From contig JAIXUE010000010.1 in the NCBI GenBank assembly GCA_027483605.1, forward strand, positions 1-64,000: a DNA stretch of 64,000 nt, written 5' to 3'. Below are positions 1 to 64,000 of this stretch, piece after piece; position 1 is the first letter of the stretch, and each line of letters opens with the position of its first letter. The position numbers were made by a program, and so were the translations under genes. This stretch comes from Cryomorphaceae bacterium. Its GTDB lineage: Bacteria; Bacteroidota; Bacteroidia; Flavobacteriales_D; Crocinitomicaceae. The notes under the pieces were generated by a model. The model did no database searches and had not been told where the DNA came from. It was given only the letters and a program-made list of their open reading frames with translations.

Positions 1-1106
1 GCATAGAGCTCTTGGTAGTAAGCTACGCTTGTTTGCGCCTGAATGTGAGTTGCTTTTTCTGAATGTCCGGACTGCGTGTCATAGAACATGGTAGCACTCG
101 TTGCATAAACCAACTCGAATTTATTTTGAATAAAATCCCACCAAGTAATTTGCTTTTCTGAGCGCAAATCTTTGTCATTTGTCGGTTTGGGCGGTAGTAT
201 TTTAATTGTACCATCTTCTGTTTTGACGGTTTGTTGATCGCTTGAACCAAAATCTAAGTACTTCGCCAATAAAAATCCGACTATTGCAAACACAACCAAG
301 GAAGACAATAGACCCAAGCACGCTTTTCTGAAATATCTGAAAAATGCGATGGCTCCAAAAAGCAATAAACTTGGTACAAATAAGGCTGGCGCTTTCCAAA
401 GGGTAAGTAGTAGCAAAATCAACATAAACCAGCGCCAACGGCGATTTCCTTTGGCTGTCATCTGCAGCGGTTGCTGAATCGGACTCACTACATCTGCTTG
501 GGTTTGTAAGTCTTGATTGATAGACCAAATATTGCTCACAACCGTTTCTTCTGTTGGTAGAACAGTCGGTTCCTGTACCACGCTTTCTGGAACTACCGGC
601 TCAACGGCCACAGGCTTTTTGACCTTTGGCGGGTCTAAATGAATTTGAAAGTAAACAACTCCTCTCGCCTGACGCAGGCCGCCAAACCATTCTTTTCCTT
701 CATCTGAGAGCGTGATTTGCTTGAGTACCACCTCGTGCAGCGTTTCTTGTAATTGCCACTGCTCATTGATTGGAATGATCAGATGGGGTCTTCGTCGAAG
801 GGTTGGCAGCTGCCATTTGAAACCACGAATCCAAGGGAAATCTTTAGCCGAACGGATTTGAGGCCAACGCCAAATGATCTGCCTAGATAAAAACATGTTT
901 TTATAAGGCTTCAAAACTTTGCGATACCAAGAATTATTGGTGTTGAGCTCCCAAGCGTCATAAACAGAAATGGCTTCTACTTGGTCAAAATGGAGTTGCT
1001 CCCATTCGATCTGATGAAAATGGTAAAATGGCAGGTGCGCGTGCTCATGGCTATTAAAAATACCCTTGAAATGCGCTTTGTAATATTTGATATGCGGATT
1101 TGCCAC
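1..1106 (-). CDS. Membrane protein of unknown family, C-terminus outside window
   Basis: The frame is open from a GTG at 1106 to the left edge, about 368 residues with no stop, so the C-terminus is missing. The GTG shares its first base with the last base of the TAG of the OmpA-like gene upstream, which suggests translational coupling and decides the start. Residues 1-150 look globular and rich in Trp, Tyr and His. A Pro/Val/Glu-rich linker (about 155-185) precedes hydrophobic segments at about 215-285 that should form two or three membrane helices; a soluble part follows. I do not recognise a family. It is the last visible gene of the leftward group that begins at 5203, so it probably acts with the OmpA-like and DUF4407 proteins in the inner membrane. 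Confidence 0.7.
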   Translation of the reverse strand, partial: MANPHIKYYKAHFKGIFNSHEHAHLPFYHFHQIEWEQLHFDQVEAISVYDAWELNTNNSWYRKVLKPYKNMFLSRQIIWRWPQIRSAKDFPWIRGFKWQLPTLRRRPHLIIPINEQWQLQETLHEVVLKQITLSDEGKEWFGGLRQARGVVYFQIHLDPPKVKKPVAVEPVVPESVVQEPTVLPTEETVVSNIWSINQDLQTQADVVSPIQQPLQMTAKGNRRWRWFMLILLLLTLWKAPALFVPSLLLFGAIAFFRYFRKACLGLLSSLVVFAIVGFLLAKYLDFGSSDQQTVKTEDGTIKILPPKPTNDKDLRSEKQITWWDFIQNKFELVYATSATMFYDTQSGHSEKATHIQAQTSVAYYQELY

Positions 1107-2407
1107 TACTCTTCTCGTCTTTCTTCTTGTGTTCGGGTTGTTTTGGTGGTGCTATTTTGAGATAACTTCACTTCTACACGTCTGTTCATTGCTCTGCCCT
1201 CTGCAGTATTGTTTTCTGTTATGGGCTCGGATTCCCCTTTTCCAGTGGCCTTGACACGCTTGGCTGCAATGCTATTTTGAATCAAGTACTGCCTTACCGC
1301 CTCTGCCCTACGCTGAGATAAAATTCGATTGGTTTCAGCATCGCCATCGGCATCTGTGTGTCCGATAATTTCAGCCGATACGTCCTTATTTTCAAGTAAA
1401 TAAGCGACGAGCTCATTGAGTTGAGGAATAGACGAGGGCAATAGCTTGGTTTTGTTTTTCTCAAATTGCACATTTGGCAAACTCAACATTTTTACTGTTG
1501 TATTTGTCGTTTCATCTACATACGTCACGGTATCTACCTTTGAATTCTTTTCTATGTAAATGGTATCGTGAATGATTTTCTCTACCACACGGACTTGGTC
1601 GGTATTCGGATTTCCACAATCACCAAAAAGCAAGCACCTAAACAACCAAAGTAAAAATGCAATTGATGCCAACAAACTTAAAATCCCGCAGCCAAAGCGC
1701 TGACATCCGGCTCCAGTGCAACCACTTGGTAACATACTTGGCATGCAGCCATTTGGTTCTGAACCAATCAAATTGCGGCCAAAAATGCCACCAAAAATAG
1801 AATTAATCCAGTTTTTAATACCCAAATTAAACCCGTAGATTTTTCGGACACAACCTCTAGATTCTTGAAAACAACCCTGGCGCTCTAAAATGATGGCTCT
1901 GGTTTCTGGCGTATCCGCATTTATAAATATCTCCTTTCCCTCCTCATCAATTTCTTGAATGCGTTTGATTACAACAGGGCCACTAATGCGGCCATGGTTA
2001 GTGCCAGGTTGATAGGCTATAAAACAGTTGTGTAAATACTTTTCCGGAACTTCATCAAATTTAAAATCTTCCCACGGGCTTGCTTTTTCATTGAAGATCT
2101 GTTCATCTTTTTCTAGCCCCATCAATAACTCGGTGGCATACATTCTCTTGCCATCAGGAGCTAGTTCTGGATGATAATAGTCAATGACCTCTTTTTCTCT
2201 GTGACTTAAAAAAGGTCCTTTTTGAATGCGGAGAAGGTGCGCTTTATAGCTTTCTTCAGAAAGCTCTTCGAGGGCATACAATTCAAAAGTTGGCTCTAAA
2301 GAAAGATAGCTAAAGATTGTTTTTTGTTCTTTACCAAGTTCTTTTGATCCTTTCGTTGAAAACTGACAACGCAATACACCTTTGTAATATGTGATGAGCG
2401 TTTTCAT
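1106..2407 (-). CDS. OmpA-family protein with long N-terminal region and one membrane helix
   Basis: A 433-residue protein. Its C-terminal part (about 312-416) is an OmpA/MotB peptidoglycan-binding domain: it contains GHTDADGD, a following SQRRAEAV helix, and NRRVEV near the end. These carry the Asp and Arg that bind diaminopimelate in this family. There is no signal peptide. Instead about 240 residues of unrecognised sequence precede a Cys/Gly-rich stretch and a single membrane helix at about 241-258. The layout is therefore cytoplasmic domain, inner-membrane helix, linker, periplasmic peptidoglycan anchor, like MotB rather than an outer-membrane OmpA. The start overlaps the stop of the preceding membrane gene by four bases (ATGA), so translation is likely coupled. 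It probably tethers this envelope complex to the cell wall. Confidence 0.85.
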   Translation of the reverse strand: MKTLITYYKGVLRCQFSTKGSKELGKEQKTIFSYLSLEPTFELYALEELSEESYKAHLLRIQKGPFLSHREKEVIDYYHPELAPDGKRMYATELLMGLEKDEQIFNEKASPWEDFKFDEVPEKYLHNCFIAYQPGTNHGRISGPVVIKRIQEIDEEGKEIFINADTPETRAIILERQGCFQESRGCVRKIYGFNLGIKNWINSIFGGIFGRNLIGSEPNGCMPSMLPSGCTGAGCQRFGCGILSLLASIAFLLWLFRCLLFGDCGNPNTDQVRVVEKIIHDTIYIEKNSKVDTVTYVDETTNTTVKMLSLPNVQFEKNKTKLLPSSIPQLNELVAYLLENKDVSAEIIGHTDADGDAETNRILSQRRAEAVRQYLIQNSIAAKRVKATGKGESEPITENNTAEGRAMNRRVEVKLSQNSTTKTTRTQEERREE

Positions 2408-3405
2408 ATTTGGACTGTTGGGCTAGTGGTAGCATTGGTTTTCGCCATTCTATTTTGAAGCTCCTTCCAACTTATATTTTCACGTTTGGTTTGAGTTGGC
2501 TCCTCTAAATATGGATTTCCTTTGTATAAAAAAGATAGATCATGTGCAGGACTATAAGCCTTGAATTTTGCCAACTCTCTCTTGGCTTCTGCCTCTAATT
2601 GTGCATAATTAGCTTCAATTAGTGCTCTAAAGTGGACATTCAGATTGGCCACATAGCTAAATTCCTTATTGCGCATCATGATGAATAACAACGCATGAGG
2701 CAAAAATAATAGCGCGCAAACTAAAAAAGCAACCATCCTAAATTCAGGGTATGCCGATGCATGTTGAAATAACTGCATGGTAAAATATTCCTCATTCACC
2801 TTTTCTTCATAAAAGGAAAGTTTTTGCGTGGCTGCGTAAGTATTTATATTTGAAGTAGTCACTACTCCATCTCTGTAGGTTTGAAGTGCTTTGTCGCGTA
2901 AAGTATCATTGTATTCCATTGTGGAAGACCAATGGAACAGCGTCGTTAGCGGAAAGACTAAAACAAATGCAAGAAGGCCCATGTAAAGAAAGCGAAAAAC
3001 AACCGTAAATCCGGGAATCGCTACATTAGTGTTCCAGCGGATGGTCTTTAGTTCTTTCCAACTGTTTTTGATCCAATCCATGGTTCGCTGCAATTTCTCT
3101 TTAGTGCTCGTCTGCATAACGACTTCATTGAGGCGCGTTAATAATTTGATTTCAGGCTTTATTAAGATCAAGGAAAAGCGAAAAATACTGATAAAAACAA
3201 AAGTTCCTAAAAGCGCAATAGGAAGCGCGAGCCAATAACTACCCGAAACAAAAAGTCCGATGACAAACATGGCCATTAAGCTACTCAGCAAAACCAGGGT
3301 AAAAGAAAACAATACAAAGTGTATGTAGCTTCTTTCCTTACCTTGCGCAGTAGCATAGCATGCGGGCTCAAGTCCGAGTAAATAAATGGCTATTTTGTCT
3401 AACAT
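2404..3405 (-). CDS. Four-helix inner-membrane protein, unknown family
   Basis: A 333-residue protein with hydrophobic segments at about 28-53, 57-80, 137-160 and 222-245. A charged, partly helical region lies between the pairs, and the soluble C-terminus has no motif that I recognise. The N-terminus, with a Cys/Ala-rich start, an Arg-Tyr pair and a close helix pair, is laid out like that of the DUF4407 neighbour, so the two may be distant relatives. That is inference from topology only. It starts five bases after the DUF4407 stop and overlaps the OmpA-like start by four bases, so it is central in a tightly packed operon. Confidence 0.75.
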   Translation of the reverse strand: MLDKIAIYLLGLEPACYATAQGKERSYIHFVLFSFTLVLLSSLMAMFVIGLFVSGSYWLALPIALLGTFVFISIFRFSLILIKPEIKLLTRLNEVVMQTSTKEKLQRTMDWIKNSWKELKTIRWNTNVAIPGFTVVFRFLYMGLLAFVLVFPLTTLFHWSSTMEYNDTLRDKALQTYRDGVVTTSNINTYAATQKLSFYEEKVNEEYFTMQLFQHASAYPEFRMVAFLVCALLFLPHALLFIMMRNKEFSYVANLNVHFRALIEANYAQLEAEAKRELAKFKAYSPAHDLSFLYKGNPYLEEPTQTKRENISWKELQNRMAKTNATTSPTVQI

Positions 3406-3410
3406 AGCTG

Positions 3411-4673
3411 TTAGGCTTGGTCGTTGTTGAAGAACTTACTAGGGTTTTCTTTAATCTCTTTGGATGTAGCTTGGTTCCATTCTTCAATAATCTGCTTATT
3501 GAGCTCCTTCTGTTTATGCATTTTCTCTTCGCGCTCAGCTTTAGCAGTTTCATAATCTAGATAAGTGTATTTATCCATGTGCATGATGCCATTGACGCTC
3601 TCGTACAGTAAAGATTCGGAAATGACTCCTGCTTCAACCTGACGCATCTTGTTGTAATTCTCTACCATGTAGTCATAAGGGCCTTTGTTGAGCATCATCT
3701 TGAAGAAAATCGGCCCCATCTCGATGCACAAGAAGACACCCAAAATGATCCAAGGAATGATTCCTCCGATTTCATGAGAAATCTGAATGCGTTTCAATAA
3801 ACCATCGTAGCCATGAGAACGCGTTTCATTGTCTTTGTAAGCTTGTCTGAGGTCATCAGTCAATTGGTTGATTTTCTCATCGGCAAAATCGAGTTGCTTT
3901 CTCCATGAACCCACTTCTGCTGCTTTGAGTTTGATAAACTTGTCTTTTTCAGCGCGCTTCGTATCGATATCCATTTGCATTTTCTTGGCGACTGGTCCGA
4001 ATCCGTAAGCTCTTTTATCTTGCATTTCTGTTTGCTGACGCGCCACTAAACCATCGATTTCATCATCGTAAGTTTTGAGCTCAGCCTCGTATCCTTTCAA
4101 CTTTTTCTCGTATTCAGCTTTGTCTTTTTCGAGTTTAGCAACATTTTGCTTGAATAAGATGTCTGTCTGGCCGTTCAGTTTTTCTGCATATTCTTTTTGA
4201 TAAGCACTCAGCTCAGAATCAATTTCGGACTCAAGAATCTTGATCTCAAGTGGCGCAGAAATAGCAAAACCCAAGATGAGTGCTATAATAATCCGAGGAA
4301 TGGCTTGACCAAATTCTTTCAAGGTGACTTTATCAGTTCCATCTCCCTTTCCTGTAGAGGAGACAATAAAACGGTCTAGGTTCAAGATGATTAAGCCCCA
4401 AACAATTCCAAAAACTATTGATCCAAGAATTGAGCCCCAACTTGTGGTGTCATGAATTGCGTTGTTTTTTGGACCAAAAATGGTATAAAACGCAAAGCCC
4501 CCCGAAAACGCTGCGAGCAAACCTGTACACAAGACAATTCCGCCTATACCCGCATACTTGACACGATCTTGCATAGGTGCTTTGGATAGAAAATAGGCAT
4601 CTGCACCGGCGCACCACCATAAAAAACGTGATACACGACTTGGTTGTTCGCTTAAATAGATTGGTTGTTCCAT
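3411..4673 (-). CDS. DUF4407 coiled-coil membrane protein
   Basis: A 420-residue protein that I assign to DUF4407. An N-terminal WWCAGAD motif precedes membrane helices at about 38-64, 83-103 and 125-147. A long charged coiled coil follows (about 150-300), then a further helix at about 308-332 and a charged C-terminal tail. In other members the coiled coil is thought to project from the membrane; the function of the family is unknown. Its start lies inside the 3' end of the 4652-5203 gene (22-base overlap), which supports one transcript. The arrangement of coiled-coil membrane protein, second membrane protein and peptidoglycan anchor suggests an envelope-spanning machine or a stress sensor, but the sequence does not show which. 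Confidence 0.85.
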   Translation of the reverse strand: MEQPIYLSEQPSRVSRFLWWCAGADAYFLSKAPMQDRVKYAGIGGIVLCTGLLAAFSGGFAFYTIFGPKNNAIHDTTSWGSILGSIVFGIVWGLIILNLDRFIVSSTGKGDGTDKVTLKEFGQAIPRIIIALILGFAISAPLEIKILESEIDSELSAYQKEYAEKLNGQTDILFKQNVAKLEKDKAEYEKKLKGYEAELKTYDDEIDGLVARQQTEMQDKRAYGFGPVAKKMQMDIDTKRAEKDKFIKLKAAEVGSWRKQLDFADEKINQLTDDLRQAYKDNETRSHGYDGLLKRIQISHEIGGIIPWIILGVFLCIEMGPIFFKMMLNKGPYDYMVENYNKMRQVEAGVISESLLYESVNGIMHMDKYTYLDYETAKAEREEKMHKQKELNKQIIEEWNQATSKEIKENPSKFFNNDQA

Positions 4674-5203
4674 GTGGTTGTATTTTGAAGGAATAATGGA
4701 TGTACTAATTTATAGTTATGATATGCTGCTTCAAAGAAGAAGCGCTTGTAGGGTATACTTTTGAATTCAAGAGAAAGGTTGACATTTTTAATTGCCAACG
4801 GTGCAACACTTTTTACTTGATGTTTGAAATTTCCAATTGGAGCTTGAATGCTATAGTAAGGAAAATGCTTGATTCGTGGTATTGGATTGGTCAGTAAAAC
4901 CCGATTGTTTTTCAAAGGCAATTCAAATTTCTTTGGAATAATTGACCAGCTTTCAAATGAACGGATTTCTAAATTGGGTGAAAAGTGATTGATGTAAGAT
5001 TTAAAAGTCCCTTTTTTTCTAAAAAAAAAGGTATTGCGTTTCCAAAACCAAAATGGTTTGGTCTTGAACTTATCGGCAACAGGTATTTGATTGTAAGTGA
5101 CCACAACAAACCAGGCTTTCGGAAAGTCAAACTCAAGGGTGAGTTCTTGTCCGTGAATAAAGTAATTCACCGACGGACTTCCGTTGAGTAGTAGTTTGAT
5201 CAT
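4652..5203 (-). CDS. Hypothetical protein, first gene of leftward envelope operon
   Basis: An open frame begins at a TTG at 5233, but the first ATG is at 5203 and gives 183 residues starting MIKLLLNGSPSV; I prefer it. The protein is rich in aromatic and basic residues, is predicted to be mostly beta, and has no signal peptide or membrane segment. No family is recognised. Its 3' end overlaps the DUF4407 start by 22 bases. A 15-base palindrome at 5230-5244 lies in its upstream region, shared with the divergent SH3 gene, and may control both directions. Confidence 0.6.
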   Translation of the reverse strand: MIKLLLNGSPSVNYFIHGQELTLEFDFPKAWFVVVTYNQIPVADKFKTKPFWFWKRNTFFFRKKGTFKSYINHFSPNLEIRSFESWSIIPKKFELPLKNNRVLLTNPIPRIKHFPYYSIQAPIGNFKHQVKSVAPLAIKNVNLSLEFKSIPYKRFFFEAAYHNYKLVHPLFLQNTTTWNNQSI

Positions 5204-5229
5204 GTTCAAATATATGAAATCGATATTTA

Positions 5230-5244
5230 ACAAGCATTGCTTGT
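5230..5244. promoter_or_regulatory. Palindrome between divergent envelope operons
   Basis: ACAAGCA-T-TGCTTGT is a perfect 7-base inverted repeat around one base. It lies in the short gap between the divergent genes starting at 5203 and 5285, so it is well placed as an operator for both. No regulator gene is adjacent. Confidence 0.35.
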
Positions 5245-5284
5245 GGATAAAAGCAATAATTTGTTAATTTGTTGAAAGTTCAAT

Positions 5285-5938
5285 ATGCCTAAAATTCATT
5301 TAGTTAAATACAAATACGAAGCAGATGTTAAAGTTTATTTCGTAGACTATCCTTATGAGGCTGATGAAAAGGTTTTCATTGTCAAGTATGCTTATGAAGC
5401 CGATTACAAAGCTTTTGAGGTAAAATATGCTTATGAGGCAGATGTAAAGGTGTATCGCGTTAAATATGCCTATGAGGCTGATGAATTTAAACGCTCCTCC
5501 AGAACTCCAAAATCCACTGGCTTCTTTAGTTCATCTGGTAGTTCAAGTTCAGATAGTAGTTCTACTATATCAGACTTTTCGTCAGGTAGTTCCTTTGGCA
5601 CAAGTTCAACTACTTCGAGTGATTCCTCTTCAGGAGGTGGATGTTTTTCTAAGCTATTCTCTTGGCTTGTTGTGATTGCATTAATTGGCGGTGCGCTCAA
5701 ATACTTTGGCATTATCGGTGACAATTCTACTGAAGACTCTTCAGGTAAAATAATCAATACCAAAGGGTTAAATCTAAGAACCGAACCAGGTACAAGCGGT
5801 GAAATCATCAAACTCATGATTCAAAATGATTCTATTTGGCAATTGAATGATTCTAGTCAAGAGATAGGTTCACAAACTTGGGTTTATGTGACCGACAAAG
5901 TAGATACTGGCTGGGTGAATAAAAAATACTTAAAATAA
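5285..5938 (+). CDS. 13-residue repeat / Ser-rich / membrane / SH3 protein
   Basis: A 217-residue protein in four parts. Residues 7-67 are five near-identical 13-residue units of the type VKYAYEADVKVYR, a repeat I associate with the DUF6150 family (moderate certainty). Residues 70-112 are almost all Ser, Thr and Gly. A membrane helix follows at about 118-138. The C-terminus (about 152-217) is a bacterial SH3 domain with the typical LNLRTEPGTSGEIIK start and a final GWVNKKYLK. The repeat domain is thus on one side of the membrane and the SH3 domain on the other; SH3 domains of this kind often bind peptidoglycan. It opens the rightward envelope operon and ends three bases before the next start. 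Confidence 0.8.
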   Translation: MPKIHLVKYKYEADVKVYFVDYPYEADEKVFIVKYAYEADYKAFEVKYAYEADVKVYRVKYAYEADEFKRSSRTPKSTGFFSSSGSSSSDSSSTISDFSSGSSFGTSSTTSSDSSSGGGCFSKLFSWLVVIALIGGALKYFGIIGDNSTEDSSGKIINTKGLNLRTEPGTSGEIIKLMIQNDSIWQLNDSSQEIGSQTWVYVTDKVDTGWVNKKYLK

Positions 5939-5941
5939 ACA

Positions 5942-7273
5942 ATGTACGCAGAACTAAAGGCTAATGCAGCCATCATCAGAGTAGTTGGTATTTTTGAAGA
6001 AAAGTACTCCAAAAAACTTGAGCAACGCTTCCAAAAATTAGGCTTCAAAAATGAAATCCTTTCCGATAATACCAAAGGTTTCCTAAAAAACAACTACTAC
6101 CCTGAGTTCCGTGATCTCATGTTCATAAGTCAGGAACCTTCAAGTGCACAAATTCTACAACTTACTACCGTTCCTCATATCACCTTTCTAAAAAAGGCGG
6201 GTGAAAACAATTTTATTGAAGTCGCTACTGAGGTTCAACAAGTCGAGTTATTCTTGTTTCCAAATGGCTTGCACTTCTTTTCTATCGAATTAAATCCAAA
6301 TGAACTAGCGTTATCTCAACTATCAGATCTCATGTTCTGTTCGAGAAGTTTTGACTCTGAAATGAAAAATCAGGGTACTAAAATCACTTGGGTAGAATGG
6401 ATCGAGAAAAATTATTTAGATAACATTCAAATCAGTTCAAAAACCGACAAGCGAATCCATGTCGATGAGTTTTCAGGAAGTAAGTTCAAGTTGTTTAGTG
6501 TCATTGATATACCTGAAAATGAGAACAAAATTGATGTGAGTACTCGTGAAAACTTACTTTACGATTTGGGTAGTGTTACTCAAATTGGTACGGCAGGTGG
6601 TAATAATTATCTGACGCCCAGTGATGAATACTTCGATACATTAATGAACGAAAAAATTGCAGTTTTTAATAATTATACAATACTTCCTTTATTTGATACT
6701 TTTACAGCTCTAGGCGAAGGTTATATAACTGCTAAAGATCCAAAGCATATGCTTGGGATGAGGCTCACTTGGACCCAAACATATTTCAGGATTTACCTTT
6801 TCAATATCTTCATGAAGTACAATCTATTCCGTTACAATTTGGAAATGGGTGATGACTCCGTAAAAGTAAGGGATGAGTTCGAAAGTTTTTTAAACACCTA
6901 CAATATTGGTCACCTATCCTACAACTTTTTACCCAATCTCATTTTCCAACAGCATCGAAAGAGTTTACAGATTGACGAAGAATTGGAAAAGTTTCAAGAG
7001 CGGATCAACCGAATTTCTCAGGCTATTCAAGAAGATCAACAAAAACGTTCTAATCTTTTGCTCGGAATTGTTGGTGCAATGACTTCAATTTCTGGATTAC
7101 AGCCAGTGTTAGAATACCTTGAAATCGGTCGTAAAACAGTCGGTATGGGGTATTTCAGTTACTACCCTGTCCTTTTACTTATCGTCTTGGTTTTAGTCCT
7201 TCCACTTTTGGCATATCTCTTCCCTGAGAAGAAAAAACAGTTTTTGCGCAAATGGAAACAAAGAAAAGCATGA
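5942..7273 (+). CDS. Large soluble domain with C-terminal coiled coil and membrane hairpin (CorA-like layout)
   Basis: A 443-residue protein. The first 340 residues look like a soluble alpha/beta domain with no motif that I know. A charged helix around 345-380 (QIDEELEKFQERINRISQAI) leads into two hydrophobic segments at about 375-395 and 402-424 and a basic tail. A long helix followed by a C-terminal helix pair is the layout of CorA and RMD1-type proteins. The CorA signature GMN is not seen, so transport of Mg is not supported. It sits between the SH3 membrane protein and a small soluble protein, whose start overlaps its stop (ATGA). Confidence 0.7.
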   Translation: MYAELKANAAIIRVVGIFEEKYSKKLEQRFQKLGFKNEILSDNTKGFLKNNYYPEFRDLMFISQEPSSAQILQLTTVPHITFLKKAGENNFIEVATEVQQVELFLFPNGLHFFSIELNPNELALSQLSDLMFCSRSFDSEMKNQGTKITWVEWIEKNYLDNIQISSKTDKRIHVDEFSGSKFKLFSVIDIPENENKIDVSTRENLLYDLGSVTQIGTAGGNNYLTPSDEYFDTLMNEKIAVFNNYTILPLFDTFTALGEGYITAKDPKHMLGMRLTWTQTYFRIYLFNIFMKYNLFRYNLEMGDDSVKVRDEFESFLNTYNIGHLSYNFLPNLIFQQHRKSLQIDEELEKFQERINRISQAIQEDQQKRSNLLLGIVGAMTSISGLQPVLEYLEIGRKTVGMGYFSYYPVLLLIVLVLVLPLLAYLFPEKKKQFLRKWKQRKA

Positions 7274-7788
7274 CTATAGAGCAGGCTTTTTACTTGTTGA
7301 AACATTTCACAGAACTTGATTCAGATGCGCATGCCCTCTTCTTAGCACATGGCTTTAAGGAGGCTGAAATCACTCAACAACTTCAAACAATCGGCTCAAA
7401 GTTTTACAATTCGTTTTGCACGAGTCCTTTCAATTTAGAAGAGCAGTTAAAAAGGGTCAAACCTATTGAAAAAATCATCCAATCCAATGGAAGAACTGCT
7501 CAGGTTTATCAGTTTGACCAAGAGATCGGCACTGAACAGGTCATTGAAAAAGAAAAAGTCAATCAAGAAGAAATTGTTCAATTGGAAAGGAATGGCCATC
7601 TGATTGAGGCCGTGCAACTCCCAGAACTTCCCCACACAAATCAGCTTGTCGTTGTGAAGTCTAAAGAAGATGCCTGGATTACCGCGTTTCCTGGAAAATA
7701 TGCCCCAGCATTTCCGAGCGATTGGATGAGTAAAGAAGAATACCAATTTGCCACTGATTTTTGGCAGCAACATGTATTTATCAAATGA
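7270..7788 (+). CDS. Hypothetical soluble protein, translationally coupled
   Basis: The frame is open from an ATG at 7252, but the ATG at 7270 forms an ATGA overlap with the stop of the previous gene, and the next gene is joined to this one in the same way, so I choose 7270 (172 residues). The protein is acidic, without signal peptide or membrane helix. The middle (residues about 55-115) is a Glu/Gln-rich stretch that may be helical. No family is recognised. Its tight coupling on both sides suggests fixed stoichiometry with the membrane and outer-membrane proteins next to it. Confidence 0.65.
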   Translation: MTIEQAFYLLKHFTELDSDAHALFLAHGFKEAEITQQLQTIGSKFYNSFCTSPFNLEEQLKRVKPIEKIIQSNGRTAQVYQFDQEIGTEQVIEKEKVNQEEIVQLERNGHLIEAVQLPELPHTNQLVVVKSKEDAWITAFPGKYAPAFPSDWMSKEEYQFATDFWQQHVFIK

Positions 7789-8591
7789 CAAAACGCAGCT
7801 TGCTTCTTTTAATTTGTATGGGTTTTACGATAAACTTGAAATCCCAGATTCTAGTGCTTGATCGTGAAAACGGAGAAGATTCCATGCCACGCAAGCAGTT
7901 ATTTGCATGGAATGTGAGCTTTTCAAGTGACAAGCAAAAGAAGAACTTACTTGAGCTATCCAACTCAGCTGAATACGATCGTTTCTTCAAGAACGACCAA
8001 GTCCTTATCACTTTATTGAATACTGATGCTTCATTTAACGGAAAAACCATTTTAGAAAACAACGGCTACTTTCAGATGCGACTGCGCAACAATGACAAAA
8101 AGCGCGTTGCGCCAGACTATTTTATGCAATATCAATGGAATGGCATTTGGGGGCTACAAAATCGAGCAATAGCAGGTTGCAATGCGCGCTTCAAATTTTG
8201 GGACGACAAAACAGACGACCTCTTCATGAGTATTGGAGCGTTTTATGAATATGAGAAATGGAATCCAAACCTAAGTAGCTATGCCTTTGGAGGAAACTCA
8301 CAAGAAATTGTGTATCGACATATTCCAAGATTGAATTTATCGGCCAAAACTGCAGTTCAGTTAACTAAAGGGATAGACTTATCTGCTATTACATTTGTGC
8401 AATTTCCGATGAATGATGCCTTCTCACATTTTACACAACCACGATGGTTCTTGGACCTCAACCTCAACTTTGACATCAACAAACACCTCTCAATGGTCCT
8501 GCATTATGACCAAAATATTGATTATTACAGACCCTTACCTATCGACACTTACTTTTATAATCTGAATATGGGTTTTCAATTGAAATGGTAA
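7785..8591 (+). CDS. Outer-membrane beta-barrel protein (DUF481-like), paralogue of 45222-46043
   Basis: I choose the ATG at 7785, which overlaps the previous stop (ATGA) and gives a clear signal peptide (MTKRSLLLLICMGF through KSQ). The mature part (about 248 residues) has alternating aromatic and polar strands, such as YFMQYQWNGIWGLQNRA and FYEYEKWNPN, and ends in an aromatic-containing strand (MGFQLKW), typical of an outer-membrane barrel. It resembles DUF481 proteins. It is clearly paralogous to the protein at 45222-46043: both carry FSSDKQK, ILENNGY/VLENNGY, QYQWNG and RPLPID. It ends the rightward operon and probably provides its outer-membrane component. Confidence 0.75.
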   Translation: MTKRSLLLLICMGFTINLKSQILVLDRENGEDSMPRKQLFAWNVSFSSDKQKKNLLELSNSAEYDRFFKNDQVLITLLNTDASFNGKTILENNGYFQMRLRNNDKKRVAPDYFMQYQWNGIWGLQNRAIAGCNARFKFWDDKTDDLFMSIGAFYEYEKWNPNLSSYAFGGNSQEIVYRHIPRLNLSAKTAVQLTKGIDLSAITFVQFPMNDAFSHFTQPRWFLDLNLNFDINKHLSMVLHYDQNIDYYRPLPIDTYFYNLNMGFQLKW

Positions 8592-8655
8592 CGCCAGCGA
8601 TAGAAAATAAATGGTTTTGGCGAGTGAATAACAATTTGGCATTAAACACTAATCT

Positions 8656-10023
8656 ATGACAATCATAAAAAAATTACAAGATTTAGACCTTTCAGAGAAA
8701 AATCTATTCGAAGCCATCGGTCAAATACTAGACTCCTTGGTTCAAGTAATTGAAATTATAGTATTTGATATTTCCAAGGAAGTACCAAAATCTAACTCAT
8801 TAGGTGATTTGGAAATTGAATTGAGGAAGCATGATAAAATCACATACGCAGAAAGCCTATCTAACATAAGGGTTTTGCGTAAAACAATTAACATTAAGAA
8901 CCCAGAATTAAGTAAAGTCATAAAAATGAGGGATGACGTACTGAAGTTCATTGAATCAACAGAATATACTAATCAAGTATACAAAATTAGAGTTCAATAC
9001 GTACCAGAATTAATAAACTGTAGTGGCATTGATACAAGCAACGGGTTTTGTAAATTGAATCTTTATCATGGATCTATTAGTCATATCAAATGTAGCTCAT
9101 TAATAATCTCAGCGTCCATAAAAGAGGATGGTTTTGAAGGGCAAGTATTCAACGCACTAGATTGGAGATTTGATTTAACAAAAATTCAACGTGTCAGTGT
9201 TTTGAGTATTGGAAATTTTAAAATATTCTACTACGATACCAAAGATTCTGATACTTATTTTGACCAACTTATAATTTTGGGATTGGATGAATCGGTAAAG
9301 ATCGCAAGGGGCGATGTCGAGAATTGTTATGACCATACGTTTTCATTTTTATCCTATTTAGAAAATGTTGGGGTCGATATTTCCAATATTGGTTTAACAT
9401 TCCTTTTAGGGAATAGAGTAGATAACAAGGAAGATAGCATTATATTACTCATTCAAAAATCATTGTCTTGGTTAAAACAAGTTAAGAAAAGCACTACCAT
9501 TCATTGTTCAATTTTTTATACTGAACTAGTAGAGTTATTTAACACAACAATGAATCAATTCCTAAACAGAAGCTATATTGATTCTGATGCAAATCCTATT
9601 CTAAATGCTTCAATAATTGAGCTGAAAACGATTTTACAAGGGCTTGAAAAAGGAACTTTGGAAGAAGGTGTCAATCCATTATTTAGTGCATTATCTGTAA
9701 AAGACAATATCAATATCGAATTGATTTGTACATTTTCAAGGACTTTATGTGAGTTAATTGTTAAAGAAATTCATGTAAAACACAATATTAAAGTTTCCGG
9801 AGACCTATTAAATTCAATAGAAAAACTCAGAAATGAGAATATACTGTCACCATGGATTTGTAGTTACATGCATGGCCTTAGAATTCTTGGTAACAAGAGC
9901 GTGCATCCACATAATCAACCGCCACAATACATGCCAAAGACCTTAGATTACAATGATTTATTAATTGCACTAACTGGTGCTAAGGCACTGATTGAGTTTT
10001 ATAAATCCAATATTTTGGAATAA
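8656..10023 (+). CDS. Predicted HEPN - macro-like - HEPN (DUF4145-like) protein
   Basis: A 455-residue AT-rich protein. Residues 345-450 look like the DUF4145 branch of HEPN domains, ending in LRILGNKSVHP, which matches the family pattern of Arg, Asn and His around a helix. Residues 1-100 also look like a helical HEPN-type domain, with RVLRKTINIKN in the matching place, where His is replaced by Asn. Between them, about 131-303, the order NLYHGSISHIKCSSLIISA ... IGLTFLLGNR ... SIILLIQKSLSWLKQ ... TIHCSIFYTELVELF follows the strands and helices of a macro domain. HEPN domains are often RNases and macro domains bind ADP-ribose; both occur in defence systems. The assignments are by eye. It lies next to a tyrosine recombinase and ends with no terminator that I can see. 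Confidence 0.55.
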   Translation: MTIIKKLQDLDLSEKNLFEAIGQILDSLVQVIEIIVFDISKEVPKSNSLGDLEIELRKHDKITYAESLSNIRVLRKTINIKNPELSKVIKMRDDVLKFIESTEYTNQVYKIRVQYVPELINCSGIDTSNGFCKLNLYHGSISHIKCSSLIISASIKEDGFEGQVFNALDWRFDLTKIQRVSVLSIGNFKIFYYDTKDSDTYFDQLIILGLDESVKIARGDVENCYDHTFSFLSYLENVGVDISNIGLTFLLGNRVDNKEDSIILLIQKSLSWLKQVKKSTTIHCSIFYTELVELFNTTMNQFLNRSYIDSDANPILNASIIELKTILQGLEKGTLEEGVNPLFSALSVKDNINIELICTFSRTLCELIVKEIHVKHNIKVSGDLLNSIEKLRNENILSPWICSYMHGLRILGNKSVHPHNQPPQYMPKTLDYNDLLIALTGAKALIEFYKSNILE

Positions 10024-10099
10024 AAAGTAAAATAGGTATCAAAGAAATATAAAAGTATACAGTTGAATTGCAATTCTAGTGCAATTGATCAACCTCAAT

Positions 10100-10251
10100 C
10101 CAACTTAAACCTAACTCAAAGTCAACTTACATCAGCTTGAAGTCAACTTAAGTTGGAAATGGCCGACCTACACGTGAATTGATTTTTTTTGCATTTTGTT
10201 GTACGTTCATACAACAAATCAACTGAAATCTTAACTTAAGCTAGCTTTAAG
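10100..10251. repeat. Cluster of CAACTTA motifs and a palindrome (possible recombinase arm sites)
   Basis: The 301-base gap between the convergent genes ending at 10023 and 10325 has no coding frame but is rich in short repeats. CCAACTTAA is at 10100-10108. CAACTTA recurs around 10123, and a perfect palindrome CAACTTAAGTTG lies at 10144-10155. An imperfect inverted copy (AACTTAAG ... CTTTAAGTT) lies at 10233-10253. Integrases with an N-terminal arm-binding domain recognise such direct repeats next to their att core. Confidence 0.35.
10195..10218. repeat. Perfect 9-base inverted repeat, core-site-like
   Basis: TTTGTTGTA-CGTTCA-TACAACAAA is a perfect inverted repeat with a 6-base centre. Tyrosine recombinase core sites have inverted arms of about this length around a 6-8 base crossover region. 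Its location beside the integrase gene and among the CAACTTA motifs fits, but a stem-loop terminator for the upstream gene is an alternative. Confidence 0.35.
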
Positions 10252-10272
10252 TTGGAATTGTTATTTTTCAAA

Positions 10273-10322
10273 ATAACACTCCCGGTTACCGGCAATATGA
10301 TTCATTGCCATTATGGTGTTAT
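10273..10322 (-). terminator. Nested hairpins after the integrase gene
   Basis: ATAACAC (10273-10279) pairs with GTGTTAT (10316-10322). Inside are CCGGT-T-ACCGG (10282-10292) and GGCAAT/ATTGCC (10291-10309), which compete with each other. It starts two bases past the integrase stop and is followed on the minus strand by a TGAAAAATAA stretch, a weak U-tract at best. It may end the integrase transcript or be a recombination site. Confidence 0.35.
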
Positions 10323-10324
10323 CC

Positions 10325-11575
10325 CTAAAAATATCCCTTATACTTCTGCGCTGTGAGTTCAGCGTCGAGTTTGAGGTATTTGAGGAAGTTGCGTTCTGAA
10401 GTGTGGCCGGTGAACTTCATGATGGCTTGGGCAGGCATTCCCTTGAGGAATTTGAGGGTGCAGAAAGTGCGGCGGCAGGTATGTGACGACACCTCTTCGA
10501 ATTTGTATTTGGTGACTTTAATAGTCTTGCCAGCGATTTCTCGGTAGAACTTGATCTCGTCCTTCATGTTCAATGACTCGCAGATTTCACGGATCATTTT
10601 GTTGAAGTTGGTGATGTGGTTTTTGTCGAGGTTGGGCAATACGCCATCATACTTCTCCAAAATGCGTTTGAAGCGATCACTGAGCGGAATGATAACCTTT
10701 TTCACCCCTTGCTTTTTGGTTTTCTTCGGGACAATATGCAACTCTTCACGCATGAAGTCGTGGGGTTGGATACGCACGTAGTCAGAGTAGCGCAAGCCCG
10801 TTTCACAACCTACCAAAAACAAATCTCGGACAATGGCGTATTTTGGATCTTCAATGACTTTGTTTTCAATCGCTTCTAAATCGGCTTCGGTAAGGTAAAT
10901 GTTGTCGACATCTTCCATGATGGTCGGGTAACCCTTCAAACTGAATCGGGTGGTGATGTTCTTGTCAAAGCACCAATTGAAGAAGGCCTTGATATTTTTG
11001 TTTTCCTTGCCAATGCTATTTGGCATGAGGCCGCTGTCTCCTTGAGAATTGATGGCTATGAAAGAAAGGTAGTTGGTCCATTCTTCATTGAACCTGCTGC
11101 TTTGTGCGTTGATGAGTGCAAAAGTCAAAGGCCTTCCGATGATTTCTTCGGTTTTGCGCAGGTGCTTGCGTAAGCCGTTATGGTAATGGCGCACATCTGG
11201 GTTAATCTTGCGTTTCTCGGCAATAAAATCTTCGAAGTGGTCCCAGAAGGTTTTGGCCTTCTTGCTTTTGGTTGGCACCTTGTTGAGTTTCATCAAATCT
11301 GCTTTGATGACCTCTGGGCTTGGGTAGAAATCTTCGTCACGGTATTTTTTCATCAAGGAATCCATGACCACTTCATATTGGTCTAATTTATCATTGATAA
11401 TGTTTGCATCTTGATTCTCAATTGTTACTTTTACACGTTGCTTTTTCTCAAGCCATAGTTTCGGATCTACCGAACAACCTGTAGACAATTTAACTCTGAT
11501 ATTGTCATAAAATACAGTCATAAAGATGAGGGTCTGATTGACCGCATTTTTATTCTTCAAATAGTAGTTTATCAT
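10325..11575 (-). CDS. Tyrosine recombinase / integrase
   Basis: A 416-residue phage/conjugative-element type integrase of the Bacteroidota. The N-terminus (about 1-100) is an arm-binding domain with the usual IRVKLSTGCSVDPKLWLEK start. The SAM-like core-binding domain spans about 105-215 and the catalytic domain about 225-416. The catalytic residues are visible: Arg in GCETGLRYSDY, His and Arg in SSHTCRRTF, His in FTGHTS, and Tyr in NFLKYLKL. Length is normal and the gene looks intact. It marks a mobile or formerly mobile element, but I could not find a tRNA or a pair of att repeats in the window. The sequence before its start has a promoter box and a direct repeat. Confidence 0.95.
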   Translation of the reverse strand: MINYYLKNKNAVNQTLIFMTVFYDNIRVKLSTGCSVDPKLWLEKKQRVKVTIENQDANIINDKLDQYEVVMDSLMKKYRDEDFYPSPEVIKADLMKLNKVPTKSKKAKTFWDHFEDFIAEKRKINPDVRHYHNGLRKHLRKTEEIIGRPLTFALINAQSSRFNEEWTNYLSFIAINSQGDSGLMPNSIGKENKNIKAFFNWCFDKNITTRFSLKGYPTIMEDVDNIYLTEADLEAIENKVIEDPKYAIVRDLFLVGCETGLRYSDYVRIQPHDFMREELHIVPKKTKKQGVKKVIIPLSDRFKRILEKYDGVLPNLDKNHITNFNKMIREICESLNMKDEIKFYREIAGKTIKVTKYKFEEVSSHTCRRTFCTLKFLKGMPAQAIMKFTGHTSERNFLKYLKLDAELTAQKYKGYF

Positions 11576-11591
11576 TGTTCATATCTTTCTA

Positions 11592-11631
11592 CAAAGATAC
11601 GAAAAAGGGGGGACGGATTGGGGGACGGATT
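11592..11631 (-). promoter_or_regulatory. Integrase promoter with direct repeats over the -33 region
   Basis: Read on the minus strand, TATCTTTG (11592-11599) matches the Bacteroidota -7 box TAnnTTTG 17 bases before the integrase start. No TTTG is found at -33. Instead the plus-strand sequence GGGGACGGATT occurs twice, at 11609-11619 and 11621-11631, exactly over that region. The pair spaced 12 bases apart may bind an activator or repressor. Confidence 0.5.
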
Positions 11632-11739
11632 ATCTCCATTTATGTTGTTTTCAACATTTGAAATTTTACAAAATATTTTTGTAACTATTTGATTTAGATT
11701 GCATTATAAGCAAACTTAATCCGATTCCTGAAACCCTTG

Positions 11740-11856
11740 AAAACACTAGAATGGACAACCCGTCCAGACCGCAAAACGCTAACGTTAAAGACAAGTCCTA
11801 TATGGCTGTAGGAATTAGAAAACCCTAAGATGTATCAATGTCTTAGGGTTTTTGTT
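11740..11856 (+). ncRNA. Candidate structured RNA ending in an orphan terminator
   Basis: The 415-base gap 11576-11990 has no convincing coding frame. It does contain a strong plus-strand terminator that belongs to no gene. Before it are three small hairpins: TGGAC/GTCCA (11752-11766), the palindrome TAACGTTA (about 11780-11787) and TCCTA/TAGGA (11796-11813). This could be a small RNA linked to the mobile element, or the truncated 3' end of a gene interrupted by it. The 5' end is not defined and no known RNA family (tRNA, tmRNA) is recognised. Confidence 0.3.
11821..11856 (+). terminator. Rho-independent terminator without an annotated upstream gene
   Basis: AACCCTAAGA (11821-11830) pairs perfectly with TCTTAGGGTT (11841-11850) around a 10-base loop, followed by TTTGTTTTTT. 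The U-tract is on the plus strand only, so it ends plus-strand transcription, yet no plus-strand gene lies upstream before 10023. Confidence 0.75.
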
Positions 11857-11990
11857 TTTTAGGGATTTGGAGTTTCTGTAAAACATTCTGTAAAACATTT
11901 CAAAGCTTATCCAAAGCAAACACCCCGCTTTAATGCGCTGCTCGTGGAGGATAAATAAAATCGTAACTTAGGGTTTCAATAGCAACACAC

Positions 11991-13247
11991 ATGAACGAAA
12001 TCAAATGCCCACACTGCACCAAGACGTTTAAGCTCGACGACGCAGGTTATGCTGATATCTTGAAGCAGGTCAAGAACCACGAGTTTGAGATAGAGGTCGA
12101 GAAACGCGAGAAGGAGCTGGCGCGCCAGCGCGAGGATGCGCTCAAACTAGCCGACGCAGAGGCAAATACTAAACTGCAAGCCGCGTTGCGCACCAAAGAA
12201 TTGGAGGCTGCTGAATTTCAACATAAAGCCGCTGCTGAATTGGCTGCACTCAAGGCGCAAATCAGCAATTTTGAGCTGCAAAAAACGTTGGCAATCAAGG
12301 ATGCCGTTACAGCCTTAGAACAAGACAAAAGCAAACTTAACGCTGCACTCGAATCTGAGAAAAAACTAAAAGATCTGGAGCTACAGAGCATGAAAGCGGC
12401 ACTCGATGAGAAGCTGCGCTCTGAGCTTGAGCGCAAAAACGACGAGCTGCGACTCAAAGACGAAGCCATCAAAAGCCTGCGCGATTTCAAGGCACGGCTC
12501 TCCACCAAAATGCTGGGCGAAAGTTTAGAGCAGCACTGCGAAATCGAATTCAATAAAATCAGGCCAACAGCCTTCAACAAAAACGTTTACTTCGAAAAAG
12601 ACAACGACGCTTCTAGCGGCACCAAAGGCGACTACATCTACCGCGAGTCCGACGACGACGGCACGGAATTCATCTCGATTATGTTCGAAATGAAAAACGA
12701 ACAAGAAGACGGTGGCGCCAAAAAAAAGAACGAAGATTTCTTCAAAAAACTCAATGATGATCGCCTCAAAAAAGGCTGTGAATATGCAGTACTCGTCACG
12801 ATGCTCGAGCCCGACAACGAATTCTACAACGCCGGAATTGTAGATGTGTCATATCGTTATCCCAAAATGTATGTAATTCGCCCACAAGCGTTCATCCCGA
12901 TCATTACCCTTCTTCGCAATGCAGCGCTCAACTCTTTGCACTACCGCACCGAACTCGCTTTAGTCAAAGCCCAAAATATCGACGTCTCTAATTTCGAAGA
13001 CCGCCTCAATAAATTCAAGGACGGTTTTGCCAAGAATTACCAACTCGCTTCAGACAAATTCAATACGGCCATCAAAGAAATCGACAAAACCATAGAGCAC
13101 CTTACAAAGGTCAGGGATAACCTCCTGGGCTCCGAAAGAAACCTGCGTTTGGCCAACGACAAAGCCGAAGAAATCACGATCAAAAAACTGACGCACGGCA
13201 ACCCCACCATGAAGGGGAAGTTTGATGAATTGGGGAAGATTGAGTAA
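11991..13247 (+). CDS. DUF2130 protein: zinc-ribbon start, coiled coil, nuclease-fold-like C-terminus
   Basis: A 418-residue protein of the DUF2130 family. It starts with a treble-clef-like CPHC motif ([15 protein letters not shown]), followed by a long Ala/Glu/Lys-rich coiled coil at about 30-170. The conserved C-terminal domain (about 180-400) contains the typical [24 protein letters not shown] and FEMKNEQ segments. Asp, Glu and Lys in the last two segments fit a PD-(D/E)XK-like nuclease core, which is what has been proposed for this family; activity is not shown. The gene is alone in its orientation after the candidate RNA, with a TAACTTAG box about 30 bases before the ATG. Confidence 0.9.
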
Positions 13248-13278
13248 GTGAAATCACGGACAACGGGAGGAGAAAATA

Positions 13279-13309
13279 TTTGGAGCAATTAGATTAATGC
13301 ATAACTTTG
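13279..13309 (+). promoter_or_regulatory. Perfect Bacteroidota promoter for the 13328-14135 pair
   Basis: TTTG at 13279-13282, 19 bases, then TAACTTTG at 13302-13309 match the Bacteroidota consensus in sequence and spacing. Transcription would start around 13315, so the in-frame TTG at 13307 cannot be the start codon of the following gene. Confidence 0.7.
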
Positions 13310-13327
13310 TATCCTGATTACAAGAAA

Positions 13328-13489
13328 ATGGGTATCTCATCATCAAACAACACTATTAAAGCGAAGTCAGTTGCTGTCAAGTCAAAAGACAGCAAGCTTC
13401 GTCAGTTAATAATGTCAACGGAGATAAAGCCTTTATCGAAAGAAGAATACAATAGTATCCGCTTAAATGCTTATAAGGCTGTAAGATAA
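13328..13489 (+). CDS. Small basic protein, first of a two-gene module
   Basis: A 53-residue protein starting MGISSSNNTIK; the frame opens upstream at a TTG at 13307, but the promoter overlaps that codon. It is basic, with a Lys/Ser-rich N-terminus and a short helical C-terminus (KPLSKEEYNSIRLNAYKAV). Its size and position, 31 bases before a 204-residue gene, are those of an antitoxin or small regulator, but no DNA-binding motif is evident. No family is recognised. Confidence 0.5.
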   Translation: MGISSSNNTIKAKSVAVKSKDSKLRQLIMSTEIKPLSKEEYNSIRLNAYKAVR

Positions 13490-13520
13490 CTTCTACATCT
13501 TTACCTCTTAAGTTTTGCTC

Positions 13521-14135
13521 ATGTCTTCTGAATCTCAGTACAATTCTTTCCGTTATACCCTTTTAAAAAATGCCAATCTATCAGGTATACCATACACCGT
13601 TGATTACTTTGAAGCAACTGGCATCAAACAATATAAGATTTCAATTCAAAAAAAGCTTGTATATATTGTAGAACTTTATGATTACAAGGGCTTTATATTT
13701 TTGAAATTCCACCCTAAAATTCATGAATCAAACCCAGATCGCTATCAAATTACAGCGATGGGATTATCACATTCAGAAAAAAGAAAATTACTGAACACTT
13801 GTTGCCTTATTGTACTCGACGAAATTGATAGAGAACTAAAGGTTGACATCATATATGCATTTTTTGGCCAATGGTATGATAAAGACAATCAACAAAATCG
13901 CTTGTCAGCAAAACGATTTAATCTATACGAAAAACAGGTGACAACCTTTTTCTCTAATGAGCACTTCAAACATTTCAAATTCGACCCGATCAATCTTTAT
14001 TGTCTTAGTTCAATACAAAACAACATGTTTGAAAGTCTTATTTCAGATTTACTTGAAACTTTATCTGAAAATCAGGATTTTGTAGCCCAATTCATGACTA
14101 GGCGAGCTATCGACGAATACCTTAGCGGAGAATAA
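13521..14135 (+). CDS. Hypothetical protein, second of a two-gene module
   Basis: A 204-residue protein starting at the ATG at 13521; the frame is open from a TTG two codons upstream. The sequence is AT-rich and mixed alpha/beta, with no signal peptide or membrane helix. The first half has beta-strand runs (KQYKISIQKKLVYIVELYDYKGFIFLKF is split by charged turns), the second half is helical. No catalytic motif is recognised. It shares the strong promoter at 13279 with the 53-residue gene, and its stop is six bases from the stop of the convergent T9SS gene. It may be a toxin or abortive-infection effector; this is inference from size and context only. Confidence 0.5.
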   Translation: MSSESQYNSFRYTLLKNANLSGIPYTVDYFEATGIKQYKISIQKKLVYIVELYDYKGFIFLKFHPKIHESNPDRYQITAMGLSHSEKRKLLNTCCLIVLDEIDRELKVDIIYAFFGQWYDKDNQQNRLSAKRFNLYEKQVTTFFSNEHFKHFKFDPINLYCLSSIQNNMFESLISDLLETLSENQDFVAQFMTRRAIDEYLSGE

Positions 14136-14141
14136 TCCCCC

Positions 14142-15431
14142 CTACTTCACCACTTTCACCAACTCCACGCCATTTGCTGTCTGTACTTCCAAGAAATACA
14201 CACCGCTTTGCAATGAACCAGTTGCTACTTCGAGTGTGTTGCTGTTGGCTGCTTGTTGCAATACAATCTTTCCTTGTGCATCTCGAAGGGTGAGTGCCTC
14301 GATCATTTGATCTGAGCAAACTGTAAACTGTTGCTCAAATGGATTTGGAGCGACTTTGAGCACAGACTTGCTGGCATTTGCCAAACCTACATTGCTACCG
14401 TTGGGATTGACGCGTGTTGGAGTGGCTTCAGAACAGTCAGAAGGATGGCGCAGCAAGTCAAAAAACAGTGAGTTGCTTGCAGTGCCCTGAGGCGTAATCA
14501 ATTGCTCAAAAACCACCAAACCTGTTGTTACAGACACTCCTGCAACCGCATAACCGCCTTGTGGCAGCAAAGCCGAGAAGTAATAAACTCCGTTGTCCGG
14601 ATCAATAGTAGAGCTGCCGTTAATGGTATAAGAATTATACGGCAAAGGCTGCTGAGAAATGCGCGTGACCACACCAGTTTGCGGATCGATTTTGCCTAGA
14701 TACGGAACATTAGGAATGGTAGTGGAAGTGCGAATAAGCCCGTAGATAGTGGTGTCTGCACAATTGTAGGTGTAGTTGTCAAAAAACAAACCTCCTTGAG
14801 GAAAAGTAATGGTTTGCTCTGAATAAACTTGCCCATTGTACAAATCTAAACCAATAATTTTCCCTTGATTCGAATAGTAATAAACCATCTCGTGCGGGTT
14901 AATTGCACAACCCTGCACGGCATATGTTTGACCAACCGATTGCGGCGAAATTTGGGTAATGACACCCGTTGCCGGATCGATGGTCGCTAAATACAATTCG
15001 CCATTGACCTGACCGATTCCTGTAGAAGTAGAGCGTCTGGCCAAACCATAAATAGTAGAGTCACTGGTATTGAAGCGGTAATTATCAAAATAACTCGGCG
15101 CAATAGGGTTGCTCAAGGCATTTTGTGCAGAAGGCAGGCCGTCTAGCATATTGACCGCCACCAAATCAGTTTGCGTCTGAAAAAAATAAGTCTGGGTAAT
15201 CGGATCAAGCGCCGCACCAGTCGCAACAATAACAGATGCCAAACTACTCGGACTCAAGGGTGTAAGCACCCCACTATTCACATCTAGTTTACCCAAACGA
15301 ACGGTACCCGCAGCAACGTTGGTACCTTGGCCTGGTGTACGCATCACGCCATAGATATCATTAGACTGCGCAAAAGTGGCAAACTGCAAGGAGCCAAAAA
15401 GCAGGGCGAGTAGAGATTTGTTGAGGGTCAT
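14142..15431 (-). CDS. Secreted T9SS type A sorting-domain protein
   Basis: A 429-residue exported protein. The N-terminus is a signal peptide (MTLNKSLLALLFGSLQFATFAQ). Residues 25-340 are a repetitive beta-rich domain in which units of the type IDPATGVITQIS and DNYTFNCADTTIYGLI recur about three or four times, so it is probably a propeller-like fold. The last 80 residues are a type IX secretion sorting domain: VAPNPFEQQFTV, then GKIVLQQ, and finally LQSGVYFLEVQTANGVELVKVVK split over two strands. It would be carried over the outer membrane and attached to or released from the surface. The substrate is unknown. Confidence 0.85.
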   Translation of the reverse strand: MTLNKSLLALLFGSLQFATFAQSNDIYGVMRTPGQGTNVAAGTVRLGKLDVNSGVLTPLSPSSLASVIVATGAALDPITQTYFFQTQTDLVAVNMLDGLPSAQNALSNPIAPSYFDNYRFNTSDSTIYGLARRSTSTGIGQVNGELYLATIDPATGVITQISPQSVGQTYAVQGCAINPHEMVYYYSNQGKIIGLDLYNGQVYSEQTITFPQGGLFFDNYTYNCADTTIYGLIRTSTTIPNVPYLGKIDPQTGVVTRISQQPLPYNSYTINGSSTIDPDNGVYYFSALLPQGGYAVAGVSVTTGLVVFEQLITPQGTASNSLFFDLLRHPSDCSEATPTRVNPNGSNVGLANASKSVLKVAPNPFEQQFTVCSDQMIEALTLRDAQGKIVLQQAANSNTLEVATGSLQSGVYFLEVQTANGVELVKVVK

Positions 15432-15505
15432 GATGGATGGTTTTAGCGGTTAATACCGACATAACAACTCAGACAATCAATTGTTTAGAACAGTAAAAAT
15501 TTGCA

Positions 15506-15688
15506 TTTACCCTTATTTTGTGACAAATATTGAGAAATTTTACCCTGATTTTGTGACATAAAATTTAAATTTTACCCTGATTTTGTTACAAAATTAAAGA
15601 ATTTTTACCCTTATTCTGTGACATAATTTATATATTTTACCCTTATTTTGTGACAAAAATAGGGATATTTTACCCTTATTTTGTTACA
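15506..15688. repeat. Six phased direct repeats upstream of the DUF4143 ATPase gene
   Basis: Six copies of TTTACCCTKATTTTGTKACA lie at 15506-15525, 15539-15558, 15571-15590, 15604-15623, 15636-15655 and 15669-15688. Start-to-start distances are 33, 32, 33, 32 and 33 bases, close to three helical turns, so all copies face one side of the DNA. The A/T-rich linkers (12-13 bases) are not conserved. The last copy overlaps a perfect -7 box, TACATTTG at 15685-15692, 18 bases before the ATPase start. This is an operator array or a cooperative binding platform. Confidence 0.85.
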
Positions 15689-15710
15689 TTTGACCTCAAA
15701 TAAGTTCGCT

Positions 15711-17078
15711 ATGAATATCGATAGACATGTTTTTAATGAGTTGCTGAGCTGGAAAAAAAGTACAGACCGAAAACCACTTATTGTAAGAGGCGCAAGGCAG
15801 GTTGGTAAAACAACACTCATTAGAAAACTAGCGCAAACTTATAAGCATGCCGTATTACTCAATCTTGAACTCAAAGAAGACCTCCGTTTCTTTACAGATT
15901 ATGAGCAAATCAAAACCATGATTGAAGCCCTTCTGATTTCTCGAAATATTGCTAGTTCTGAAAAAGCCCAAACACTCATCTTTATCGATGAAATTCAAGA
16001 ATCACCAGAAGCTATTGCAATGCTTCGCTATTTTTATGAATTAGAACCTGAGTTGCACGTTATTGCCGCCGGATCTTTACTTGAACATGCACTTAAAAAA
16101 GTAAAGAGTTTTCCGGTTGGTCGGGTCAATATGCTCTATCTCTACCCCATCAATTTTGCAGAATTCCTTAGTGCGTTGAACCAAGATGTTCCGCTAGCAC
16201 AATTGAATTTAATCCCGGTTAACGACGCCGCACACAGCACCCTCCTTGATTTATTTCATCGCTATGCCATTATTGGCGGCATGCCCGAAATTGTAAGCAA
16301 GTATGCAAAAGGGCAAGATGTCGCTGATCTCTCCAAAGTTTACGAGAGTATATGGGAGACCTACAAAGAAGATGTTGTAAAGTACGCTGCCAATAATTCA
16401 GAAGCGCGTGTGATCAGACACATCATGTCTACAGCCCACCTCGGCATAGACTCCCGGATCAAATTTCAAAATTTTGGCAACTCAAACTACCGCTCAAGAG
16501 AGGTAGGAGAAGCATTTCGCAATCTAGATGATGCCAAAGTGATACAACTCATTTACCCAACTACGCAAACTACACTACCCCTACTTCCAGACCTCAATAA
16601 AGCGCCAAGGCTACAGTTTCTAGATACAGGGCTCATCAATTACGAATTGAATATTCAAGCCGAAATGCTTTCCATGCAAGACCTCAATTCAGCCTACAAG
16701 GGAGCCATTATTCCGCATCTCATTGCCCAAGAACTGCTGTCACTCAATACCTCCAAACACATCAAACCTATTTTTTGGGTACGCGAGAAAAACCAATCTT
16801 CTGCAGAAGTAGATCTCTTGGTTCCATTTCAAAACATGGCTATTCCAATTGAAATCAAATCAGGAAAAGAAGGCAAACTCAAATCATTGCATCAATTTAT
16901 TGACGAAGCCCCCCACCCCTACGCCGTACGTCTTTATGCCGGGAAATTCAGCATTGAACAACACCAAACACCCAAAAACAAACCCTACTTTTTGATGAAT
17001 CTACCTTACTATCTAGCCACGAAACTAAATTCCTACATTGAATTTATGGTAGCAAATTACTCCCTTACGGAGCTATAG
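15711..17078 (+). CDS. AAA ATPase with DUF4143 domain
   Basis: A 455-residue protein of the widespread AAA_14/DUF4143 family. The frame also has a TTG at 15681, but that lies in the promoter, so the ATG at 15711 is chosen. The Walker A is GARQVGKTT (about residues 26-34) and Walker B is LIFIDEIQESP (about 93-103). The DUF4143 part (about 215-440) ends in a region with AEVDLLVPF ... IPIEIKSGKEG, the Asp-x-Glu-x-Lys pattern of a PD-(D/E)XK-like nuclease fold; whether it cuts is unknown. Function in the family is unclear; members are common in accessory regions. The six-repeat array in its promoter is a notable sign of tight regulation, perhaps by its own product. Confidence 0.9.
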   Translation: MNIDRHVFNELLSWKKSTDRKPLIVRGARQVGKTTLIRKLAQTYKHAVLLNLELKEDLRFFTDYEQIKTMIEALLISRNIASSEKAQTLIFIDEIQESPEAIAMLRYFYELEPELHVIAAGSLLEHALKKVKSFPVGRVNMLYLYPINFAEFLSALNQDVPLAQLNLIPVNDAAHSTLLDLFHRYAIIGGMPEIVSKYAKGQDVADLSKVYESIWETYKEDVVKYAANNSEARVIRHIMSTAHLGIDSRIKFQNFGNSNYRSREVGEAFRNLDDAKVIQLIYPTTQTTLPLLPDLNKAPRLQFLDTGLINYELNIQAEMLSMQDLNSAYKGAIIPHLIAQELLSLNTSKHIKPIFWVREKNQSSAEVDLLVPFQNMAIPIEIKSGKEGKLKSLHQFIDEAPHPYAVRLYAGKFSIEQHQTPKNKPYFLMNLPYYLATKLNSYIEFMVANYSLTEL

Positions 17079-17108
17079 CAGCGCAATATTTCACTTATCT
17101 TTACCTCC

Positions 17109-17516
17109 ATGAAACGCATCGAGGTCGTAGCTGCCGTCATCCAACACCAAAACAAAATCCTCGCCGTCCAGCGCGGCCCCGCCAAATACGCCTACATCTC
17201 CGAAAAATGGGAATTCCCTGGCGGCAAAATGGAAGCCGGTGAAACCGAAGAGCAGACGATCATCCGCGAGATACGAGAAGAACTCGACATGCAAATCAAG
17301 GTGCAATCCAAGCTGCTAACAGTCGAACACCCCTACCCCGATTTTCACCTCACAATGCATACATACTTGTGCGAAACTGAGCAAAGCGAACCAAAGCTGA
17401 CGGAGCATTTGGCGTTTAGGTGGTTATCGATAGATGAATTGGAAGTTTTGGATTGGGCGGGTGCTGATGTGCCGGTGGTACAGATTTTATTGCAGTCAGT
17501 AATAGACGAAGCATGA
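17109..17516 (+). CDS. NUDIX hydrolase, MutT-like
   Basis: A 135-residue protein with a full NUDIX box: GGKMEAGETEEQTIIREIRE followed by ELDM, with the REIREE metal-binding glutamates in place. It starts KRIEVVAAVIQHQNKILAVQR, typical of MutT-type 8-oxo-dGTP diphosphatases, and ends with WLSIDELEVLDWAGADVPVV, also found in that branch. The likely role is cleaning the nucleotide pool of oxidised dGTP, but NUDIX substrates cannot be told safely from sequence. Its stop overlaps the start of the sigma factor gene by four bases (ATGA). Confidence 0.9.
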   Translation: MKRIEVVAAVIQHQNKILAVQRGPAKYAYISEKWEFPGGKMEAGETEEQTIIREIREELDMQIKVQSKLLTVEHPYPDFHLTMHTYLCETEQSEPKLTEHLAFRWLSIDELEVLDWAGADVPVVQILLQSVIDEA

Positions 17517-18052
17517 CCGAACTCGAACTGCTCAGAACAAACCATCACTATTATTCAAGCCTCTACCGGCAGCATCGGGTGGTGGTATTTCAGCATCTGA
17601 TGCAATTCACAAAAGATGAGGCCTATTTGGCCGATTTATACCAAGATGCCATCATTGTCCTATTTGAAAAAGCGAAAGACCCTGCTTTTACCTTGACATG
17701 TTCTATTCGGACTTATCTGATTGCGATTTGCAGGAAGCAGATTTTCAAGCGAGCCGGCCGAGCACCAGAAATTGTAAGTTTAGAGGGTGAGCTGACCAAC
17801 TATAGCGATTGGCTGACCGATCAACTCGAGTTGGAAAGAAAGAAAAGTCAGTTGGATAAACTAGATAAGGTTTTGAACCACTTTGAAAGCATTGCTCAAA
17901 AATGCTACGAGCTGCTCTATCGCTTCTTTTACATGAAGGAGTCCTTTGACCTCATTGCCAAAGTAATGGGCTACACCAACGCAGACAACGCCAAGAACCA
18001 AAAAGCCCGTTGCCAGAAAAAATTGCGTGAACTTTATCTCGAAGAAAAATGA
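17513..18052 (+). CDS. ECF-type RNA polymerase sigma factor
   Basis: A 179-residue protein of the Bacteroidota ECF type. Region 2 is at about 18-75: FQHLMQFTKDEAYLADLYQDA and the following RTYLIAICRKQIFKR match sigma region 2.2-2.4. Region 4 is at about 125-175: YELLYRFFYMKESFDLIA and MGYTNADNAKNQKARCQKKL form its helix-turn-helix. It is translationally coupled to the NUDIX gene before it and to the small membrane protein after it, a typical sigma/anti-sigma arrangement. Its targets may be the secreted-protein genes that follow. Confidence 0.85.
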   Translation: MTELELLRTNHHYYSSLYRQHRVVVFQHLMQFTKDEAYLADLYQDAIIVLFEKAKDPAFTLTCSIRTYLIAICRKQIFKRAGRAPEIVSLEGELTNYSDWLTDQLELERKKSQLDKLDKVLNHFESIAQKCYELLYRFFYMKESFDLIAKVMGYTNADNAKNQKARCQKKLRELYLEEK

Positions 18053-18372
18053 GCTTAGAGCAAGAACAAACGGACCAGTTTGAGCGCCTTTTGGAACTCA
18101 GTTTCCTTAGAGAGAAGCGCAAGCAAATGAAGCAAAATCTCCAAGGGGATGAGCAGTCAATTCAACGCCTCATAAAGGCTGATTCAGAACAAAACATTAA
18201 GTATCAAAGAAAAAGGCAATTGGTGGTTTTTGATGAACTCAAATTCAGCGAAGCTGCTCAAATTTTAGCAGCGCAACGCCAAGCCAAAATTCAAAAAATC
18301 AAAAATTACATGATTCTTATTTCGCTGATTGTCATTGTATTAGCATTCGTTTTGTATTATTTTTCAGAATAA
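18049..18372 (+). CDS. Small single-pass membrane protein, possible anti-sigma factor
   Basis: A 107-residue protein that overlaps the sigma factor stop by four bases. The N-terminal 75 residues are charged and helical (Gln, Glu, Lys, Arg). One membrane helix follows at about 84-104 (MILISLIVIVLAFVLYYF) with only two residues beyond it. A cytoplasmic helical domain tethered to the membrane and encoded right after an ECF sigma suggests an anti-sigma factor. It lacks the periplasmic domain and zinc motif of the FecR or ZAS types, so this is inference from context. Confidence 0.6.
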   Translation: MSLEQEQTDQFERLLELSFLREKRKQMKQNLQGDEQSIQRLIKADSEQNIKYQRKRQLVVFDELKFSEAAQILAAQRQAKIQKIKNYMILISLIVIVLAFVLYYFSE

Positions 18373-18409
18373 TTTCAAATTTCAGGGTTACCTTTTTAAG
18401 GTTTGGGTA

Positions 18410-18433
18410 TTAAGAGTTAGAAGCTTCTCTTAA
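18410..18433. promoter_or_regulatory. Inverted repeat before the first secreted gene
   Basis: TTAAGAG (18410-18416) and CTCTTAA (18427-18433) flank ten bases that include the palindrome AAGCTT. The element lies 18 bases before the ATG at 18452 and just after the sigma/membrane-protein pair. It may be a hairpin in the leader or an operator. Confidence 0.3.
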
Positions 18434-18445
18434 CTACTCACCTTT

Positions 18446-18480
18446 AAAACTATGACCATGAAAAAGCTCCTTTTGATTTT
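18446..18480 (+). repeat. 35-base identical 5' segment, second copy at 19719-19753
   Basis: The 35 bases that span the start codon and signal-peptide codons of the gene at 18452 recur without change at 19719-19753 before and within the gene at 19725. The sequences diverge at once afterwards. This shows recent duplication or gene conversion limited to the 5' end. Confidence 0.85.
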
Positions 18481-18889
18481 TTTACTCGCCAGTGCAAGTG
18501 CCAACGCACAGTGGTCTGTGATGCAGAAATACAGTGAATTTGGCAAAGGCAACTACTATTTATTTGCTTCCACGGAGAAAGATGCACGGCGCATTATCCT
18601 AGAAACACTCCAAGACAACCAACTGAGCTACGATTTAGTGTTCAAGAAGGGAGCCAACCTGCTGCTCACCACGGCCATTGTGGATCCGCTCAATAGCGAA
18701 TACGTATACGTGATCCATTCCATGAGAGGCCAGTACTACAATAAGCCAGGCTACCACGTCTTTTGCTACTACATGGAAAACCGCTACCGCTATTTCTATG
18801 ACATCACGGAAGGTGAAAACCGCATCTCGCTGATCTACGAACCTGGCGTGCTCAATGTGAGCCCCAACAAAGACAAAAACAACAAATAA
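18452..18889 (+). CDS. Small secreted protein A1
   Basis: A 145-residue exported protein; the ATG at 18452 (MTMKK) or the one two codons on may be used. The signal peptide ends in ASANAQ. The mature part (about 125 residues) has a pattern shared with the next gene: a FGKGNYYLF segment, a helix, LVFKKGANLLLTT, then YVYVIHSMRG, and an aromatic strand. No family is recognised. It opens a run of secreted and cytosolic small genes after an ECF sigma locus, and its 5' end is shared with the gene at 19725. Confidence 0.7.
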   Translation: MTMKKLLLIFLLASASANAQWSVMQKYSEFGKGNYYLFASTEKDARRIILETLQDNQLSYDLVFKKGANLLLTTAIVDPLNSEYVYVIHSMRGQYYNKPGYHVFCYYMENRYRYFYDITEGENRISLIYEPGVLNVSPNKDKNNK

Positions 18890-18919
18890 GAAAAGTATCC
18901 ACAAGTAAAACATCAAGTC

Positions 18920-19372
18920 ATGAAAACAATTGTGTTCAGTATCGCCATCCTACTTGGGCTTCAGCAAACAGCCACCGCCCAATACCAGTTCAACCTCATG
19001 GAAGACTACCTGCAAATTGGCGCCGGTAATTATTTCATCCATCTCGACAAAGAAGCCGAAGTCAAAAAAACGGTGCTGTCGGTACTCAAAAGCCACCGCT
19101 TCCCCAACCAAGATTTGGTCTTCAACAAAGGCAAAAACCTCTACTTCGCCGCCTACTACGTCAATCCGTCCGACGACCGCTACATGTACGTCATCCACGC
19201 ACTCAAAGGCCGCGAGGGCTACGAACTCTACTTCTTGTACTGCATCAACACCCTGACCCACCACTTCGAATACACTGAAGGCAAAGACCTCTACGCCTTA
19301 GTCTACGACCCCGCTAAAAATACGAGCAGCGTCCTGACGAGCTTCGGCGCCACTAAAGTTGACGAACCATGA
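18920..19372 (+). CDS. Small secreted protein A2, relative of A1
   Basis: A 150-residue exported protein with a signal peptide ending in TATAQ. It aligns with A1 along its length: IGAGNYFIHLD versus FGKGNYYLFAS, LVFNKGKNLYFAAYYV versus LVFKKGANLLLTTAIV, and YMYVIHALKG versus YVYVIHSMRG. The two are therefore tandem duplicates. The stop overlaps the start of the 107-residue cytosolic gene by four bases (ATGA), so the pair is translated together. A secreted protein coupled to a cytosolic one resembles an effector/immunity or effector/adaptor pair, but no toxin motif is seen. Confidence 0.7.
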   Translation: MKTIVFSIAILLGLQQTATAQYQFNLMEDYLQIGAGNYFIHLDKEAEVKKTVLSVLKSHRFPNQDLVFNKGKNLYFAAYYVNPSDDRYMYVIHALKGREGYELYFLYCINTLTHHFEYTEGKDLYALVYDPAKNTSSVLTSFGATKVDEP

Positions 19373-19692
19373 CCGCCCTCATCTTCCCCGACGAAGTCTT
19401 TATTGAAAGAAACCCCAACGAACAAAGTGCCTCTTGCGAATTCCAATTCAAGGGGCACCAGTTCTACCTCTCGCATCGCCACGAATTCAGCCTCCACCAC
19501 AATAAACACCACTTCAATTGCCAAATTGATGGTCAGCACTACTCCTTCGGCGTGGTCAGGTCCAGACTCGGTGCAGGCGCTTACGGCAACAGGCCAACAC
19601 TCCAAATTGATGGAAAACTTTACCGCTTCATCGTTGAATGGCCAAATCGAGAAGGGAGGTCTGGGATTCGATACAGTGCAGCGACTAACTAA
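19369..19692 (+). CDS. Small cytosolic protein B1, paralogue of B2
   Basis: A 107-residue protein with no signal peptide, His- and Phe-rich and predicted to be all beta. The first 28 residues (MTALIFPDEVFIERNPNEQS and the following ASCEFQFK) are nearly identical to those of B2 at 20131, while the rest diverges apart from a pattern of aromatic strands and LQIDGKLYRFIVEWPN versus IEIEGKTYGFRLIWPN. It overlaps A2 by four bases. It may partner the secreted protein before it. Function unknown. Confidence 0.6.
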   Translation: MTALIFPDEVFIERNPNEQSASCEFQFKGHQFYLSHRHEFSLHHNKHHFNCQIDGQHYSFGVVRSRLGAGAYGNRPTLQIDGKLYRFIVEWPNREGRSGIRYSAATN

Positions 19693-19724
19693 TTAAACCA
19701 TAAATCAGCAAACAACTAAAAACT

Positions 19725-20108
19725 ATGACCATGAAAAAGCTCCTTTTGATTTTCGCATTGACCTCAAGTATAGCTAACGCGCAGTGGGTACCAGACAGAG
19801 ATGATTACAACGAATTCAAACCAGGTAACTTCTGGACTACCGCACCCGACATGGATTCGGCACTTGCTATTGCCCTCAATACACTAGAATACAACGGCGC
19901 AAAGATGCATACCCTAAACATCGACAAAAAAGACACCAATGCACCTCTATTCAATTACTTCCTCCGCGATACCGAACCCGAATTTGTCTACGTCACTTAC
20001 GTCGCAAAAACAAAGACCGGTTATGTGATTTGGTTCCGATACTTACGAGACGAACCAATCAATTTCGAAGAAGAATACACAATTCTAGAATACGCTGGGA
20101 ACAAATAA
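19725..20108 (+). CDS. Small secreted protein A3
   Basis: A 127-residue exported protein with the same signal-peptide start as A1 (35 identical bases across the start) and a signal sequence ending in IANAQ. The mature part is more acidic and shorter; it keeps the F.PGNFW, a central helix, and EFVYVTYVAKTKTGYVIWF in the place of the YVYVIH strand, so it is a divergent member of the same family. It is followed 22 bases later by B2, repeating the A-B order of the genes before it. Confidence 0.65.
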   Translation: MTMKKLLLIFALTSSIANAQWVPDRDDYNEFKPGNFWTTAPDMDSALAIALNTLEYNGAKMHTLNIDKKDTNAPLFNYFLRDTEPEFVYVTYVAKTKTGYVIWFRYLRDEPINFEEEYTILEYAGNK

Positions 20109-20130
20109 TCATCAGAAAAAATTACGAACC

Positions 20131-20424
20131 ATGACCGCCCTCATCTTCCCCGACGAAGTTCTTCTCGAAAGAAACCCAAACGAACAAAGTGCCTCTTGCG
20201 AATTCGAATTCAAGGGGCACAAGTTACACCTCACCCACCATCATCATTTTGAAAGACACGATGGCTTCCACCGTTTTGAATGTCTGATCAATGAAACGCT
20301 CCATGAATTTGGCCAGGTTGATTTCCTAGGCAAATTTGGTTTGTGGCCTGAGATAGAGATCGAGGGCAAGACTTATGGATTTAGGTTGATATGGCCTAAT
20401 GTGGAAGGGGTAAGCTTCCCTTGA
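20131..20424 (+). CDS. Small cytosolic protein B2, paralogue of B1
   Basis: A 97-residue soluble protein. Its first 28 codons are nearly identical to those of B1 in DNA as well as protein, and the bases just before the ATG (CGAACC) are shared too, but the remainder is diverged. It has the same His-rich, all-beta look and ends in the IEIEGKTYGFRLIWPN block that corresponds to B1. It is the last gene of the array; the following 256 bases to 20680 are AT-rich with no gene, terminator or repeat that I can see. Confidence 0.6.
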   Translation: MTALIFPDEVLLERNPNEQSASCEFEFKGHKLHLTHHHHFERHDGFHRFECLINETLHEFGQVDFLGKFGLWPEIEIEGKTYGFRLIWPNVEGVSFP

Positions 20425-20680
20425 ACAGTAACAGTTATAGATAGAGTTCCAGGGTTAAATGTTAGTGCTAAGTTACTTATCTATTTGAATAATTTTTAAA
20501 TAGAAAGTAAAAAGAATAATATCAGATTTCTTTTAATGAATTCTAGATTCTCAACGTGACCAATAATTATCGAGAATTGTATGTAAAATTAGTATTGCTA
20601 ATAATTAGCTCTTGTGGTTATCATTCATTACTCTTCAGAAATGCCCTAAGGGGTAAGAAGAATAAATAAAATGAAATAAA

Positions 20681-21760
20681 CTATTTTAAAAATCTAATCT
20701 GAAGATTAAGTTTGAAAAATTGGCTACCATCCTTTTCGTAAACTTTACCAAAATCATGTCGAGTGCTACTTGCTGTTTCTAAGCGAGTGTTCGAGATTAA
20801 ATAATCTTCAAATTGGTTTCTGTTATATATGTGATAACAGAGAACTTCACCGTCTTCCTTAACAACAAGATAACCTCCAGTAGCATCAAGCTCTCCTGTC
20901 CAAACTTTTGAAGGCATCATTCCTAATGCAACATCCGTTAAGAATCTTTTCATTTTATAAATATAAAATGGATGACTCGTATCTAAGTCAAAATTAAGTG
21001 GATTCTGATTCGTGATTTCAGAAATCAAATCTTTAGTTTTAGTTAAAGAGGATGTAAAAAATAGATAGACTAGCTCAGAGATTATTTGAGGCAAGGAGCT
21101 GTCTATTAAAATCAAATTGTTACCAAAAATATTGCTCTCATTGTTAATAAATTTTAATGAACCTGAATGCTGACCTATCTTTTCAATTCTATCTTTTATC
21201 TTACTTCTTGATTCTATTGAGTTGATTTCTTCAATTTCCTCTTTTGTGAGGTAGCAGTTTTCAATTTGAAAAATAAAATTGGTGGTTTTCCCTGCATTTA
21301 AAAGTGTTGAAGGCTCACCTAATTGAGATTTGATACTAAATCCTAATTCGGGTTTTGTATAAGTTCTATGATCGTGTATAACAATTCGAATATCACTCTT
21401 GATAGTTGACTTTGCCTTGATTGAAGTGCATTTGAAAGATTTAATAAATGATTCAATCTCCGGGATGGAAAATGCAGCCGATGTCGTTTCTTTTAATTTT
21501 GAAAGTAAAAAGGTGGCTTTTTCTCTGAAGTCAATAATTGGAATTCGAAACTCATCCTCAACTCCTTTGATAACGACTAGATCACTTTCATAACCAAATT
21601 CAAAAGTTCCATTTGATTCGTCTCTTAGAATTTTAATAATTGGGAATATAAGGCTTTCGATTTTGTTAAGCTCGCTATCACCAGCTACCAGGTTTTGATC
21701 CGAAATAATTTTGAGCAATGTGTAAATTTCGCTCCATTCACCTTTATTTCCCGTTAACAT
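20681..21760 (-). CDS. HpaII-family type II restriction endonuclease
   Basis: A 359-residue protein close in length to R.HpaII (358). It begins with GNKGEWSEIYTLLKII and continues with LNKIESLIFPIIKILRDE, which is the conserved start of the HpaII family. A central ELGFSIKSQLG supplies the Glu-x-Lys part of a nuclease site; an acidic residue upstream (IKSDIRIVIHDH) would complete it. HpaII enzymes cut CCGG, so this one probably does too, but specificity is inferred. It lies two bases after the stop of the cytosine methyltransferase gene, on the same strand, making a complete type II restriction-modification pair. The segment is clearly more AT-rich than its surroundings, as expected for acquired DNA. 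Confidence 0.85.
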   Translation of the reverse strand: MLTGNKGEWSEIYTLLKIISDQNLVAGDSELNKIESLIFPIIKILRDESNGTFEFGYESDLVVIKGVEDEFRIPIIDFREKATFLLSKLKETTSAAFSIPEIESFIKSFKCTSIKAKSTIKSDIRIVIHDHRTYTKPELGFSIKSQLGEPSTLLNAGKTTNFIFQIENCYLTKEEIEEINSIESRSKIKDRIEKIGQHSGSLKFINNESNIFGNNLILIDSSLPQIISELVYLFFTSSLTKTKDLISEITNQNPLNFDLDTSHPFYIYKMKRFLTDVALGMMPSKVWTGELDATGGYLVVKEDGEVLCYHIYNRNQFEDYLISNTRLETASSTRHDFGKVYEKDGSQFFKLNLQIRFLK

Positions 21761-21762
21761 TA

Positions 21763-23025
21763 TTAAAGAATTCGTTTAATTATTTCTTTAGCTGTTTCCT
21801 TAATTGCAGGAACAGCGACTGAATTTCCAAATTGTTTGTATGCCGAAGCATCAGCTACAGGTATAATAAATTCATCTGGAAAACCTTGAAGTCTTGCCCA
21901 TTCTCTCGGAGTCATTTTGCGAATACCTTCTCTATTTACTGTTCCTTTAATTTTAGTGGTTGGATTGAAATCAGTAATTCTATTATCAATTACAAGATTC
22001 CTTTCTCTACCCATACCGCCGCAAACAACAGCGTTTGAAATCTCATCATCTTGAATGATACTGTAACCAAAGCCATTGCCTTTACTAGCATGTCTTTCTT
22101 TATGATCTTTTAGGGTCTTTAAATACTGAGTTGATAGAAAAAATTTCGTTGGAGGTACCGTTGATTCCTTTATATCTCCGAAGCTTATTTTTTTATTCAT
22201 TGGTTTAGGATAATTGAATTCTTGAATCATAGTTGATTTATGGAATCCAACGATAAAAATTCGCTCCCTATTTTGAGGGACACCAAAGTCTTTTGCATTA
22301 ATAACTTGAGGTTCAGGAATGTAATAACCTAAATCTTCACGTAGTACATTCAGAATTGTTGATAGTGTTTTCCCTTTGTCATGATTTCTTAATCCTTTAA
22401 CATTTTCAAGAAAAAAAGCTTTCGGTTGTTTCTTCTTGATTATTTCAGCAACATCAAAAAACAACGTTCCCCTTGTATCCTCAAATCCACCCCGTTTACC
22501 CGCAATTGAAAACGCTTGACATGGAAATCCAGCACAAAGAACATCAAATCCATCAGGAATAAAATTCTTAGTTTCAGCTTTAGTAATATCTCCAAATGGA
22601 ATTTCGCCAAAATTGGCGTGATAAGTTTTTTGAGCATGTTGGTCCCATTCACTTGTAAATAAACATTTGCCTCCAAGACTTTGCAGTGCTAATCTGAACC
22701 CCCCAATACCTGCAAATAAGTCAATAAAGGTAAATTTTGGTTTTTCGGGTTCTGGAAAGGGTATACTATTCTTTAGATTAAAAAGTGCATATTGTAAAGC
22801 ACTTTCAGCAACAACTTGCGTAATTTCTTTACCTGGACTCTTATATTCTAGTGTTTTTTTAATGTGATCGAGTGCAGATTTTTTATAAAATTTACAAACC
22901 TCATTTTTCGAATTGTGTAAGTAATGAGTAAAAGCAGCCGTGCCAAATTCATTAAATTCTGACGAATTATTTTTAACTGATTTTGCAAAAATGTCTTCTA
23001 AAGAAATTTCATTTTCTAAACTCAT
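21763..23025 (-). CDS. DNA (cytosine-5) methyltransferase
   Basis: A 420-residue C5 methyltransferase. Motif I is FTFIDLFAGIGGF (98-110), motif IV is AGFPCQAFSIAG with the catalytic Cys169, motif VI is FFLENVKG (205-211), motif VIII is PQNRERIF (250-257), and motif X is QFGNSVAVPAIKE near the end. The target-recognition region lies between about 285 and 375. About 95 residues precede motif I; this N-terminal extension has helices and may bind DNA as a regulator, as reported for some C5 methyltransferases that control their operon. With the HpaII-like nuclease downstream, the likely target is CCGG. Confidence 0.95.
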   Translation of the reverse strand: MSLENEISLEDIFAKSVKNNSSEFNEFGTAAFTHYLHNSKNEVCKFYKKSALDHIKKTLEYKSPGKEITQVVAESALQYALFNLKNSIPFPEPEKPKFTFIDLFAGIGGFRLALQSLGGKCLFTSEWDQHAQKTYHANFGEIPFGDITKAETKNFIPDGFDVLCAGFPCQAFSIAGKRGGFEDTRGTLFFDVAEIIKKKQPKAFFLENVKGLRNHDKGKTLSTILNVLREDLGYYIPEPQVINAKDFGVPQNRERIFIVGFHKSTMIQEFNYPKPMNKKISFGDIKESTVPPTKFFLSTQYLKTLKDHKERHASKGNGFGYSIIQDDEISNAVVCGGMGRERNLVIDNRITDFNPTTKIKGTVNREGIRKMTPREWARLQGFPDEFIIPVADASAYKQFGNSVAVPAIKETAKEIIKRIL

Positions 23026-23248
23026 ATTTTGGACTCTTTCTTTTTATTGCAAGTTAGTAATTCAATTTGGAATACTTGATTTGAAAAACTTAATTTCAAA
23101 ACATACGGTAAATTTTAGGACTTAAATCCATACTAGCGAATAATGAATGCGACTTACTCCCCACCCTTCTATTAATTTCTATCGCCCCATTTGCAATAAT
23201 CCCAAATTTCTTTTTTGGAATAAGAGAATGGCGTCCATTGTCAATAAA

Positions 23249-25114
23249 TCAAACAATTGTTTGCACTTGCCCCCTCATCCACTCCAAAGTCTCCTCATCA
23301 CTGCTCCACACATAACAGCCCTTCATGCCTCGGGTCATTAGCGTTCTGTATGTATTCTTGATGATGAGTTCGGCCATTTGCTGACCTCTTTCTCGATTAG
23401 TTTTGATTAGCGACTTAAGGCCGTGGATGCTTTTGTCACTAGAGGCGCGGGCTTGGGGTTGGCAGATCCATTGGCCGTTGCGGATGACGAGGTCGGGGCC
23501 CATGATGACGCCGATGTAGTCTACCTCGAGGCCTTGGCAGGTATGGATGCAGCCGATTTGCTCAACGGAGGCGGGGCTGATGATCCAGAGCATACCGTCT
23601 TGGGTGAGGTTCCATTGCTTGGCGAAGTTGTGTTCTGGAAAAATAATATCGTTTGCTTTTCGATCCGTTTTGGAGTTCCAGGGCCAGCAGTAGCCGGCAA
23701 CCATTCGGGCTCTATTTCTGATTAAGTTTTTTTCTTTGACTTTTTCGTAAAGTGCATTCGGTGAAGCACAGATTTGGAAGTCGTAGTTGAGGTCGTTTAG
23801 ATTGGTATTGGCGGTTTGGCGGATGCCGAGCAGTTGGTCTAGGTAGGCCATGTAGCCGTCGCTGCCGTTACACCTGAATTGGCTAGTGAGTTCTAGGCGG
23901 TGTAACGTTGCGCCTGCGTGGGCTGCCCACATGGCAATTTCGGCATCGGAGCCGATGTCTTTCATAGTGACGCGTTGGTCTTCGTCTAGGAAGAAAACCG
24001 AACAGCGTGCCGCATTGATGATTTCTTTGATTTGGTTCTCGCCTAAGTTAGAAAACATGCCGCTTTTTTCATTCAAGCGGTGTGCTTCATCGACAAGTAA
24101 GGCGTCGTACTGATTGCGTTCTGCACTAATGTAAGTTCCCGAACCTTTGAATAAATTATTGACCCAAGATTTGGTCCGGATGCCGCTGAGTTTGCTGGCA
24201 TAAACGTCGCGGGGTGCACTGTTCTTACTGACGTACTGCACCATTTTTTGTTTGGCGGTGAGGCGTGCTGTGAGCTGAATGGCCACTACCGATTTGCCGG
24301 TGCCGGGCCCTCCCCTCACAATGACTACATTTTTGGAGCTCGGGCTGGAGTGTTCTACCAAATTCCAGATTTGTTCGTAAACCACCTTTTGCTCGTCGAT
24401 CATCACAAACTCGTCGTTGCCTTCTATCATTTTGGCAATGGCATCGGCCAGGCCTTTTGAAGGGCGTATTTCGCCGTGCTCGATCTGATACATCACGTTT
24501 CGGGCATCGCCATACTTGACATGCTGCTTGATGAATTCAGACAAACGCAACACATCACTTTTGGCAAAAAGCGGTGCTTTTTGAAGGTATTCTGCGTAAA
24601 AAGGACTCGTTAATGGGCTTGGATCGGCACAATTGTGCAAAAATGCGCAAGCTTGTAATTTGATTTGCTGGTCTTCAACCGCAGCATTGAAACCCTGTAA
24701 CAGCGCCGCATAACTCCAGGCCTGATAACTCGGGTGGCTTACCTCTCTGACTGCTCCGCCCACGTATGTTTTCACCACGCCGTCTAAATTGGTGGCTGTG
24801 GCCTCAGACCATTGCTTGAGCTCCACAATTACGGCGCAGTCTTGGTGAGTATCGGTCTGGCCAGTAATGATGAAATCGATGCGCTTACTCGTGTTGGGCA
24901 CCTGACACTCAATACTGATTTTGGCGTCATTTGGGATATCGGAATCGTCCAGCACATTGCGCATGTACTGCATAGAATTTTTCCAAGAATCTACCTCATT
25001 CTTATTGGTATCTCGGCCTAAATTTCGCTTGAAGTTGTCATGTATGATATACTCAATTTGGCTCTCGCGAACCTGGCGCATGAAAGTCTCTTTGTTCTCT
25101 TGATAAACAATCAT
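23249..25114 (-). CDS. DUF2075 nuclease-helicase (Schlafen-like P-loop NTPase)
   Basis: A 621-residue protein with two parts. The N-terminal 200 residues contain RIDFIITG followed by CAVIVELKQW, the Asp ... Glu-x-Lys core of a PD-(D/E)XK nuclease. The rest is a superfamily I-like helicase/NTPase of the DUF2075 type: Walker A VRGGPGTGKSVVA (266-278), Walker B ALLVDEAHRL (338-347), a FFLDEDQRV motif, a SQFRCNGS motif, and a late IHTCQGLEVDYIGV motif. Such proteins are common in defence islands. The start overlaps the MazG-like gene stop by four bases. About 220 bases between its stop and the methyltransferase start hold nothing that I can name. Confidence 0.85.
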   Translation of the reverse strand: MIVYQENKETFMRQVRESQIEYIIHDNFKRNLGRDTNKNEVDSWKNSMQYMRNVLDDSDIPNDAKISIECQVPNTSKRIDFIITGQTDTHQDCAVIVELKQWSEATATNLDGVVKTYVGGAVREVSHPSYQAWSYAALLQGFNAAVEDQQIKLQACAFLHNCADPSPLTSPFYAEYLQKAPLFAKSDVLRLSEFIKQHVKYGDARNVMYQIEHGEIRPSKGLADAIAKMIEGNDEFVMIDEQKVVYEQIWNLVEHSSPSSKNVVIVRGGPGTGKSVVAIQLTARLTAKQKMVQYVSKNSAPRDVYASKLSGIRTKSWVNNLFKGSGTYISAERNQYDALLVDEAHRLNEKSGMFSNLGENQIKEIINAARCSVFFLDEDQRVTMKDIGSDAEIAMWAAHAGATLHRLELTSQFRCNGSDGYMAYLDQLLGIRQTANTNLNDLNYDFQICASPNALYEKVKEKNLIRNRARMVAGYCWPWNSKTDRKANDIIFPEHNFAKQWNLTQDGMLWIISPASVEQIGCIHTCQGLEVDYIGVIMGPDLVIRNGQWICQPQARASSDKSIHGLKSLIKTNRERGQQMAELIIKNTYRTLMTRGMKGCYVWSSDEETLEWMRGQVQTIV

Positions 25115-25449
25115 AACTCCGTATACTTCTGCGCACTACCTCTCGCCTTCTCCACCGGATATTTCTCAGCATTTTTGGCAATCTTATCCAAAACAATCTG
25201 CCTCACATCCAAGCCCTGCTTCTCTGCCAACAGCAGCGCATAAGCCAATACATCGGCCAGTTCGTCCTTGATCTTTTCTTTATCGACCAACTCCGCAGCC
25301 GCCGCATCTTTCCACAAAAACAACTCATTGAGCTCCGCCGCCTCAATAGACAGCGCCACCGCTAAATTCTTGGTATCGTGAAACTGCTGCCACTCCCGCT
25401 CATCGCGAAAAGCAACCAGTGCGTTGATTAGTTCTTGGATTTGGGACAT
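25111..25449 (-). CDS. MazG-like nucleotide pyrophosphohydrolase
   Basis: A 112-residue all-helical protein of the MazG/RS21-C6 type. It has the family metal-binding acids in EAAELNELFLW (about 36-46) and in DELADVLAYALLLAE (about 63-77), and the leading RDEREWQQFHDTKNLA. Members hydrolyse dNTPs or damaged nucleotides to monophosphates, often dCTP analogues. It is translationally coupled to the nuclease-helicase gene. The pairing of a nucleotide-depleting or -cleaning enzyme with a nuclease-helicase suggests defence, though a housekeeping role is possible. Confidence 0.85.
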   Translation of the reverse strand: MSQIQELINALVAFRDEREWQQFHDTKNLAVALSIEAAELNELFLWKDAAAAELVDKEKIKDELADVLAYALLLAEKQGLDVRQIVLDKIAKNAEKYPVEKARGSAQKYTEL

Positions 25450-25512
25450 GAGGTAAAGATGCGAAAAAAATAATTAAGGTATTAAATGAATCGAATTTCA
25501 TTGTGTTGCTCT

Positions 25513-26142
25513 TTACCAGTGCGAAGGCTTTGCAATTTCACCTGAATTGGTTTTAACGATTCCCTTAAACTGCGCATCTTCATACTTTATAGGTTTGATC
25601 GTAAAGGTTTTATCTGAATATAGTTTGAGCTCATCGTTTGTTCGTCTAAAAGGAAAAATGATGATTATTTTAATTACTGGATTTATCTTCCTGGCTAGTT
25701 CAATTGCAGGTATCAGGTCAGTATCTCCAGAAACAATTCCAATCACCTCACACAATGATTTTGATGCCAACTCAATAATTTTGGAGGCCATCGCAACATC
25801 AGTCTTCTTCTCTTCATAGGTTGCGAAACGTTGATTACACTTCTTACAGAGCACATCTTTAGGTTTGAAACCACCATAAATTGTTGTAATTCCTTTAGAT
25901 TCTAGAGCTGTAATGTAGCGTTTATGTCGATCCACACTATTTGGCTTGTCTTTTTGTACATGAAGACGTAATGTGGTGAAATAAAAAATAGAATGGAATT
26001 TAGCCTCTGCATCTATGGCACCCATGTAAGTATGAAGTAACGTTTTAATATCCAGCCACTTTGCTTTAATTCCTTTATACTTCTCAACATCTTCAATAGA
26101 ATGATAAAGGTTAAAACCATCAATTAAAAAAGAAACTTTCAT
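25513..26142 (-). CDS. NYN-domain RNase (LabA/DUF88-like) with a Cys pair
   Basis: A 209-residue protein of the NYN/PIN-like fold. The acidic sites are visible: FLIDGFNLYHS near the start, EKKTDVAMASKI in the middle, and GIVSGDTDLIPAIELA after it. A LCKKC motif at about 95 with no clear partner pair may bind zinc or lie on the surface. NYN proteins are metal-dependent RNases or RNA-binding proteins and occur in defence and RNA decay. The gene stands alone, with a strong terminator-like hairpin ending 11 bases before its ATG. Confidence 0.85.
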   Translation of the reverse strand: MKVSFLIDGFNLYHSIEDVEKYKGIKAKWLDIKTLLHTYMGAIDAEAKFHSIFYFTTLRLHVQKDKPNSVDRHKRYITALESKGITTIYGGFKPKDVLCKKCNQRFATYEEKKTDVAMASKIIELASKSLCEVIGIVSGDTDLIPAIELARKINPVIKIIIIFPFRRTNDELKLYSDKTFTIKPIKYEDAQFKGIVKTNSGEIAKPSHW

Positions 26143-26152
26143 GGGTATATAT

Positions 26153-26185
26153 AAAAAAAAACCCTCTAGACCTGAGAATAGAGGG
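26153..26185 (-). terminator. Terminator-like hairpin in the leader of the NYN gene
   Basis: On the minus strand CCCTCTA (26179-26185) pairs with TAGAGGG (26162-26168) across a 10-base loop, followed at once by nine T residues (26161-26153). That is a canonical intrinsic terminator. It ends 11 bases before the NYN start and 235 bases after the nearest upstream minus-strand gene. It could end that transcript or act as a transcription attenuator for the NYN gene. Confidence 0.7.
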
Positions 26186-26420
26186 GACTTACGAATTGCT
26201 TTGTAAGTGGAGTTATTTCAAAATTAGTTAAAAAAAATATTTCGCCAACTATTTTTCAGACTGTTAACGCTTCTCAAGGTAAAATATTATTCATAAAGAT
26301 CTTAATCTTCAAATTACGAAGGATATTTACCTAATGGACTCACAATTAATGACCTAAAGAAAGACCATAACTCAAGACCTCGAAATCCTACTATTGCAAC
26401 TGCTTACTTTATTATAGGAT

Positions 26421-26651
26421 TTATTGATACCTCCCCAACCACTCACCCAACACCAAACTCATCTCCAACACCACCTTCGCTTCCTGGTACTTTCCCTCTG
26501 CCTGTAGTTTTTCGTACAGCTCCGTGAGTTCGTTGAATTCATGCGCAAAATGTTCCTTGAAGGCCTGAGCGGTTTGGTTATTTGTTTGAGTGGGTTCGGT
26601 TTGATGATTCATTTCAGGTAAGTTCGGTTCAGGTTTTGGATTTTGGCTCAT
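26421..26651 (-). CDS. Small hypothetical acidic helical protein
   Basis: A 76-residue protein with a Pro/Asn/Gln-rich start and a helical C-terminal half (AHEFNELTELYEKLQAEGKY and following). The reading frame stays open for about 39 codons upstream of this ATG, through a run of eight A and six C, up to the stop of the frame at about 26770; that extension includes RPNLYLIIDEST, which looks like real protein. The true start could therefore be a non-ATG codon or a frameshift upstream. It follows the antitoxin gene by about 110 bases. No family recognised. Confidence 0.5.
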   Translation of the reverse strand: MSQNPKPEPNLPEMNHQTEPTQTNNQTAQAFKEHFAHEFNELTELYEKLQAEGKYQEAKVVLEMSLVLGEWLGRYQ

Positions 26652-26760
26652 TTTATCATTGGTGGGGTAACTGGTTGTGCTTTCGTCGATGATCAGGTAG
26701 AGATTGGGGCGTTCGGATTGGTTGTTGCGGATGGCCAGTCGCTTCGTTTTTTTTGGGGGG

Positions 26761-27771
26761 CTAAATCTGGCTCAAGTCAAAAGCATACTTGTAGCTGATC
26801 AGTTTGCGCTGAGGGGCGTTGTCTAGCCAAGCGCGTTCTTTGTGGCTGGTTTCGACAAGTTCGCTGGTTGGGGCAGATTTGGTGGCAATTTTGGCAAAAC
26901 GTTCCACGACGTGTTGGAGTACTTCTAACTCTTGGCCAGTGAAGACCGAAGGATTGAACTGCCGATCGGGTTTGGGCTTGAACTCTTCACCCCCGAAATC
27001 ATAGACAAGGATATCGATGTCGTTCTGATTAGCGATGTACTCATAAAGACTATTGTAGTTGGTTGGAACCGGCCCCATATTAATGGCTCTGTATCTAGCA
27101 CCACTGATAGAAAAACAAGTGCGCTTGAACATCAGGAAGTCCGCATAAAAAAGGAGTTTATTGAGTTGCGTTTTCCAGGGGTTGAGTTGGGCTGCGAAGT
27201 AAACGACCATCTCAGCCAACTTGACCATATTTGGTTTGCGGTATCCAGAAAATTCATCGGCAAATTCTCCATTGAACAAGTATTCGATGTATTCGGTAGC
27301 AAAGTAATTACTGACTTCTGCCTCTGTCAAAGACTCCGCTTTCATCCTTAATTTCTCTTTGAAATCAGATGTCAGCGATTCAGATAGCTCAATTAAATTC
27401 TGAAACTTTCGAGGGTCAGCTGCAAGTTGGATGAGCTTCCCATTTGATAAATTCGGCACCTCACCTAGCTCATAATTTCGGTAACTATTGACACCGAAGC
27501 CCAAAATCTCAGACATTTTTGTTGCCGAAAGTGCATAGCGCTCGCGTATCTGCCTGATCTCTTCGGGAAAAGGCAAATTGTGCTGCTGCAGATATTGATT
27601 ATGCAACTGCTGCAGATTGAGCTGATCTAACTCAGTAGAAGTAAATGTCTCACCACTCTGTTCGCATAAAAAGTAATGATACACAACCGAAAACTCCTCT
27701 TTGCGAAAAGTCAAAACACGGCTTTCTCGCTTAAGCAACATCTCTTTTCCTGTCAGTGGGCTTTTCATCAT
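26761..27771 (-). CDS. Antitoxin with HTH and Panacea (SocA/DUF4065-like) domain
   Basis: A 336-residue protein. Residues 1-75 look like a degenerate MqsA/YgiT zinc finger: SPLTGKEM and YHYFLCEQSGETF remain, but only one Cys is present. Residues about 85-130 form an XRE-type helix-turn-helix (IRERYALSATKMSEILGFG, then YRNYELGEVPN). Residues about 185-330 match the Panacea domain, with LNKLLFYADFLMFK and GARYRAINMGPVPTNY. Panacea is a promiscuous antitoxin domain that pairs with unrelated toxins. The 119-residue MqsR-like gene just upstream overlaps it by four bases and is the predicted toxin. Here toxin precedes antitoxin, as in mqsRA. Confidence 0.85.
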   Translation of the reverse strand: MMKSPLTGKEMLLKRESRVLTFRKEEFSVVYHYFLCEQSGETFTSTELDQLNLQQLHNQYLQQHNLPFPEEIRQIRERYALSATKMSEILGFGVNSYRNYELGEVPNLSNGKLIQLAADPRKFQNLIELSESLTSDFKEKLRMKAESLTEAEVSNYFATEYIEYLFNGEFADEFSGYRKPNMVKLAEMVVYFAAQLNPWKTQLNKLLFYADFLMFKRTCFSISGARYRAINMGPVPTNYNSLYEYIANQNDIDILVYDFGGEEFKPKPDRQFNPSVFTGQELEVLQHVVERFAKIATKSAPTSELVETSHKERAWLDNAPQRKLISYKYAFDLSQI

Positions 27772-28127
27772 CTTTCATTTTTAAATGGGTACTTCATTGG
27801 GAATTCAGCTTTGTGGAAGGAGATGCAAATAGTTCCACTTCCTTCCACACCCAAAGTAATTTTAATATAGATTTCACTACCCTTTACTTGCCTTCCGAAA
27901 ACCCACATTTCGTGCGAGCCAAACCAATTTTCTGGAAGTGGTCCTTGGGAGTAATCTATAATTTCTAACGCTTCAATCACCTTCTTTCGATAATTTGGGC
28001 TCAATTCTAAATCAGCTAAAGTTTGTACATTTTTACCTCGGTCGTCTAAAAAAACGATGTCCCAAAACTTTAATTTTTCCTTAAAACGCTTCAAAAAACG
28101 TTCAACATCATCAATTTCAACCATCAT
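27768..28127 (-). CDS. MqsR-like toxin
   Basis: A 119-residue protein; the two ATG codons at the start are adjacent. It has a helical first part (VERFLKRFKEKLKF) and a strand-rich second part with MWVFGRQVKGSEIYIKITL and ICISFHKAEFPM. The last block and the order of elements match MqsR, an RelE-fold, ribosome-independent mRNA interferase that cuts at GCN sites. The assignment rests on these segments and on the coupled Panacea-type antitoxin. A promoter box, TACTTTTG, lies at 28142-28149 on the minus strand, 14 bases before the ATG. Confidence 0.75.
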   Translation of the reverse strand: MMVEIDDVERFLKRFKEKLKFWDIVFLDDRGKNVQTLADLELSPNYRKKVIEALEIIDYSQGPLPENWFGSHEMWVFGRQVKGSEIYIKITLGVEGSGTICISFHKAEFPMKYPFKNER

Positions 28128-28141
28128 CTGATAAAAAAAGA

Positions 28142-28149
28142 CAAAAGTA
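28142..28149 (-). promoter_or_regulatory. -7 box of the MqsR-like/Panacea operon
   Basis: On the minus strand this reads TACTTTTG, an exact TAnnTTTG match, 14 bases before the toxin start. No TTTG element is found 19-21 bases further upstream, as is usual for promoters that need an activator or are weak. Confidence 0.45.
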
Positions 28150-28247
28150 GAAGCCTCTATCTTTTAAATATCACTTTATAGTCGATAATAATGCAAAATT
28201 AAGTGTTTTTACTTACTTTATTGTAAATTATTTAAAATATTACCCCG

Positions 28248-28442
28248 CTAAGTTACCACCTCTACCCCATCGTCTAACCTAAGTTCAATGCCACAATAAT
28301 TGAAGTCGTTGGGGGTGCCTTTGTTATCCCGTAGAAGAGCGTTTAGGTGTGAATCAATACGATAAAATATCCTATCGATATTCCACTGCAACCTTGCAAA
28401 TTTCCAATCCCTCGCGGATTCGCCCCCAACTTTGTAGCGAAC
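28248..28442 (-). pseudogene. Possible gene remnant in the 28128-28457 gap
   Basis: The 330-base gap has no intact gene. On the minus strand a 64-codon frame is open from 28442 to a TAG at 28248-28250 with no ATG; it encodes a plausible C-terminus with NDFNYCGIELRLDDGVEVVT. It may be the tail of a gene lost on insertion of its neighbours, or chance. The gap also holds the promoter region of the VWA gene, for which I see no clear box. Confidence 0.25.
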
Positions 28443-28457
28443 TTAAAATTTGTATTT

Positions 28458-29111
28458 ATGAAAAACAACACCACATTGTATCACTTTGTGATCGACAGAA
28501 GCGGGTCTATGAGTGGTATGGAACAAGAGGTCGTTTCTGGTTTCAATAGCCAGGTAGAGACCATTAAGAAATTGCAGACAGAGCTCGCTGAGCAGCAATT
28601 CTTGATGTCCTTGACCATCTTTGATAGCGAAGTCGAAAATTTGGTCTTACCGACTCCGATCAAGGAGATCACGCAAATCAATACCGAACAATTCAAGCCG
28701 CGGGGCATGACCGCCCTACTCGATGCGATTGGCAAAAGCATTGCTCAGATTGAGTTCAGTTATGGTGAAGTATTGAAAGAAAACCTGATGAGTGTCGTGA
28801 TGGTGATTATTACTGACGGGCAAGAAAACGCGTCTGCCTATTTCAATTACCATGAAATTGCCAAGCAGATTGCGGCGCGCGATGCCAAAGACAACTGGAC
28901 TTTTAATTTCATTGGTTGTGATTTCGATGCCCTGCACACCTCGAGAATGCTCAATATCAAGCGTGAAAACGTTATGAATATGAATAAGGAAGATTACCAG
29001 CATGTTAGTCAAAAAGTAAGTCAATCGATGAGCTATTATGCCAAAGAAAAGAGCTCCGGGAAATTCGTAAAGAATTTATTTCATAACTTTAAAGAAGACG
29101 AAAATTTATAA
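28458..29111 (+). CDS. von Willebrand factor A domain protein
   Basis: A 217-residue soluble protein consisting of little but a VWA domain. The metal-ion site (MIDAS) is intact: FVIDRSGSMSGM at 10-21, the Thr in KPRGMTALLDAIGKS, and VVMVIITDGQEN for the third loop. No signal peptide or membrane helix is present, so it acts in the cytoplasm, probably as a metal-dependent protein-binding module. It is followed six bases later by the 386-residue zinc-site protein, so they form a pair. VWA domains of this type accompany AAA ATPases, tellurium-resistance proteins or defence systems; none of these is adjacent. Confidence 0.85.
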   Translation: MKNNTTLYHFVIDRSGSMSGMEQEVVSGFNSQVETIKKLQTELAEQQFLMSLTIFDSEVENLVLPTPIKEITQINTEQFKPRGMTALLDAIGKSIAQIEFSYGEVLKENLMSVVMVIITDGQENASAYFNYHEIAKQIAARDAKDNWTFNFIGCDFDALHTSRMLNIKRENVMNMNKEDYQHVSQKVSQSMSYYAKEKSSGKFVKNLFHNFKEDENL

Positions 29112-29117
29112 GCCATC

Positions 29118-30278
29118 ATGACCATTCACCTGATTCGAACTGAAGGATTTCCAGAAGATCAATTTCATGAATTGTTGGCGTTTTTACGCAAGCAAGTGGG
29201 TATCCTTCAGTTTGTCGGTGGAAAAACCGTTACCCTCAACCCAGACTACACCTATCACATCTTTTTAGAGGAGAAAGCATACGAGACGCAATTTAAGCCC
29301 AGAAAACAGATCAATTCTCATTTCAAGGCCAGTGAAAGCAGCTCAGACGCCATCTATGAAAAACCAACATTTCCACTTAGAAAACGAATTTATTCTTGGG
29401 AGAATCTGCTCAATGCAGCAAGGGCCTATCGGCAATTTAATCAGGTCCCTGACAGCGATTTGATTTTTCTGCTCACCGATGCCCACAACACCAAAAATTG
29501 GTTCGGAGGCATCGACGAAAACATGAAAAACTTTTTTGTACATACCGCTGACTGGCCACTCTTTTTCAGGTTGCTCAATAAACCAATTTATCCGATTGCC
29601 TATGAGATTTTAGCATGGGTGCTGCGCAGCCTGATGTTCAAATCTCGCGAAGAAATCATTGATTTTGTACACGATGAACCCGTTGGTTGCATCAACGATT
29701 TTTGTAGCGATAAAAAACAAATTATCCTCAAAATGCGCACAGGAGACATCTGTGACGAATGCATGGATCAAATCATCTATAACGACGTTTCTCCGCCACT
29801 GCTCAGACAAATTCAAGTCATTCTCAATGAAATCAGACAACACATTCTTTTCAGCAGCAATCGAAATGTTTACCTGACCAGCAGCCGACTGCGCATCGAC
29901 CTCAGCAAACGCAAACTTTACTTTCCTGATTATGCCCAAGAAGAGGCCAAACTGAATCCGAAAGAACTTGCACTCTACCTCTTGTTTTTGGAACAAACAA
30001 ATGGCATCGCACTCAACCAAGTGATTGACTTCAAAGCCGAACTTCTTGAAAACTACAAGCAAATTTCTGGGCAAATCAAACCCGAAAAAATGCAAGCCAC
30101 CATTGACCTCCTCTGTGACTACCGTGAAAACGAACTCAACATTACCCTCTCGCGCATCCGCAAAAAAATCAAAGATGTAATCGGCAAAGAATTTGCAAAA
30201 AAATACACCATTGACCTGCTTGCCAACAACCAGCATGGCATTTTGATTGATCGGGAGTTTGTTGAAATATCCGCTTAA
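29118..30278 (+). CDS. Hypothetical protein with a four-Cys zinc site and C-terminal winged-helix-like region
   Basis: A 386-residue protein. Around residue 190 it has VGCINDFCSDKKQ, then about 15 residues on DICDECM: a C-x4-C ... C-x2-C set that should bind zinc. Upstream of it, IAYEILAWVLRSLMF occupies the place where archaemetzincins have their HExxH helix before a similar Cys site, so the protein may be an inactive relative of such peptidases; this is a visual comparison. The C-terminal 110 residues resemble the winged-helix effector domain of transcription regulators (LNPKELALYLLFLEQ ... NITLSRIRKKIKDVIG). It is paired with the VWA protein. Function unknown. Confidence 0.6.
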   Translation: MTIHLIRTEGFPEDQFHELLAFLRKQVGILQFVGGKTVTLNPDYTYHIFLEEKAYETQFKPRKQINSHFKASESSSDAIYEKPTFPLRKRIYSWENLLNAARAYRQFNQVPDSDLIFLLTDAHNTKNWFGGIDENMKNFFVHTADWPLFFRLLNKPIYPIAYEILAWVLRSLMFKSREEIIDFVHDEPVGCINDFCSDKKQIILKMRTGDICDECMDQIIYNDVSPPLLRQIQVILNEIRQHILFSSNRNVYLTSSRLRIDLSKRKLYFPDYAQEEAKLNPKELALYLLFLEQTNGIALNQVIDFKAELLENYKQISGQIKPEKMQATIDLLCDYRENELNITLSRIRKKIKDVIGKEFAKKYTIDLLANNQHGILIDREFVEISA

Positions 30279-30351
30279 GTACTATGTAGAGCAGATGAGA
30301 ATCAAAATAAGTCGAAATGAATTTTATCTTTATCCCATAAAAACCCAACCC

Positions 30352-30762
30352 ATGAAAAATTTATTGATCCTGAGCACAATGCTCCTTGCCTTCAGTTTTG
30401 CAAAAGCTCAAACCATCCAATCGAGCAATTATGGGACAACCGGTTACATCAAGCCAGATGGAACAATTCAAAATAAAAGTTACTCTACGGTAGGTTATAT
30501 AAAACCAAACGGAACCATTCAGAACAGCAGTTACTCGACAATTGGTTACATCAAACCAGATGGCACCATTCAAAACAGCAGTTACTCGACGGTAGGTTAT
30601 GTCAAAAAAGATGGTACGGTTCAAAATAGCAGCTACAAGACCATCGGTTATATCAAAGATGACGGCACCGTTCAAAACAGCAGTTATTCAACGATCGGAT
30701 ACGCAAAAGGAGTCAAAAAAGAATGGGCGGCTGTGACCTTCTTCTTTTTTAGATTCAATTAA
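30352..30762 (+). CDS. Secreted protein built of six 17-residue repeats
   Basis: The frame opens at 30247 inside the previous gene, but the ATG at 30352 starts a clear signal peptide (MKNLLILSTMLLAFSFAKAQ), so I use it (136 residues). After the signal there are six tandem units of the form SYSTIGYIKPDGTIQNS, 51 bases each at DNA level, then a short Lys/Trp/Phe-rich tail. Regular Tyr, Gly and Ile positions suggest a beta-solenoid or stacked-hairpin surface protein. The repeat number is likely to vary between strains. The 3' end overlaps the convergent pterin dehydratase gene by eight bases. Confidence 0.75.
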   Translation: MKNLLILSTMLLAFSFAKAQTIQSSNYGTTGYIKPDGTIQNKSYSTVGYIKPNGTIQNSSYSTIGYIKPDGTIQNSSYSTVGYVKKDGTVQNSSYKTIGYIKDDGTVQNSSYSTIGYAKGVKKEWAAVTFFFFRFN

Positions 30763-30997
30763 AGCTTTTCAGCACTCCATCAATCTCCCTCGCCAACTCC
30801 CAATCCTTTTCAGTGATTGTATGCCCTGCGTCGTGCGTGCAGAGCCAGATCTCCACCACATTGTAAGTGTTGCTCCAGGTTGGGTGGTGCTTTAAAGTTT
30901 CGGCTAGTTCGGCAACGCGGGTCATGAATACAAAAGCCGTTTGGAAGTCTTGGAATTCAAACTTGCGGTAAAGTTGGTTGTTATGGGTTTGCCACAT
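30755..30997 (-). CDS. 4a-hydroxytetrahydrobiopterin dehydratase (pterin carbinolamine dehydratase)
   Basis: An 80-residue protein matching the pterin-4a-carbinolamine dehydratase family almost throughout: RKFEFQDFQTAFVFMTRVAE, then KHHPTWSNTYNVVEIWL, then THDAGHTITEKDWELA. The paired His of HHPTW and the later His in THDAG form the active site. It regenerates dihydrobiopterin after aromatic amino acid hydroxylase turnover; in bacteria without that hydroxylase it may act in molybdopterin metabolism. It is about 10-15 residues shorter at the N-terminus than many members but has all catalytic residues. Confidence 0.9.
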   Translation of the reverse strand: MWQTHNNQLYRKFEFQDFQTAFVFMTRVAELAETLKHHPTWSNTYNVVEIWLCTHDAGHTITEKDWELAREIDGVLKSFN

Positions 30998-31023
30998 GGT
31001 TTGCTTGTTATTCAGTAAAATTA

Positions 31024-31067
31024 CTAATTGTCAATTAGAAAAAAGTATATACTTTTGATGTATACTT
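31024..31067 (+). promoter_or_regulatory. Promoter with two palindromic operators of the MazF-type module
   Basis: A -33 element (ATTG, ending 31030) and a perfect -7 box TACTTTTG (31050-31057) are 19 bases apart. The first sits in the inverted repeat CTAATTG-T-CAATTAG (31024-31038). The second lies in the 16-base palindrome AAAAGTATATACTTTT (31041-31056), and a further half-site GTATACTT follows at 31060-31067. Binding of the antitoxin here would block RNA polymerase, as usual for toxin-antitoxin operons. Confidence 0.7.
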
Positions 31068-31080
31068 AAATATAAAAGAA

Positions 31081-31320
31081 ATGAAAGTGCTGTCACTTAA
31101 ACTAGACGAAGACATTTTTGACGAAACTGAAACGGTATGCGAACAAATAAAAAAAACGCGCAATCGTTACATCAACGAAGCACTTCATTTTTACAATCGT
31201 TTACAAAAAAGAAGAATCCTGGCGCAACAATTAGGATTTGAATCTCAATTAGTAAGCGATGAATCTATGCTTGTGCTGCAAGAATTTGAAAGTTTCGAGG
31301 AAGATGCACAAAAAGAATGA
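31081..31320 (+). CDS. Antitoxin of MazEF-type module
   Basis: A 79-residue protein that looks like a ribbon-helix-helix antitoxin: MKVLSLKLDEDIFDETETVC forms the strand and first helix, and KTRNRYINEALHFYNRL the second helix. The remainder is an acidic helical tail that would wrap the toxin. It overlaps the toxin gene by 17 bases. The promoter carries palindromes that it probably binds, with or without the toxin. Confidence 0.85.
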   Translation: MKVLSLKLDEDIFDETETVCEQIKKTRNRYINEALHFYNRLQKRRILAQQLGFESQLVSDESMLVLQEFESFEEDAQKE

Positions 31321-31645
31321 AATTTGGTTGGCTAATTTGGACCCTAGGTTTGGAACAGAAGCCGGAAAAACCAGACCTGTACTCATTGTTCAGACAGATT
31401 TACTCAACCACATGCACCCCTCTACTTTAGTGTGTCCGCTGACTACAAACATCCAACGTGAAAGTAAAATTTTGCGTGTGCACCTTCAGAAAGGAGTCGG
31501 GAAAGTCGAAAAGGCAAGCGATATCATGATTGACCAACTCCGTGCAATAGACAATCATAGATTGGTTAAAAAACTTGGAGAAGTCCCTAGGGAAATCGTT
31601 CGGAAGGTGCATGAAAATATCCTTTTGATCTTGGATGCTAATTGA
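31304..31645 (+). CDS. MazF/PemK-type endoribonuclease toxin
   Basis: A 113-residue protein starting at the ATG at 31304, which lies inside the antitoxin gene; the open frame before it (from 31259) is not used because MHKKNEIWLANLDP is the usual family start. It has the MazF core: EIWLANLDPRFGTEAGKTRPVLIVQ, split here by the conserved Gly, and later PLTTNIQR and MIDQLRAID, which carry the catalytic Arg and Thr/Ser residues. It cuts mRNA at short sequences and stops growth when the antitoxin is degraded. Complete in length. Confidence 0.9.
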   Translation: MHKKNEIWLANLDPRFGTEAGKTRPVLIVQTDLLNHMHPSTLVCPLTTNIQRESKILRVHLQKGVGKVEKASDIMIDQLRAIDNHRLVKKLGEVPREIVRKVHENILLILDAN

Positions 31646-31728
31646 TTTAGGCATACAATAATTTTCTCCCTCAAGTGTTTAAAAAATAAAACACTATGAA
31701 AAACAATTCGATTAACGCAGGAAATTTA

Positions 31729-31759
31729 TTACGTGTGTTTTTTGTATTTTTACACGTAA
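31729..31759. promoter_or_regulatory. Inverted repeat operator of the VapC-type module
   Basis: TTACGTGT (31729-31736) and ACACGTAA (31752-31759) are perfect inverted arms around 15 bases of T-rich sequence, 11 bases before the antitoxin ATG at 31771. The centre-to-centre distance is 23 bases, about two helical turns, suitable for a dimeric antitoxin bound on one DNA face. Confidence 0.6.
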
Positions 31760-31770
31760 ATACAAAGCAC

Positions 31771-32010
31771 ATGTATACCAAACTTACCCTGAACATAGAT
31801 AAAGAAACCATTGAGCAGGCCAAGTTGTACGCAAAAAAACAAAATTTAAGTCTATCAAAACTGATCGAAACTTATCTGCAAGCAATCACCCAGAAACAAT
31901 CTGGAGAAGAAGCTGTAAGCCCATTGGTGACTCAGCTTACGGGCATTATTCCGGCTGATTACAATGAGAAGTTAGACTATAGAGCGCACCAACTTCAAAA
32001 ACATTCTTGA
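31771..32010 (+). CDS. Antitoxin (DUF6364-like) of VapC-type module
   Basis: A 79-residue protein; the frame is open from an ATG at 31696, but that would run through the operator, so I choose the ATG at 31771 (MYTKLTLNIDKE). It has a ribbon-helix-helix look: TKLTLNIDKETIEQAKLYA, KKQNLSLSKLIETYLQAI, then a C-terminal tail with YNEKLDYRAHQLQK that should bind the toxin. This pattern is typical of the DUF6364 antitoxins of Bacteroidota, which accompany PIN toxins. Its stop overlaps the toxin start (TGATG). Confidence 0.8.
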   Translation: MYTKLTLNIDKETIEQAKLYAKKQNLSLSKLIETYLQAITQKQSGEEAVSPLVTQLTGIIPADYNEKLDYRAHQLQKHS

Positions 32011-32435
32011 TGAAGCGCGTTTTTGTAGATACGAACATCGTCATTGACTTGATTGGCAATCGCGAGCCTTTTGTCAAGGATGCGCAACGCTTGTTCACTT
32101 TGGCCGAACGCAAGGAAATTGAGATTTGTGTTTCGGCATTGACCTTAGCAAATACATATTATGCGCTAACGCGGACTTATAAAGTAGTTGCTGCGAAAAA
32201 ATACTTACAGCTTTTTAAAATTTTGGTAAAAGTTGTTCCTTTTGAGGAGCAAACCATTGATTTAGCATTGGCTTCGAATTTTGCGGATTTAGAGGACGGT
32301 TTTCAACACTATATGGCCCTTCAATGCCAAGCGGAGCTCATCGTTACTAGAAATAAAAAAGACTTTAAATACGCCCAACTACCCACGCTCACTGCCACCG
32401 AATTCCTCCGCCACTTATCAAGCAAAACTAAATAG
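32010..32435 (+). CDS. PIN-domain (VapC-like) ribonuclease toxin
   Basis: A 141-residue protein from the ATG at 32010; the TTG just before it is in the same frame but less likely. It has the PIN acids in order: VFVDTNIVIDLIG at the start, ERKEIEICVSALTLANTYYA with the second, and FADLEDGFQHYMALQCQ and TRNKKDFKYA at the end. The fold cuts tRNA or rRNA in characterised VapC toxins. It overlaps the antitoxin by one base, so the pair is co-translated. Confidence 0.9.
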   Translation: MKRVFVDTNIVIDLIGNREPFVKDAQRLFTLAERKEIEICVSALTLANTYYALTRTYKVVAAKKYLQLFKILVKVVPFEEQTIDLALASNFADLEDGFQHYMALQCQAELIVTRNKKDFKYAQLPTLTATEFLRHLSSKTK

Positions 32436-32457
32436 CTATTAATCCTTCAGATTGCCG

Positions 32458-32465
32458 TATTTTTG
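32458..32465 (+). promoter_or_regulatory. -7 box for the desaturase gene
   Basis: TATTTTTG matches TAnnTTTG 28 bases before the ATG at 32493 and overlaps a TTG at 32463 that is in frame with the gene; this argues that the ATG is the true start. No clear -33 element is seen. Confidence 0.4.
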
Positions 32466-32492
32466 CATCTTTTTTACCGATACGGCCCTTTA

Positions 32493-33470
32493 ATGGTTTT
32501 ACCACACCAACTCGAAGTACTGAAAGCCATTGAACCCGAGGTTGGGTCTTTCATTGACGACAAAATGAATTTGCCAGCTGAGTCTTGGCAACCCACTGAT
32601 TTTTTGCCCGATTTATCTCAGCAAGATTTTCCGGATACCATAAAGGCCTTGCAGGAGCGCATGGCTAATTTGCCCGATACTGTTTTGGTTTCATTGATTG
32701 GCAACATGATTACCGAGGAGGCTTTGCCGAGCTATCAGACGTTTTTCAATCTGTTGGAAGGCATCAATGAGGAGCGCAATGTGGCGAGTTTGAGACCTTG
32801 GGTACGTTGGTCTAGACTTTGGACTGCCGAGGAAAACCGTCATGGCGATTTGCTCAATAAATACTTGTACTTGAGTGGGCGTGTAGACATGCGGGCGGTG
32901 GAGCAAAGTATCCAGCAGCTGATCCATAATGGCATTGACCTCCAGACCGATGCCAATCCGTATTATGGCCTCATTTACACTTCTTTTCAGGAGCGTGCTA
33001 CCAAAATTTCGCATGTCAATACCGGTAAACTTGCTACCAAAGCTGGCGACACCATCTTGACTAAAATTTGCAATACCATTGCAGGTGAAGAAGCCTTGCA
33101 CGAGCGCGCCTACAAGTTTTTCATGAGTAAGGTCATGGAATTTGATCCGAATGGTGGCCTCACGGCGTTCATGACCATGATGAAAAAGAAAATTGTGATG
33201 CCAGCGAGCCTCATGGATGTTGGTACGCAGCACAATCATTACAATAGCTACGCGAGCATTACGCAGAAAATTGGCGTGTATACCAGCCTAGACTACGCGC
33301 ATATCATCGACCACTTGGTCAAGTTTTGGCACATAGACAAACTCCAAGAGCTCAATGACCATGGCAAGCGCGCGCAAGATTACCTCGCCGGTCTTGCCGA
33401 ACGCTATTACCGCTTGGCTGAACGACTGCAAGAACCCGAAGAAGTGCAGTTGGTTTGGCTGAAGCATTAA
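32493..33470 (+). CDS. Acyl-ACP desaturase
   Basis: A 325-residue soluble di-iron desaturase of the plant stearoyl-ACP type. The two iron ligands are in WTAEENRHGDLL (EExxH, first half) and IAGEEALHERAY (second half), on helices of the usual spacing. Other conserved parts are PRWVRWSRLW-type helix SLRPWVRWSR and YTSFQERAT. It puts a cis double bond into acyl chains bound to acyl carrier protein and so controls membrane fluidity. The start at 32493 (MVLPHQLEVL) fits the family; an upstream TTG is inside the promoter. It is followed by an independent promoter for the next gene. Confidence 0.9.
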   Translation: MVLPHQLEVLKAIEPEVGSFIDDKMNLPAESWQPTDFLPDLSQQDFPDTIKALQERMANLPDTVLVSLIGNMITEEALPSYQTFFNLLEGINEERNVASLRPWVRWSRLWTAEENRHGDLLNKYLYLSGRVDMRAVEQSIQQLIHNGIDLQTDANPYYGLIYTSFQERATKISHVNTGKLATKAGDTILTKICNTIAGEEALHERAYKFFMSKVMEFDPNGGLTAFMTMMKKKIVMPASLMDVGTQHNHYNSYASITQKIGVYTSLDYAHIIDHLVKFWHIDKLQELNDHGKRAQDYLAGLAERYYRLAERLQEPEEVQLVWLKH

Positions 33471-33484
33471 TATCACTACCTTTG
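33454..33484 (+). promoter_or_regulatory. Perfect promoter for the J/KTSC gene, inside the desaturase end
   Basis: TTTG (33454-33457), 19 bases, then TACCTTTG (33477-33484), both exact matches in sequence and spacing. The first element is within the last codons of the desaturase gene. Transcription would start about ten bases before the ATG at 33502. Confidence 0.7.
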
Positions 33485-33501
33485 CGGGCTTAATTCTCTC
33501 C

Positions 33502-33951
33502 ATGAAACGCATCAACGAATACAAAAAATTATTTGGCATCGACAAACCTATTGTCTTGTCTGAGCTCAAACAGTCTTACCGCGTTTTGGTCAAGCAATGG
33601 CACCCCGATAAGTTTCAGGATGGCGACCCAATGAAAGCCGAAGCCGAAGAAATGGGCCGACGCGTGGTAGATGGCTACCATTTTTTGGTGAGCATTGCAC
33701 CCGAAACCAAAGCAGCCAACCTTGCAGACTACCACCGGACTATCAACGAGTGTGGCATCGCCGATTATCGCCACAAAGGCTTGCAACTAGACATCACCTT
33801 TACAGACGGCTCTTGCTATGAGTACTTTGGTGTCAATGCCAATGTATATAAAAAACTCATCAACTCAGACAAGCAAGTGCGTTTTGCCAAGCGTTTCATC
33901 TATGAAAGCTTTCTGTACCGCCAGTCTAAGAAGGCGACGGTAGAAGCCTAA
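33502..33951 (+). CDS. J-domain / KTSC-domain protein
   Basis: A 149-residue cytosolic protein. The first 65 residues form a J domain with the key motif in KQWHPDKFQ (HPD) and the expected helices around it, so it should stimulate a DnaK-type chaperone. The C-terminal part (about 92-140) is a KTSC domain: YRHKGLQLDITFTDGSCYEY, then FGVNANVYKKLINSDKQVRF, ending in a basic stretch, as in lysyl-tRNA synthetase-linked copies. The fusion is known in Bacteroidota but its substrate is not. A shared terminator follows directly. Confidence 0.85.
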   Translation: MKRINEYKKLFGIDKPIVLSELKQSYRVLVKQWHPDKFQDGDPMKAEAEEMGRRVVDGYHFLVSIAPETKAANLADYHRTINECGIADYRHKGLQLDITFTDGSCYEYFGVNANVYKKLINSDKQVRFAKRFIYESFLYRQSKKATVEA

Positions 33952-33980
33952 AAAAAGCAGCACGGTTGCCCGCGCTGCTC
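33951..33980 (-). terminator. Terminator of the BON-domain gene
   Basis: AGCAGC (33956-33961) pairs with GCTGCT (33974-33979); CGG/CCG extends the stem after one mismatch. The A-run 33951-33956 becomes a U-tract on the minus strand, so it ends the leftward BON gene. It may serve the convergent J/KTSC gene less well, because only the minus strand has the U-tract. Confidence 0.7.
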
Positions 33981-34003
33981 CTCTATTATAGTATGATTTT
34001 CCT

Positions 34004-34663
34004 TCAAAAATCATACACGACAGCCAGTTCGTTGTCTACTTCATTGACCCCTGGCGCGTTCCAGGCCAAGCGTGTTGCCTCGTCCTTCTCAAAGAGAGAT
34101 TCTACGGCGCCACGCAAGACAACCTTATTGCCCTTTACTTTCACTTGGATATGCTGATCATCGATCATCCAGCTACGAGAAAGGGCCTTTTCGATCGCTT
34201 CTTGTTCTACCTGATCGGCAGAAAGCGAATTGACCTTGATGTTATTGATTACTCCTTTGACACCGATTAAATCAGCAGCGCAACTCTTCGCGGCATCTCT
34301 TTGGTAGTTCCATTCCACCGAACCATCTAAAGTGATCCAGCCGTCTTCTACCTTGACCTGAATTTTGTCATTCGGCACGGACCAATTCCACTTCATGCCA
34401 CTCAATACTTCGTTGGCCAAATCGAGGTCGGTTTTGGTGGTGTCATTGGCAAATTTGACGTGGATATCTTCCACTACTGCCTTCACACCCAAGACGCCTT
34501 TTGCTGCCTTTTCCGCTTCTAGTTTTTTGGTAAAACTACTGACTACGCCGGTAAGCGAAACCACACCATCTTTGGCTGTTACGCCTACTTCTGCCGCTTT
34601 AAGCAACGGTTGCCACATGATGGCATCTTGCACGTCTTTTTGTAATTGTTCGTTTGTTTTCAT
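34004..34663 (-). CDS. Protein of three BON domains
   Basis: A 219-residue protein made of three BON domains at about 1-70, 78-145 and 150-219. Each has the same elements: a start like DVQDAIMWQPLL, a helix, GVTAKDGVVSLTGVV, a helix with KAAKGVLGVKAV, and a final strand. The third ends in VNEVDNELAV. There is no signal peptide, so unlike OsmY it would stay in the cytoplasm. BON domains bind membranes or other proteins and are linked to osmotic and envelope stress. The gene is single, with its own terminator. Confidence 0.9.
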   Translation of the reverse strand: MKTNEQLQKDVQDAIMWQPLLKAAEVGVTAKDGVVSLTGVVSSFTKKLEAEKAAKGVLGVKAVVEDIHVKFANDTTKTDLDLANEVLSGMKWNWSVPNDKIQVKVEDGWITLDGSVEWNYQRDAAKSCAADLIGVKGVINNIKVNSLSADQVEQEAIEKALSRSWMIDDQHIQVKVKGNKVVLRGAVESLFEKDEATRLAWNAPGVNEVDNELAVVYDF

Positions 34664-34780
34664 GTTTCTTATTGTTTGACTGCAACTACATTGTTACAAT
34701 TCAAATTTCAGCAAATTAAAGGGCGATTTGCTTATAAAAATTGATTGAACTTTTATACTTTTCTAAGGCTTGAATACAAA

Positions 34781-34806
34781 AAAAAGCCGCTCCGAAGAGC
34801 GGCTTT
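34781..34806 (-). terminator. Terminator of the SprB-repeat gene
   Basis: AAAGCCGCTC and GAGCGGCTTT form a 10-base stem with the tetraloop CGAA, followed on the minus strand by TTTTT. The hairpin starts 24 bases past the stop at 34830. The gap to 34663 otherwise holds nothing recognisable apart from the upstream region of the BON gene. Confidence 0.85.
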
Positions 34807-34829
34807 CTATGGCAGTAAAAAAGGGTGGA

Positions 34830-37800
34830 TTACTTAATGACTGTCATTTTTTTGGTTTCGACAAGTGCACCTACTTGGGCTTTCACCATGTAAGTTCCAG
34901 AAGTGAAATCGGAAAGTGATACCGCAACTTTTTGAGCACTACCACTTTGTTTCCATACGAGTTGACCTTGAAGATTATAGATCTCAAGACCTGTTAACTC
35001 TTCGTCATTTGCATCAATCCAAACCGTTTCTGTTGCCGGATTAGGATACAAACTCCAAGCACTAAGCACTGGCGTTTCTAAGCCTGCTGTGCTATTGATT
35101 TGAAAGGTAGTCGCAAGCGAACAACCATTGTTGTCTGTGATGGTGATCAGGTAAACCCCAACGCCAAGATCTGTCAGGTCTGACTCAGTAGAAGTGGTTG
35201 ACCACATGTACGTGTAAGGAGCTGTTCCACCTGTTGTGGTCAGGTCTATTGAACCATCTAAAGCAGTTAAAGAACTGGCATTGGTGATGGTTGCATTGAC
35301 AACAAGCGGAGAAGCTGGCGCAGTGATCGTAAAATCCATTTGGCCATTGCAACCATTGAGGTCTGTTACGAGTACGCTTACCGGACCCGCGCTGAGGTTG
35401 CTAATTTGTGCGTCCTCACTTTGGTCAGACCAGAGATAAGAATATGGTCCCACACCACCCGATACATTGAGTGCCAGTGCGCCGTTGTTGCCACCGTAGC
35501 ACGATACTGGGGTAAGAACATACCCCACCTGGATCAAGGATGGTTCATTGATGAAGCGATAGGAAGTCACCAAGCAATTGTTGGCGTCGCGCACATGAAC
35601 TTCATAAATGAGATCGCCTGGAAGGCTGTCAAAATTATTGGCTGTTCCAAAAGGAAGCGCATTCAAGCTGTACATATACGGTGCAACACCGCCATTTGCA
35701 GTTACGTTAATGGCGCCATTGTTGTCGCCGTAGCAGCTGACATTGAGTGCAGAGGTATGGACTAGAATAGCGCTTGGTTCGGTCAGTACAAAATTATGTG
35801 CTGCGATGCAATTGGCTGCATCTTTGATCAGAACCGTATAGGCGCCTGCATACAAATTCGGAAAACTAGCACCCGCTTGGTAGTTGAGGCCATTATTGAG
35901 GCTGTAGGCAAAAAAACCTGCGCCGCCCGAAGCCAAAACCTGCACTGCGCCTGCAGCTGTTCCATGACACAAAATATTGGTCACGTTGGTCTGCACCACA
36001 AAAGCGTTTGGTTGCAAAATGGTTTTTGCCATTGTATCTAAACAGCCATTGGCATCCTTGACATACATGATGTAAGTACCAGCTGCCAAACCAGTAAAGG
36101 CAGGGTTCACTTGGAAGTTTACGCCATTTTTGCTGTATTGCAACGCACCTGTTCCGCCGGTTACATTTTGGATGCTGATGGCACCGTCTTGACCGCCAAA
36201 ACAAGAAACATTTTGTGCGCTTAAGTTACCGATGTTCGGGCCACCTGCGGAAGTAATGACACCTGAAACCATGTTCTGACACATGTTCGCATCGCGCAAG
36301 ACGATAAAATAAGTGCCCGCAGCTAAATTCGTGAACAAACCTGTACTGCTGAAAGTACTGCCATCCATACTGTACTGATAACCCGAGCCCGAACCACCTG
36401 TAGCCATAGCCATGATCGATCCATTACTTGTTGTACAGGTTGCGTTGGTCGTGTTGACTGTCGCCGTGATCTGAGTTGGCTGGGTAATGATCAAGGAGGT
36501 AGAAAGCTGACAATTATTGGCATCTTTGACACGCAGCAAGAAGGTATCTGCCGGTAGGTTGCTAAACACGTTGGTTGTCTGGTAAGAAATGCCGTCTAAA
36601 CTGTACAAATAAGCAGGTGTACCGCCGCTCACTACTGACGTGAGTACGCCCGTTGAAGAACCATAACATGTTGCGGCTACTTGCGTCAGCACGTTGGTCA
36701 GTTGGGTGGGTTGCGTCACGGCTACCAAGCCAGTTTTGATACAACCCGTTACGTCTTTGACGTAAACTGTATAGTTGCCTGCATACAAGCCTGTGAAAAC
36801 TGCCAACGACTGGTAATTGACTCCATTTAGGCTGTAAATGTGCGTTCCGGTACCCCCAAAAGAAGCCACCTGAATACTGCCATTGTTGCCGCCAAAACAG
36901 CTCACTGTTCCGGTGCTCAATTGCAGGCTCAGCGCAGTTCCTTGATTGATTGTTGCAACTGCAAAGCTTGTGCAACCTGCATTGTCCTTGACTACACACG
37001 TATAATTGCCGGCAATTAAGCCCGTAAACAAACTTCCTGTCTGAAACGTAACACCATTATTGATACTGTACTGAACGGCACCCGTGCCGCCTGTAGAAGC
37101 CAAACTGATCGAACCATCATTGCCATTGAAGCAACTCACATGATTCACGTTTGGCGCGGCCAAAACAGGCGCTGCATTGGCATTGATCAAGACATTTGCG
37201 GTGGTGATGCAAGCATTGGCATCTTTTACCGTCAAGAGATACGCGCCAGCCGAAAGCGCACTAAACGTTCCGGAGCTTTGAAATGACCCCGCATTGATTT
37301 TATACTGTAATGGGGACATTCCGCCTGTCGCGTTACAAGTGAAGGCGCCATTGCTCATGCCGCAAGCGCTGTTTGTCACTAAAATAGGATTCAATGCTAT
37401 TCCAAGCGGTTGGGTAATGGTAAACGCAGCTGTGCTGGTACAACCCTTTGCATCCTTCAAATTTAAGGTATAAACCCCTGGAGCAAGATTAGTAAATGCC
37501 GCAGCTGTTTGCCATGGACCATTATTGAGGTTGAATTGATAAGGTGCCGTTCCAAATTGCCCAACTGCAGTAATAGACCCATTAGCCGCCCCATTGCAGG
37601 TGACATTCGACAGCGCGCTTACTGAAGCGGTGAGGCCTACAGAAACTTGTTTGGTGTATGTTTGCGTACAGGTATTGTTCCAACCTTCAATCTTAGTGGT
37701 CAGCGTAATTGTGTAAGTCCCACCTGAAGTATAAGCGTGTGTAGGTGTCATGGCATGAGCAATTGCAGAACCATCGCCAAAATTCCACGAGTAAAGAAAA

Positions 37801-38528
37801 TTAGGCCCAGTATAGTTGGTAGCCCCAATCTTGTTGAACATGCTATCTGTGGTGAGCAACGATGTGTTGAGCGGTGTAAAATTACCATTCACCGCCAAGC
37901 ATTCGCTTGCCAATTCAAAAGAAGGCGCGTTGTTGTTGGCCATCGTTGGAATGATATAAAAATCACCATTACTGCCAAAACTAGTCATTGCGCTGGTCCA
38001 GTTGTTACCCGTAGCAGTACCCGAAAGCGAGGCCAAATCTTGGTTCAGCCCCTCGCCGTTGCCTGTGTACCTCAGGTTAAAAGTAGTCCCAAAAGGTGGC
38101 GCATTGAGCAACTCAACGGTGAGAGCAAAATCATTGCTGACACTGACTCCGCCTGGAAAATTGAGTTGAATATAGCCGTTGCCGTTATCCGGGTATGACC
38201 ACCATACGTGTTGGGTGCTGGCAATGGTGGTAGTGGGTTTACCGCTCGCATCCACGTTGGTGACACTTACCTTCAATGGCACACCCGAAAAATATGGCGT
38301 TTGGTGCGTACCATAGACCCGTACACTCTGAACTTTTCCTGCGCCATTGTATTTATAGGTTTGCGCAGCTCGTTCCACCACTCCGCTTTGCAGCTGATAA
38401 CTGCTCGTTGAGCCAACGTTTTTGCTGGCTACAAACCCATTTGGGTCGCTAGGACAGGAATACTGCGCATGGGCATTGGCATACAACAACAGTAGCCCCG
38501 TGGTTAAAATTGTAATTTTTCTTTTCAT
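34830..38528 (-). CDS. Large secreted adhesin-like protein: PKD, SprB repeats, T9SS sorting domain
   Basis: A 1232-residue exported protein with a signal peptide (MKRKITILTTGLLLLYANAHA). After a jelly-roll-like N-terminal part, a PKD domain lies at about 235-300, with YSWNFGDGSAIAHAMTPTHAY as its hallmark. About ten to eleven SprB repeats follow (about 300-1150), each with a core of the type NVSCYGGNNGALALNVSGG and a later YSLNGVNYQ ... LYAGNYTVYVKDATGC. The last 75 residues are a type A T9SS sorting domain (LYPNPATETVWI, then MVKAQVGALVETKKMTVIK). SprB-repeat proteins form surface filaments used for gliding or adhesion. Standing alone in the genome segment, it is likely a mobile surface adhesin. 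A strong terminator follows. Confidence 0.9.
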   Translation of the reverse strand: MKRKITILTTGLLLLYANAHAQYSCPSDPNGFVASKNVGSTSSYQLQSGVVERAAQTYKYNGAGKVQSVRVYGTHQTPYFSGVPLKVSVTNVDASGKPTTTIASTQHVWWSYPDNGNGYIQLNFPGGVSVSNDFALTVELLNAPPFGTTFNLRYTGNGEGLNQDLASLSGTATGNNWTSAMTSFGSNGDFYIIPTMANNNAPSFELASECLAVNGNFTPLNTSLLTTDSMFNKIGATNYTGPNFLYSWNFGDGSAIAHAMTPTHAYTSGGTYTITLTTKIEGWNNTCTQTYTKQVSVGLTASVSALSNVTCNGAANGSITAVGQFGTAPYQFNLNNGPWQTAAAFTNLAPGVYTLNLKDAKGCTSTAAFTITQPLGIALNPILVTNSACGMSNGAFTCNATGGMSPLQYKINAGSFQSSGTFSALSAGAYLLTVKDANACITTANVLINANAAPVLAAPNVNHVSCFNGNDGSISLASTGGTGAVQYSINNGVTFQTGSLFTGLIAGNYTCVVKDNAGCTSFAVATINQGTALSLQLSTGTVSCFGGNNGSIQVASFGGTGTHIYSLNGVNYQSLAVFTGLYAGNYTVYVKDVTGCIKTGLVAVTQPTQLTNVLTQVAATCYGSSTGVLTSVVSGGTPAYLYSLDGISYQTTNVFSNLPADTFLLRVKDANNCQLSTSLIITQPTQITATVNTTNATCTTSNGSIMAMATGGSGSGYQYSMDGSTFSSTGLFTNLAAGTYFIVLRDANMCQNMVSGVITSAGGPNIGNLSAQNVSCFGGQDGAISIQNVTGGTGALQYSKNGVNFQVNPAFTGLAAGTYIMYVKDANGCLDTMAKTILQPNAFVVQTNVTNILCHGTAAGAVQVLASGGAGFFAYSLNNGLNYQAGASFPNLYAGAYTVLIKDAANCIAAHNFVLTEPSAILVHTSALNVSCYGDNNGAINVTANGGVAPYMYSLNALPFGTANNFDSLPGDLIYEVHVRDANNCLVTSYRFINEPSLIQVGYVLTPVSCYGGNNGALALNVSGGVGPYSYLWSDQSEDAQISNLSAGPVSVLVTDLNGCNGQMDFTITAPASPLVVNATITNASSLTALDGSIDLTTTGGTAPYTYMWSTTSTESDLTDLGVGVYLITITDNNGCSLATTFQINSTAGLETPVLSAWSLYPNPATETVWIDANDEELTGLEIYNLQGQLVWKQSGSAQKVAVSLSDFTSGTYMVKAQVGALVETKKMTVIK

Positions 38529-38671
38529 GTTGTTAAGATTTAATGAATATGAGTTGCAAAGCTCTATTTGTTAAGGCTTTATTAGCTTACAAAAAACTTG
38601 TTATGAATTGTATAATTGCGCAGGCTAAGCCCATTTCATGCTTCCTATATCCAAATAAAATCGCTACTTTT

Positions 38672-39223
38672 ATGAAGATGAAATTACTGCTGGCCATACT
38701 GATATGCTGTAGTTCGCTAACACCACTTCGAGCACAGGCTTTTGCCCGCAGCTGGGACGCCTGGTTTGGTCAATTACAAGTTGGCGCCGCCACAGGAATG
38801 CAACAAACTGCAGCATCTTACACCCTAGGTCTTTATAAATCAGTTCAAAACCACGGTTACGGCCTAGACTTCGGCGGCACCACCCTCAATAACTCCCGCA
38901 TTCTTTACGGCAACCTCACGCTCAGTCAAGATCTCTTGCGCATTACCCGCAACATGCGCAGCCCTTTATACCTCTATGGATCTGTTGGGTTAGGGCTCAC
39001 CCACCTGCGCAACGACCAACTCCAAGACAACTTCTTGTTGCGCGGCGACGACATGATCCATTTGCAAGTTGGCCTGAGCCCGACCTATTTTTTTTCGCGC
39101 GATTTTGCCCTGCAACTTAGTGGTAAATTCCAGACCCAAACCCTTGTCGATTACGAGCTAGACCAACTGTGGTCTGTCAACCTTGGCATCTTCTTTTTGA
39201 TTCCGAACTTCAAACCATTCTAG
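38672..39223 (+). CDS. Outer-membrane beta-barrel protein, small
   Basis: The frame is open from 38543, but the ATG at 38672 starts a standard signal peptide (MKMKLLLAILICCSSLTPLRAQ) and I use it (183 residues). The mature part is rich in aromatic strands (YGLDFGGTTLNNSRILYGNL, LYLYGSVGLGLTHL) and ends SVNLGIFFLIPNFKPF, with a terminal Phe typical of barrels. It has about eight strands. No family name is assigned. It is followed 32 bases later by the flavin reductase gene. Confidence 0.7.
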   Translation: MKMKLLLAILICCSSLTPLRAQAFARSWDAWFGQLQVGAATGMQQTAASYTLGLYKSVQNHGYGLDFGGTTLNNSRILYGNLTLSQDLLRITRNMRSPLYLYGSVGLGLTHLRNDQLQDNFLLRGDDMIHLQVGLSPTYFFSRDFALQLSGKFQTQTLVDYELDQLWSVNLGIFFLIPNFKPF

Positions 39224-39255
39224 CCAGCACTTGTTATAGTGACAAAACTTCCTTT

Positions 39256-39882
39256 ATGTCTTTGATCCGTATAGACCGTCCAGAAATTCAAAAAATGGGC
39301 CGCATTGAGCGCCTCAATCTCGTCAATAGCTGTACCGGTTATAAATCTGCCAACCTCATTGCCACCATCTCTAATGAAGGAAAAACAAACGTAGCCGTTT
39401 TCTCTAGCGTAACACACCTTGGCAGTGACCCTGCACTGATCGGGTTTATCTTAAGACCGACCACCGTGCCGCGCCACACCTATCAAAACATCAAAGCATA
39501 CGGTTATTTTTCAGTCAATCATATCTCTGCTGACCAAATTGCCGACGCCCACCACACCTCTGCCAATTACCCAGAAGAAATCAGTGAATTTGAAGTCACA
39601 GACCTCGATCCCGTATTCCATGGGGGCTGTCCAGTACCATTTGTCAAGGGAAGCCCTGTCAAACTTTTGTGTAAGTATGTCAATGAATACCTCATTGAAG
39701 AAAACGGCTGCATCCATGTCATTGCCTCCATTGAAGCCATCTTCTACGAAGAAGAACTCATGACTGCAGACCACTGGCTGCAGCTCGACAAAGGAAAGGT
39801 TGTAGCCATCAATGGCCTAGACGGCTATGCGCAACCTCAACTTTTGGAACGATTTTCGTATGCGAGGCCAAAAGAAGTCTAA
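39256..39882 (+). CDS. Flavin reductase family protein (FMN-binding split barrel)
   Basis: A 208-residue protein starting at the ATG at 39256 (MSLIRIDRPEIQKMG); the longer frame runs through the end of the barrel gene. It has the split-barrel pattern of flavin reductases: YKSANLIATISNEGKTNVAVFSS split by the strand turn, IGFILRPTTVPRHTYQNI, and FSVNHISADQI. This branch is large and includes FMN reductases and FMN-binding proteins of unknown role. The following lipoprotein gene starts directly at its stop (TAA then ATG). Confidence 0.85.
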   Translation: MSLIRIDRPEIQKMGRIERLNLVNSCTGYKSANLIATISNEGKTNVAVFSSVTHLGSDPALIGFILRPTTVPRHTYQNIKAYGYFSVNHISADQIADAHHTSANYPEEISEFEVTDLDPVFHGGCPVPFVKGSPVKLLCKYVNEYLIEENGCIHVIASIEAIFYEEELMTADHWLQLDKGKVVAINGLDGYAQPQLLERFSYARPKEV

Positions 39883-40545
39883 ATGATGAAAGCTATTTGT
39901 ACATTTCTTTGTCTTTCCTTTTTCTTGGTTTCTTGCATTTCTGTTCAAGAAATACCAAATGTTGTGGAAGTTTCGCAAACACACAATCGCATTGCCGTCT
40001 TACCTATTGAGGCACGTATTGAGCGAAAAATTTGGATGAGTCAAGAAAAATACCTTGAACTCAATCGCCTCAAAAGCGAAGAAACTCAACAACGCATCTG
40101 CCGTTATCTTGAGTTTTATAGCAGAAACGGCAGCTTGCATGCAGAAGTCATGAGCCCAGAAGAAGTCAATGCCATGCTACACGGTGTAGGTTACCCAAAC
40201 ACGACGCTCAACAACAATGCGCTGTGCAGTCTCTTGCGCGTTGATGCCCTGATTTATGGAACCATAGAAATTCTAGAGCCCATCAATGAAGCAACTGCCC
40301 TGATGCTCAATTCAGCCAACCCAAATTTTTCTGCCATCACCAATATCATACAACTTAACCTCATGCTCTACGATGCCCAGAGCACTCAACAAATTTGGTC
40401 TTCAGCGCAAGAAAACCATGGGCAAATGGGCTCAATCAAAGAAAACATGCAAAAAAAAGCTTGTAGAAGAGCCGTTCGCAACCTTCCCTATAACCTCAAG
40501 AAAAATCGCTACAAGAAAGCGTATAGAACCTTAAATGGACTTTAA
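39883..40545 (+). CDS. Lipoprotein, possibly GNA1162/CsgG-like
   Basis: A 220-residue protein whose N-terminus is a lipoprotein signal: MMKAICTFLCLSFFLVSCIS, with Cys18 as the lipid site. The mature part begins with a strand reading NRIAVLPIEARIERKIWMS, then a helix, an MSPEEVNAMLHGVGYPNT segment and VDALIYGTIEILE. This resembles the core of GNA1162/DUF799 and CsgG-like lipoproteins, in which a VLPF-type strand starts the domain. The C-terminus is basic. It is likely an outer-membrane or periplasmic-side lipoprotein; the partner is not known. Its stop overlaps that of the convergent regulator by four bases. Confidence 0.65.
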   Translation: MMKAICTFLCLSFFLVSCISVQEIPNVVEVSQTHNRIAVLPIEARIERKIWMSQEKYLELNRLKSEETQQRICRYLEFYSRNGSLHAEVMSPEEVNAMLHGVGYPNTTLNNNALCSLLRVDALIYGTIEILEPINEATALMLNSANPNFSAITNIIQLNLMLYDAQSTQQIWSSAQENHGQMGSIKENMQKKACRRAVRNLPYNLKKNRYKKAYRTLNGL

Positions 40546-41822
40546 TACGTCTGAAAATAGCCCTCGAAATAGGCATCAGTGAAAATTGGGTAATGCAATT
40601 TGGTTTTTCGCATACTAAATTCAATCTCAAGTTCTCTGCTAGGCTCATTGAGACTTTTAGCAATATGCCACCTAAAAAAAGCAACATATAATTCAATGAA
40701 TTCTCGGTAGCCATGACGGATATGGCCGTAGGGGATGTGCTCCAGTATGCTTTTGGCAACAAGATACTGCCTTTCGCCGAGTAACATTTTTACTTGTAGC
40801 ACCCGATGGATAGCCACCTGCGACACATGATACCAGAAGTTAATCCGATTGATTTGATGCTGGTGCGCTTTGAGGATTTGCTCGTGTAGTTGTGAATTCA
40901 ATACCAATGCTTGTACTGCGGGCTCATAAAGTAATTCAGTAACAAAATGTGGCTCTTGGCTGATCCGCTGCTCCATTTGACCCTTGAGTTTTTCAAGCTT
41001 CTTTTTGCTTGTTGTTGTTAAGGTATGAAGTCCGAATAAGCGCCCAAATAAAATGGGGTGTTGGGCGGCATCTAGCTGGGGTAATAGCTGCAATTGACGT
41101 GAATCTTGTGTCTTCAAATTGAGCAAGGCCCGCCAAATTTGAAGACAACTTAAAAACATTTTGGTTTCTGCATCGAGATCCTTAATCTCAGAAAGATAGT
41201 CAATCCACTGCCCGTATTTACCATTCAAACGACCGTAATCCACAAAGATTTTAAAAACTAAATCTCTAAAATTAGGTTCTAACAATAATATTTCTTCTGC
41301 TTCTTTGTCTTGAAAGGTTCTGAAATGCAAACCAATGAGTACGCCAATTTGTGCCACTTGATCATAAGGCAAAGCCTTGAATTGGAACAAGGGGTCACGA
41401 AATATCAATAGCAGGGTAGAAAGATCTTTTCGATTCAACAATTCTCTAACGACAATAGTAAAAGCAATGGTAAACTGGTCTTGCTGTCGTTTGCGGTAAT
41501 ACAGGTATCTTAGTATTTCATTTGAGTTGCCTTCTGAAAGCATTACATATAAATGCTCCCAAACCGGCCAGGTATCTACCTCACTAAAACGCTTGGTAAA
41601 ATCTTGAAATGACTCGAAACCAATATACACCGAGAGCGCATCAAGCGTACTTTCACGTGGTTTTCTATATTCAATGATCCCAAAGAGGCGCCGAAATGTA
41701 TTGTAAGAAACGACAGTACCCGTTTTCTGATATAAGTCATCGGCAAGCAACTCGCAATCACCACGTTTGAGAACTTTCCTTCCAAGTGTTTGCTCCACCT
41801 CTCTTTTGAGCTCCTCTATCAT
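40542..41822 (-). CDS. Putative transcription regulator with HTH-like N-terminus and helical C-terminal domain
   Basis: A 426-residue protein. The first 90 residues contain LADDLYQKTGTVVSYNTFRRLFGI and STLDALSVYIGFESFQDF, a motif seen at the N-terminus of many Bacteroidota proteins of unknown function and looking like a helix-turn-helix. The rest is long and nearly all helical, with Leu-rich pairs (EILRYLYYRKRQQDQF and similar), perhaps TPR-like. A strong palindrome overlaps its start codon and lies between it and the divergent 41881-46043 genes. I infer an autoregulated repressor of that divergent operon. Confidence 0.6.
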   Translation of the reverse strand: MIEELKREVEQTLGRKVLKRGDCELLADDLYQKTGTVVSYNTFRRLFGIIEYRKPRESTLDALSVYIGFESFQDFTKRFSEVDTWPVWEHLYVMLSEGNSNEILRYLYYRKRQQDQFTIAFTIVVRELLNRKDLSTLLLIFRDPLFQFKALPYDQVAQIGVLIGLHFRTFQDKEAEEILLLEPNFRDLVFKIFVDYGRLNGKYGQWIDYLSEIKDLDAETKMFLSCLQIWRALLNLKTQDSRQLQLLPQLDAAQHPILFGRLFGLHTLTTTSKKKLEKLKGQMEQRISQEPHFVTELLYEPAVQALVLNSQLHEQILKAHQHQINRINFWYHVSQVAIHRVLQVKMLLGERQYLVAKSILEHIPYGHIRHGYREFIELYVAFFRWHIAKSLNEPSRELEIEFSMRKTKLHYPIFTDAYFEGYFQTY

Positions 41823-41848
41823 GATACAAATGTATCATTTGTGTATCA
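41821..41848. promoter_or_regulatory. Operator between regulator gene and second envelope operon
   Basis: ATGATACA-AA-TGTATCAT (41821-41838) is a perfect 8-base inverted repeat, and a third half-site TGTATCA lies at 41842-41848. The palindrome contains the regulator's start codon and a minus-strand -7 box (TACATTTG, plus coordinates 41827-41834). The only space between the divergent starts at 41822 and 41881 is 58 bases, so binding here should affect both. Confidence 0.65.
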
Positions 41849-41880
41849 AAAATTTCATTGAATTGATAGAAATTTGATTC

Positions 41881-42393
41881 ATGTCCAAATACCACATTCA
41901 CGATCCGAAACACCTCAAGGAAGTTTTGTTCCATGATTATTTACTCATCACCAACATGCGAACCTTGGATACCAATAAAATCAAACTGCTTTCCAATCTA
42001 TTTTCGATCAATCCAAACAGTTGGCGAGTTGTTGGCATTACACCTGCTGCACTTGAAATTTTTAAGCAGCACGAATTTCAGAAAAGGTCCGGAATGCGCA
42101 TCAATCGCTCTCACCTCACACAACGCTTTGGATTTTATCAAAAGCTATTGAAAATGAAAGCAGAAATAAAAGACCCTGAAACATTTTGGAATTTGTATCA
42201 CGATCACGACATGACCATTTTGGCATCTTCTTCTGAGAACATGAGCAAAGATATGTCGGCACTCAACAATGCGTATCCTGTTCCAAGAGATGAAAGAAAC
42301 CTGTTCCAGACAGCTGGTTACGCCTGGAAACACAAGGAAGAGGAAGAGCAATTTTTAATTGAATTGTATGACAAATATGCAACGACAAAATAG
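41881..42393 (+). CDS. Hypothetical protein, first gene of second envelope operon
   Basis: A 170-residue soluble protein, mostly helical, with charged and aromatic patches (RVVGITPAALEIFKQHEFQK, then GMRINRSHLTQRFGFYQKLL, then DPETFWNLYHDHDMTILASS). His and Asp residues in HDHD could bind metal, but no known site is matched. No family recognised. It begins 58 bases from the divergent regulator and 84 bases before the SH3 lipoprotein, so it belongs to the operon under the palindromic operator. Confidence 0.6.
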   Translation: MSKYHIHDPKHLKEVLFHDYLLITNMRTLDTNKIKLLSNLFSINPNSWRVVGITPAALEIFKQHEFQKRSGMRINRSHLTQRFGFYQKLLKMKAEIKDPETFWNLYHDHDMTILASSSENMSKDMSALNNAYPVPRDERNLFQTAGYAWKHKEEEEQFLIELYDKYATTK

Positions 42394-42477
42394 ATTTTGC
42401 TCCCATTGGAAAGATATTATTTTCCTCGCCATTTTGGTATTGCTCATCATACTCATTATACTCACAAAAAAACAACT

Positions 42478-43341
42478 ATGAAGTACTTCAACATTTTAAT
42501 TGGCATGGCTGCTATTGTCATTTTTAGTTCTTGTAGTGGCCCCGAGCGCCAAGTAAAGAAGCTTTTTAAGCGCATCAATGCCCAAGAAATTAGTAGTGCA
42601 TCCAAGTATATTTGGCCCGAAGACCACGCCAAGTTATACGTCTTCAACAAGCGGTTTTTGGAAAAAAATCCACTGACTACCTTTGAAATCGTCGAGACCG
42701 AAGAGAAAGAAGTAGCAGGCCAAACCAAAGTTCTAGCCGAAGTGCGCGTATTGAATGGTTCTGCACAGCTCCTGGCTTATTTTGATTCGCTTCAAATTCT
42801 AGACAAAGATGTCATCAAAATTGAGTTTGAACAAAAAACAGCCAATGAAACGGACTACTATACTTTTCCATTTAATTGGGACGACACACCGATGCCTAGC
42901 GAGCTCAAATTAGGCGTTATTCGAACCAAAGAACTCAACCTGAGAAGTGGAACGGGTACCAACTTCCCGGTAGTTTCTACAGCAAAAGAAAACGAACAAT
43001 TACTCATCGATCCAAATTTCGAAAACGAAAACTGGCGCCGCGGCTTTTTGATTTCAGACGACAAACCAGTTCAAGCCTGCTACTTTTCAAGCCAATTCAG
43101 CGAAACCAAAACGATTTCCTTTTTTACCCTTGGGTATTTTGAATCTTTCTCCCTAATTGTGCTCTGCTTGTTAGGTGTATTGGTTTGCTTGGTATTCTTG
43201 GTGCTTGCCGTAGTTGGTGTGGGTACCGGCGGAATAGCCTTATTGATCATCATTCCACTCATCTTCGGGCCCTTGTTTTTCTTGTATCAACTTTTAGAAA
43301 ATTTCTTTTTTGAAGTATTCCTGATCAATTTACCTTACTGA
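42478..43341 (+). CDS. SH3-domain lipoprotein with C-terminal membrane hairpin
   Basis: I use the ATG at 42478 (MKYFNILIGMAAIVIFSSCSG), which gives a lipoprotein signal with the lipid Cys about residue 19; the frame is open to 42397. Residues 20-145 are a soluble domain of unknown type. Residues about 146-205 form a bacterial SH3 domain (TKELNLRSGTGTNFPVV). Two hydrophobic helices at about 218-245 and 247-270 then form a membrane hairpin. A lipid anchor plus helices is unusual. An SH3/membrane protein also opens the operon at 5285. The stop overlaps the KAP NTPase start (TGATG), so they are co-translated. Confidence 0.7.
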   Translation: MKYFNILIGMAAIVIFSSCSGPERQVKKLFKRINAQEISSASKYIWPEDHAKLYVFNKRFLEKNPLTTFEIVETEEKEVAGQTKVLAEVRVLNGSAQLLAYFDSLQILDKDVIKIEFEQKTANETDYYTFPFNWDDTPMPSELKLGVIRTKELNLRSGTGTNFPVVSTAKENEQLLIDPNFENENWRRGFLISDDKPVQACYFSSQFSETKTISFFTLGYFESFSLIVLCLLGVLVCLVFLVLAVVGVGTGGIALLIIIPLIFGPLFFLYQLLENFFFEVFLINLPY

Positions 43342-45173
43342 TGTCGACGAAACTTAGTTCCATTACCGATATTCCGATTCAGCATAAATCGGAAGACAAG
43401 CTTAAAACAGAGAAATACGCACTTGCTCTCACAGACTTCATAGAGCGTGCAGACACACCATTAACAATTGGTCTGCAGGGCGAATGGGGAACAGGAAAAA
43501 CCTCCATGATGTACATGATCCGTGAAATTTTAGAGGAGCGCAAGGTAGCTACCTCTTGGGTCAATACCTGGGAGTACTCGATGTTTAGGGCTGCGAACCA
43601 AACCACACCTGCAGTTCTCAAAGCCATGCTCGAGAAGCTCAAAGAATCTTGCAAGGAAAAGGGAACCTGGACTTTAAAAGACGAGCAAGACCAACGCGTT
43701 AGAAAAATTGGGCGTTTTATTGGCGCCTTAGCCAATCAAGTCATCGAAAATCAGGTTGGCATCAACATCAAAGACGCCGTCCCGGAAGACGAACAAGACG
43801 CGATGGCCATAGCGCAAATCAAGCATGAAATCAATGCGGTTATCCAAGACTTGCTCTCAGACACCAAGAATGACCACACACGTGTTGTTTTCTTCGTAGA
43901 CGACCTCGATAGAATTCCGCCTGCAGATGCTGTAGAAGTACTAGAGGCACTCAAAAACATGTTTGACATACCCAATTGTATTTACATTTTGGCGATCGAT
44001 TACGATGTTGTTGTCAAGGGCTTGGAGTCGAAGTTTGGCAAAAAGACGGAAGAAAACGAACGCGAGTTTCGCTCCTTCTTCGATAAAATCATTCAAGTCC
44101 CGTTCTCGATGCCTACGGGTAACTATGACATGAAGAGCCTATTGACCGATAAATTCAGTGCGATGGGCATTGAGATTGATGCAGCGCAAGAAGAGGAATT
44201 TGCCCAAGTAGTGAGGTTAACAGTAGGTTATAATCCGAGAAGCCTCAAGCGTTTCTTGAATAGTTACAATCTATTGCGCTCTTTGAAACATTTGTCTGAT
44301 AGCGTCGACGAAACAGGATCAAAATACGATGACCTCGTGCTTTTTTCCTTATTAGGACTGCAGATCAGCTATCCAAAAGTATTTCGCTTATTGGCGCAAG
44401 AACCTGATTTTTGGCTCTGGGACAAAGCCACCGCCAATAAGTTTCAGATCAACTTAGACGAGGTTACCACGCAAATTAAAGACTTCGGAGATGAAATGAA
44501 ATCCAAAACCGATGAACTTTGGGAACAAATTATTTACGGATTTTGCCTGCGTCCGCTCGGCAATGAAAACCCGGACCCCTACCTCAGTGCTCGCTGGGAA
44601 GCCATCATCGATATACTGAATTTATTGGGCCTCACCATCGTTGGTAAATCTTTCGACAAAGTTTCTGAAAAAGAAAGAGACGCCGTTACCCAAGAATTCG
44701 TGAGCGCTTGGCAAAATGGCTTGGCCTTGGCAGCCATTACAAATGTCGATGATGATCCAAAGACCAAAACAAGCGAGCAAAAAAACAAGCGGGTGAGTTT
44801 TGAGACGATTGAAGGCAAAATGAGTCAAATCGATGGCGACCACAATTACAATGCAACCGCGCGAGACATCTGGAAAGCAATCTTGGCCAACCTAAGTACA
44901 AACCCACAGCTGAACCTGAAATTCAATGGCTCGACCGTTTCGGCAAAAGATAAAAATGGCAATAACATCCTTACCCTGTGGAATCCATCACAAGCTACTA
45001 AAATAAACGTAGGAATTTACCTATTCCATTCTGGCAAAACACCTAGGCCGCAATCGCAACTCATAGAAGATTTCTCTAAGGACCCTGAAAAACGGTTTAA
45101 AATTTCAAGCGCCTCAATAAATGACCTTGCTGAAATCATGGAAACAATTGAATGGTGTAGAAATAGTTATTAA
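43341..45173 (+). CDS. KAP-family P-loop NTPase
   Basis: A 610-residue STAND-class NTPase of the KAP family. Walker A is LQGEWGTGKTSMMY (about 43-56) and Walker B is RVVFFVDDLDRIPPADAVEV (about 178-197), both with the KAP-type flanks; a later FNYNPRSLKRFLN-like motif (VGYNPRSLKRFLNSYN) is the typical arginine-containing sensor. KAP proteins are usually tethered to the membrane by helices inserted in the NTPase domain; here there are none, and the neighbouring SH3 lipoprotein may provide the anchor. The C-terminal 180 residues are unrecognised. KAP NTPases are found in defence and membrane-signalling contexts, with no settled function. Confidence 0.9.
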   Translation: MSTKLSSITDIPIQHKSEDKLKTEKYALALTDFIERADTPLTIGLQGEWGTGKTSMMYMIREILEERKVATSWVNTWEYSMFRAANQTTPAVLKAMLEKLKESCKEKGTWTLKDEQDQRVRKIGRFIGALANQVIENQVGINIKDAVPEDEQDAMAIAQIKHEINAVIQDLLSDTKNDHTRVVFFVDDLDRIPPADAVEVLEALKNMFDIPNCIYILAIDYDVVVKGLESKFGKKTEENEREFRSFFDKIIQVPFSMPTGNYDMKSLLTDKFSAMGIEIDAAQEEEFAQVVRLTVGYNPRSLKRFLNSYNLLRSLKHLSDSVDETGSKYDDLVLFSLLGLQISYPKVFRLLAQEPDFWLWDKATANKFQINLDEVTTQIKDFGDEMKSKTDELWEQIIYGFCLRPLGNENPDPYLSARWEAIIDILNLLGLTIVGKSFDKVSEKERDAVTQEFVSAWQNGLALAAITNVDDDPKTKTSEQKNKRVSFETIEGKMSQIDGDHNYNATARDIWKAILANLSTNPQLNLKFNGSTVSAKDKNGNNILTLWNPSQATKINVGIYLFHSGKTPRPQSQLIEDFSKDPEKRFKISSASINDLAEIMETIEWCRNSY

Positions 45174-45221
45174 ATAATCGTTTTTACTGAGTTTTAAATA
45201 TTACCGACTACAATCCATCAA

Positions 45222-46043
45222 TTGAATTCTAGACAAGCATTGAAACACATTACATTATTGCTATTTGTCTTTTTCGTTCAATGGACAAACATTGCACAGG
45301 TTTTAAATATCGACCGCGAACTTGAAAGAGATTCCGTCCCAAAAAAGCGCAGTGCAGTTTTGGACTTTTCATTTAGTTCAGATAAGCAAAAACGCAATAT
45401 TATTGAGTTTACACAGCAATCTGAAGTAGCTATGAAACTTCAGAAAAATAGAATACTTATCTTTCTGAGTCATACAGATATGGTGATTAATGGTGCCGCA
45501 GTACTCGAAAACAACGGTTATTTACAAACTCGACTTCGAGATAACGATAGCAAACGCGTTGCTGCAGATTACTTTTTGCAATATCAATGGAATGGAGTTG
45601 TTGGTTTACAAAATAGAGCCCTTGCAGGTATCAATGCTAGATTCCGATTTTGGGATCATAAATCTGATGACCTTTATTCGAGCTTAGGCATTTTTTATGA
45701 GTATGAAAATTGGAATCCAAACCTCGCTAATTATGCATTTGAAAACTTAGGATTACAACCCCTAAATCGCCAGCTTTTCAGAACAAATTTTTCGCTAAAA
45801 ACGGCCATCCAAATTTCAGATCAAATTGACATTTCTGCGATTTCTTACTTACAATTCCCCATCAATGCTGGAAGTACAAATACTTTAAATCCGAGATGGT
45901 TTTTCGATAGTCAAATTCATTTTCAACTTAGTCAGCACCTCGATTTTCACATCAAATACAACCATAATTTAGACTACTTTAGGCCACTACCAATCGATTC
46001 ATTTTTTTATAGTCTCACGCTCGGATTGAGAATCCATTATTAA
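45222..46043 (+). CDS. Outer-membrane beta-barrel protein (DUF481-like), paralogue of 7785-8591
   Basis: A 273-residue exported barrel with signal sequence ALKHITLLLFVFFVQWTNIAQ. No ATG is available near the signal peptide; TTG at 45222 or TTG at 45240 must serve as start. The mature part aligns with the barrel at 7785-8591 (SSDKQK, VLENNGY, QYQWNG, GLQNRALAG, FEYENWNPN-like YEYENWNPN, RPLPIDSFF). It follows the KAP NTPase by 48 bases and probably forms the outer-membrane end of this locus. The convergent DsbA-like gene overlaps it by four bases. Confidence 0.75.
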   Translation: MNSRQALKHITLLLFVFFVQWTNIAQVLNIDRELERDSVPKKRSAVLDFSFSSDKQKRNIIEFTQQSEVAMKLQKNRILIFLSHTDMVINGAAVLENNGYLQTRLRDNDSKRVAADYFLQYQWNGVVGLQNRALAGINARFRFWDHKSDDLYSSLGIFYEYENWNPNLANYAFENLGLQPLNRQLFRTNFSLKTAIQISDQIDISAISYLQFPINAGSTNTLNPRWFFDSQIHFQLSQHLDFHIKYNHNLDYFRPLPIDSFFYSLTLGLRIHY

Positions 46044-46660
46044 ATTTGTAAAGCCTGCTCAAAAGCTTCCACTTCTCTAGCTCCATGAATCGCTACCTTG
46101 CGATCAAAGATAAAATACGGAACGCCGCGCAGGCCGAGTTCTTGTGCTTCTTGCAAATCTTGGGTGAAGGCGCGGCTATGCTTGCCGCCTAGGATAGCGA
46201 GGTCGAGGTGGTCGGTTTTGAGGCCAACTTCTTGCGCCAGTTCTTGCAAGACCTGGATATCATCGATGTTTTTTCCTTCTGTAAAATAGGCTTTCAAGAG
46301 GCGCATTTTACAAGCCCACTGCAGGCCCTGCTCGTGGGCTTCGTGCAACAATAAATGGGCTTTAATGGTATTGGCTACTTTGATTTGTTGCATCTGAAAA
46401 TCCAGCCCCAGCTCACTACCCTGGCTTACAATGCTGTGATTCATGGCCTCAATCTGATCTATTGAAATTTGTTTGTGCTCGTGTAGGTACTGCGAAATAG
46501 ACTTGCTGAGATCTGTTTTCAGGCCTGGATTGAGTAAAAAAGTGCGCAATTCAATTTGAACCTCGTTTTCAAGGCCTTTTTTTTGGATGGCTAGTTGGAG
46601 TTTGGTAAGCCCTAAATAACAAAACGGACAAGCGATATCCGACCAAATTTCGATCAACAT
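46040..46660 (-). CDS. DsbA-family (FrnE-like) oxidoreductase
   Basis: A 206-residue cytosolic thioredoxin-fold protein of the FrnE branch. The active site is CPFC in IWSDIACPFCYLGLTKL; the cis-Pro loop is GVPYFIF, close to the end. There is no signal peptide. FrnE-type proteins act as thiol oxidoreductases or isomerases in the cytoplasm and have been linked to oxidative-stress resistance. Its start is 11 bases after the WYL regulator stop, so the two may be co-transcribed. Confidence 0.9.
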   Translation of the reverse strand: MLIEIWSDIACPFCYLGLTKLQLAIQKKGLENEVQIELRTFLLNPGLKTDLSKSISQYLHEHKQISIDQIEAMNHSIVSQGSELGLDFQMQQIKVANTIKAHLLLHEAHEQGLQWACKMRLLKAYFTEGKNIDDIQVLQELAQEVGLKTDHLDLAILGGKHSRAFTQDLQEAQELGLRGVPYFIFDRKVAIHGAREVEAFEQALQI

Positions 46661-46671
46661 AAATTTCTTTT

Positions 46672-47628
46672 TTAGCGAACCTCCGAACCATAATCGCGAA
46701 AGCGAGACAAGAGCATAGAGAGTTCATAGGTGCGGTAAATATATAACTCAACCACAATATAATTTGGGTGATCGACAACAATGCGCTGCGAGCTGTGCAA
46801 GCGCCGGGCTTTGACATAAGCAATCGCCCAATCAGTGAATTTCAAGCGGATCACTTCAGGCACGCTTTCTTTGAAGCGTGCAATTCCCAAACAATGTTTA
46901 AAATAAGACTTTAAGCCAACTTCTTGGCTGAGTTGTAGCCATGAAAAATACCTCAGCTCACCCTCACTGCCATCCTCTCGCTCAACTAAAGCCGGAACAA
47001 CAACAAAATCTTCAATCAGGTCAAAAGCAAAAACTTTTACTTGAGACTTTGGCGCATTTTGACGCTCTGACCAAACACTGGCAATGAGGTAAAAGCGTCC
47101 TTCATAAAAACGAACTTGCAGCGGAGCTACCACCTGTAGTTTTGATTTATACGTGCCAAATGCCGACTGATATAAAAACTGAACGAGGTATTGTTGAGTA
47201 ATTGCTTGGGTGCAAATAGCAGCAAGTTCAAAAGACCGTCCATCATCGTTGAGCGCCGAAAAACTGAATACAAGTTTATCTTGAAGAGGGTCTTGTTGGC
47301 TGAAATTTTGAGCACCCAGCTGTACGGCTATTTGCTCTAGCATACTCGTTTTAAAGGCAGCGGAAATGGATGCTCTTGGGGCAGAAAGCAACTGATAATA
47401 GTGTTTTTTTGATACTCTGATATGTAGCAATTTATCACTTCCTTGCTCCCTTAACACTTGTAAATCTGCCTCTAAGGAACGCCTAGAAATCGGCTTTAAA
47501 CCTAAGCTAGGAAGTGTGCTGCGAAGGTGCTCTTGAATTTGCACAAAGGAGGCGCGCATAAAAGCCTGCTCCTTTAAAAAATCGAGGATCAGTTGCAGGC
47601 GTTGACTTTGTACTTTGAGTTGCAGCAT
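46672..47628 (-). CDS. WYL-domain transcription regulator
   Basis: A 318-residue protein. The ATG at 47628 (MLQLKVQSQR) is chosen because a -7-type box, CAAATATA on the plus strand at 47632-47639, overlaps the TTG at 47634 that precedes it in frame. The N-terminus (1-70) has a helix-turn-helix of the DeoR/WYL kind (LGLKPISRRSLEADLQVLRE). The WYL domain lies around residues 150-225 (YLVQFLYQSAFGTYKSKLQVVAPLQVRFYEGRFYLIAS in pieces), and a WCX-like C-terminus follows. WYL regulators respond to nucleotide-type ligands or single-stranded DNA. It may control the DsbA-like gene downstream. Confidence 0.85.
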   Translation of the reverse strand: MLQLKVQSQRLQLILDFLKEQAFMRASFVQIQEHLRSTLPSLGLKPISRRSLEADLQVLREQGSDKLLHIRVSKKHYYQLLSAPRASISAAFKTSMLEQIAVQLGAQNFSQQDPLQDKLVFSFSALNDDGRSFELAAICTQAITQQYLVQFLYQSAFGTYKSKLQVVAPLQVRFYEGRFYLIASVWSERQNAPKSQVKVFAFDLIEDFVVVPALVEREDGSEGELRYFSWLQLSQEVGLKSYFKHCLGIARFKESVPEVIRLKFTDWAIAYVKARRLHSSQRIVVDHPNYIVVELYIYRTYELSMLLSRFRDYGSEVR

Positions 47629-47755
47629 GGTCAAATATAGTTATTACGCAGAAATATTGCGGAGTTAATGATTTAAAAATTCTAACCCTTTGCATACTCA
47701 AGCCCATTTTTTGGTATTATTTTTGTCTGTATCCAAGTTCAAAAAAACCTCTATC

Positions 47756-48196
47756 ATGAAAACAATCGTCTTGACAATTAGCTTGCTCACATTGGCAACA
47801 GCTTGTAGCAAATGGCAAAATAATCAAAATCAGATCACCAAAATTTCTACAGACGGAAACTGGTTGGTAAGTAGTTATATCGATGATGGCGACGACGAAA
47901 CATCGGAGTTCAGCACATTCAAACTACACTTTATGGAATCTGGTGTTTTGCATGGCACCGACCTACTGAGTAGCTCCTCCACACCGTACAACGGAACGTG
48001 GTCTATCACCGACTCCAATACCGACGACAACAACCTAGCCGACCTCGACTTCAATATCAATTTCAATGTTGGCAACAAACTAGATGACCTCTCCGACGAC
48101 TGGGATATCATTTCCTATACCGACACAGAAATCAAACTCATTGATGTGTCTGGCGGCGGTGGCGGTACAGATTACCTCACCCTCACCAAACAGTAA
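47756..48196 (+). CDS. Lipocalin-like lipoprotein
   Basis: A 146-residue protein from the ATG at 47756, with a lipoprotein signal (MKTIVLTISLLTLATACSK, lipid Cys17). The body is beta-rich with Asp/Asn-rich turns: NWLVSSYIDDGDDETSEFST, FHLHF-like KLHFMESGVL, and YNGTWSITD, then DDLSDDWDIISYTDTEIKLI, which fits the lipocalin-like domains common in Bacteroidota lipoproteins. A terminator at 48235-48258 ends its transcript inside the convergent hemF gene. Confidence 0.7.
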   Translation: MKTIVLTISLLTLATACSKWQNNQNQITKISTDGNWLVSSYIDDGDDETSEFSTFKLHFMESGVLHGTDLLSSSSTPYNGTWSITDSNTDDNNLADLDFNINFNVGNKLDDLSDDWDIISYTDTEIKLIDVSGGGGGTDYLTLTKQ

Positions 48197-48214
48197 ATTC
48201 TTGCGCATTTGCGC

Positions 48215-49105
48215 TTAACAAAATTCATGGAAAGCCCTGAGGAAACTCAGGGTTTTTTGTTCCTCAGAACCGTCTGCAGGCTCCTGATTATATACCCAAT
48301 TCGCCATTGGCGGCATGCTCATCAAAATAGACTCCGTGCGCCCACCAGAATAGATTCCAAACTTGGTGCCGCGGTCGTGAAGCAAATTGAACTCCACATA
48401 ACGACCTCTTCGGAGCGCTTGCCAATTGAACTCGGCAACCGATGGTTCATTGAGTGTGATATCTTGCAGTTGATCACCGTAAACAACAGGAAACAAACGA
48501 CCTAAATCTTGACAATAAGAAAAAATTTGATCTTTTGTCAGTCCGCATGCTTCGTTGAGTTGGTCAAAAAAGATGCCTCCCACCCCTCGTGATTCACCCC
48601 GATGAGGCAAAAAGAAATAGCGATCGGCCCATTCTTTGAATTGCGGGTAAAACTCAGGACTATAACGGTCAGAAACTTCTTTTAAAGACCGATGAAACAT
48701 TTTTGCGCGGTCGAGGTCTACATAGTGTGGCGTAAGGTCTATGCCTCCTCCGAACCAGTAGGTATGGTCTTCGAGTTCAAAATAGCGCACATTCATGTGC
48801 ATAATCGGATGGCGCGGATGGCGTGGATGCAAAACAATAGAAACGCCTGTGGCAAAAAACTCGTCGCCTTCATGGCTAAGTTGTTGTTTCATGGCAGCAG
48901 TAACAGGGCCGTGTACAGCACTAAACGCAACACCTGCTTTTTCTAATATACGACCACCTTGAAGGGTACGCGTATGACCACCTCCACCCTCTTCTCTTTG
49001 CCAGGTGTCTTCTTGAAAAGTTGCTCCGCCATCGAGTGCTTCGAGTGCTTGACAAATATGTAACTGTAGCGCTCGGTAGCGCTCGGCAATTGCTGATTTA
49101 TTCAT
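48215..49105 (-). CDS. hemF: Oxygen-dependent coproporphyrinogen III oxidase
   Basis: A 296-residue enzyme of the HemF family. Conserved blocks are WQREEGGGGHTRTLQGGRIL, MHMNVRYFELEDHTYWFGGG, DLTPHYVDLDRAKMFHRSL, HRGESRGVGGIFFDQLNEA and FNLLHDRGTKFGIYSGGRTE, all at the family positions. It oxidatively decarboxylates coproporphyrinogen III to protoporphyrinogen IX in heme synthesis and needs oxygen, so the organism respires aerobically. It overlaps the LysM/receptor gene by eight bases. Confidence 0.97.
   Translation of the reverse strand: MNKSAIAERYRALQLHICQALEALDGGATFQEDTWQREEGGGGHTRTLQGGRILEKAGVAFSAVHGPVTAAMKQQLSHEGDEFFATGVSIVLHPRHPRHPIMHMNVRYFELEDHTYWFGGGIDLTPHYVDLDRAKMFHRSLKEVSDRYSPEFYPQFKEWADRYFFLPHRGESRGVGGIFFDQLNEACGLTKDQIFSYCQDLGRLFPVVYGDQLQDITLNEPSVAEFNWQALRRGRYVEFNLLHDRGTKFGIYSGGRTESILMSMPPMANWVYNQEPADGSEEQKTLSFLRAFHEFC
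48235..48258 (+). terminator. Terminator of the lipocalin-like gene inside hemF
   Basis: CCCTGA (48235-48240) pairs with TCAGGG (48247-48252), loop GGAAAC, followed by six T residues on the plus strand. The lipocalin-like gene ends 38 bases before it. The hairpin lies within the last codons of the convergent hemF gene, whose stop is at 48215. Confidence 0.75.
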
Positions 49106-50822
49106 GATTGGGGGCTAACAATTGGGCGTTTTTATAAGGAACAACAACAGCCGCAGCATTTTCTATCCATAAACCGTTGGCGTTGTCTCTTAAAATCATG
49201 TTGCTAATGAGCCCCTTTTGCAACGCGCTGTTGCCGAGCAATTGCTTGCCTACATGCAGCGTGAGGTCATAACCCAAACAAGCCATTTTGGTGAGATCGG
49301 CGTTGTAACGCTTGCGGTAGGCTTTGTGAAAAGGTATGATTTGAGGGTCGTGGTAGCTGAAATAACTTGGGAGCGCAACTAAAAAGACTTGATCTCTTAC
49401 AAGTGGTGCATCGAGCTCTTTGTAGTCGAGCCAGTCTTTTTGACCGGCAATTATCAAGTTGCTATCTAAGGCGGCAGCTTTGAGCAAACCAACAACTTTT
49501 GCACGCTCTGAACTGAAACTTACCAAAAGTTGCGGACCTCCAACGGGCCTGAATTTTTGATAAGTAGTCCAGGAAGCCTCTTGCAATTTGAGTTTAGATT
49601 GTGTGGTGGGTACAGCGGCAAAAGCGGTCTTGAATTTTTGCTCGAGTAGTTGATCAGCAGGTAGCGGACTGTTGATCAGGACCACTGTATGCCCTTGATA
49701 GTTTCGATGTAAATGCTGCGCTAGATTTTCAACCAAAGCGGCATCGGAAGGTGTATAAGCGATGAAATGATCTGCCATTTGCACGAGTTGTGCGGACATT
49801 TGCACCGGAAAAACAACCGGAATACCTTTTTCTTTGGCAAAGGCAGCGACAATTTTGGCTTGTTTCTCTTGTAAAGGCGAAAAAATGAGATCGATGCCGC
49901 TCAGCTCTGAACTGCGCAATACAGCATCGAGAGTAGGACTCAAGGCGTTGTCGTCAAAAACATGGAAATCAGCTGAAAGGCCCAAATTCTTAAGGCTGTC
50001 AAGCGCCATTTTCATGCCCATGTAGTAATCGAGGGCAGCGGCCGCCACAAAACGGTTTTGGCCAGCAGCGGAATCGAGTGCAAATGGCAAAAATACAGCG
50101 ATGTTGTAGTGTGCTTTTGGCGGCACAGGAAAGTGAAATGCAGTGTTGGCAACTTTAGCTTGAGGAGCGGGGACGGCTTGCACCGGCACGGTTGTCGTGT
50201 TGACTTGCTTTATGGGGACAAGAATCTGCTGGCCCGGACTCACTCTTGATGAAGTCAGTTTATTGAGCACCAACAAGGTATCAACAGAAACCATATAGCG
50301 CTTAGAGATCGCCGAAAGCGTTTCTTTGTCTAGAACGGTGTGCTTGATCAGTGTATCGGTTAGTTTGTGTGGAAAATGATTGGGGGTGGCAATAACGGAC
50401 GCGGTATTTTGCTGGTTGACATAAAAAGGTAAAACGGCATTTTTAACGACAATATTTTGCCCCACTTTGATGCCAGCCTTGGCACTCGGATTCCAAGCGT
50501 ACAAAGAATCTAGGGGTGCCTCGTAAAGGCGAGAAATGGCAAAAAGCGTTTGTTGTGGCGTCACTTTATGCAGCATTTGACCACGGAGCACCGGAACAGC
50601 TATGGTCTGGCCAGCCACCAGACCGCGTTCCAGACCAGGATTCAAAGCGAGTAGGTGCTCAGCATCGCATTTGAATAAAGTTTGGAGCTGCGCGAGGCTC
50701 TGACCATCAGGCAAGGCATATTGATAAAATTTTTGACCATCCTTCTCTACGATTGGCAAAGCCTGAGCCCTCAACAAAAATGTAAGCAAGAAGCAAAAGT
50801 GGAAGGATAGCAAAGTTTTCAT
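49098..50822 (-). CDS. LysM and periplasmic-binding-protein-like receptor domain protein
   Basis: A 574-residue exported protein; the ATG at 50822 with signal peptide (MKTLLSFHFCFLLTFLLRAQ) is preferred over the longer frame that overlaps guaA. Three LysM domains follow at about 25-75, 82-130 and 165-210 (HKVTPQQTLFAISRLYEAPL is typical), then from about 245 a periplasmic-binding-protein fold of the amino acid ABC transporter receptor type (YNIAVFLPFALDSAAGQNRF, and YYMGMKMALDSLKNLGLSAD). It would bind peptidoglycan and a ligand in the periplasm. It is two bases from guaA, a linkage often seen in Bacteroidota. Its ligand is unknown. Confidence 0.85.
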   Translation of the reverse strand: MKTLLSFHFCFLLTFLLRAQALPIVEKDGQKFYQYALPDGQSLAQLQTLFKCDAEHLLALNPGLERGLVAGQTIAVPVLRGQMLHKVTPQQTLFAISRLYEAPLDSLYAWNPSAKAGIKVGQNIVVKNAVLPFYVNQQNTASVIATPNHFPHKLTDTLIKHTVLDKETLSAISKRYMVSVDTLLVLNKLTSSRVSPGQQILVPIKQVNTTTVPVQAVPAPQAKVANTAFHFPVPPKAHYNIAVFLPFALDSAAGQNRFVAAAALDYYMGMKMALDSLKNLGLSADFHVFDDNALSPTLDAVLRSSELSGIDLIFSPLQEKQAKIVAAFAKEKGIPVVFPVQMSAQLVQMADHFIAYTPSDAALVENLAQHLHRNYQGHTVVLINSPLPADQLLEQKFKTAFAAVPTTQSKLKLQEASWTTYQKFRPVGGPQLLVSFSSERAKVVGLLKAAALDSNLIIAGQKDWLDYKELDAPLVRDQVFLVALPSYFSYHDPQIIPFHKAYRKRYNADLTKMACLGYDLTLHVGKQLLGNSALQKGLISNMILRDNANGLWIENAAAVVVPYKNAQLLAPNHE

Positions 50823-50823
50823 C

Positions 50824-52356
50824 TTATTCCCATTCAATGGTGGCGGGTGGCTTGGAGCTGATGTCGTAGGTGACGCGGTTGATACCACGCACTTGGTTGA
50901 TGATGCGGTTGGATATTTTGGCTAAAAACTCATATGGTAAATGACACCAGTCGGCGGTCATGCCATCGGTGGACGTAACCGCTCTGAGCGCAACTGCGTT
51001 TTCGTAGGTGCGTTCGTCGCCCATGACGCCAACGGATTGGATCGGTAAAAAGATGGCACCAGCCTGCCAAACATCGTTGTAAAGGTTGTCTTCTTTGAGG
51101 CCGTTGATGAAAATGGCATCTACCTCTTGCAAAATGCCGACCTTTTCTTCGGTAACCTCACCTAAAATACGGATGCCAAGACCCGGACCCGGGAATGGAT
51201 GACGCCCTAAGATGCGCTCGTCTATTTGTAAAGAGCGGCCAATGCGACGGACTTCGTCTTTGAAAAGCAAGCGAAGCGGCTCTACCACTTGAAGTTTCAT
51301 GTAGTCGGGTAAACCGCCCACATTGTGATGAGATTTAATGGTTTGAGACGGGCCGCCGGTAGCAGAAACTGATTCGATGACATCTGGGTAAATGGTGCCT
51401 TGGCCAAGCCATTTGGCGTTTTCGACCAATTTGGATTCTTCGTCAAAAACGTCCACAAATACTTTTCCGATGGCCTTTCTTTTGAGTTCTGGATCGGTGA
51501 GGCCGCTCAGTGCGCTATAAAAACGCTCTGCTGCATTGACGCCCTTCACATTGAGCCCCATGCCTTGGTAAGAGGCCAAAACTTCTTCGAATTCGTTTTT
51601 GCGCAGCAAACCGTTGTCTACAAAAATGCAATGGAGGTTCGGGCCAATGGCTTTGTGCAAGAGCACAGCTGCAACAGAGGAGTCAACACCGCCAGAAAGA
51701 CCGAGTATGACTTTGTCGTTGCCGAGTTGTGCTTGCAAGCGGGCAGTTGTTTCTTCGATGAAGGAGTCGGGGGTCCAGTCGCAGGCGCAGTGGCAAACAT
51801 CGACAATGAAGTTTTGCAATAGCGTTTTGCCTTCGGTGGAGTGATATACTTCTGGGTGAAATTGAATGCCAAAAGTTTGCTCGCCTTCAATGGCGTAACC
51901 CGCCACTTCTACGTCGTGGGTAGAGCAAATGATTTGGTAATGAGCAGGTATTTTTTTGATGGTGTCGCCGTGGGACATCCAGACTTGTGAACCTTGCGTG
52001 AGGCCTTTGGTGAGGATGTTGGAGCTGTCTACAAAATTGAGGTGAGCGCGGCCGTATTCGCGGGTGTTGGATGGCAACACCTCACCGCCAAAGTGATGCG
52101 AAAGATATTGGGCACCAAAACAAACGCCCAAAAGCGGGAGTTTGCCTTTGATGGCGGAAAGATCGGGGCGCGGCGCTTGCGGGTCGCGGACAGAAAACGG
52201 ACTGCCCGATAAGATAACTCCTTTGACATTGCTGCCGAGTTCTGGAATTTTGTTCCAGGGGTGGATTTCACAATAAACGTTGAGTTCGCGGATTCTTCTG
52301 GCAATCAGTTGGGTATATTGAGAACCAAAATCGAGGATTACAATTAATTCATGCAT
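50824..52356 (-). CDS. guaA: GMP synthase (glutamine-hydrolysing)
   Basis: A 510-residue full-length GMP synthase. The amidotransferase half has the nucleophile Cys in [16 protein letters not shown] and the His-Glu pair in [10 protein letters not shown]. The synthetase half has the pyrophosphatase P-loop in [20 protein letters not shown] and ends IEWE, as usual. It turns XMP into GMP with glutamine and ATP. A TAnnTTTG match lies four bases before the ATG, pointing to a very short leader. It is divergent from secA, with 87 bases between the start codons. Confidence 0.98.
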
Positions 52357-52360
52357 GCCA

Positions 52361-52368
52361 CAAAGATA
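52361..52368 (-). promoter_or_regulatory. -7 box next to the guaA start
   Basis: Minus-strand TATCTTTG matches TAnnTTTG and ends four bases before the guaA ATG. If used, the transcript would be almost leaderless. No partner TTTG is clear at the right distance. Confidence 0.35.
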
Positions 52369-52411
52369 GCTGAAATACGATTTATTTGCCGCTAAAATCC
52401 ATAGAATTCAT

Positions 52412-52419
52412 TAATTTTG
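52412..52419 (+). promoter_or_regulatory. -7 box of secA
   Basis: TAATTTTG matches TAnnTTTG 24 bases before the secA ATG. TTTG at 52385-52388 could be the -33 element, but the spacing is 23 bases instead of about 19. An upstream in-frame start at 52417 falls in this box, so it is not used. Confidence 0.4.
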
Positions 52420-52443
52420 AGGTTCGCTAAATTGAACACAGAC

Positions 52444-55400
52444 ATGATCGGAGATTTACTCAAATCTATTTTCGGAGACAAGACCGCAAAAGACCGCAAA
52501 GAATACTGGCCTTTCGTAGACAAAGCCAACAACGCCTGGAACAGCATCCAAACGCTTTCCGATGACCAACTCCGCGAAAAAACCCGCGGATTCCAAGCAC
52601 AAGTAAGCCAAGCCATCTCCTCTTTAGAAGAAACACTCGCAGGGCTCCAGGCCAAAGCAGCCGACCTCCAAACCTCTTTTGAAGAAAAAGAAAAACTCTA
52701 CGATGAAATCGATCAAATGGTGAAAACCATAGACGAACGCATAGAAGAGGAGCTGCTCCTTATTTTACCCGAAGCTTTTGCGGTCGTTAAAGAAACCGCG
52801 CGCCGCTGGGCAGAGAACGGCCAACTTACCGTAAGTGCCACCGACTTCGATCGTCAGCTCGCCGCTGCCCGCGATGGCATCAGCATTGAGGGTGAGCGCG
52901 CTATTTGGCACAACGAATGGACCGCCGCCGGCAACAAAATCAAATGGGCCATGGTTCATTACGACGTTCAGCTCATGGGTGGCGCCGTATTGCACCGCGG
53001 CAACATCGCCGAAATGCAAACCGGTGAAGGTAAAACACTGGTGGCTACCCTACCCGTCTACCTCAATGCACTTTCAGGCAAAGGCGTTCATGTGGTTACG
53101 GTCAACGACTACCTCGCCAAGCGCGATGCCGAATGGATGGGCCCACTCTATGAATTCCATGGTTTGCGCGTAGACTGCATCGACAAACACCAACCCAACT
53201 CTCAGCGCCGCCGTGAGGCCTACATGGCCGACATCACTTTCGGTACCAACAACGAATTTGGCTTCGACTACCTCCGTGACAACATGGCAGGCCACGTCGA
53301 TGACATCGTACAACGCAAGCACCATTTTGCGATTGTCGATGAGGTTGACTCCGTATTAATCGACGACGCCCGTACGCCGCTCATCATTGCTGGGCCAACA
53401 CCCAAAGGCGACGAACACGAATTCCACGAACTCAAGCCGCGCATCGAACGCGTGGTAGATGCACAGCGCGCTTTTGTACAGCAGTGTCTCAACGACGCCA
53501 AAAAAATGCTCAGCGTCATCAACGAGCCCAACCCTGACAAAAACGAACAAAAACGCCTTTTAGAAGAGGGTGGGATCGCCTTGCTTCGCGCACACCGAGG
53601 CTTGCCTAAAAACCGTGCGCTCATCAAGTTTTTATCGGAGCCAGGCATCAAAGTACACCTCCAAAAGACCGAAAATTTCTACATGGCCGAGCAAGGTAAA
53701 AACATGAAGAAAATCGACGCCGATTTGTTCTTTGTCATCGACGAAAAGAACAATTCCATCGAGCTCACCGACAAAGGAATCGACCTCGTTTCGGGCAAAG
53801 ACGACCGCGACTTCTTTATCATGCCAGACATCGGCGCCGAAATCGCCAAATTGCAAAAAGAAGCACTCGAAAAAGATGCCTACTTAGAACGCAAAGACGC
53901 TCTGGTGCGCGAATACTCCATCAAATCGGAGCGCATTCACTCTGTGAGCCAACTTTTGCGCGCCTACACGCTCTTTGAAAAAGAAGTGGAATACGTCATC
54001 ATGGACGGCAAAGTCAAAATTGTCGACGAATCTACAGGCCGTATCATGGAAGGTCGCCGCTACTCAGACGGTTTGCACCAAGCCATCGAAGCCAAAGAAA
54101 ACGTGACCGTAGAAGCTGCCACCCAAACCTACGCCTCAATCACCTTGCAGAATTACTTCCGCATGTACCACAAACTAGCTGGCATGACCGGAACTGCAGA
54201 AACCGAAGCGCGCGAATTCTGGGACATCTACAAACTAGATGTGGTGGTGGTCCCGACGAACCGCCCTATTTCTCGCAAAGACCAAGACGATTTCGTCTAC
54301 AAAACTGCACGTGAAAAATACAACGCAATCATCCTAGAAATCGAAGAATTGGTAGCCAATGGCAGGCCAGTTTTGGTGGGTACCACTACCGTCGAGATTT
54401 CTGAATTGTTGTCGCGAATGCTCCAAATGAAGAAAATTCCGCATCAAGTTTTGAATGCGAAATACCACCAGAAAGAAGCAGAAATTGTTGCCAACGCAGG
54501 TTTAGCTGGTACCGTCACTATTGCCACCAACATGGCGGGCCGTGGTACCGACATCAAACTCGGCGAAGGCGTCAAGGAAGCGGGCGGTTTGGCCATTATC
54601 GGTACCGAGCGCCATGACTCCCGCCGCGTCGATCGCCAGTTGCGCGGACGCGCTGGTCGCCAAGGCGATCCAGGATCTTCTCGCTTTTTTGTATCTCTTG
54701 AAGACGACCTCATGCGCAAATTTGGTTCGGAGCGCATTGCATCTATCATGGACCGCATGGGCCTCAAAGAAGGCGAAGTCATTACGGCCGGAATGGTCTC
54801 TAAATCCATCGAGCGCGCTCAGAAAAAAGTCGAAGAGAACAACTTCGGAATGCGCAAGAACCTCCTCGAATACGACGACGTCATGAACGCCCAGCGCAAG
54901 GCCATTTACCGCAAGCGCAGAAACGCACTCTACGGAGATCGCCTCGACATCGACATCGACAACATGTTCTACGATCATTGCGAAAACACCGTAGCAAGCT
55001 GCGCCAAGTTACCTTTCCAAGAGTTTGAACTCGAGCTTCTGCGCCTCATCGGCATCGAAACACCGGTAGACGAAGCTACTTTCCAACAACTCAGTACATC
55101 CGAACTCACAGAACGCGTTTATGCTGCGCTCCGCGAGGCCTACGACCGCAAATGCGACAAAATTGCACGCATGGCCTATCCGCAGGTGAAACACGTATTT
55201 GAAACGATGTCTCAGCAATACAAAAACATCGTGTTCCCACTCACCGACGGCCGTCGCCAAATGCAGCTCATCGTTAATTTAGAAGAAGCTTACCAATCAG
55301 AAGGCCGCGTCATCAGCAAATACTTTGAGCGCAACGTATTGCTGAGCAAAATCGACGACGAATGGAAAGAACACCTCAGAGAAATGGACGACCTCCGCTC

Positions 55401-55749
55401 TGCTGTGCGCAATGCCCAATACGAGCAAAAAGACCCACTGGTCATCTATAAATTGGAGTCTTATGAGCTTTTCCGCAGCATGCTCAATCGCCTCAATGAA
55501 GAAGCGCTTGACTTACTCATGCGCATGGACGTCCCCGTTGAGCAACAAATCCAAAGCACCAACCAAGAAGACCACCAAAACAACTACGACAAAGCCCAAA
55601 CGAGCAATCAAGAGGCCATCGCCAATTCGGCGCCAGCAGCCAGAGAGGTCGAGAAAAAGCAACCCGTTGTTGCCGAGGTGAAAATCAACCGCAACGACCC
55701 CTGTCCTTGCGGAAGCGGCAAGAAATTCAAACAGTGTCACGGACAATAA
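52444..55749 (+). CDS. secA: Preprotein translocase subunit SecA
   Basis: A 1101-residue SecA from the ATG at 52444 (MIGDLLKSIFGDKTAKD). The Walker A is EMQTGEGKTLVATLP, followed by VNDYLAKRDAEWMGP, the DEAD-box-like IVDEVDSVLIDDARTPLI and later motor motifs (MAGRGTDIKLGEGV, RQLRGRAGRQGDPGS). The C-terminus is a zinc-binding SEC-C motif: NDPCPCGSGKKFKQCHG. It is longer than the E. coli protein (901), as is normal for Bacteroidota, because of insertions near the N-terminus and in NBD1. It drives ATP-dependent export through SecYEG. Confidence 0.98.
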   Translation: MIGDLLKSIFGDKTAKDRKEYWPFVDKANNAWNSIQTLSDDQLREKTRGFQAQVSQAISSLEETLAGLQAKAADLQTSFEEKEKLYDEIDQMVKTIDERIEEELLLILPEAFAVVKETARRWAENGQLTVSATDFDRQLAAARDGISIEGERAIWHNEWTAAGNKIKWAMVHYDVQLMGGAVLHRGNIAEMQTGEGKTLVATLPVYLNALSGKGVHVVTVNDYLAKRDAEWMGPLYEFHGLRVDCIDKHQPNSQRRREAYMADITFGTNNEFGFDYLRDNMAGHVDDIVQRKHHFAIVDEVDSVLIDDARTPLIIAGPTPKGDEHEFHELKPRIERVVDAQRAFVQQCLNDAKKMLSVINEPNPDKNEQKRLLEEGGIALLRAHRGLPKNRALIKFLSEPGIKVHLQKTENFYMAEQGKNMKKIDADLFFVIDEKNNSIELTDKGIDLVSGKDDRDFFIMPDIGAEIAKLQKEALEKDAYLERKDALVREYSIKSERIHSVSQLLRAYTLFEKEVEYVIMDGKVKIVDESTGRIMEGRRYSDGLHQAIEAKENVTVEAATQTYASITLQNYFRMYHKLAGMTGTAETEAREFWDIYKLDVVVVPTNRPISRKDQDDFVYKTAREKYNAIILEIEELVANGRPVLVGTTTVEISELLSRMLQMKKIPHQVLNAKYHQKEAEIVANAGLAGTVTIATNMAGRGTDIKLGEGVKEAGGLAIIGTERHDSRRVDRQLRGRAGRQGDPGSSRFFVSLEDDLMRKFGSERIASIMDRMGLKEGEVITAGMVSKSIERAQKKVEENNFGMRKNLLEYDDVMNAQRKAIYRKRRNALYGDRLDIDIDNMFYDHCENTVASCAKLPFQEFELELLRLIGIETPVDEATFQQLSTSELTERVYAALREAYDRKCDKIARMAYPQVKHVFETMSQQYKNIVFPLTDGRRQMQLIVNLEEAYQSEGRVISKYFERNVLLSKIDDEWKEHLREMDDLRSAVRNAQYEQKDPLVIYKLESYELFRSMLNRLNEEALDLLMRMDVPVEQQIQSTNQEDHQNNYDKAQTSNQEAIANSAPAAREVEKKQPVVAEVKINRNDPCPCGSGKKFKQCHGQ

Positions 55750-56508
55750 ATGTCAGTACCAAAAATTGGAATTGTCGGATCCGGAAAAGTAGCGCAAACT
55801 TTATTGCGCTTGGCTTTTGCTGCCCAAATCCCAATTGAAGGCATCTATGCCCGCAATGGCCAAAAAGCAGCAACATTAGCTGAAAAGTTCCATTGTAAAG
55901 TGCTCGATTCAGTTCAGGAGCTCAAAGCAGAACTCATCCTGATTTGCGTTTCCGACGATGCGCTTCCTGAAATAATTGGCTCACTCGGACCACAACAAGT
56001 AGCTGCCTACACAGCCGGGAGTCCGAGTATTAAACTCTTCGAGCACCTTCAACTCGGAGTGTGTTACCCGTTTCAATCTATTTCAAAAGGACGTGATCTC
56101 TTGGCTTCAGATATTCCCTTCATGATCGAAGGCAAAAACGACCTCGTACTCCAACGCATCAGTAGTTTTTTACAACAACTCGGTGCTCAATTCCAAGTTT
56201 GCGGCTCTGCTCAACGCGCTCAGTATCACTTGGCAGGGGTTTTTGTCAATAATTTTGGCAATTTGCTTTTGCTAGAAGCCAGCAAGATCCTTGGCGCTGC
56301 CAACCTAGACATGACGCCCATTTATCCCTTGCTCAACGAAACCATTGCCAAAGCTATTTTACTGGGGCCCGAGCATGCACAAACTGGCCCCGCCTTGCGT
56401 CACGACCAAAACACCCTAGACCGGCACCGCGCCCAACTCCAACCCGAACAATTAGTGGTCTACGATTGTCTGACCAAAAGAATCCAAGATCTCTTTTCAC
56501 ATGCTTAG
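55750..56508 (+). CDS. DUF2520 Rossmann-fold protein
   Basis: A 252-residue protein that starts directly after the secA stop. The N-terminal Rossmann domain begins with KIGIVGSGKVAQTLLRLAF (GxGxxA type) and binds NAD(P). The DUF2520 C-terminal domain is seen in YHLAGVFVNNFGNLLLLEA and LLNETIAKAILLGPEHAQTGPALR. The overall fold is that of ketopantoate/pyrroline-carboxylate reductase relatives; the substrate is unknown. It overlaps the KdsC-like gene by eight bases, so the two are co-translated. Confidence 0.9.
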   Translation: MSVPKIGIVGSGKVAQTLLRLAFAAQIPIEGIYARNGQKAATLAEKFHCKVLDSVQELKAELILICVSDDALPEIIGSLGPQQVAAYTAGSPSIKLFEHLQLGVCYPFQSISKGRDLLASDIPFMIEGKNDLVLQRISSFLQQLGAQFQVCGSAQRAQYHLAGVFVNNFGNLLLLEASKILGAANLDMTPIYPLLNETIAKAILLGPEHAQTGPALRHDQNTLDRHRAQLQPEQLVVYDCLTKRIQDLFSHA

Positions 56509-57019
56509 TTACAAACAAAAGCTCAACGACATCACTACCTTCATTTTTGATGTCGATGGTGTATTTACTGACGGTAAGGTTTACCTCATCAACGACGAAA
56601 TTGTACGCGCACTCAATTCCAAGGATGGCTACGCGGTGCAATATGCCGTCAAAATGGGCTACAAAATCTTTTGCATTACCGGCGGTTCTTCGCCTGAAGT
56701 CAAGAAACGATTAATGGGCTTAGGTGTGCACGATGTCTACCTGGGTGCACACAACAAACTAGCGCGCTACGAGCAAATTAAAAAAGAATACAACCTGTCC
56801 GATACCGAGATCGCCTACATGGGCGACGACATCCCTGATATTCCCGTTTTGCGAGTGGCTGGTCTTTCCGCATGTCCGCAAGACGCCGTTAGTGACGTTA
56901 AGGCAAATGTTCACTACCAAAGCCCTTTTTTAGGAGGCAAAACCTGTGTCCGAGACCTCATCGAGCAAACCCTGCGTTGCCAAGAAAAATGGCTCACTGA
57001 CCTCGCTTACGAGTGGTAG
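56501..57019 (+). CDS. KdsC-like HAD phosphatase (KDO 8-phosphate phosphatase)
   Basis: A 172-residue HAD-IIIA phosphatase. The first motif is FIFDVDGVFTDGKVYL (Asp nucleophile and acid), the second around CITGGSSPEVKKR, and the fourth AYMGDDIPDIPVL. The short C0-type form without a cap domain fits KDO 8-P phosphatase, which gives KDO for lipopolysaccharide; other C0 HAD phosphatases such as YrbI-like acylneuraminate phosphatases look similar. The gene ends 26 bases inside the convergent kinase gene. Confidence 0.85.
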   Translation: MLSYKQKLNDITTFIFDVDGVFTDGKVYLINDEIVRALNSKDGYAVQYAVKMGYKIFCITGGSSPEVKKRLMGLGVHDVYLGAHNKLARYEQIKKEYNLSDTEIAYMGDDIPDIPVLRVAGLSACPQDAVSDVKANVHYQSPFLGGKTCVRDLIEQTLRCQEKWLTDLAYEW

Positions 57020-57982
57020 TCCAATAAGCTTGAAGCGCCGTCGCTAATTCCAATTGATTTGTTGCTCTGCGGAGGTTGTGTTGCGCATCCAGGACCTTAT
57101 AATAAACATCTCCATTTAAATAATCGGTCAGAAAACGCAAGGCTTGCACCGTAATGACGCCCAAAGCTGCCGTGAACAAATTTTGCTGTTCACCTGCAAA
57201 AGTGGTGAGCAATGCCTCAAAGATATCCGCTCTAAATAGGCCATCCTTTTCGTCGGCATCTTCGCCATAACTACAAAAAGACCGGATCATGTCGCCATAA
57301 TCGTAATAGGGCGTACCATATTGTATGGTATCCCAATCTATCAATCCCCGCACTTGTTTGCCATTCGGATGAAACAAAAAATTATTGAGTTTGGGGTCAG
57401 CATGGATCAGCACCCTCTCTGCTTGATCCGAAAGTGTTTTCCAATCCACAAGCGCTGCCCAGTTTGCTTCTATTCTTGACATGGCTTCAGAGGCAAGCGC
57501 TAATCTTTGAAGTGGAGCACTTAATTTGGCACTTTGATAAGCTTGCATCCGCAAATCAATATCCAAAAAATGATCAATTGGCGGGCGCCAATTAGTCAGA
57601 GTCAGCTTTCCCAGTGCTGCGTGAAACTCGAGCAGGGCCGCAGCGGCAAGTTGCGCATTGGCTACGGTCACTTGATTTAAGGTCTTGCTCGGTGAAATTG
57701 CCTTTAGTAAACGAAAAGTATTGTCCTCCACCTGAATAAGCGCAGATCCCAAATGGGTTTTACAATATTGAAGTGGAACCAAAGTATCGAGTTGGATCGA
57801 TTTCGATAGGGCAACTAATTGTTGTTGAAGCTCGAGAGGATGTCTGAAAACTTCCGTATTGATCTGTTGCAGCACATAATCTGCAGTTGAAGTACGAACC
57901 CACCAACTCTGATTGATCAAGCCCTCTTGAATGACTTGGACTTGTGTAGGAGCAATACCCCAATGCGCTTGTATGATTGTTC

Positions 57983-57992
<10 letters not shown>
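56994..57992 (-). CDS. Phosphotransferase of the aminoglycoside-phosphotransferase fold, possible sugar kinase
   Basis: A 332-residue kinase of the APH/choline-kinase fold. The catalytic loop is LIHADPKLNNFLFHPNG (HxDxxxxN) and the metal motif is GLIDWDTIQYGTPYYDYGDM. The start overlaps the nucleotidyltransferase stop by ten bases. A kinase coupled to a nucleotidyltransferase is the arrangement of AmgK and MurU, which make UDP-MurNAc from MurNAc; in N-acetylhexosamine 1-kinases the order is similar. With the exported GH109-like protein upstream, salvage of an amino sugar is likely, but the substrate is not certain. Confidence 0.8.
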
Positions 57993-60246
<2,254 letters not shown>

Positions 60247-60273
60247 CATTCGTTTAAAAAATCACACAAACAC

Positions 60274-60978
60274 CTAGTTTGAAAAATCTAAATTGTACAC
60301 AATAGATGTCCAAAGGGTATGATTGCGCTCCATCTCAATGCCATTTACCTTGACCACAAATTGGTTCAAGTAACCCATCTGAAAATTGAGATTTGGACTG
60401 AACTGATAACCAACTGCAGTAATGAAGCGATTCTGGTCTAAGATGTTTTTTCCGATGTCTTTGCCAAAACCGAGAAAAACTTCATTATTAATGTTCATAA
60501 AGAGCCCTTTACTTTGTTCTAAATAGGTTTTTTGCAATGGGATAATGCATTGGGCGCGGTAACGAATACGCTGCTTGAATTGGGTGTCTATCCAGCGCTG
60601 CTCAAGCCTGTAGCGATGTTGTACCTGAAGGTTGCCAATGGGTTGTTTTAAAATAATTTGTTGCCAAATACGGTTTTCGTTGGTTTGATTGACTATAGGT
60701 TGACTTCCATAAGGATAAGAAACGACCCAAGCATAACCACCAGAAACAGTACAGTTCGGATTCAATTTATAATCTAGACCTACCCTAGCCAATGATTGCT
60801 GCCAATCGGCAAAACCATCTGCTCTGCGCCATTGGTATTCGGTATGTAGATCCCATTGCTCGTTGAGTTTGTGGTTGCCTTGATAAACCACCCAACCATG
60901 GAGTTGGTTGTCGATTGTTGTTTGAGCATGTAGTGCGTAGCTCAAAAAAATGCTTGCGATAAAAAATAATTTTTTCAT
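60274..60978 (-). CDS. DUF2490 outer-membrane protein
   Basis: A 234-residue exported protein of the DUF2490 family. It has a signal peptide (MKKLFFIASIFLSYALHAQ), the start TTIDNQLHGWVVYQGNHKLN, then LHTEYQWRRADGFADWQQSL and a QHRYRLEQRWIDTQF strand, all typical, and a C-terminal strand ending in NLDFSN. It should be a beta barrel in the outer membrane. It starts six bases past the SulP stop, so it belongs with the transporter, perhaps as the outer-membrane channel. Confidence 0.85.
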   Translation of the reverse strand: MKKLFFIASIFLSYALHAQTTIDNQLHGWVVYQGNHKLNEQWDLHTEYQWRRADGFADWQQSLARVGLDYKLNPNCTVSGGYAWVVSYPYGSQPIVNQTNENRIWQQIILKQPIGNLQVQHRYRLEQRWIDTQFKQRIRYRAQCIIPLQKTYLEQSKGLFMNINNEVFLGFGKDIGKNILDQNRFITAVGYQFSPNLNFQMGYLNQFVVKVNGIEMERNHTLWTSIVYNLDFSN

Positions 60979-60984
60979 AATTGC

Positions 60985-62580
60985 TTATTTACGTCGGGCT
61001 GCTGCGTGATGCTTGGAATGATGTAATAATTTAAAATCCTGGAGACCAATTAAGTTCAAATGACCACCTGCTGCCTTGTATTCATCTTGTAACAAATGTA
61101 GGGCTTCTATGGAGGAGTGATCAATAAAGCGACTCTTTGTGAGGTCGAGATGAAGTTCTTCTTTAGGGTCGTGTTGTGCCAGTGCTTTTTGTAATTGCAA
61201 ATAATTGGTAAATACCAATGGAGACTCTATGCGAATTACGCCGTTGTCTGTAGATAAACGCAAGCGAAAAAGAGTTGTAAAGCCCGCGCCACGAACCATA
61301 TGCAATAGCAGCTTCAGTACAATGCCAGCACCAATTCCAATCAATAAATCTGAGGCAAGCGTGACCACAACAGTAGTACAGAATACCAAAAGTTGGTCTG
61401 CTCCAATTTTTAGAGCAGATCCAAACTCTCTTGGATGTGCAAGCTTCCAGCCTACACCGATGAGTAAGGCCGCTAGCGCAGACATCGGAATCATATCGCT
61501 AAATGAGACATCGACGATCAAAAATATCAAAATAAAAATCCCATGGAAAAAATTTGCCCAACGAGATTTGGCTCCATTTACTACATTAGCAGACGAACGA
61601 GCTACCTCTGAAATCATCGGTAAACCGCCAAAAATACCGGCAATCATGTTGCCAAAGCCAACAGCCATCAGGTCTTTATTGTAATTCGATTTGCGCTTTT
61701 GAGCATCGAGTAAATCCACCGCTTTCACGGTGAGCAAAGATTCGAGCGATCCTACTAGTGCAAACATGATCACGTATTTGAGAAAAGTACCAAATTGATT
61801 AAAACCCTCAAAACTCTCATTGATGCGCAATACTTCAAAAAGCGCTTTATCAAATGAGAGTAAAGGTTTAAATGTATCCATATTGTGAATTGCAAAGACT
61901 TTAACAAGAATAATAGAAACTAAAATCACCACCAAAGCGGAGGGGATTTTTCTCATTATTGGGTTTTTAAAATAAGGCCAAATAAAAACAATGGCTAATG
62001 AAACCAATCCAATCATCGTGATCTGCCAATGCATAAAGAAATGTGGAATTGTATTTTGGAATTCAGCTAAGAGTTCGAGCGGCTCAGTCATAGGTTTGCC
62101 CTCGAGGGTAGTGGGCGAAAAACCAGCCAGAACATGCACTTGTTTGCTGATGATAATGATGCCAATTGCCGCTAACATGCCATGGACTGCAGACAGCGGA
62201 AAAAGATCCGTGTATTTGCCCCATTTGAGCCAACCCATAAGCACTTGAAGCATCCCGGCTACAATGATGGCACCGAGTGCCAAATGCCATCCTAATTCGT
62301 TGTTGCCATGCCCCAATTCAGCCACAGAACCGGCCACGATGACAATCAAACCTGCTGCAGGGCCTTTGATAGTGAGCGGCGCTCCCATGATGAAAGAAAC
62401 GATTACACCTCCGAACATGGCTGTAATGAGGCCATAAATCGGAGGGAAATCACTGGCTTTAGCAATACCTAAACTAAGAGGCAATGCCAGTAAGAAAACC
62501 AAAAATCCGGAAAGCATGTCGTCTTTCCAACTTTTTTTCAATTGATCAATTTCGAGGTTTTTAAAAATTAAATTTTTCAT
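60985..62580 (-). CDS. SulP-family anion transporter with STAS-like end
   Basis: A 531-residue integral membrane protein of the SulP/SLC26 family. About 12 to 14 hydrophobic segments follow the start LSGFLVFLLALPLSLGIAKA. Recognisable elements are FPPIYGLITAMFGG, KGPAAGLIVIV, VDLLDAQKRKSNYNKDLMAV and GNMIAGIFGGLPMISEVARSS. The C-terminal 90 residues form a STAS domain (LHLDLTKSRFIDHSSIEAL). Members carry sulfate, bicarbonate or chloride. The NuoL-like neighbour upstream suggests an inorganic carbon role, but this is by context. Confidence 0.9.
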   Translation of the reverse strand: MKNLIFKNLEIDQLKKSWKDDMLSGFLVFLLALPLSLGIAKASDFPPIYGLITAMFGGVIVSFIMGAPLTIKGPAAGLIVIVAGSVAELGHGNNELGWHLALGAIIVAGMLQVLMGWLKWGKYTDLFPLSAVHGMLAAIGIIIISKQVHVLAGFSPTTLEGKPMTEPLELLAEFQNTIPHFFMHWQITMIGLVSLAIVFIWPYFKNPIMRKIPSALVVILVSIILVKVFAIHNMDTFKPLLSFDKALFEVLRINESFEGFNQFGTFLKYVIMFALVGSLESLLTVKAVDLLDAQKRKSNYNKDLMAVGFGNMIAGIFGGLPMISEVARSSANVVNGAKSRWANFFHGIFILIFLIVDVSFSDMIPMSALAALLIGVGWKLAHPREFGSALKIGADQLLVFCTTVVVTLASDLLIGIGAGIVLKLLLHMVRGAGFTTLFRLRLSTDNGVIRIESPLVFTNYLQLQKALAQHDPKEELHLDLTKSRFIDHSSIEALHLLQDEYKAAGGHLNLIGLQDFKLLHHSKHHAAARRK

Positions 62581-62591
62581 TATCTGTGTAA

Positions 62592-64000
62592 TTAAGATGA
62601 ACGTTTTGCAATTTGATGGTAGTTTTTAACGTGTGGACCAAGAAACACACGTGCGTATATGCGCATTGTAGCCAAGCCATTGATCACCAAGCTAAATGCC
62701 GTGAAAAAAGCCAAGCCCAATTGATTGAGCTCAATATGAGAGAAAATCAAATCCTCTCCGACAAAAGAAGGAGTGATGGGGAAGCCAGATAAGCCCAGAC
62801 AAACCAATAGAAATACAAAACCAGTTTTAGGGTACTCGTAGATGTGTCCATAAAAGTTATCTAGACTGATCCACTCGGTTTTTCGCATGCGGGTTAGTAA
62901 CCAATAACCAAGCGCCCATGCCAATAAAATCCCGCTGAGATACCAAATATGGTGGGCATTGTCAAAGTGGGCATTGAACGAAAGTGCAAGCGAAATAGAA
63001 GCATGATTCAGCATTACGAGCGTCAAGCTTTTTCGGACTGAATCACGCTCGGTAAAGGCTTTAACAGCCATCAAGAAACCCCAAAGGGCAAAGAAAAAGG
63101 GCAAGCGCTGTTTTACTTCAGTTGGCAATAATGCTTCGTTTGCGCGCAAAATAAGGCCAAACAGGAGAATGAAAGCCTTCAGCCAAAAAATGTATCTGAA
63201 ATTGAGCACTTTCCAGCCTCGTCCAATTTTTTTAAGCGGATTCCAAAGCCATTTGAAAAGGGCATTATCCAGATTCCATTCCTTTAAACTGAGCATGTAA
63301 TAACGATCCACCCAACGATCAAAAGCACTTTTTTGCACTACAGCTTCTTGAAGCTCATATTGCTGTTCTCGAATTTTATAGCTGACAATGGATGGTGAAA
63401 TCAGGAGTTGGTAGGTGCGTAAAAATGCATTTCCGACGATATGTACGAGTGCAACATTCTCCCACCCCAATGCAATTTCAATGAAAATGAGGCCAATTTG
63501 CGCAATAGAAGCATAGGCTATCTGACTCTTGATGGTACTTTGAACCCGACTGATCACTGTACTGATCAAGGCAGTTAGTAAGCCCGCAATCACCAAACCA
63601 ACCTTAAAATAAATTTGGTTTTCCCAAAAATGAAGCGTGCGCAAAAGTAAGAAAGCACCAATATGGACCGACATGGAGCCATAGAAAATGGCGCTAGAGG
63701 GCGTTGGCCCTTCCATGGCGCGTGGCAACCACGAGGAGAAAGGAAGTTGAGCAGATTTTGCAGCAGCAGCTATGTAAAACAACGTCGCAATGAGTAAGCC
63801 TACAGACGAATTCTGAGCCAAATGCTCATGTAGCGAAACGGTCTGATTCATTTGCAAGAACGTCACGTTTTCATGCCAAAAATGATGCAACAACCACATG
63901 GCGAGAATGACACCGATGTCCCCAATGCGATACACAGAGAATACCTTTAGGGCATTTTTTACGGGTAACAAGCGCTCGCGGTAAAATGCAATCAATAAGA
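62592..64000 (-). CDS. NuoL-like (Complex I subunit 5 family) membrane protein, 5' part outside window
   Basis: The frame is open to the right edge, so the N-terminus is missing; 467 residues from the first in-window TTG at 63995 are seen. It is a polytopic protein of the proton-pumping antiporter family: SAQLPFSSWLPRAMEGPTPSS, FYGSMSVHIGAFLLLR, and SQIAYASIAQIGLIFIEIALG contain the key Lys and Glu/His residues. The visible end, with no further Complex I genes, suggests the stand-alone DabB-type protein that energises inorganic carbon uptake. Twelve bases separate it from SulP. A DabA partner (DUF2309) might lie outside the window. Confidence 0.85.
   Translation of the reverse strand, partial: LLIAFYRERLLPVKNALKVFSVYRIGDIGVILAMWLLHHFWHENVTFLQMNQTVSLHEHLAQNSSVGLLIATLFYIAAAAKSAQLPFSSWLPRAMEGPTPSSAIFYGSMSVHIGAFLLLRTLHFWENQIYFKVGLVIAGLLTALISTVISRVQSTIKSQIAYASIAQIGLIFIEIALGWENVALVHIVGNAFLRTYQLLISPSIVSYKIREQQYELQEAVVQKSAFDRWVDRYYMLSLKEWNLDNALFKWLWNPLKKIGRGWKVLNFRYIFWLKAFILLFGLILRANEALLPTEVKQRLPFFFALWGFLMAVKAFTERDSVRKSLTLVMLNHASISLALSFNAHFDNAHHIWYLSGILLAWALGYWLLTRMRKTEWISLDNFYGHIYEYPKTGFVFLLVCLGLSGFPITPSFVGEDLIFSHIELNQLGLAFFTAFSLVINGLATMRIYARVFLGPHVKNYHQIAKRSS

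Follow-up and report, generated by a model that had tools for sequence, protein, structure and literature searches.

A DUF4407–OmpA operon and a linked CorA-like/RNase A-like gene unit as a probable part of an NTPase-based immune locus in a Cryomorphaceae bacterium

What do two divergent, tightly packed runs of envelope-type genes at the edge of a contig form together? The question is raised by positions 1 to 8591 of the window, the 64,000-nucleotide stretch of Cryomorphaceae DNA analyzed here. The initial annotation described two divergent gene runs at this site, and these are borne out, with neighboring genes that overlap or nearly touch (Table 1). The window begins at base 1 of contig C13, and the left operon is therefore incomplete. 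Comparison with relatives suggests that the window probably holds part of a 19–23 kb NTPase-based immune locus, most likely an antiphage locus of the abortive-infection kind.

Table 1. Genes and the intergenic palindrome at the start of the window.
Feature	Position	Strand	Description
A	3..1106	-	Protein with two TM, of which the contig end leaves the N-terminal part
B	1106..2407	-	Soluble N-terminal part, Cys-rich segment, one TM, OmpA peptidoglycan-binding domain
C	2404..3405	-	Four-TM protein, remote DUF4407 paralogue (hhalign, hydropathy)
D	3411..4673	-	DUF4407 protein, four TM (Pfam)
E	4652..5203	-	Small protein without TM, no family assigned
Palindrome	5230..5244		15 nt, E/F intergenic region
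F	5285..5938	+	DUF6150-type short repeats, Ser-rich linker, TM, SH3_3 domain
G	5942..7273	+	Alpha/beta N-terminal part, long helix, C-terminal TM hairpin; CorA-like, candidate channel effector
H	7252..7788	+	Predicted fold similar to that of RNase A; candidate RNase effector
I	7785..8591	+	DUF481-family outer-membrane-barrel-like protein; N-terminus hydrophobic, signal-peptide-like

The left operon has the order E-D-C-B-A. Genes A and B overlap at 1106, B and C at 2404–2407, and D and E at 4652–4673, while C and D are separated by 5 nucleotides. The right operon has the order F-G-H-I, with a 3-nucleotide gap between F and G, an overlap of G and H at 7252–7273, and an ATGA overlap of H and I, provided that I starts with the ATG at 7785. 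Gene E likely starts with the ATG at 5203 rather than the TTG at 5233, as judged by eye from the ORFs. Pfam cut-offs were passed by DUF4407 (7.6e-59), OmpA (9.5e-22), DUF6150 (4.8e-8), SH3_3 (3.4e-7), and DUF481 (8.1e-7). The genes listed in the initial annotation are real but make up only part of the locus; E, A, and H had been left undescribed.

The palindrome between the operons reads ACAAGCATTGCTTGT. For a span of 81 bp, the rate across the whole window predicts about 0.024 inverted repeats of this strength. It is missing from the E/F intergenic regions of both relatives with the same divergent layout (G022 and G516), even though most of the G022 region otherwise resembles that of the window (mean column identity 81%). 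The palindrome therefore fails as a conserved control site and is probably not functional. The E/F adjacency itself was seen in three genomes, one of which (G516) has G on a separate contig. In the other mapped genomes, the E-D-C-B-A and G groups flank a STAND/sensor module. A shared palindromic site controlling one divergent unit, as first proposed, was discarded, the palindrome being unconserved and the divergent layout rare.

By its sequence, the E-D-C-B-A operon encodes a predicted inner-membrane DUF4407 pair, a peptidoglycan-binding OmpA protein, and a protein with a putative transglutaminase-like domain; in relatives, a DUF350-like gene follows A. The members of the pair, C and D, match each other by hhalign (probability 98, E 2.5e-13); the N-terminal parts of A and B, with an hhalign probability of 53%, may be akin. 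D carries a long charged helical stretch ahead of its last transmembrane (TM) segment, which may form a coiled coil, and its profile found no useful match among PDB sequences. Full-length relatives of A (G022, G015, and G108) are 541–552 amino acids long and have a C-terminal transglutaminase-like Cys-His-Glu domain, which the A of the window lacks due to the contig end. The Cys, His, and Glu columns are present in 12 of 12 untruncated rows of the A alignment, from which two truncated rows (the window and G077) and a duplicate (L113) were dropped. The transglutaminase and DUF350 matches both score under the Pfam cut-offs. Gene E was found in G022, G015, G108, G515, G516, G517, and G521.

The two gene groups had been claimed to belong together, and their distribution agrees. 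G is present in 5 of 120 family genomes and D in 27, and all five genomes with G also have D (association 2.4e-6 against the 11 of 120 genomes with a close D, kinship ignored). In all nine genomes with both genes on measurable contigs, G and D are 1.3–20.5 kb apart, with differing internal order; for G108, two contig ends have an exact overlap of 149 nucleotides in common. A D match is absent in 7 of the 20 G-bearing genomes, all among 15 further MAGs of which the completeness is not given. In two of these seven (G526 and G527), G is surrounded by contigs of 41.6 and 58.4 kb. The D of G521 is fragmented into pieces. DUF4407-like proteins occur in 115 of 395 phylum genomes, too common for the family to mark a system; the long operon subtype is the marker instead. 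Occurrence in unrelated neighborhoods, which the initial annotation set against the grouping, applies in part to single families (DUF4407-like and DUF481), both widespread alone, but G and D are linked in the nine measurable genomes. A plasmid collection searched with D gave one distant match only (Nonomuraea). In the open-licence PMC literature, DUF4407 is named in three papers, and passages of two of these simply list it.

In relatives, the genes between or beside the two groups code for STAND NTPases, for HEPN-motif proteins, and for sensor-like proteins, of which there are one to three. Of the 20 genomes with G, 12 have STAND genes no more than 20 kb away from it, and the modules vary in kind. 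Complete sets of genes, 22–23 kb in length, are present for example in G515:C15 and G518:C1. ST13 of relatives matches NPHP3_N (6.2e-13) and has an unusual Walker A sequence (GMGKG), and ST19 is Avs2-like (8.5e-11) with TPR in addition. The HEPN RNase motif is R-x4-6-H; among full-length rows, with shorter or duplicate rows dropped, R-N-x3-H is invariant in 7 of 7 HEPN16 and 7 of 7 ST13 proteins, and the Pfam HEPN match is weak (0.0073). The LEPTY sensor-like proteins are 82–97% identical over the first 120 amino acids and 18–38% identical over the remaining aligned part. This divergent remainder would presumably sense something. Against the immune reading, the assembly of the window, rated 99.88% complete, has no homologue of ST13, HEPN16, LEPTY, or ST19b. 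The STAND part of this strain may be hidden by the contig end inside A, and loss is equally possible. The envelope assembly proposed at the outset stands as to which groups belong together, but it omits H and the STAND part of the relatives.

Two genes of the right operon were rejected as core or locus-specific parts. Among the mapped loci, F occurs only in the window, G022, and G516, and presence in just three genomes rules it out as a core part; no mention of DUF6150 was found in the open-licence PMC literature. The I-type DUF481 barrel occurs in 29 of 120 family genomes, where it elsewhere adjoins KAP NTPases or, in G092 and G065, ordinary-looking genes. It is ruled out as a locus-specific part by this company and is, judging from gene neighborhoods, a recurrent accessory.

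The ordinary-looking neighbors of I would also suit a non-immune envelope-stress or homeostasis machine, in which DUF4407, C, B, A, and DUF350 proteins keep up or mend wall and membrane, G acts as an ion channel, I as a porin, and the STAND genes as a regulated self-control of growth. The wide spread of DUF4407-like proteins in the phylum is more like a general function, and DUF350 proteins are known from phage-shock-type envelope-stress operons, according to a passage of PMC11237479. This explanation is nevertheless unlikely, as the operon subtype that comes with STAND, HEPN-motif, and RNase A-like genes has a patchy occurrence, with G in so few family genomes, and such a machine has no obvious need for the divergent sensor-like arrays and RNase-like effectors of the relatives.

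Alternatively, the DUF4407 operon, the G-H-I unit, and the STAND modules could be separate systems that share an island or hotspot and no function. An integrase at 10325–11575, another integrase beside G in G037, and an HpaII-type R-M system and Schlafen-type helicase downstream are in line with this, as are the lack of G in 22 of the 27 family genomes that have a D match and the differing kinds of STAND module. We consider it rather improbable, given that the G–D linkage is kept despite differing internal order. In L130, moreover, A-DUF350-G-H form a tandem on one strand, and in G087, HEPN16 and ST13 lead directly into E-like, D, C, and B genes in one run. At a distance of 3 kb from a related DUF4407 operon, G098 encodes a membrane STAND protein of 1611 amino acids that ends in an H-like domain. 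These arrangements, the linkage, and the patchy distribution of the locus across genomes speak for the immune reading.

Within the immune locus as we read it, G-H(-I) form a second unit, encoding a predicted CorA-like membrane protein and an RNase A-like protein. The G of the window matches the PADLOC CorA-like profile (9.3e-9), and 15 of 15 G homologues do so over the C-terminal part (best 5.4e-16). The AF2 model and hydropathy place a long helix before a TM pair at the C-terminus. The pLDDT of this model is only 71, it has no PDB match, and fold searches gave nothing above Z 5; a CorA fold is still compatible. A GMN motif is typical of CorA Mg2+ transporters. The GMN string is absent from the G sequence of the window, and G is therefore termed CorA-like rather than a CorA Mg2+ transporter. 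Searches of phage, plasmid, and viral collections with G gave no match and hence no direct sign of mobility.

The AF2 model of H has a pLDDT of 92.9. VIA-align matched it to MafB2-CT (Z 7.8), YxiD (Z 7.0), and CdiA-CT (Z 4.8), values below the 8 under which, by the aligner, a match may reflect a common arrangement, and to 2pd0 (Z 9.4). Foldseek alone gave no significant match with the model, and the profiles of G and H had no useful match among PDB sequences. Passages of PMC9970974 and PMC12700104 describe the three toxins as RNase A-fold RNases or superpose them on one. H18, T144, and H174 are conserved in 14 of 14 H sequences and K50 in 13 of 14. A fold of this kind would fit an offensive system resembling polymorphic toxins, in which H is the toxin and leaves the cell through the DUF481 barrel and envelope complex. 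Such a system is very improbable, as H has no TM or signal-like segment by hydropathy and its relative in G098 is fused to a STAND NTPase.

For the immune locus, a mechanism can be proposed. The D/C/B/A complex would reach from the cytoplasm to the cell wall and would report envelope disturbance, such as phage injection, or anchor the machine. The sensor-like proteins would dock onto one NTPase hub through their constant N-terminus. Activation would free the RNases (HEPN proteins and H) and open the CorA-like pore G, and growth would be stopped ahead of phage release. In its most specific form, which is put forward tentatively, the locus could be an envelope-wired bacterial 'inflammasome', in which exchangeable sensors share a docking domain and an NTPase hub, a wall breach is signaled by a peptidoglycan-tethered DUF4407-OmpA-transglutaminase complex, and a CorA-like pore is fired together with HEPN and RNase A-like RNases. 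If so, this would be, to our knowledge, the first known role for DUF4407, and a STAND immune machine would carry its own wall-damage gauge. By tying DUF4407 to peptidoglycan binding, STAND NTPases, sensor-like arrays, and RNase and pore candidates, the locus gives the family a testable role. The arrays suggest multiplexing, with many sensors and one effector hub.

No comparable locus was found among the matches listed from the open-licence PMC literature, and the gene set would unite wall sensing, as in Zorya, with STAND sensing, as in Avs. The STAND/Avs-type NTP-dependent conflict systems, in passages of Kaur et al. 2020 (PMC7159879), similarly combine STAND NTPases bearing TPR or other superstructures with exchangeable effectors, and some iSTAND ternary systems are described there as containing TM segments along with domains, OmpA among them, that bind peptidoglycan. 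The locus described here differs in its separate DUF4407/OmpA/transglutaminase-like/DUF350 operon, its CorA-like and RNase A-like pair, and, in some loci, several sensor-like paralogues per NTPase; 'DUF4407' and 'CorA' are absent from the main text of that paper. Zorya (ZorAB), as presented in passages of PMC11890865, has an inner-membrane OmpA/MotB-like peptidoglycan-binding protein, the proposed sensor of changes that phages cause in the wall. B matches PADLOC ZorB1 (1.7e-14, residues 276–430, mainly the OmpA part), but A, C, and D have no PADLOC match to a ZorA/MotA-like subunit at E <= 1, and membership in Zorya is ruled out for lack of ZorA. The partner here is the DUF4407 pair, and HEPN-motif, CorA-like, and RNase A-like proteins are candidates for the effector role.

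H may share its predicted fold with the RNase A-fold toxins CdiA-CT Ykris, MafB2-CT, and YxiD-CT, and its conserved early His and late Thr/His would correspond to the catalytic bases and acids described for such toxins (passages of PMC9970974 and PMC12700104). No sequence similarity to these three was detected, and H is encoded by a gene of its own in a STAND locus, whereas the toxin domains terminate secreted proteins that are accompanied by an immunity gene. G shares a soluble N-terminal domain and a CorA-like C-terminal TM domain with the type III CRISPR-associated CorA, as described in part of PMC10600005, whereas its recurrent partners here are H and STAND genes.

Sequence comparisons make an immune locus of the STAND type, with a module that spans the envelope, the most likely reading (moderate confidence). 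The window begins at the first base of contig C13, in a genome (G000) of 2.39 Mb. The two divergent gene runs proposed at 1-8591 by the initial annotation were confirmed, with E, D, C, B, and A on the minus strand and F, G, H, and I on the plus strand, but that annotation left E, A, and H undescribed. D (DUF4407), B (OmpA), F (DUF6150 and SH3_3), and I (DUF481) score above Pfam's own cut-offs.

D has four transmembrane (TM) segments by hydropathy and a long charged helical stretch ahead of the last one, read as a putative periplasmic coiled coil. C is a distant paralogue of DUF4407 (hhalign 98%), and B joins a TM segment to its OmpA domain. A is truncated at the contig end. Its homologue in genome G022 is 552 aa; used as a query against G000, it returned the truncated A as the sole match. 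In relatives, A has two TM segments and a C-terminal domain scoring under Pfam's transglutaminase cut-off, with Cys, His, and Glu present in 12 of 12 untruncated rows. More distant DUF4407 proteins lie behind vWA-, PP2C-like phosphatase-, and kinase-looking genes (by eye) in G006:C19 (L043) and G105:C347 (L045).

The initial annotation also proposed a palindromic control site common to both operons. A palindrome with 7-bp arms is present at 5230-5244. The divergent E/F pair was seen in two further genomes, G022 and G516, and the palindrome was not found in the E/F intergenic region of either, so a shared control site is not supported. The G022 region is 81% alike to that of the window overall and keeps the TTGTGGATAAAA.CAATAATTTGTTAATTTG block.

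The claim that the two groups belong together fared better. Among 120 family genomes, D matches occur in 27 and G in five, all five of which have D. Against the 11 genomes with a close D (E <= 1e-70), the hypergeometric probability of the overlap is 2.4e-6, a value that ignores kinship. In a phylum set of 395 genomes, D-like proteins occur in 115 and G in two, both from the window's genus. Named species genomes gave 20 G loci in 19 assemblies, assigned to Flavobacteriales, Cryomorphaceae, Bacteroidetes, or single genera. With G000 these make 20 G-bearing genomes, many of the compared genomes being fragmented MAGs. D is present in 13 (G000, G022, G015, G108, G037, and eight of the 15 accessed through their loci), 12 with the close subtype; the D of G521 is broken into pieces, and that of G514 is more distant and on a different contig from G. 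In 7 of the 20 (G513, G519, G522, G523, G525, G526, and G527, of unstated completeness) no D match was found. One of these, G526 (locus L130), carries the C-terminal part of A and a DUF350-like gene immediately upstream of, and co-oriented with, G and H.

G and D are near each other in all nine genomes that have both on one contig or on overlap-joined contigs. They are on separate contigs in G516, G520, and G524, where no exact overlap of at least 30 nt was found among the contig ends compared (for G520, over parts of its two contigs).

Distance between G and D, from coordinates
Genome	G-D distance
G000	about 1.3 kb
G022	about 1.3 kb
G037	13.8 kb
G108	about 14.5 kb (depends on an exact 149-nt overlap between two contig ends; A stops and the DUF350-like gene begins inside this overlap)
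G521	14.6 kb
G015	16.2 kb
G517	18.8 kb
G515	19.2 kb
G518	20.5 kb

Neighboring genes were named on the basis of profile or Pfam scans only. A DUF350-like gene, with four TM segments by hydropathy and a Pfam score under the cut-off (2.7e-4), follows A in G022, G015, G108, G037, G515, G517, G518, G520, and G521, among others. Beyond it lies either of two alternative modules. The first (G022, G015, G517, and G518) has one to three large, sensor-like proteins whose sequence starts LEPTY (LEPTY proteins), a HEPN16 gene, and the STAND NTPase ST13 (NPHP3_N, 6.2e-13), often with family f33. The second (G515, G037, G108, and G521) is a STAND-TPR protein, ST19, with an Avs2-like NTPase region (8.5e-11) and TPRs (1.6e-103). 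G037 additionally carries a 92-aa ST13 piece and G521 a 99-aa LEPTY piece. In loci L115 and L130, ST19b is an NTPase-only protein, and three separate TPR proteins come after it.

Twelve of the 20 genomes have a STAND gene no more than 20 kb from G (G022, G015, G037, G108, G514, G515, G517, G518, G519, G521, G526, and G527, the last counted although just the initial part of its G matches). Of the remaining eight, one is G000 and the others have G on contigs of 3.0-18.2 kb. G087, where G was not found, has a same-strand run of HEPN16, ST13, an E-like gene, D, C, and B. Searches of G000 for homologues of ST13, HEPN16, LEPTY, and ST19b found none; some of these searches recovered positive genomes alongside, and others did not. 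The window itself thus shows the envelope module and F-G-H-I, without the NTPase.

The order (E-)D-C-B-A-DUF350, then putative sensors and STAND, then a converging (I-)H-G is present in G515, G517 (without I), G518 (E not recognized), and G015. The divergent arrangement in the window and in G022 resembles a rearranged form of this order. The D of G015, from another genus, is 83% identical to that of the window, and the D of G108, from the window's genus, 68%. Similarity of the locus parts does not simply track kinship, which is compatible with horizontal transfer.

An invariant R-N-x3-H is present both in HEPN16 and in the N-terminal part of ST13 (seven of seven full-length rows for each); we take it to be the HEPN RNase motif. 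All seven ST13 proteins (G022:C1:62115-63605 and six more) have GMGKG as Walker A, not GxGK[ST], and a Walker B-like IDxLDEAQ.

With a duplicate and a fragment excluded, four LEPTY proteins share 82-97% in the first 120 residues and 18-38% in the aligned remainder; for three paralogues inside G518, the values are 92-96% and 22-25%. Six TPR proteins share 67-91% in the first part and mostly 24-30% thereafter (one pair 53%). This constant N-terminus and divergent remainder suggests docking and recognition parts, respectively.

G is a candidate CorA-like effector. All 15 scanned homologues match PADLOC CorA-like models, the window's G at 9.3e-9 over residues 307-432, a match confined to the helical and TM part. 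Its model (pLDDT 71) shows an N-terminal alpha/beta part and long helices, with a TM pair at the C-terminus, and found no match in a PDB fold search. CRISPR-associated CorA is described in PMC10600005 as having an N-terminal soluble and a C-terminal TM domain, with pore opening proposed in immunity. At L132:10001-10343, G matches over the first ~115 residues only and another ORF follows, with ST13-HEPN16-f33 6 kb off; this is possibly a broken or swapped effector.

H is a candidate RNase effector (AF2 model, pLDDT 92.9). Foldseek alone gave no match at E <= 0.001. VIA-align gave 2pd0, an apicomplexan protein, at Z 9.4. MafB2-CT (Z 7.8, rmsd 4.1, 96 aligned), 4fbd (Z 7.4), and YxiD-CT (Z 7.0, rmsd 3.3, 95 aligned) fall under 8, where the aligner allows for a common arrangement; Y. 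kristensenii CdiA-CT scored 4.8 and further chains 3.6 and below. As described in PMC9970974 and PMC12700104, MafB2-CT and this CdiA-CT are RNases of the RNase A fold, in which a His early in the sequence serves as base and a late Thr/Tyr or His as acid; YxiD is a tRNase superposed on MafB2-CT. H18, T144, and H174 of H are invariant (14 of 14), and K50 is kept in 13. Of the 18 loci L113-L130, 14 have H directly after G; G runs to the contig end in L126 and L129, and H was not found in L119 and L123. I is alongside G in 8 of the 18. A 1611-aa membrane STAND protein of G098, with a P-loop GAKKMGKT and encoded 3 kb from a DUF4407 operon, has an H-like domain at its C-terminal end (residues 1463-1608, 27% identity, E 1.4e-11).

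Other genes of the window include a phage-integrase-family recombinase (10325-11575), 1.7 kb past the end of I; one with the same Pfam make-up adjoins G in G037 (L083:4057-5289). Homologues of the genes at 17513-18052 and 18452-19372 sit upstream of G-H-I in L116, which suggests a common insertion neighborhood. An HpaII-type restriction endonuclease (4.5e-140) and an adjoining C5 cytosine methylase (1.5e-103) occupy 20681-23025, adjoined by a Schlafen group 3-type helicase (23249-25114, 8.5e-100). At 42397-46043 are a gene for a lipoprotein-like protein with a hydrophobic C-terminal stretch, a KAP NTPase (PF07693, 1.3e-38; PADLOC PifA, 2.3e-31), and another DUF481 barrel, which is related to I. 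This set may be a second conflict system with a component in the outer membrane. The KAP gene, a 296-aa gene, and the barrel are found together again in G015:C2, G062:C24, and G035:C2.
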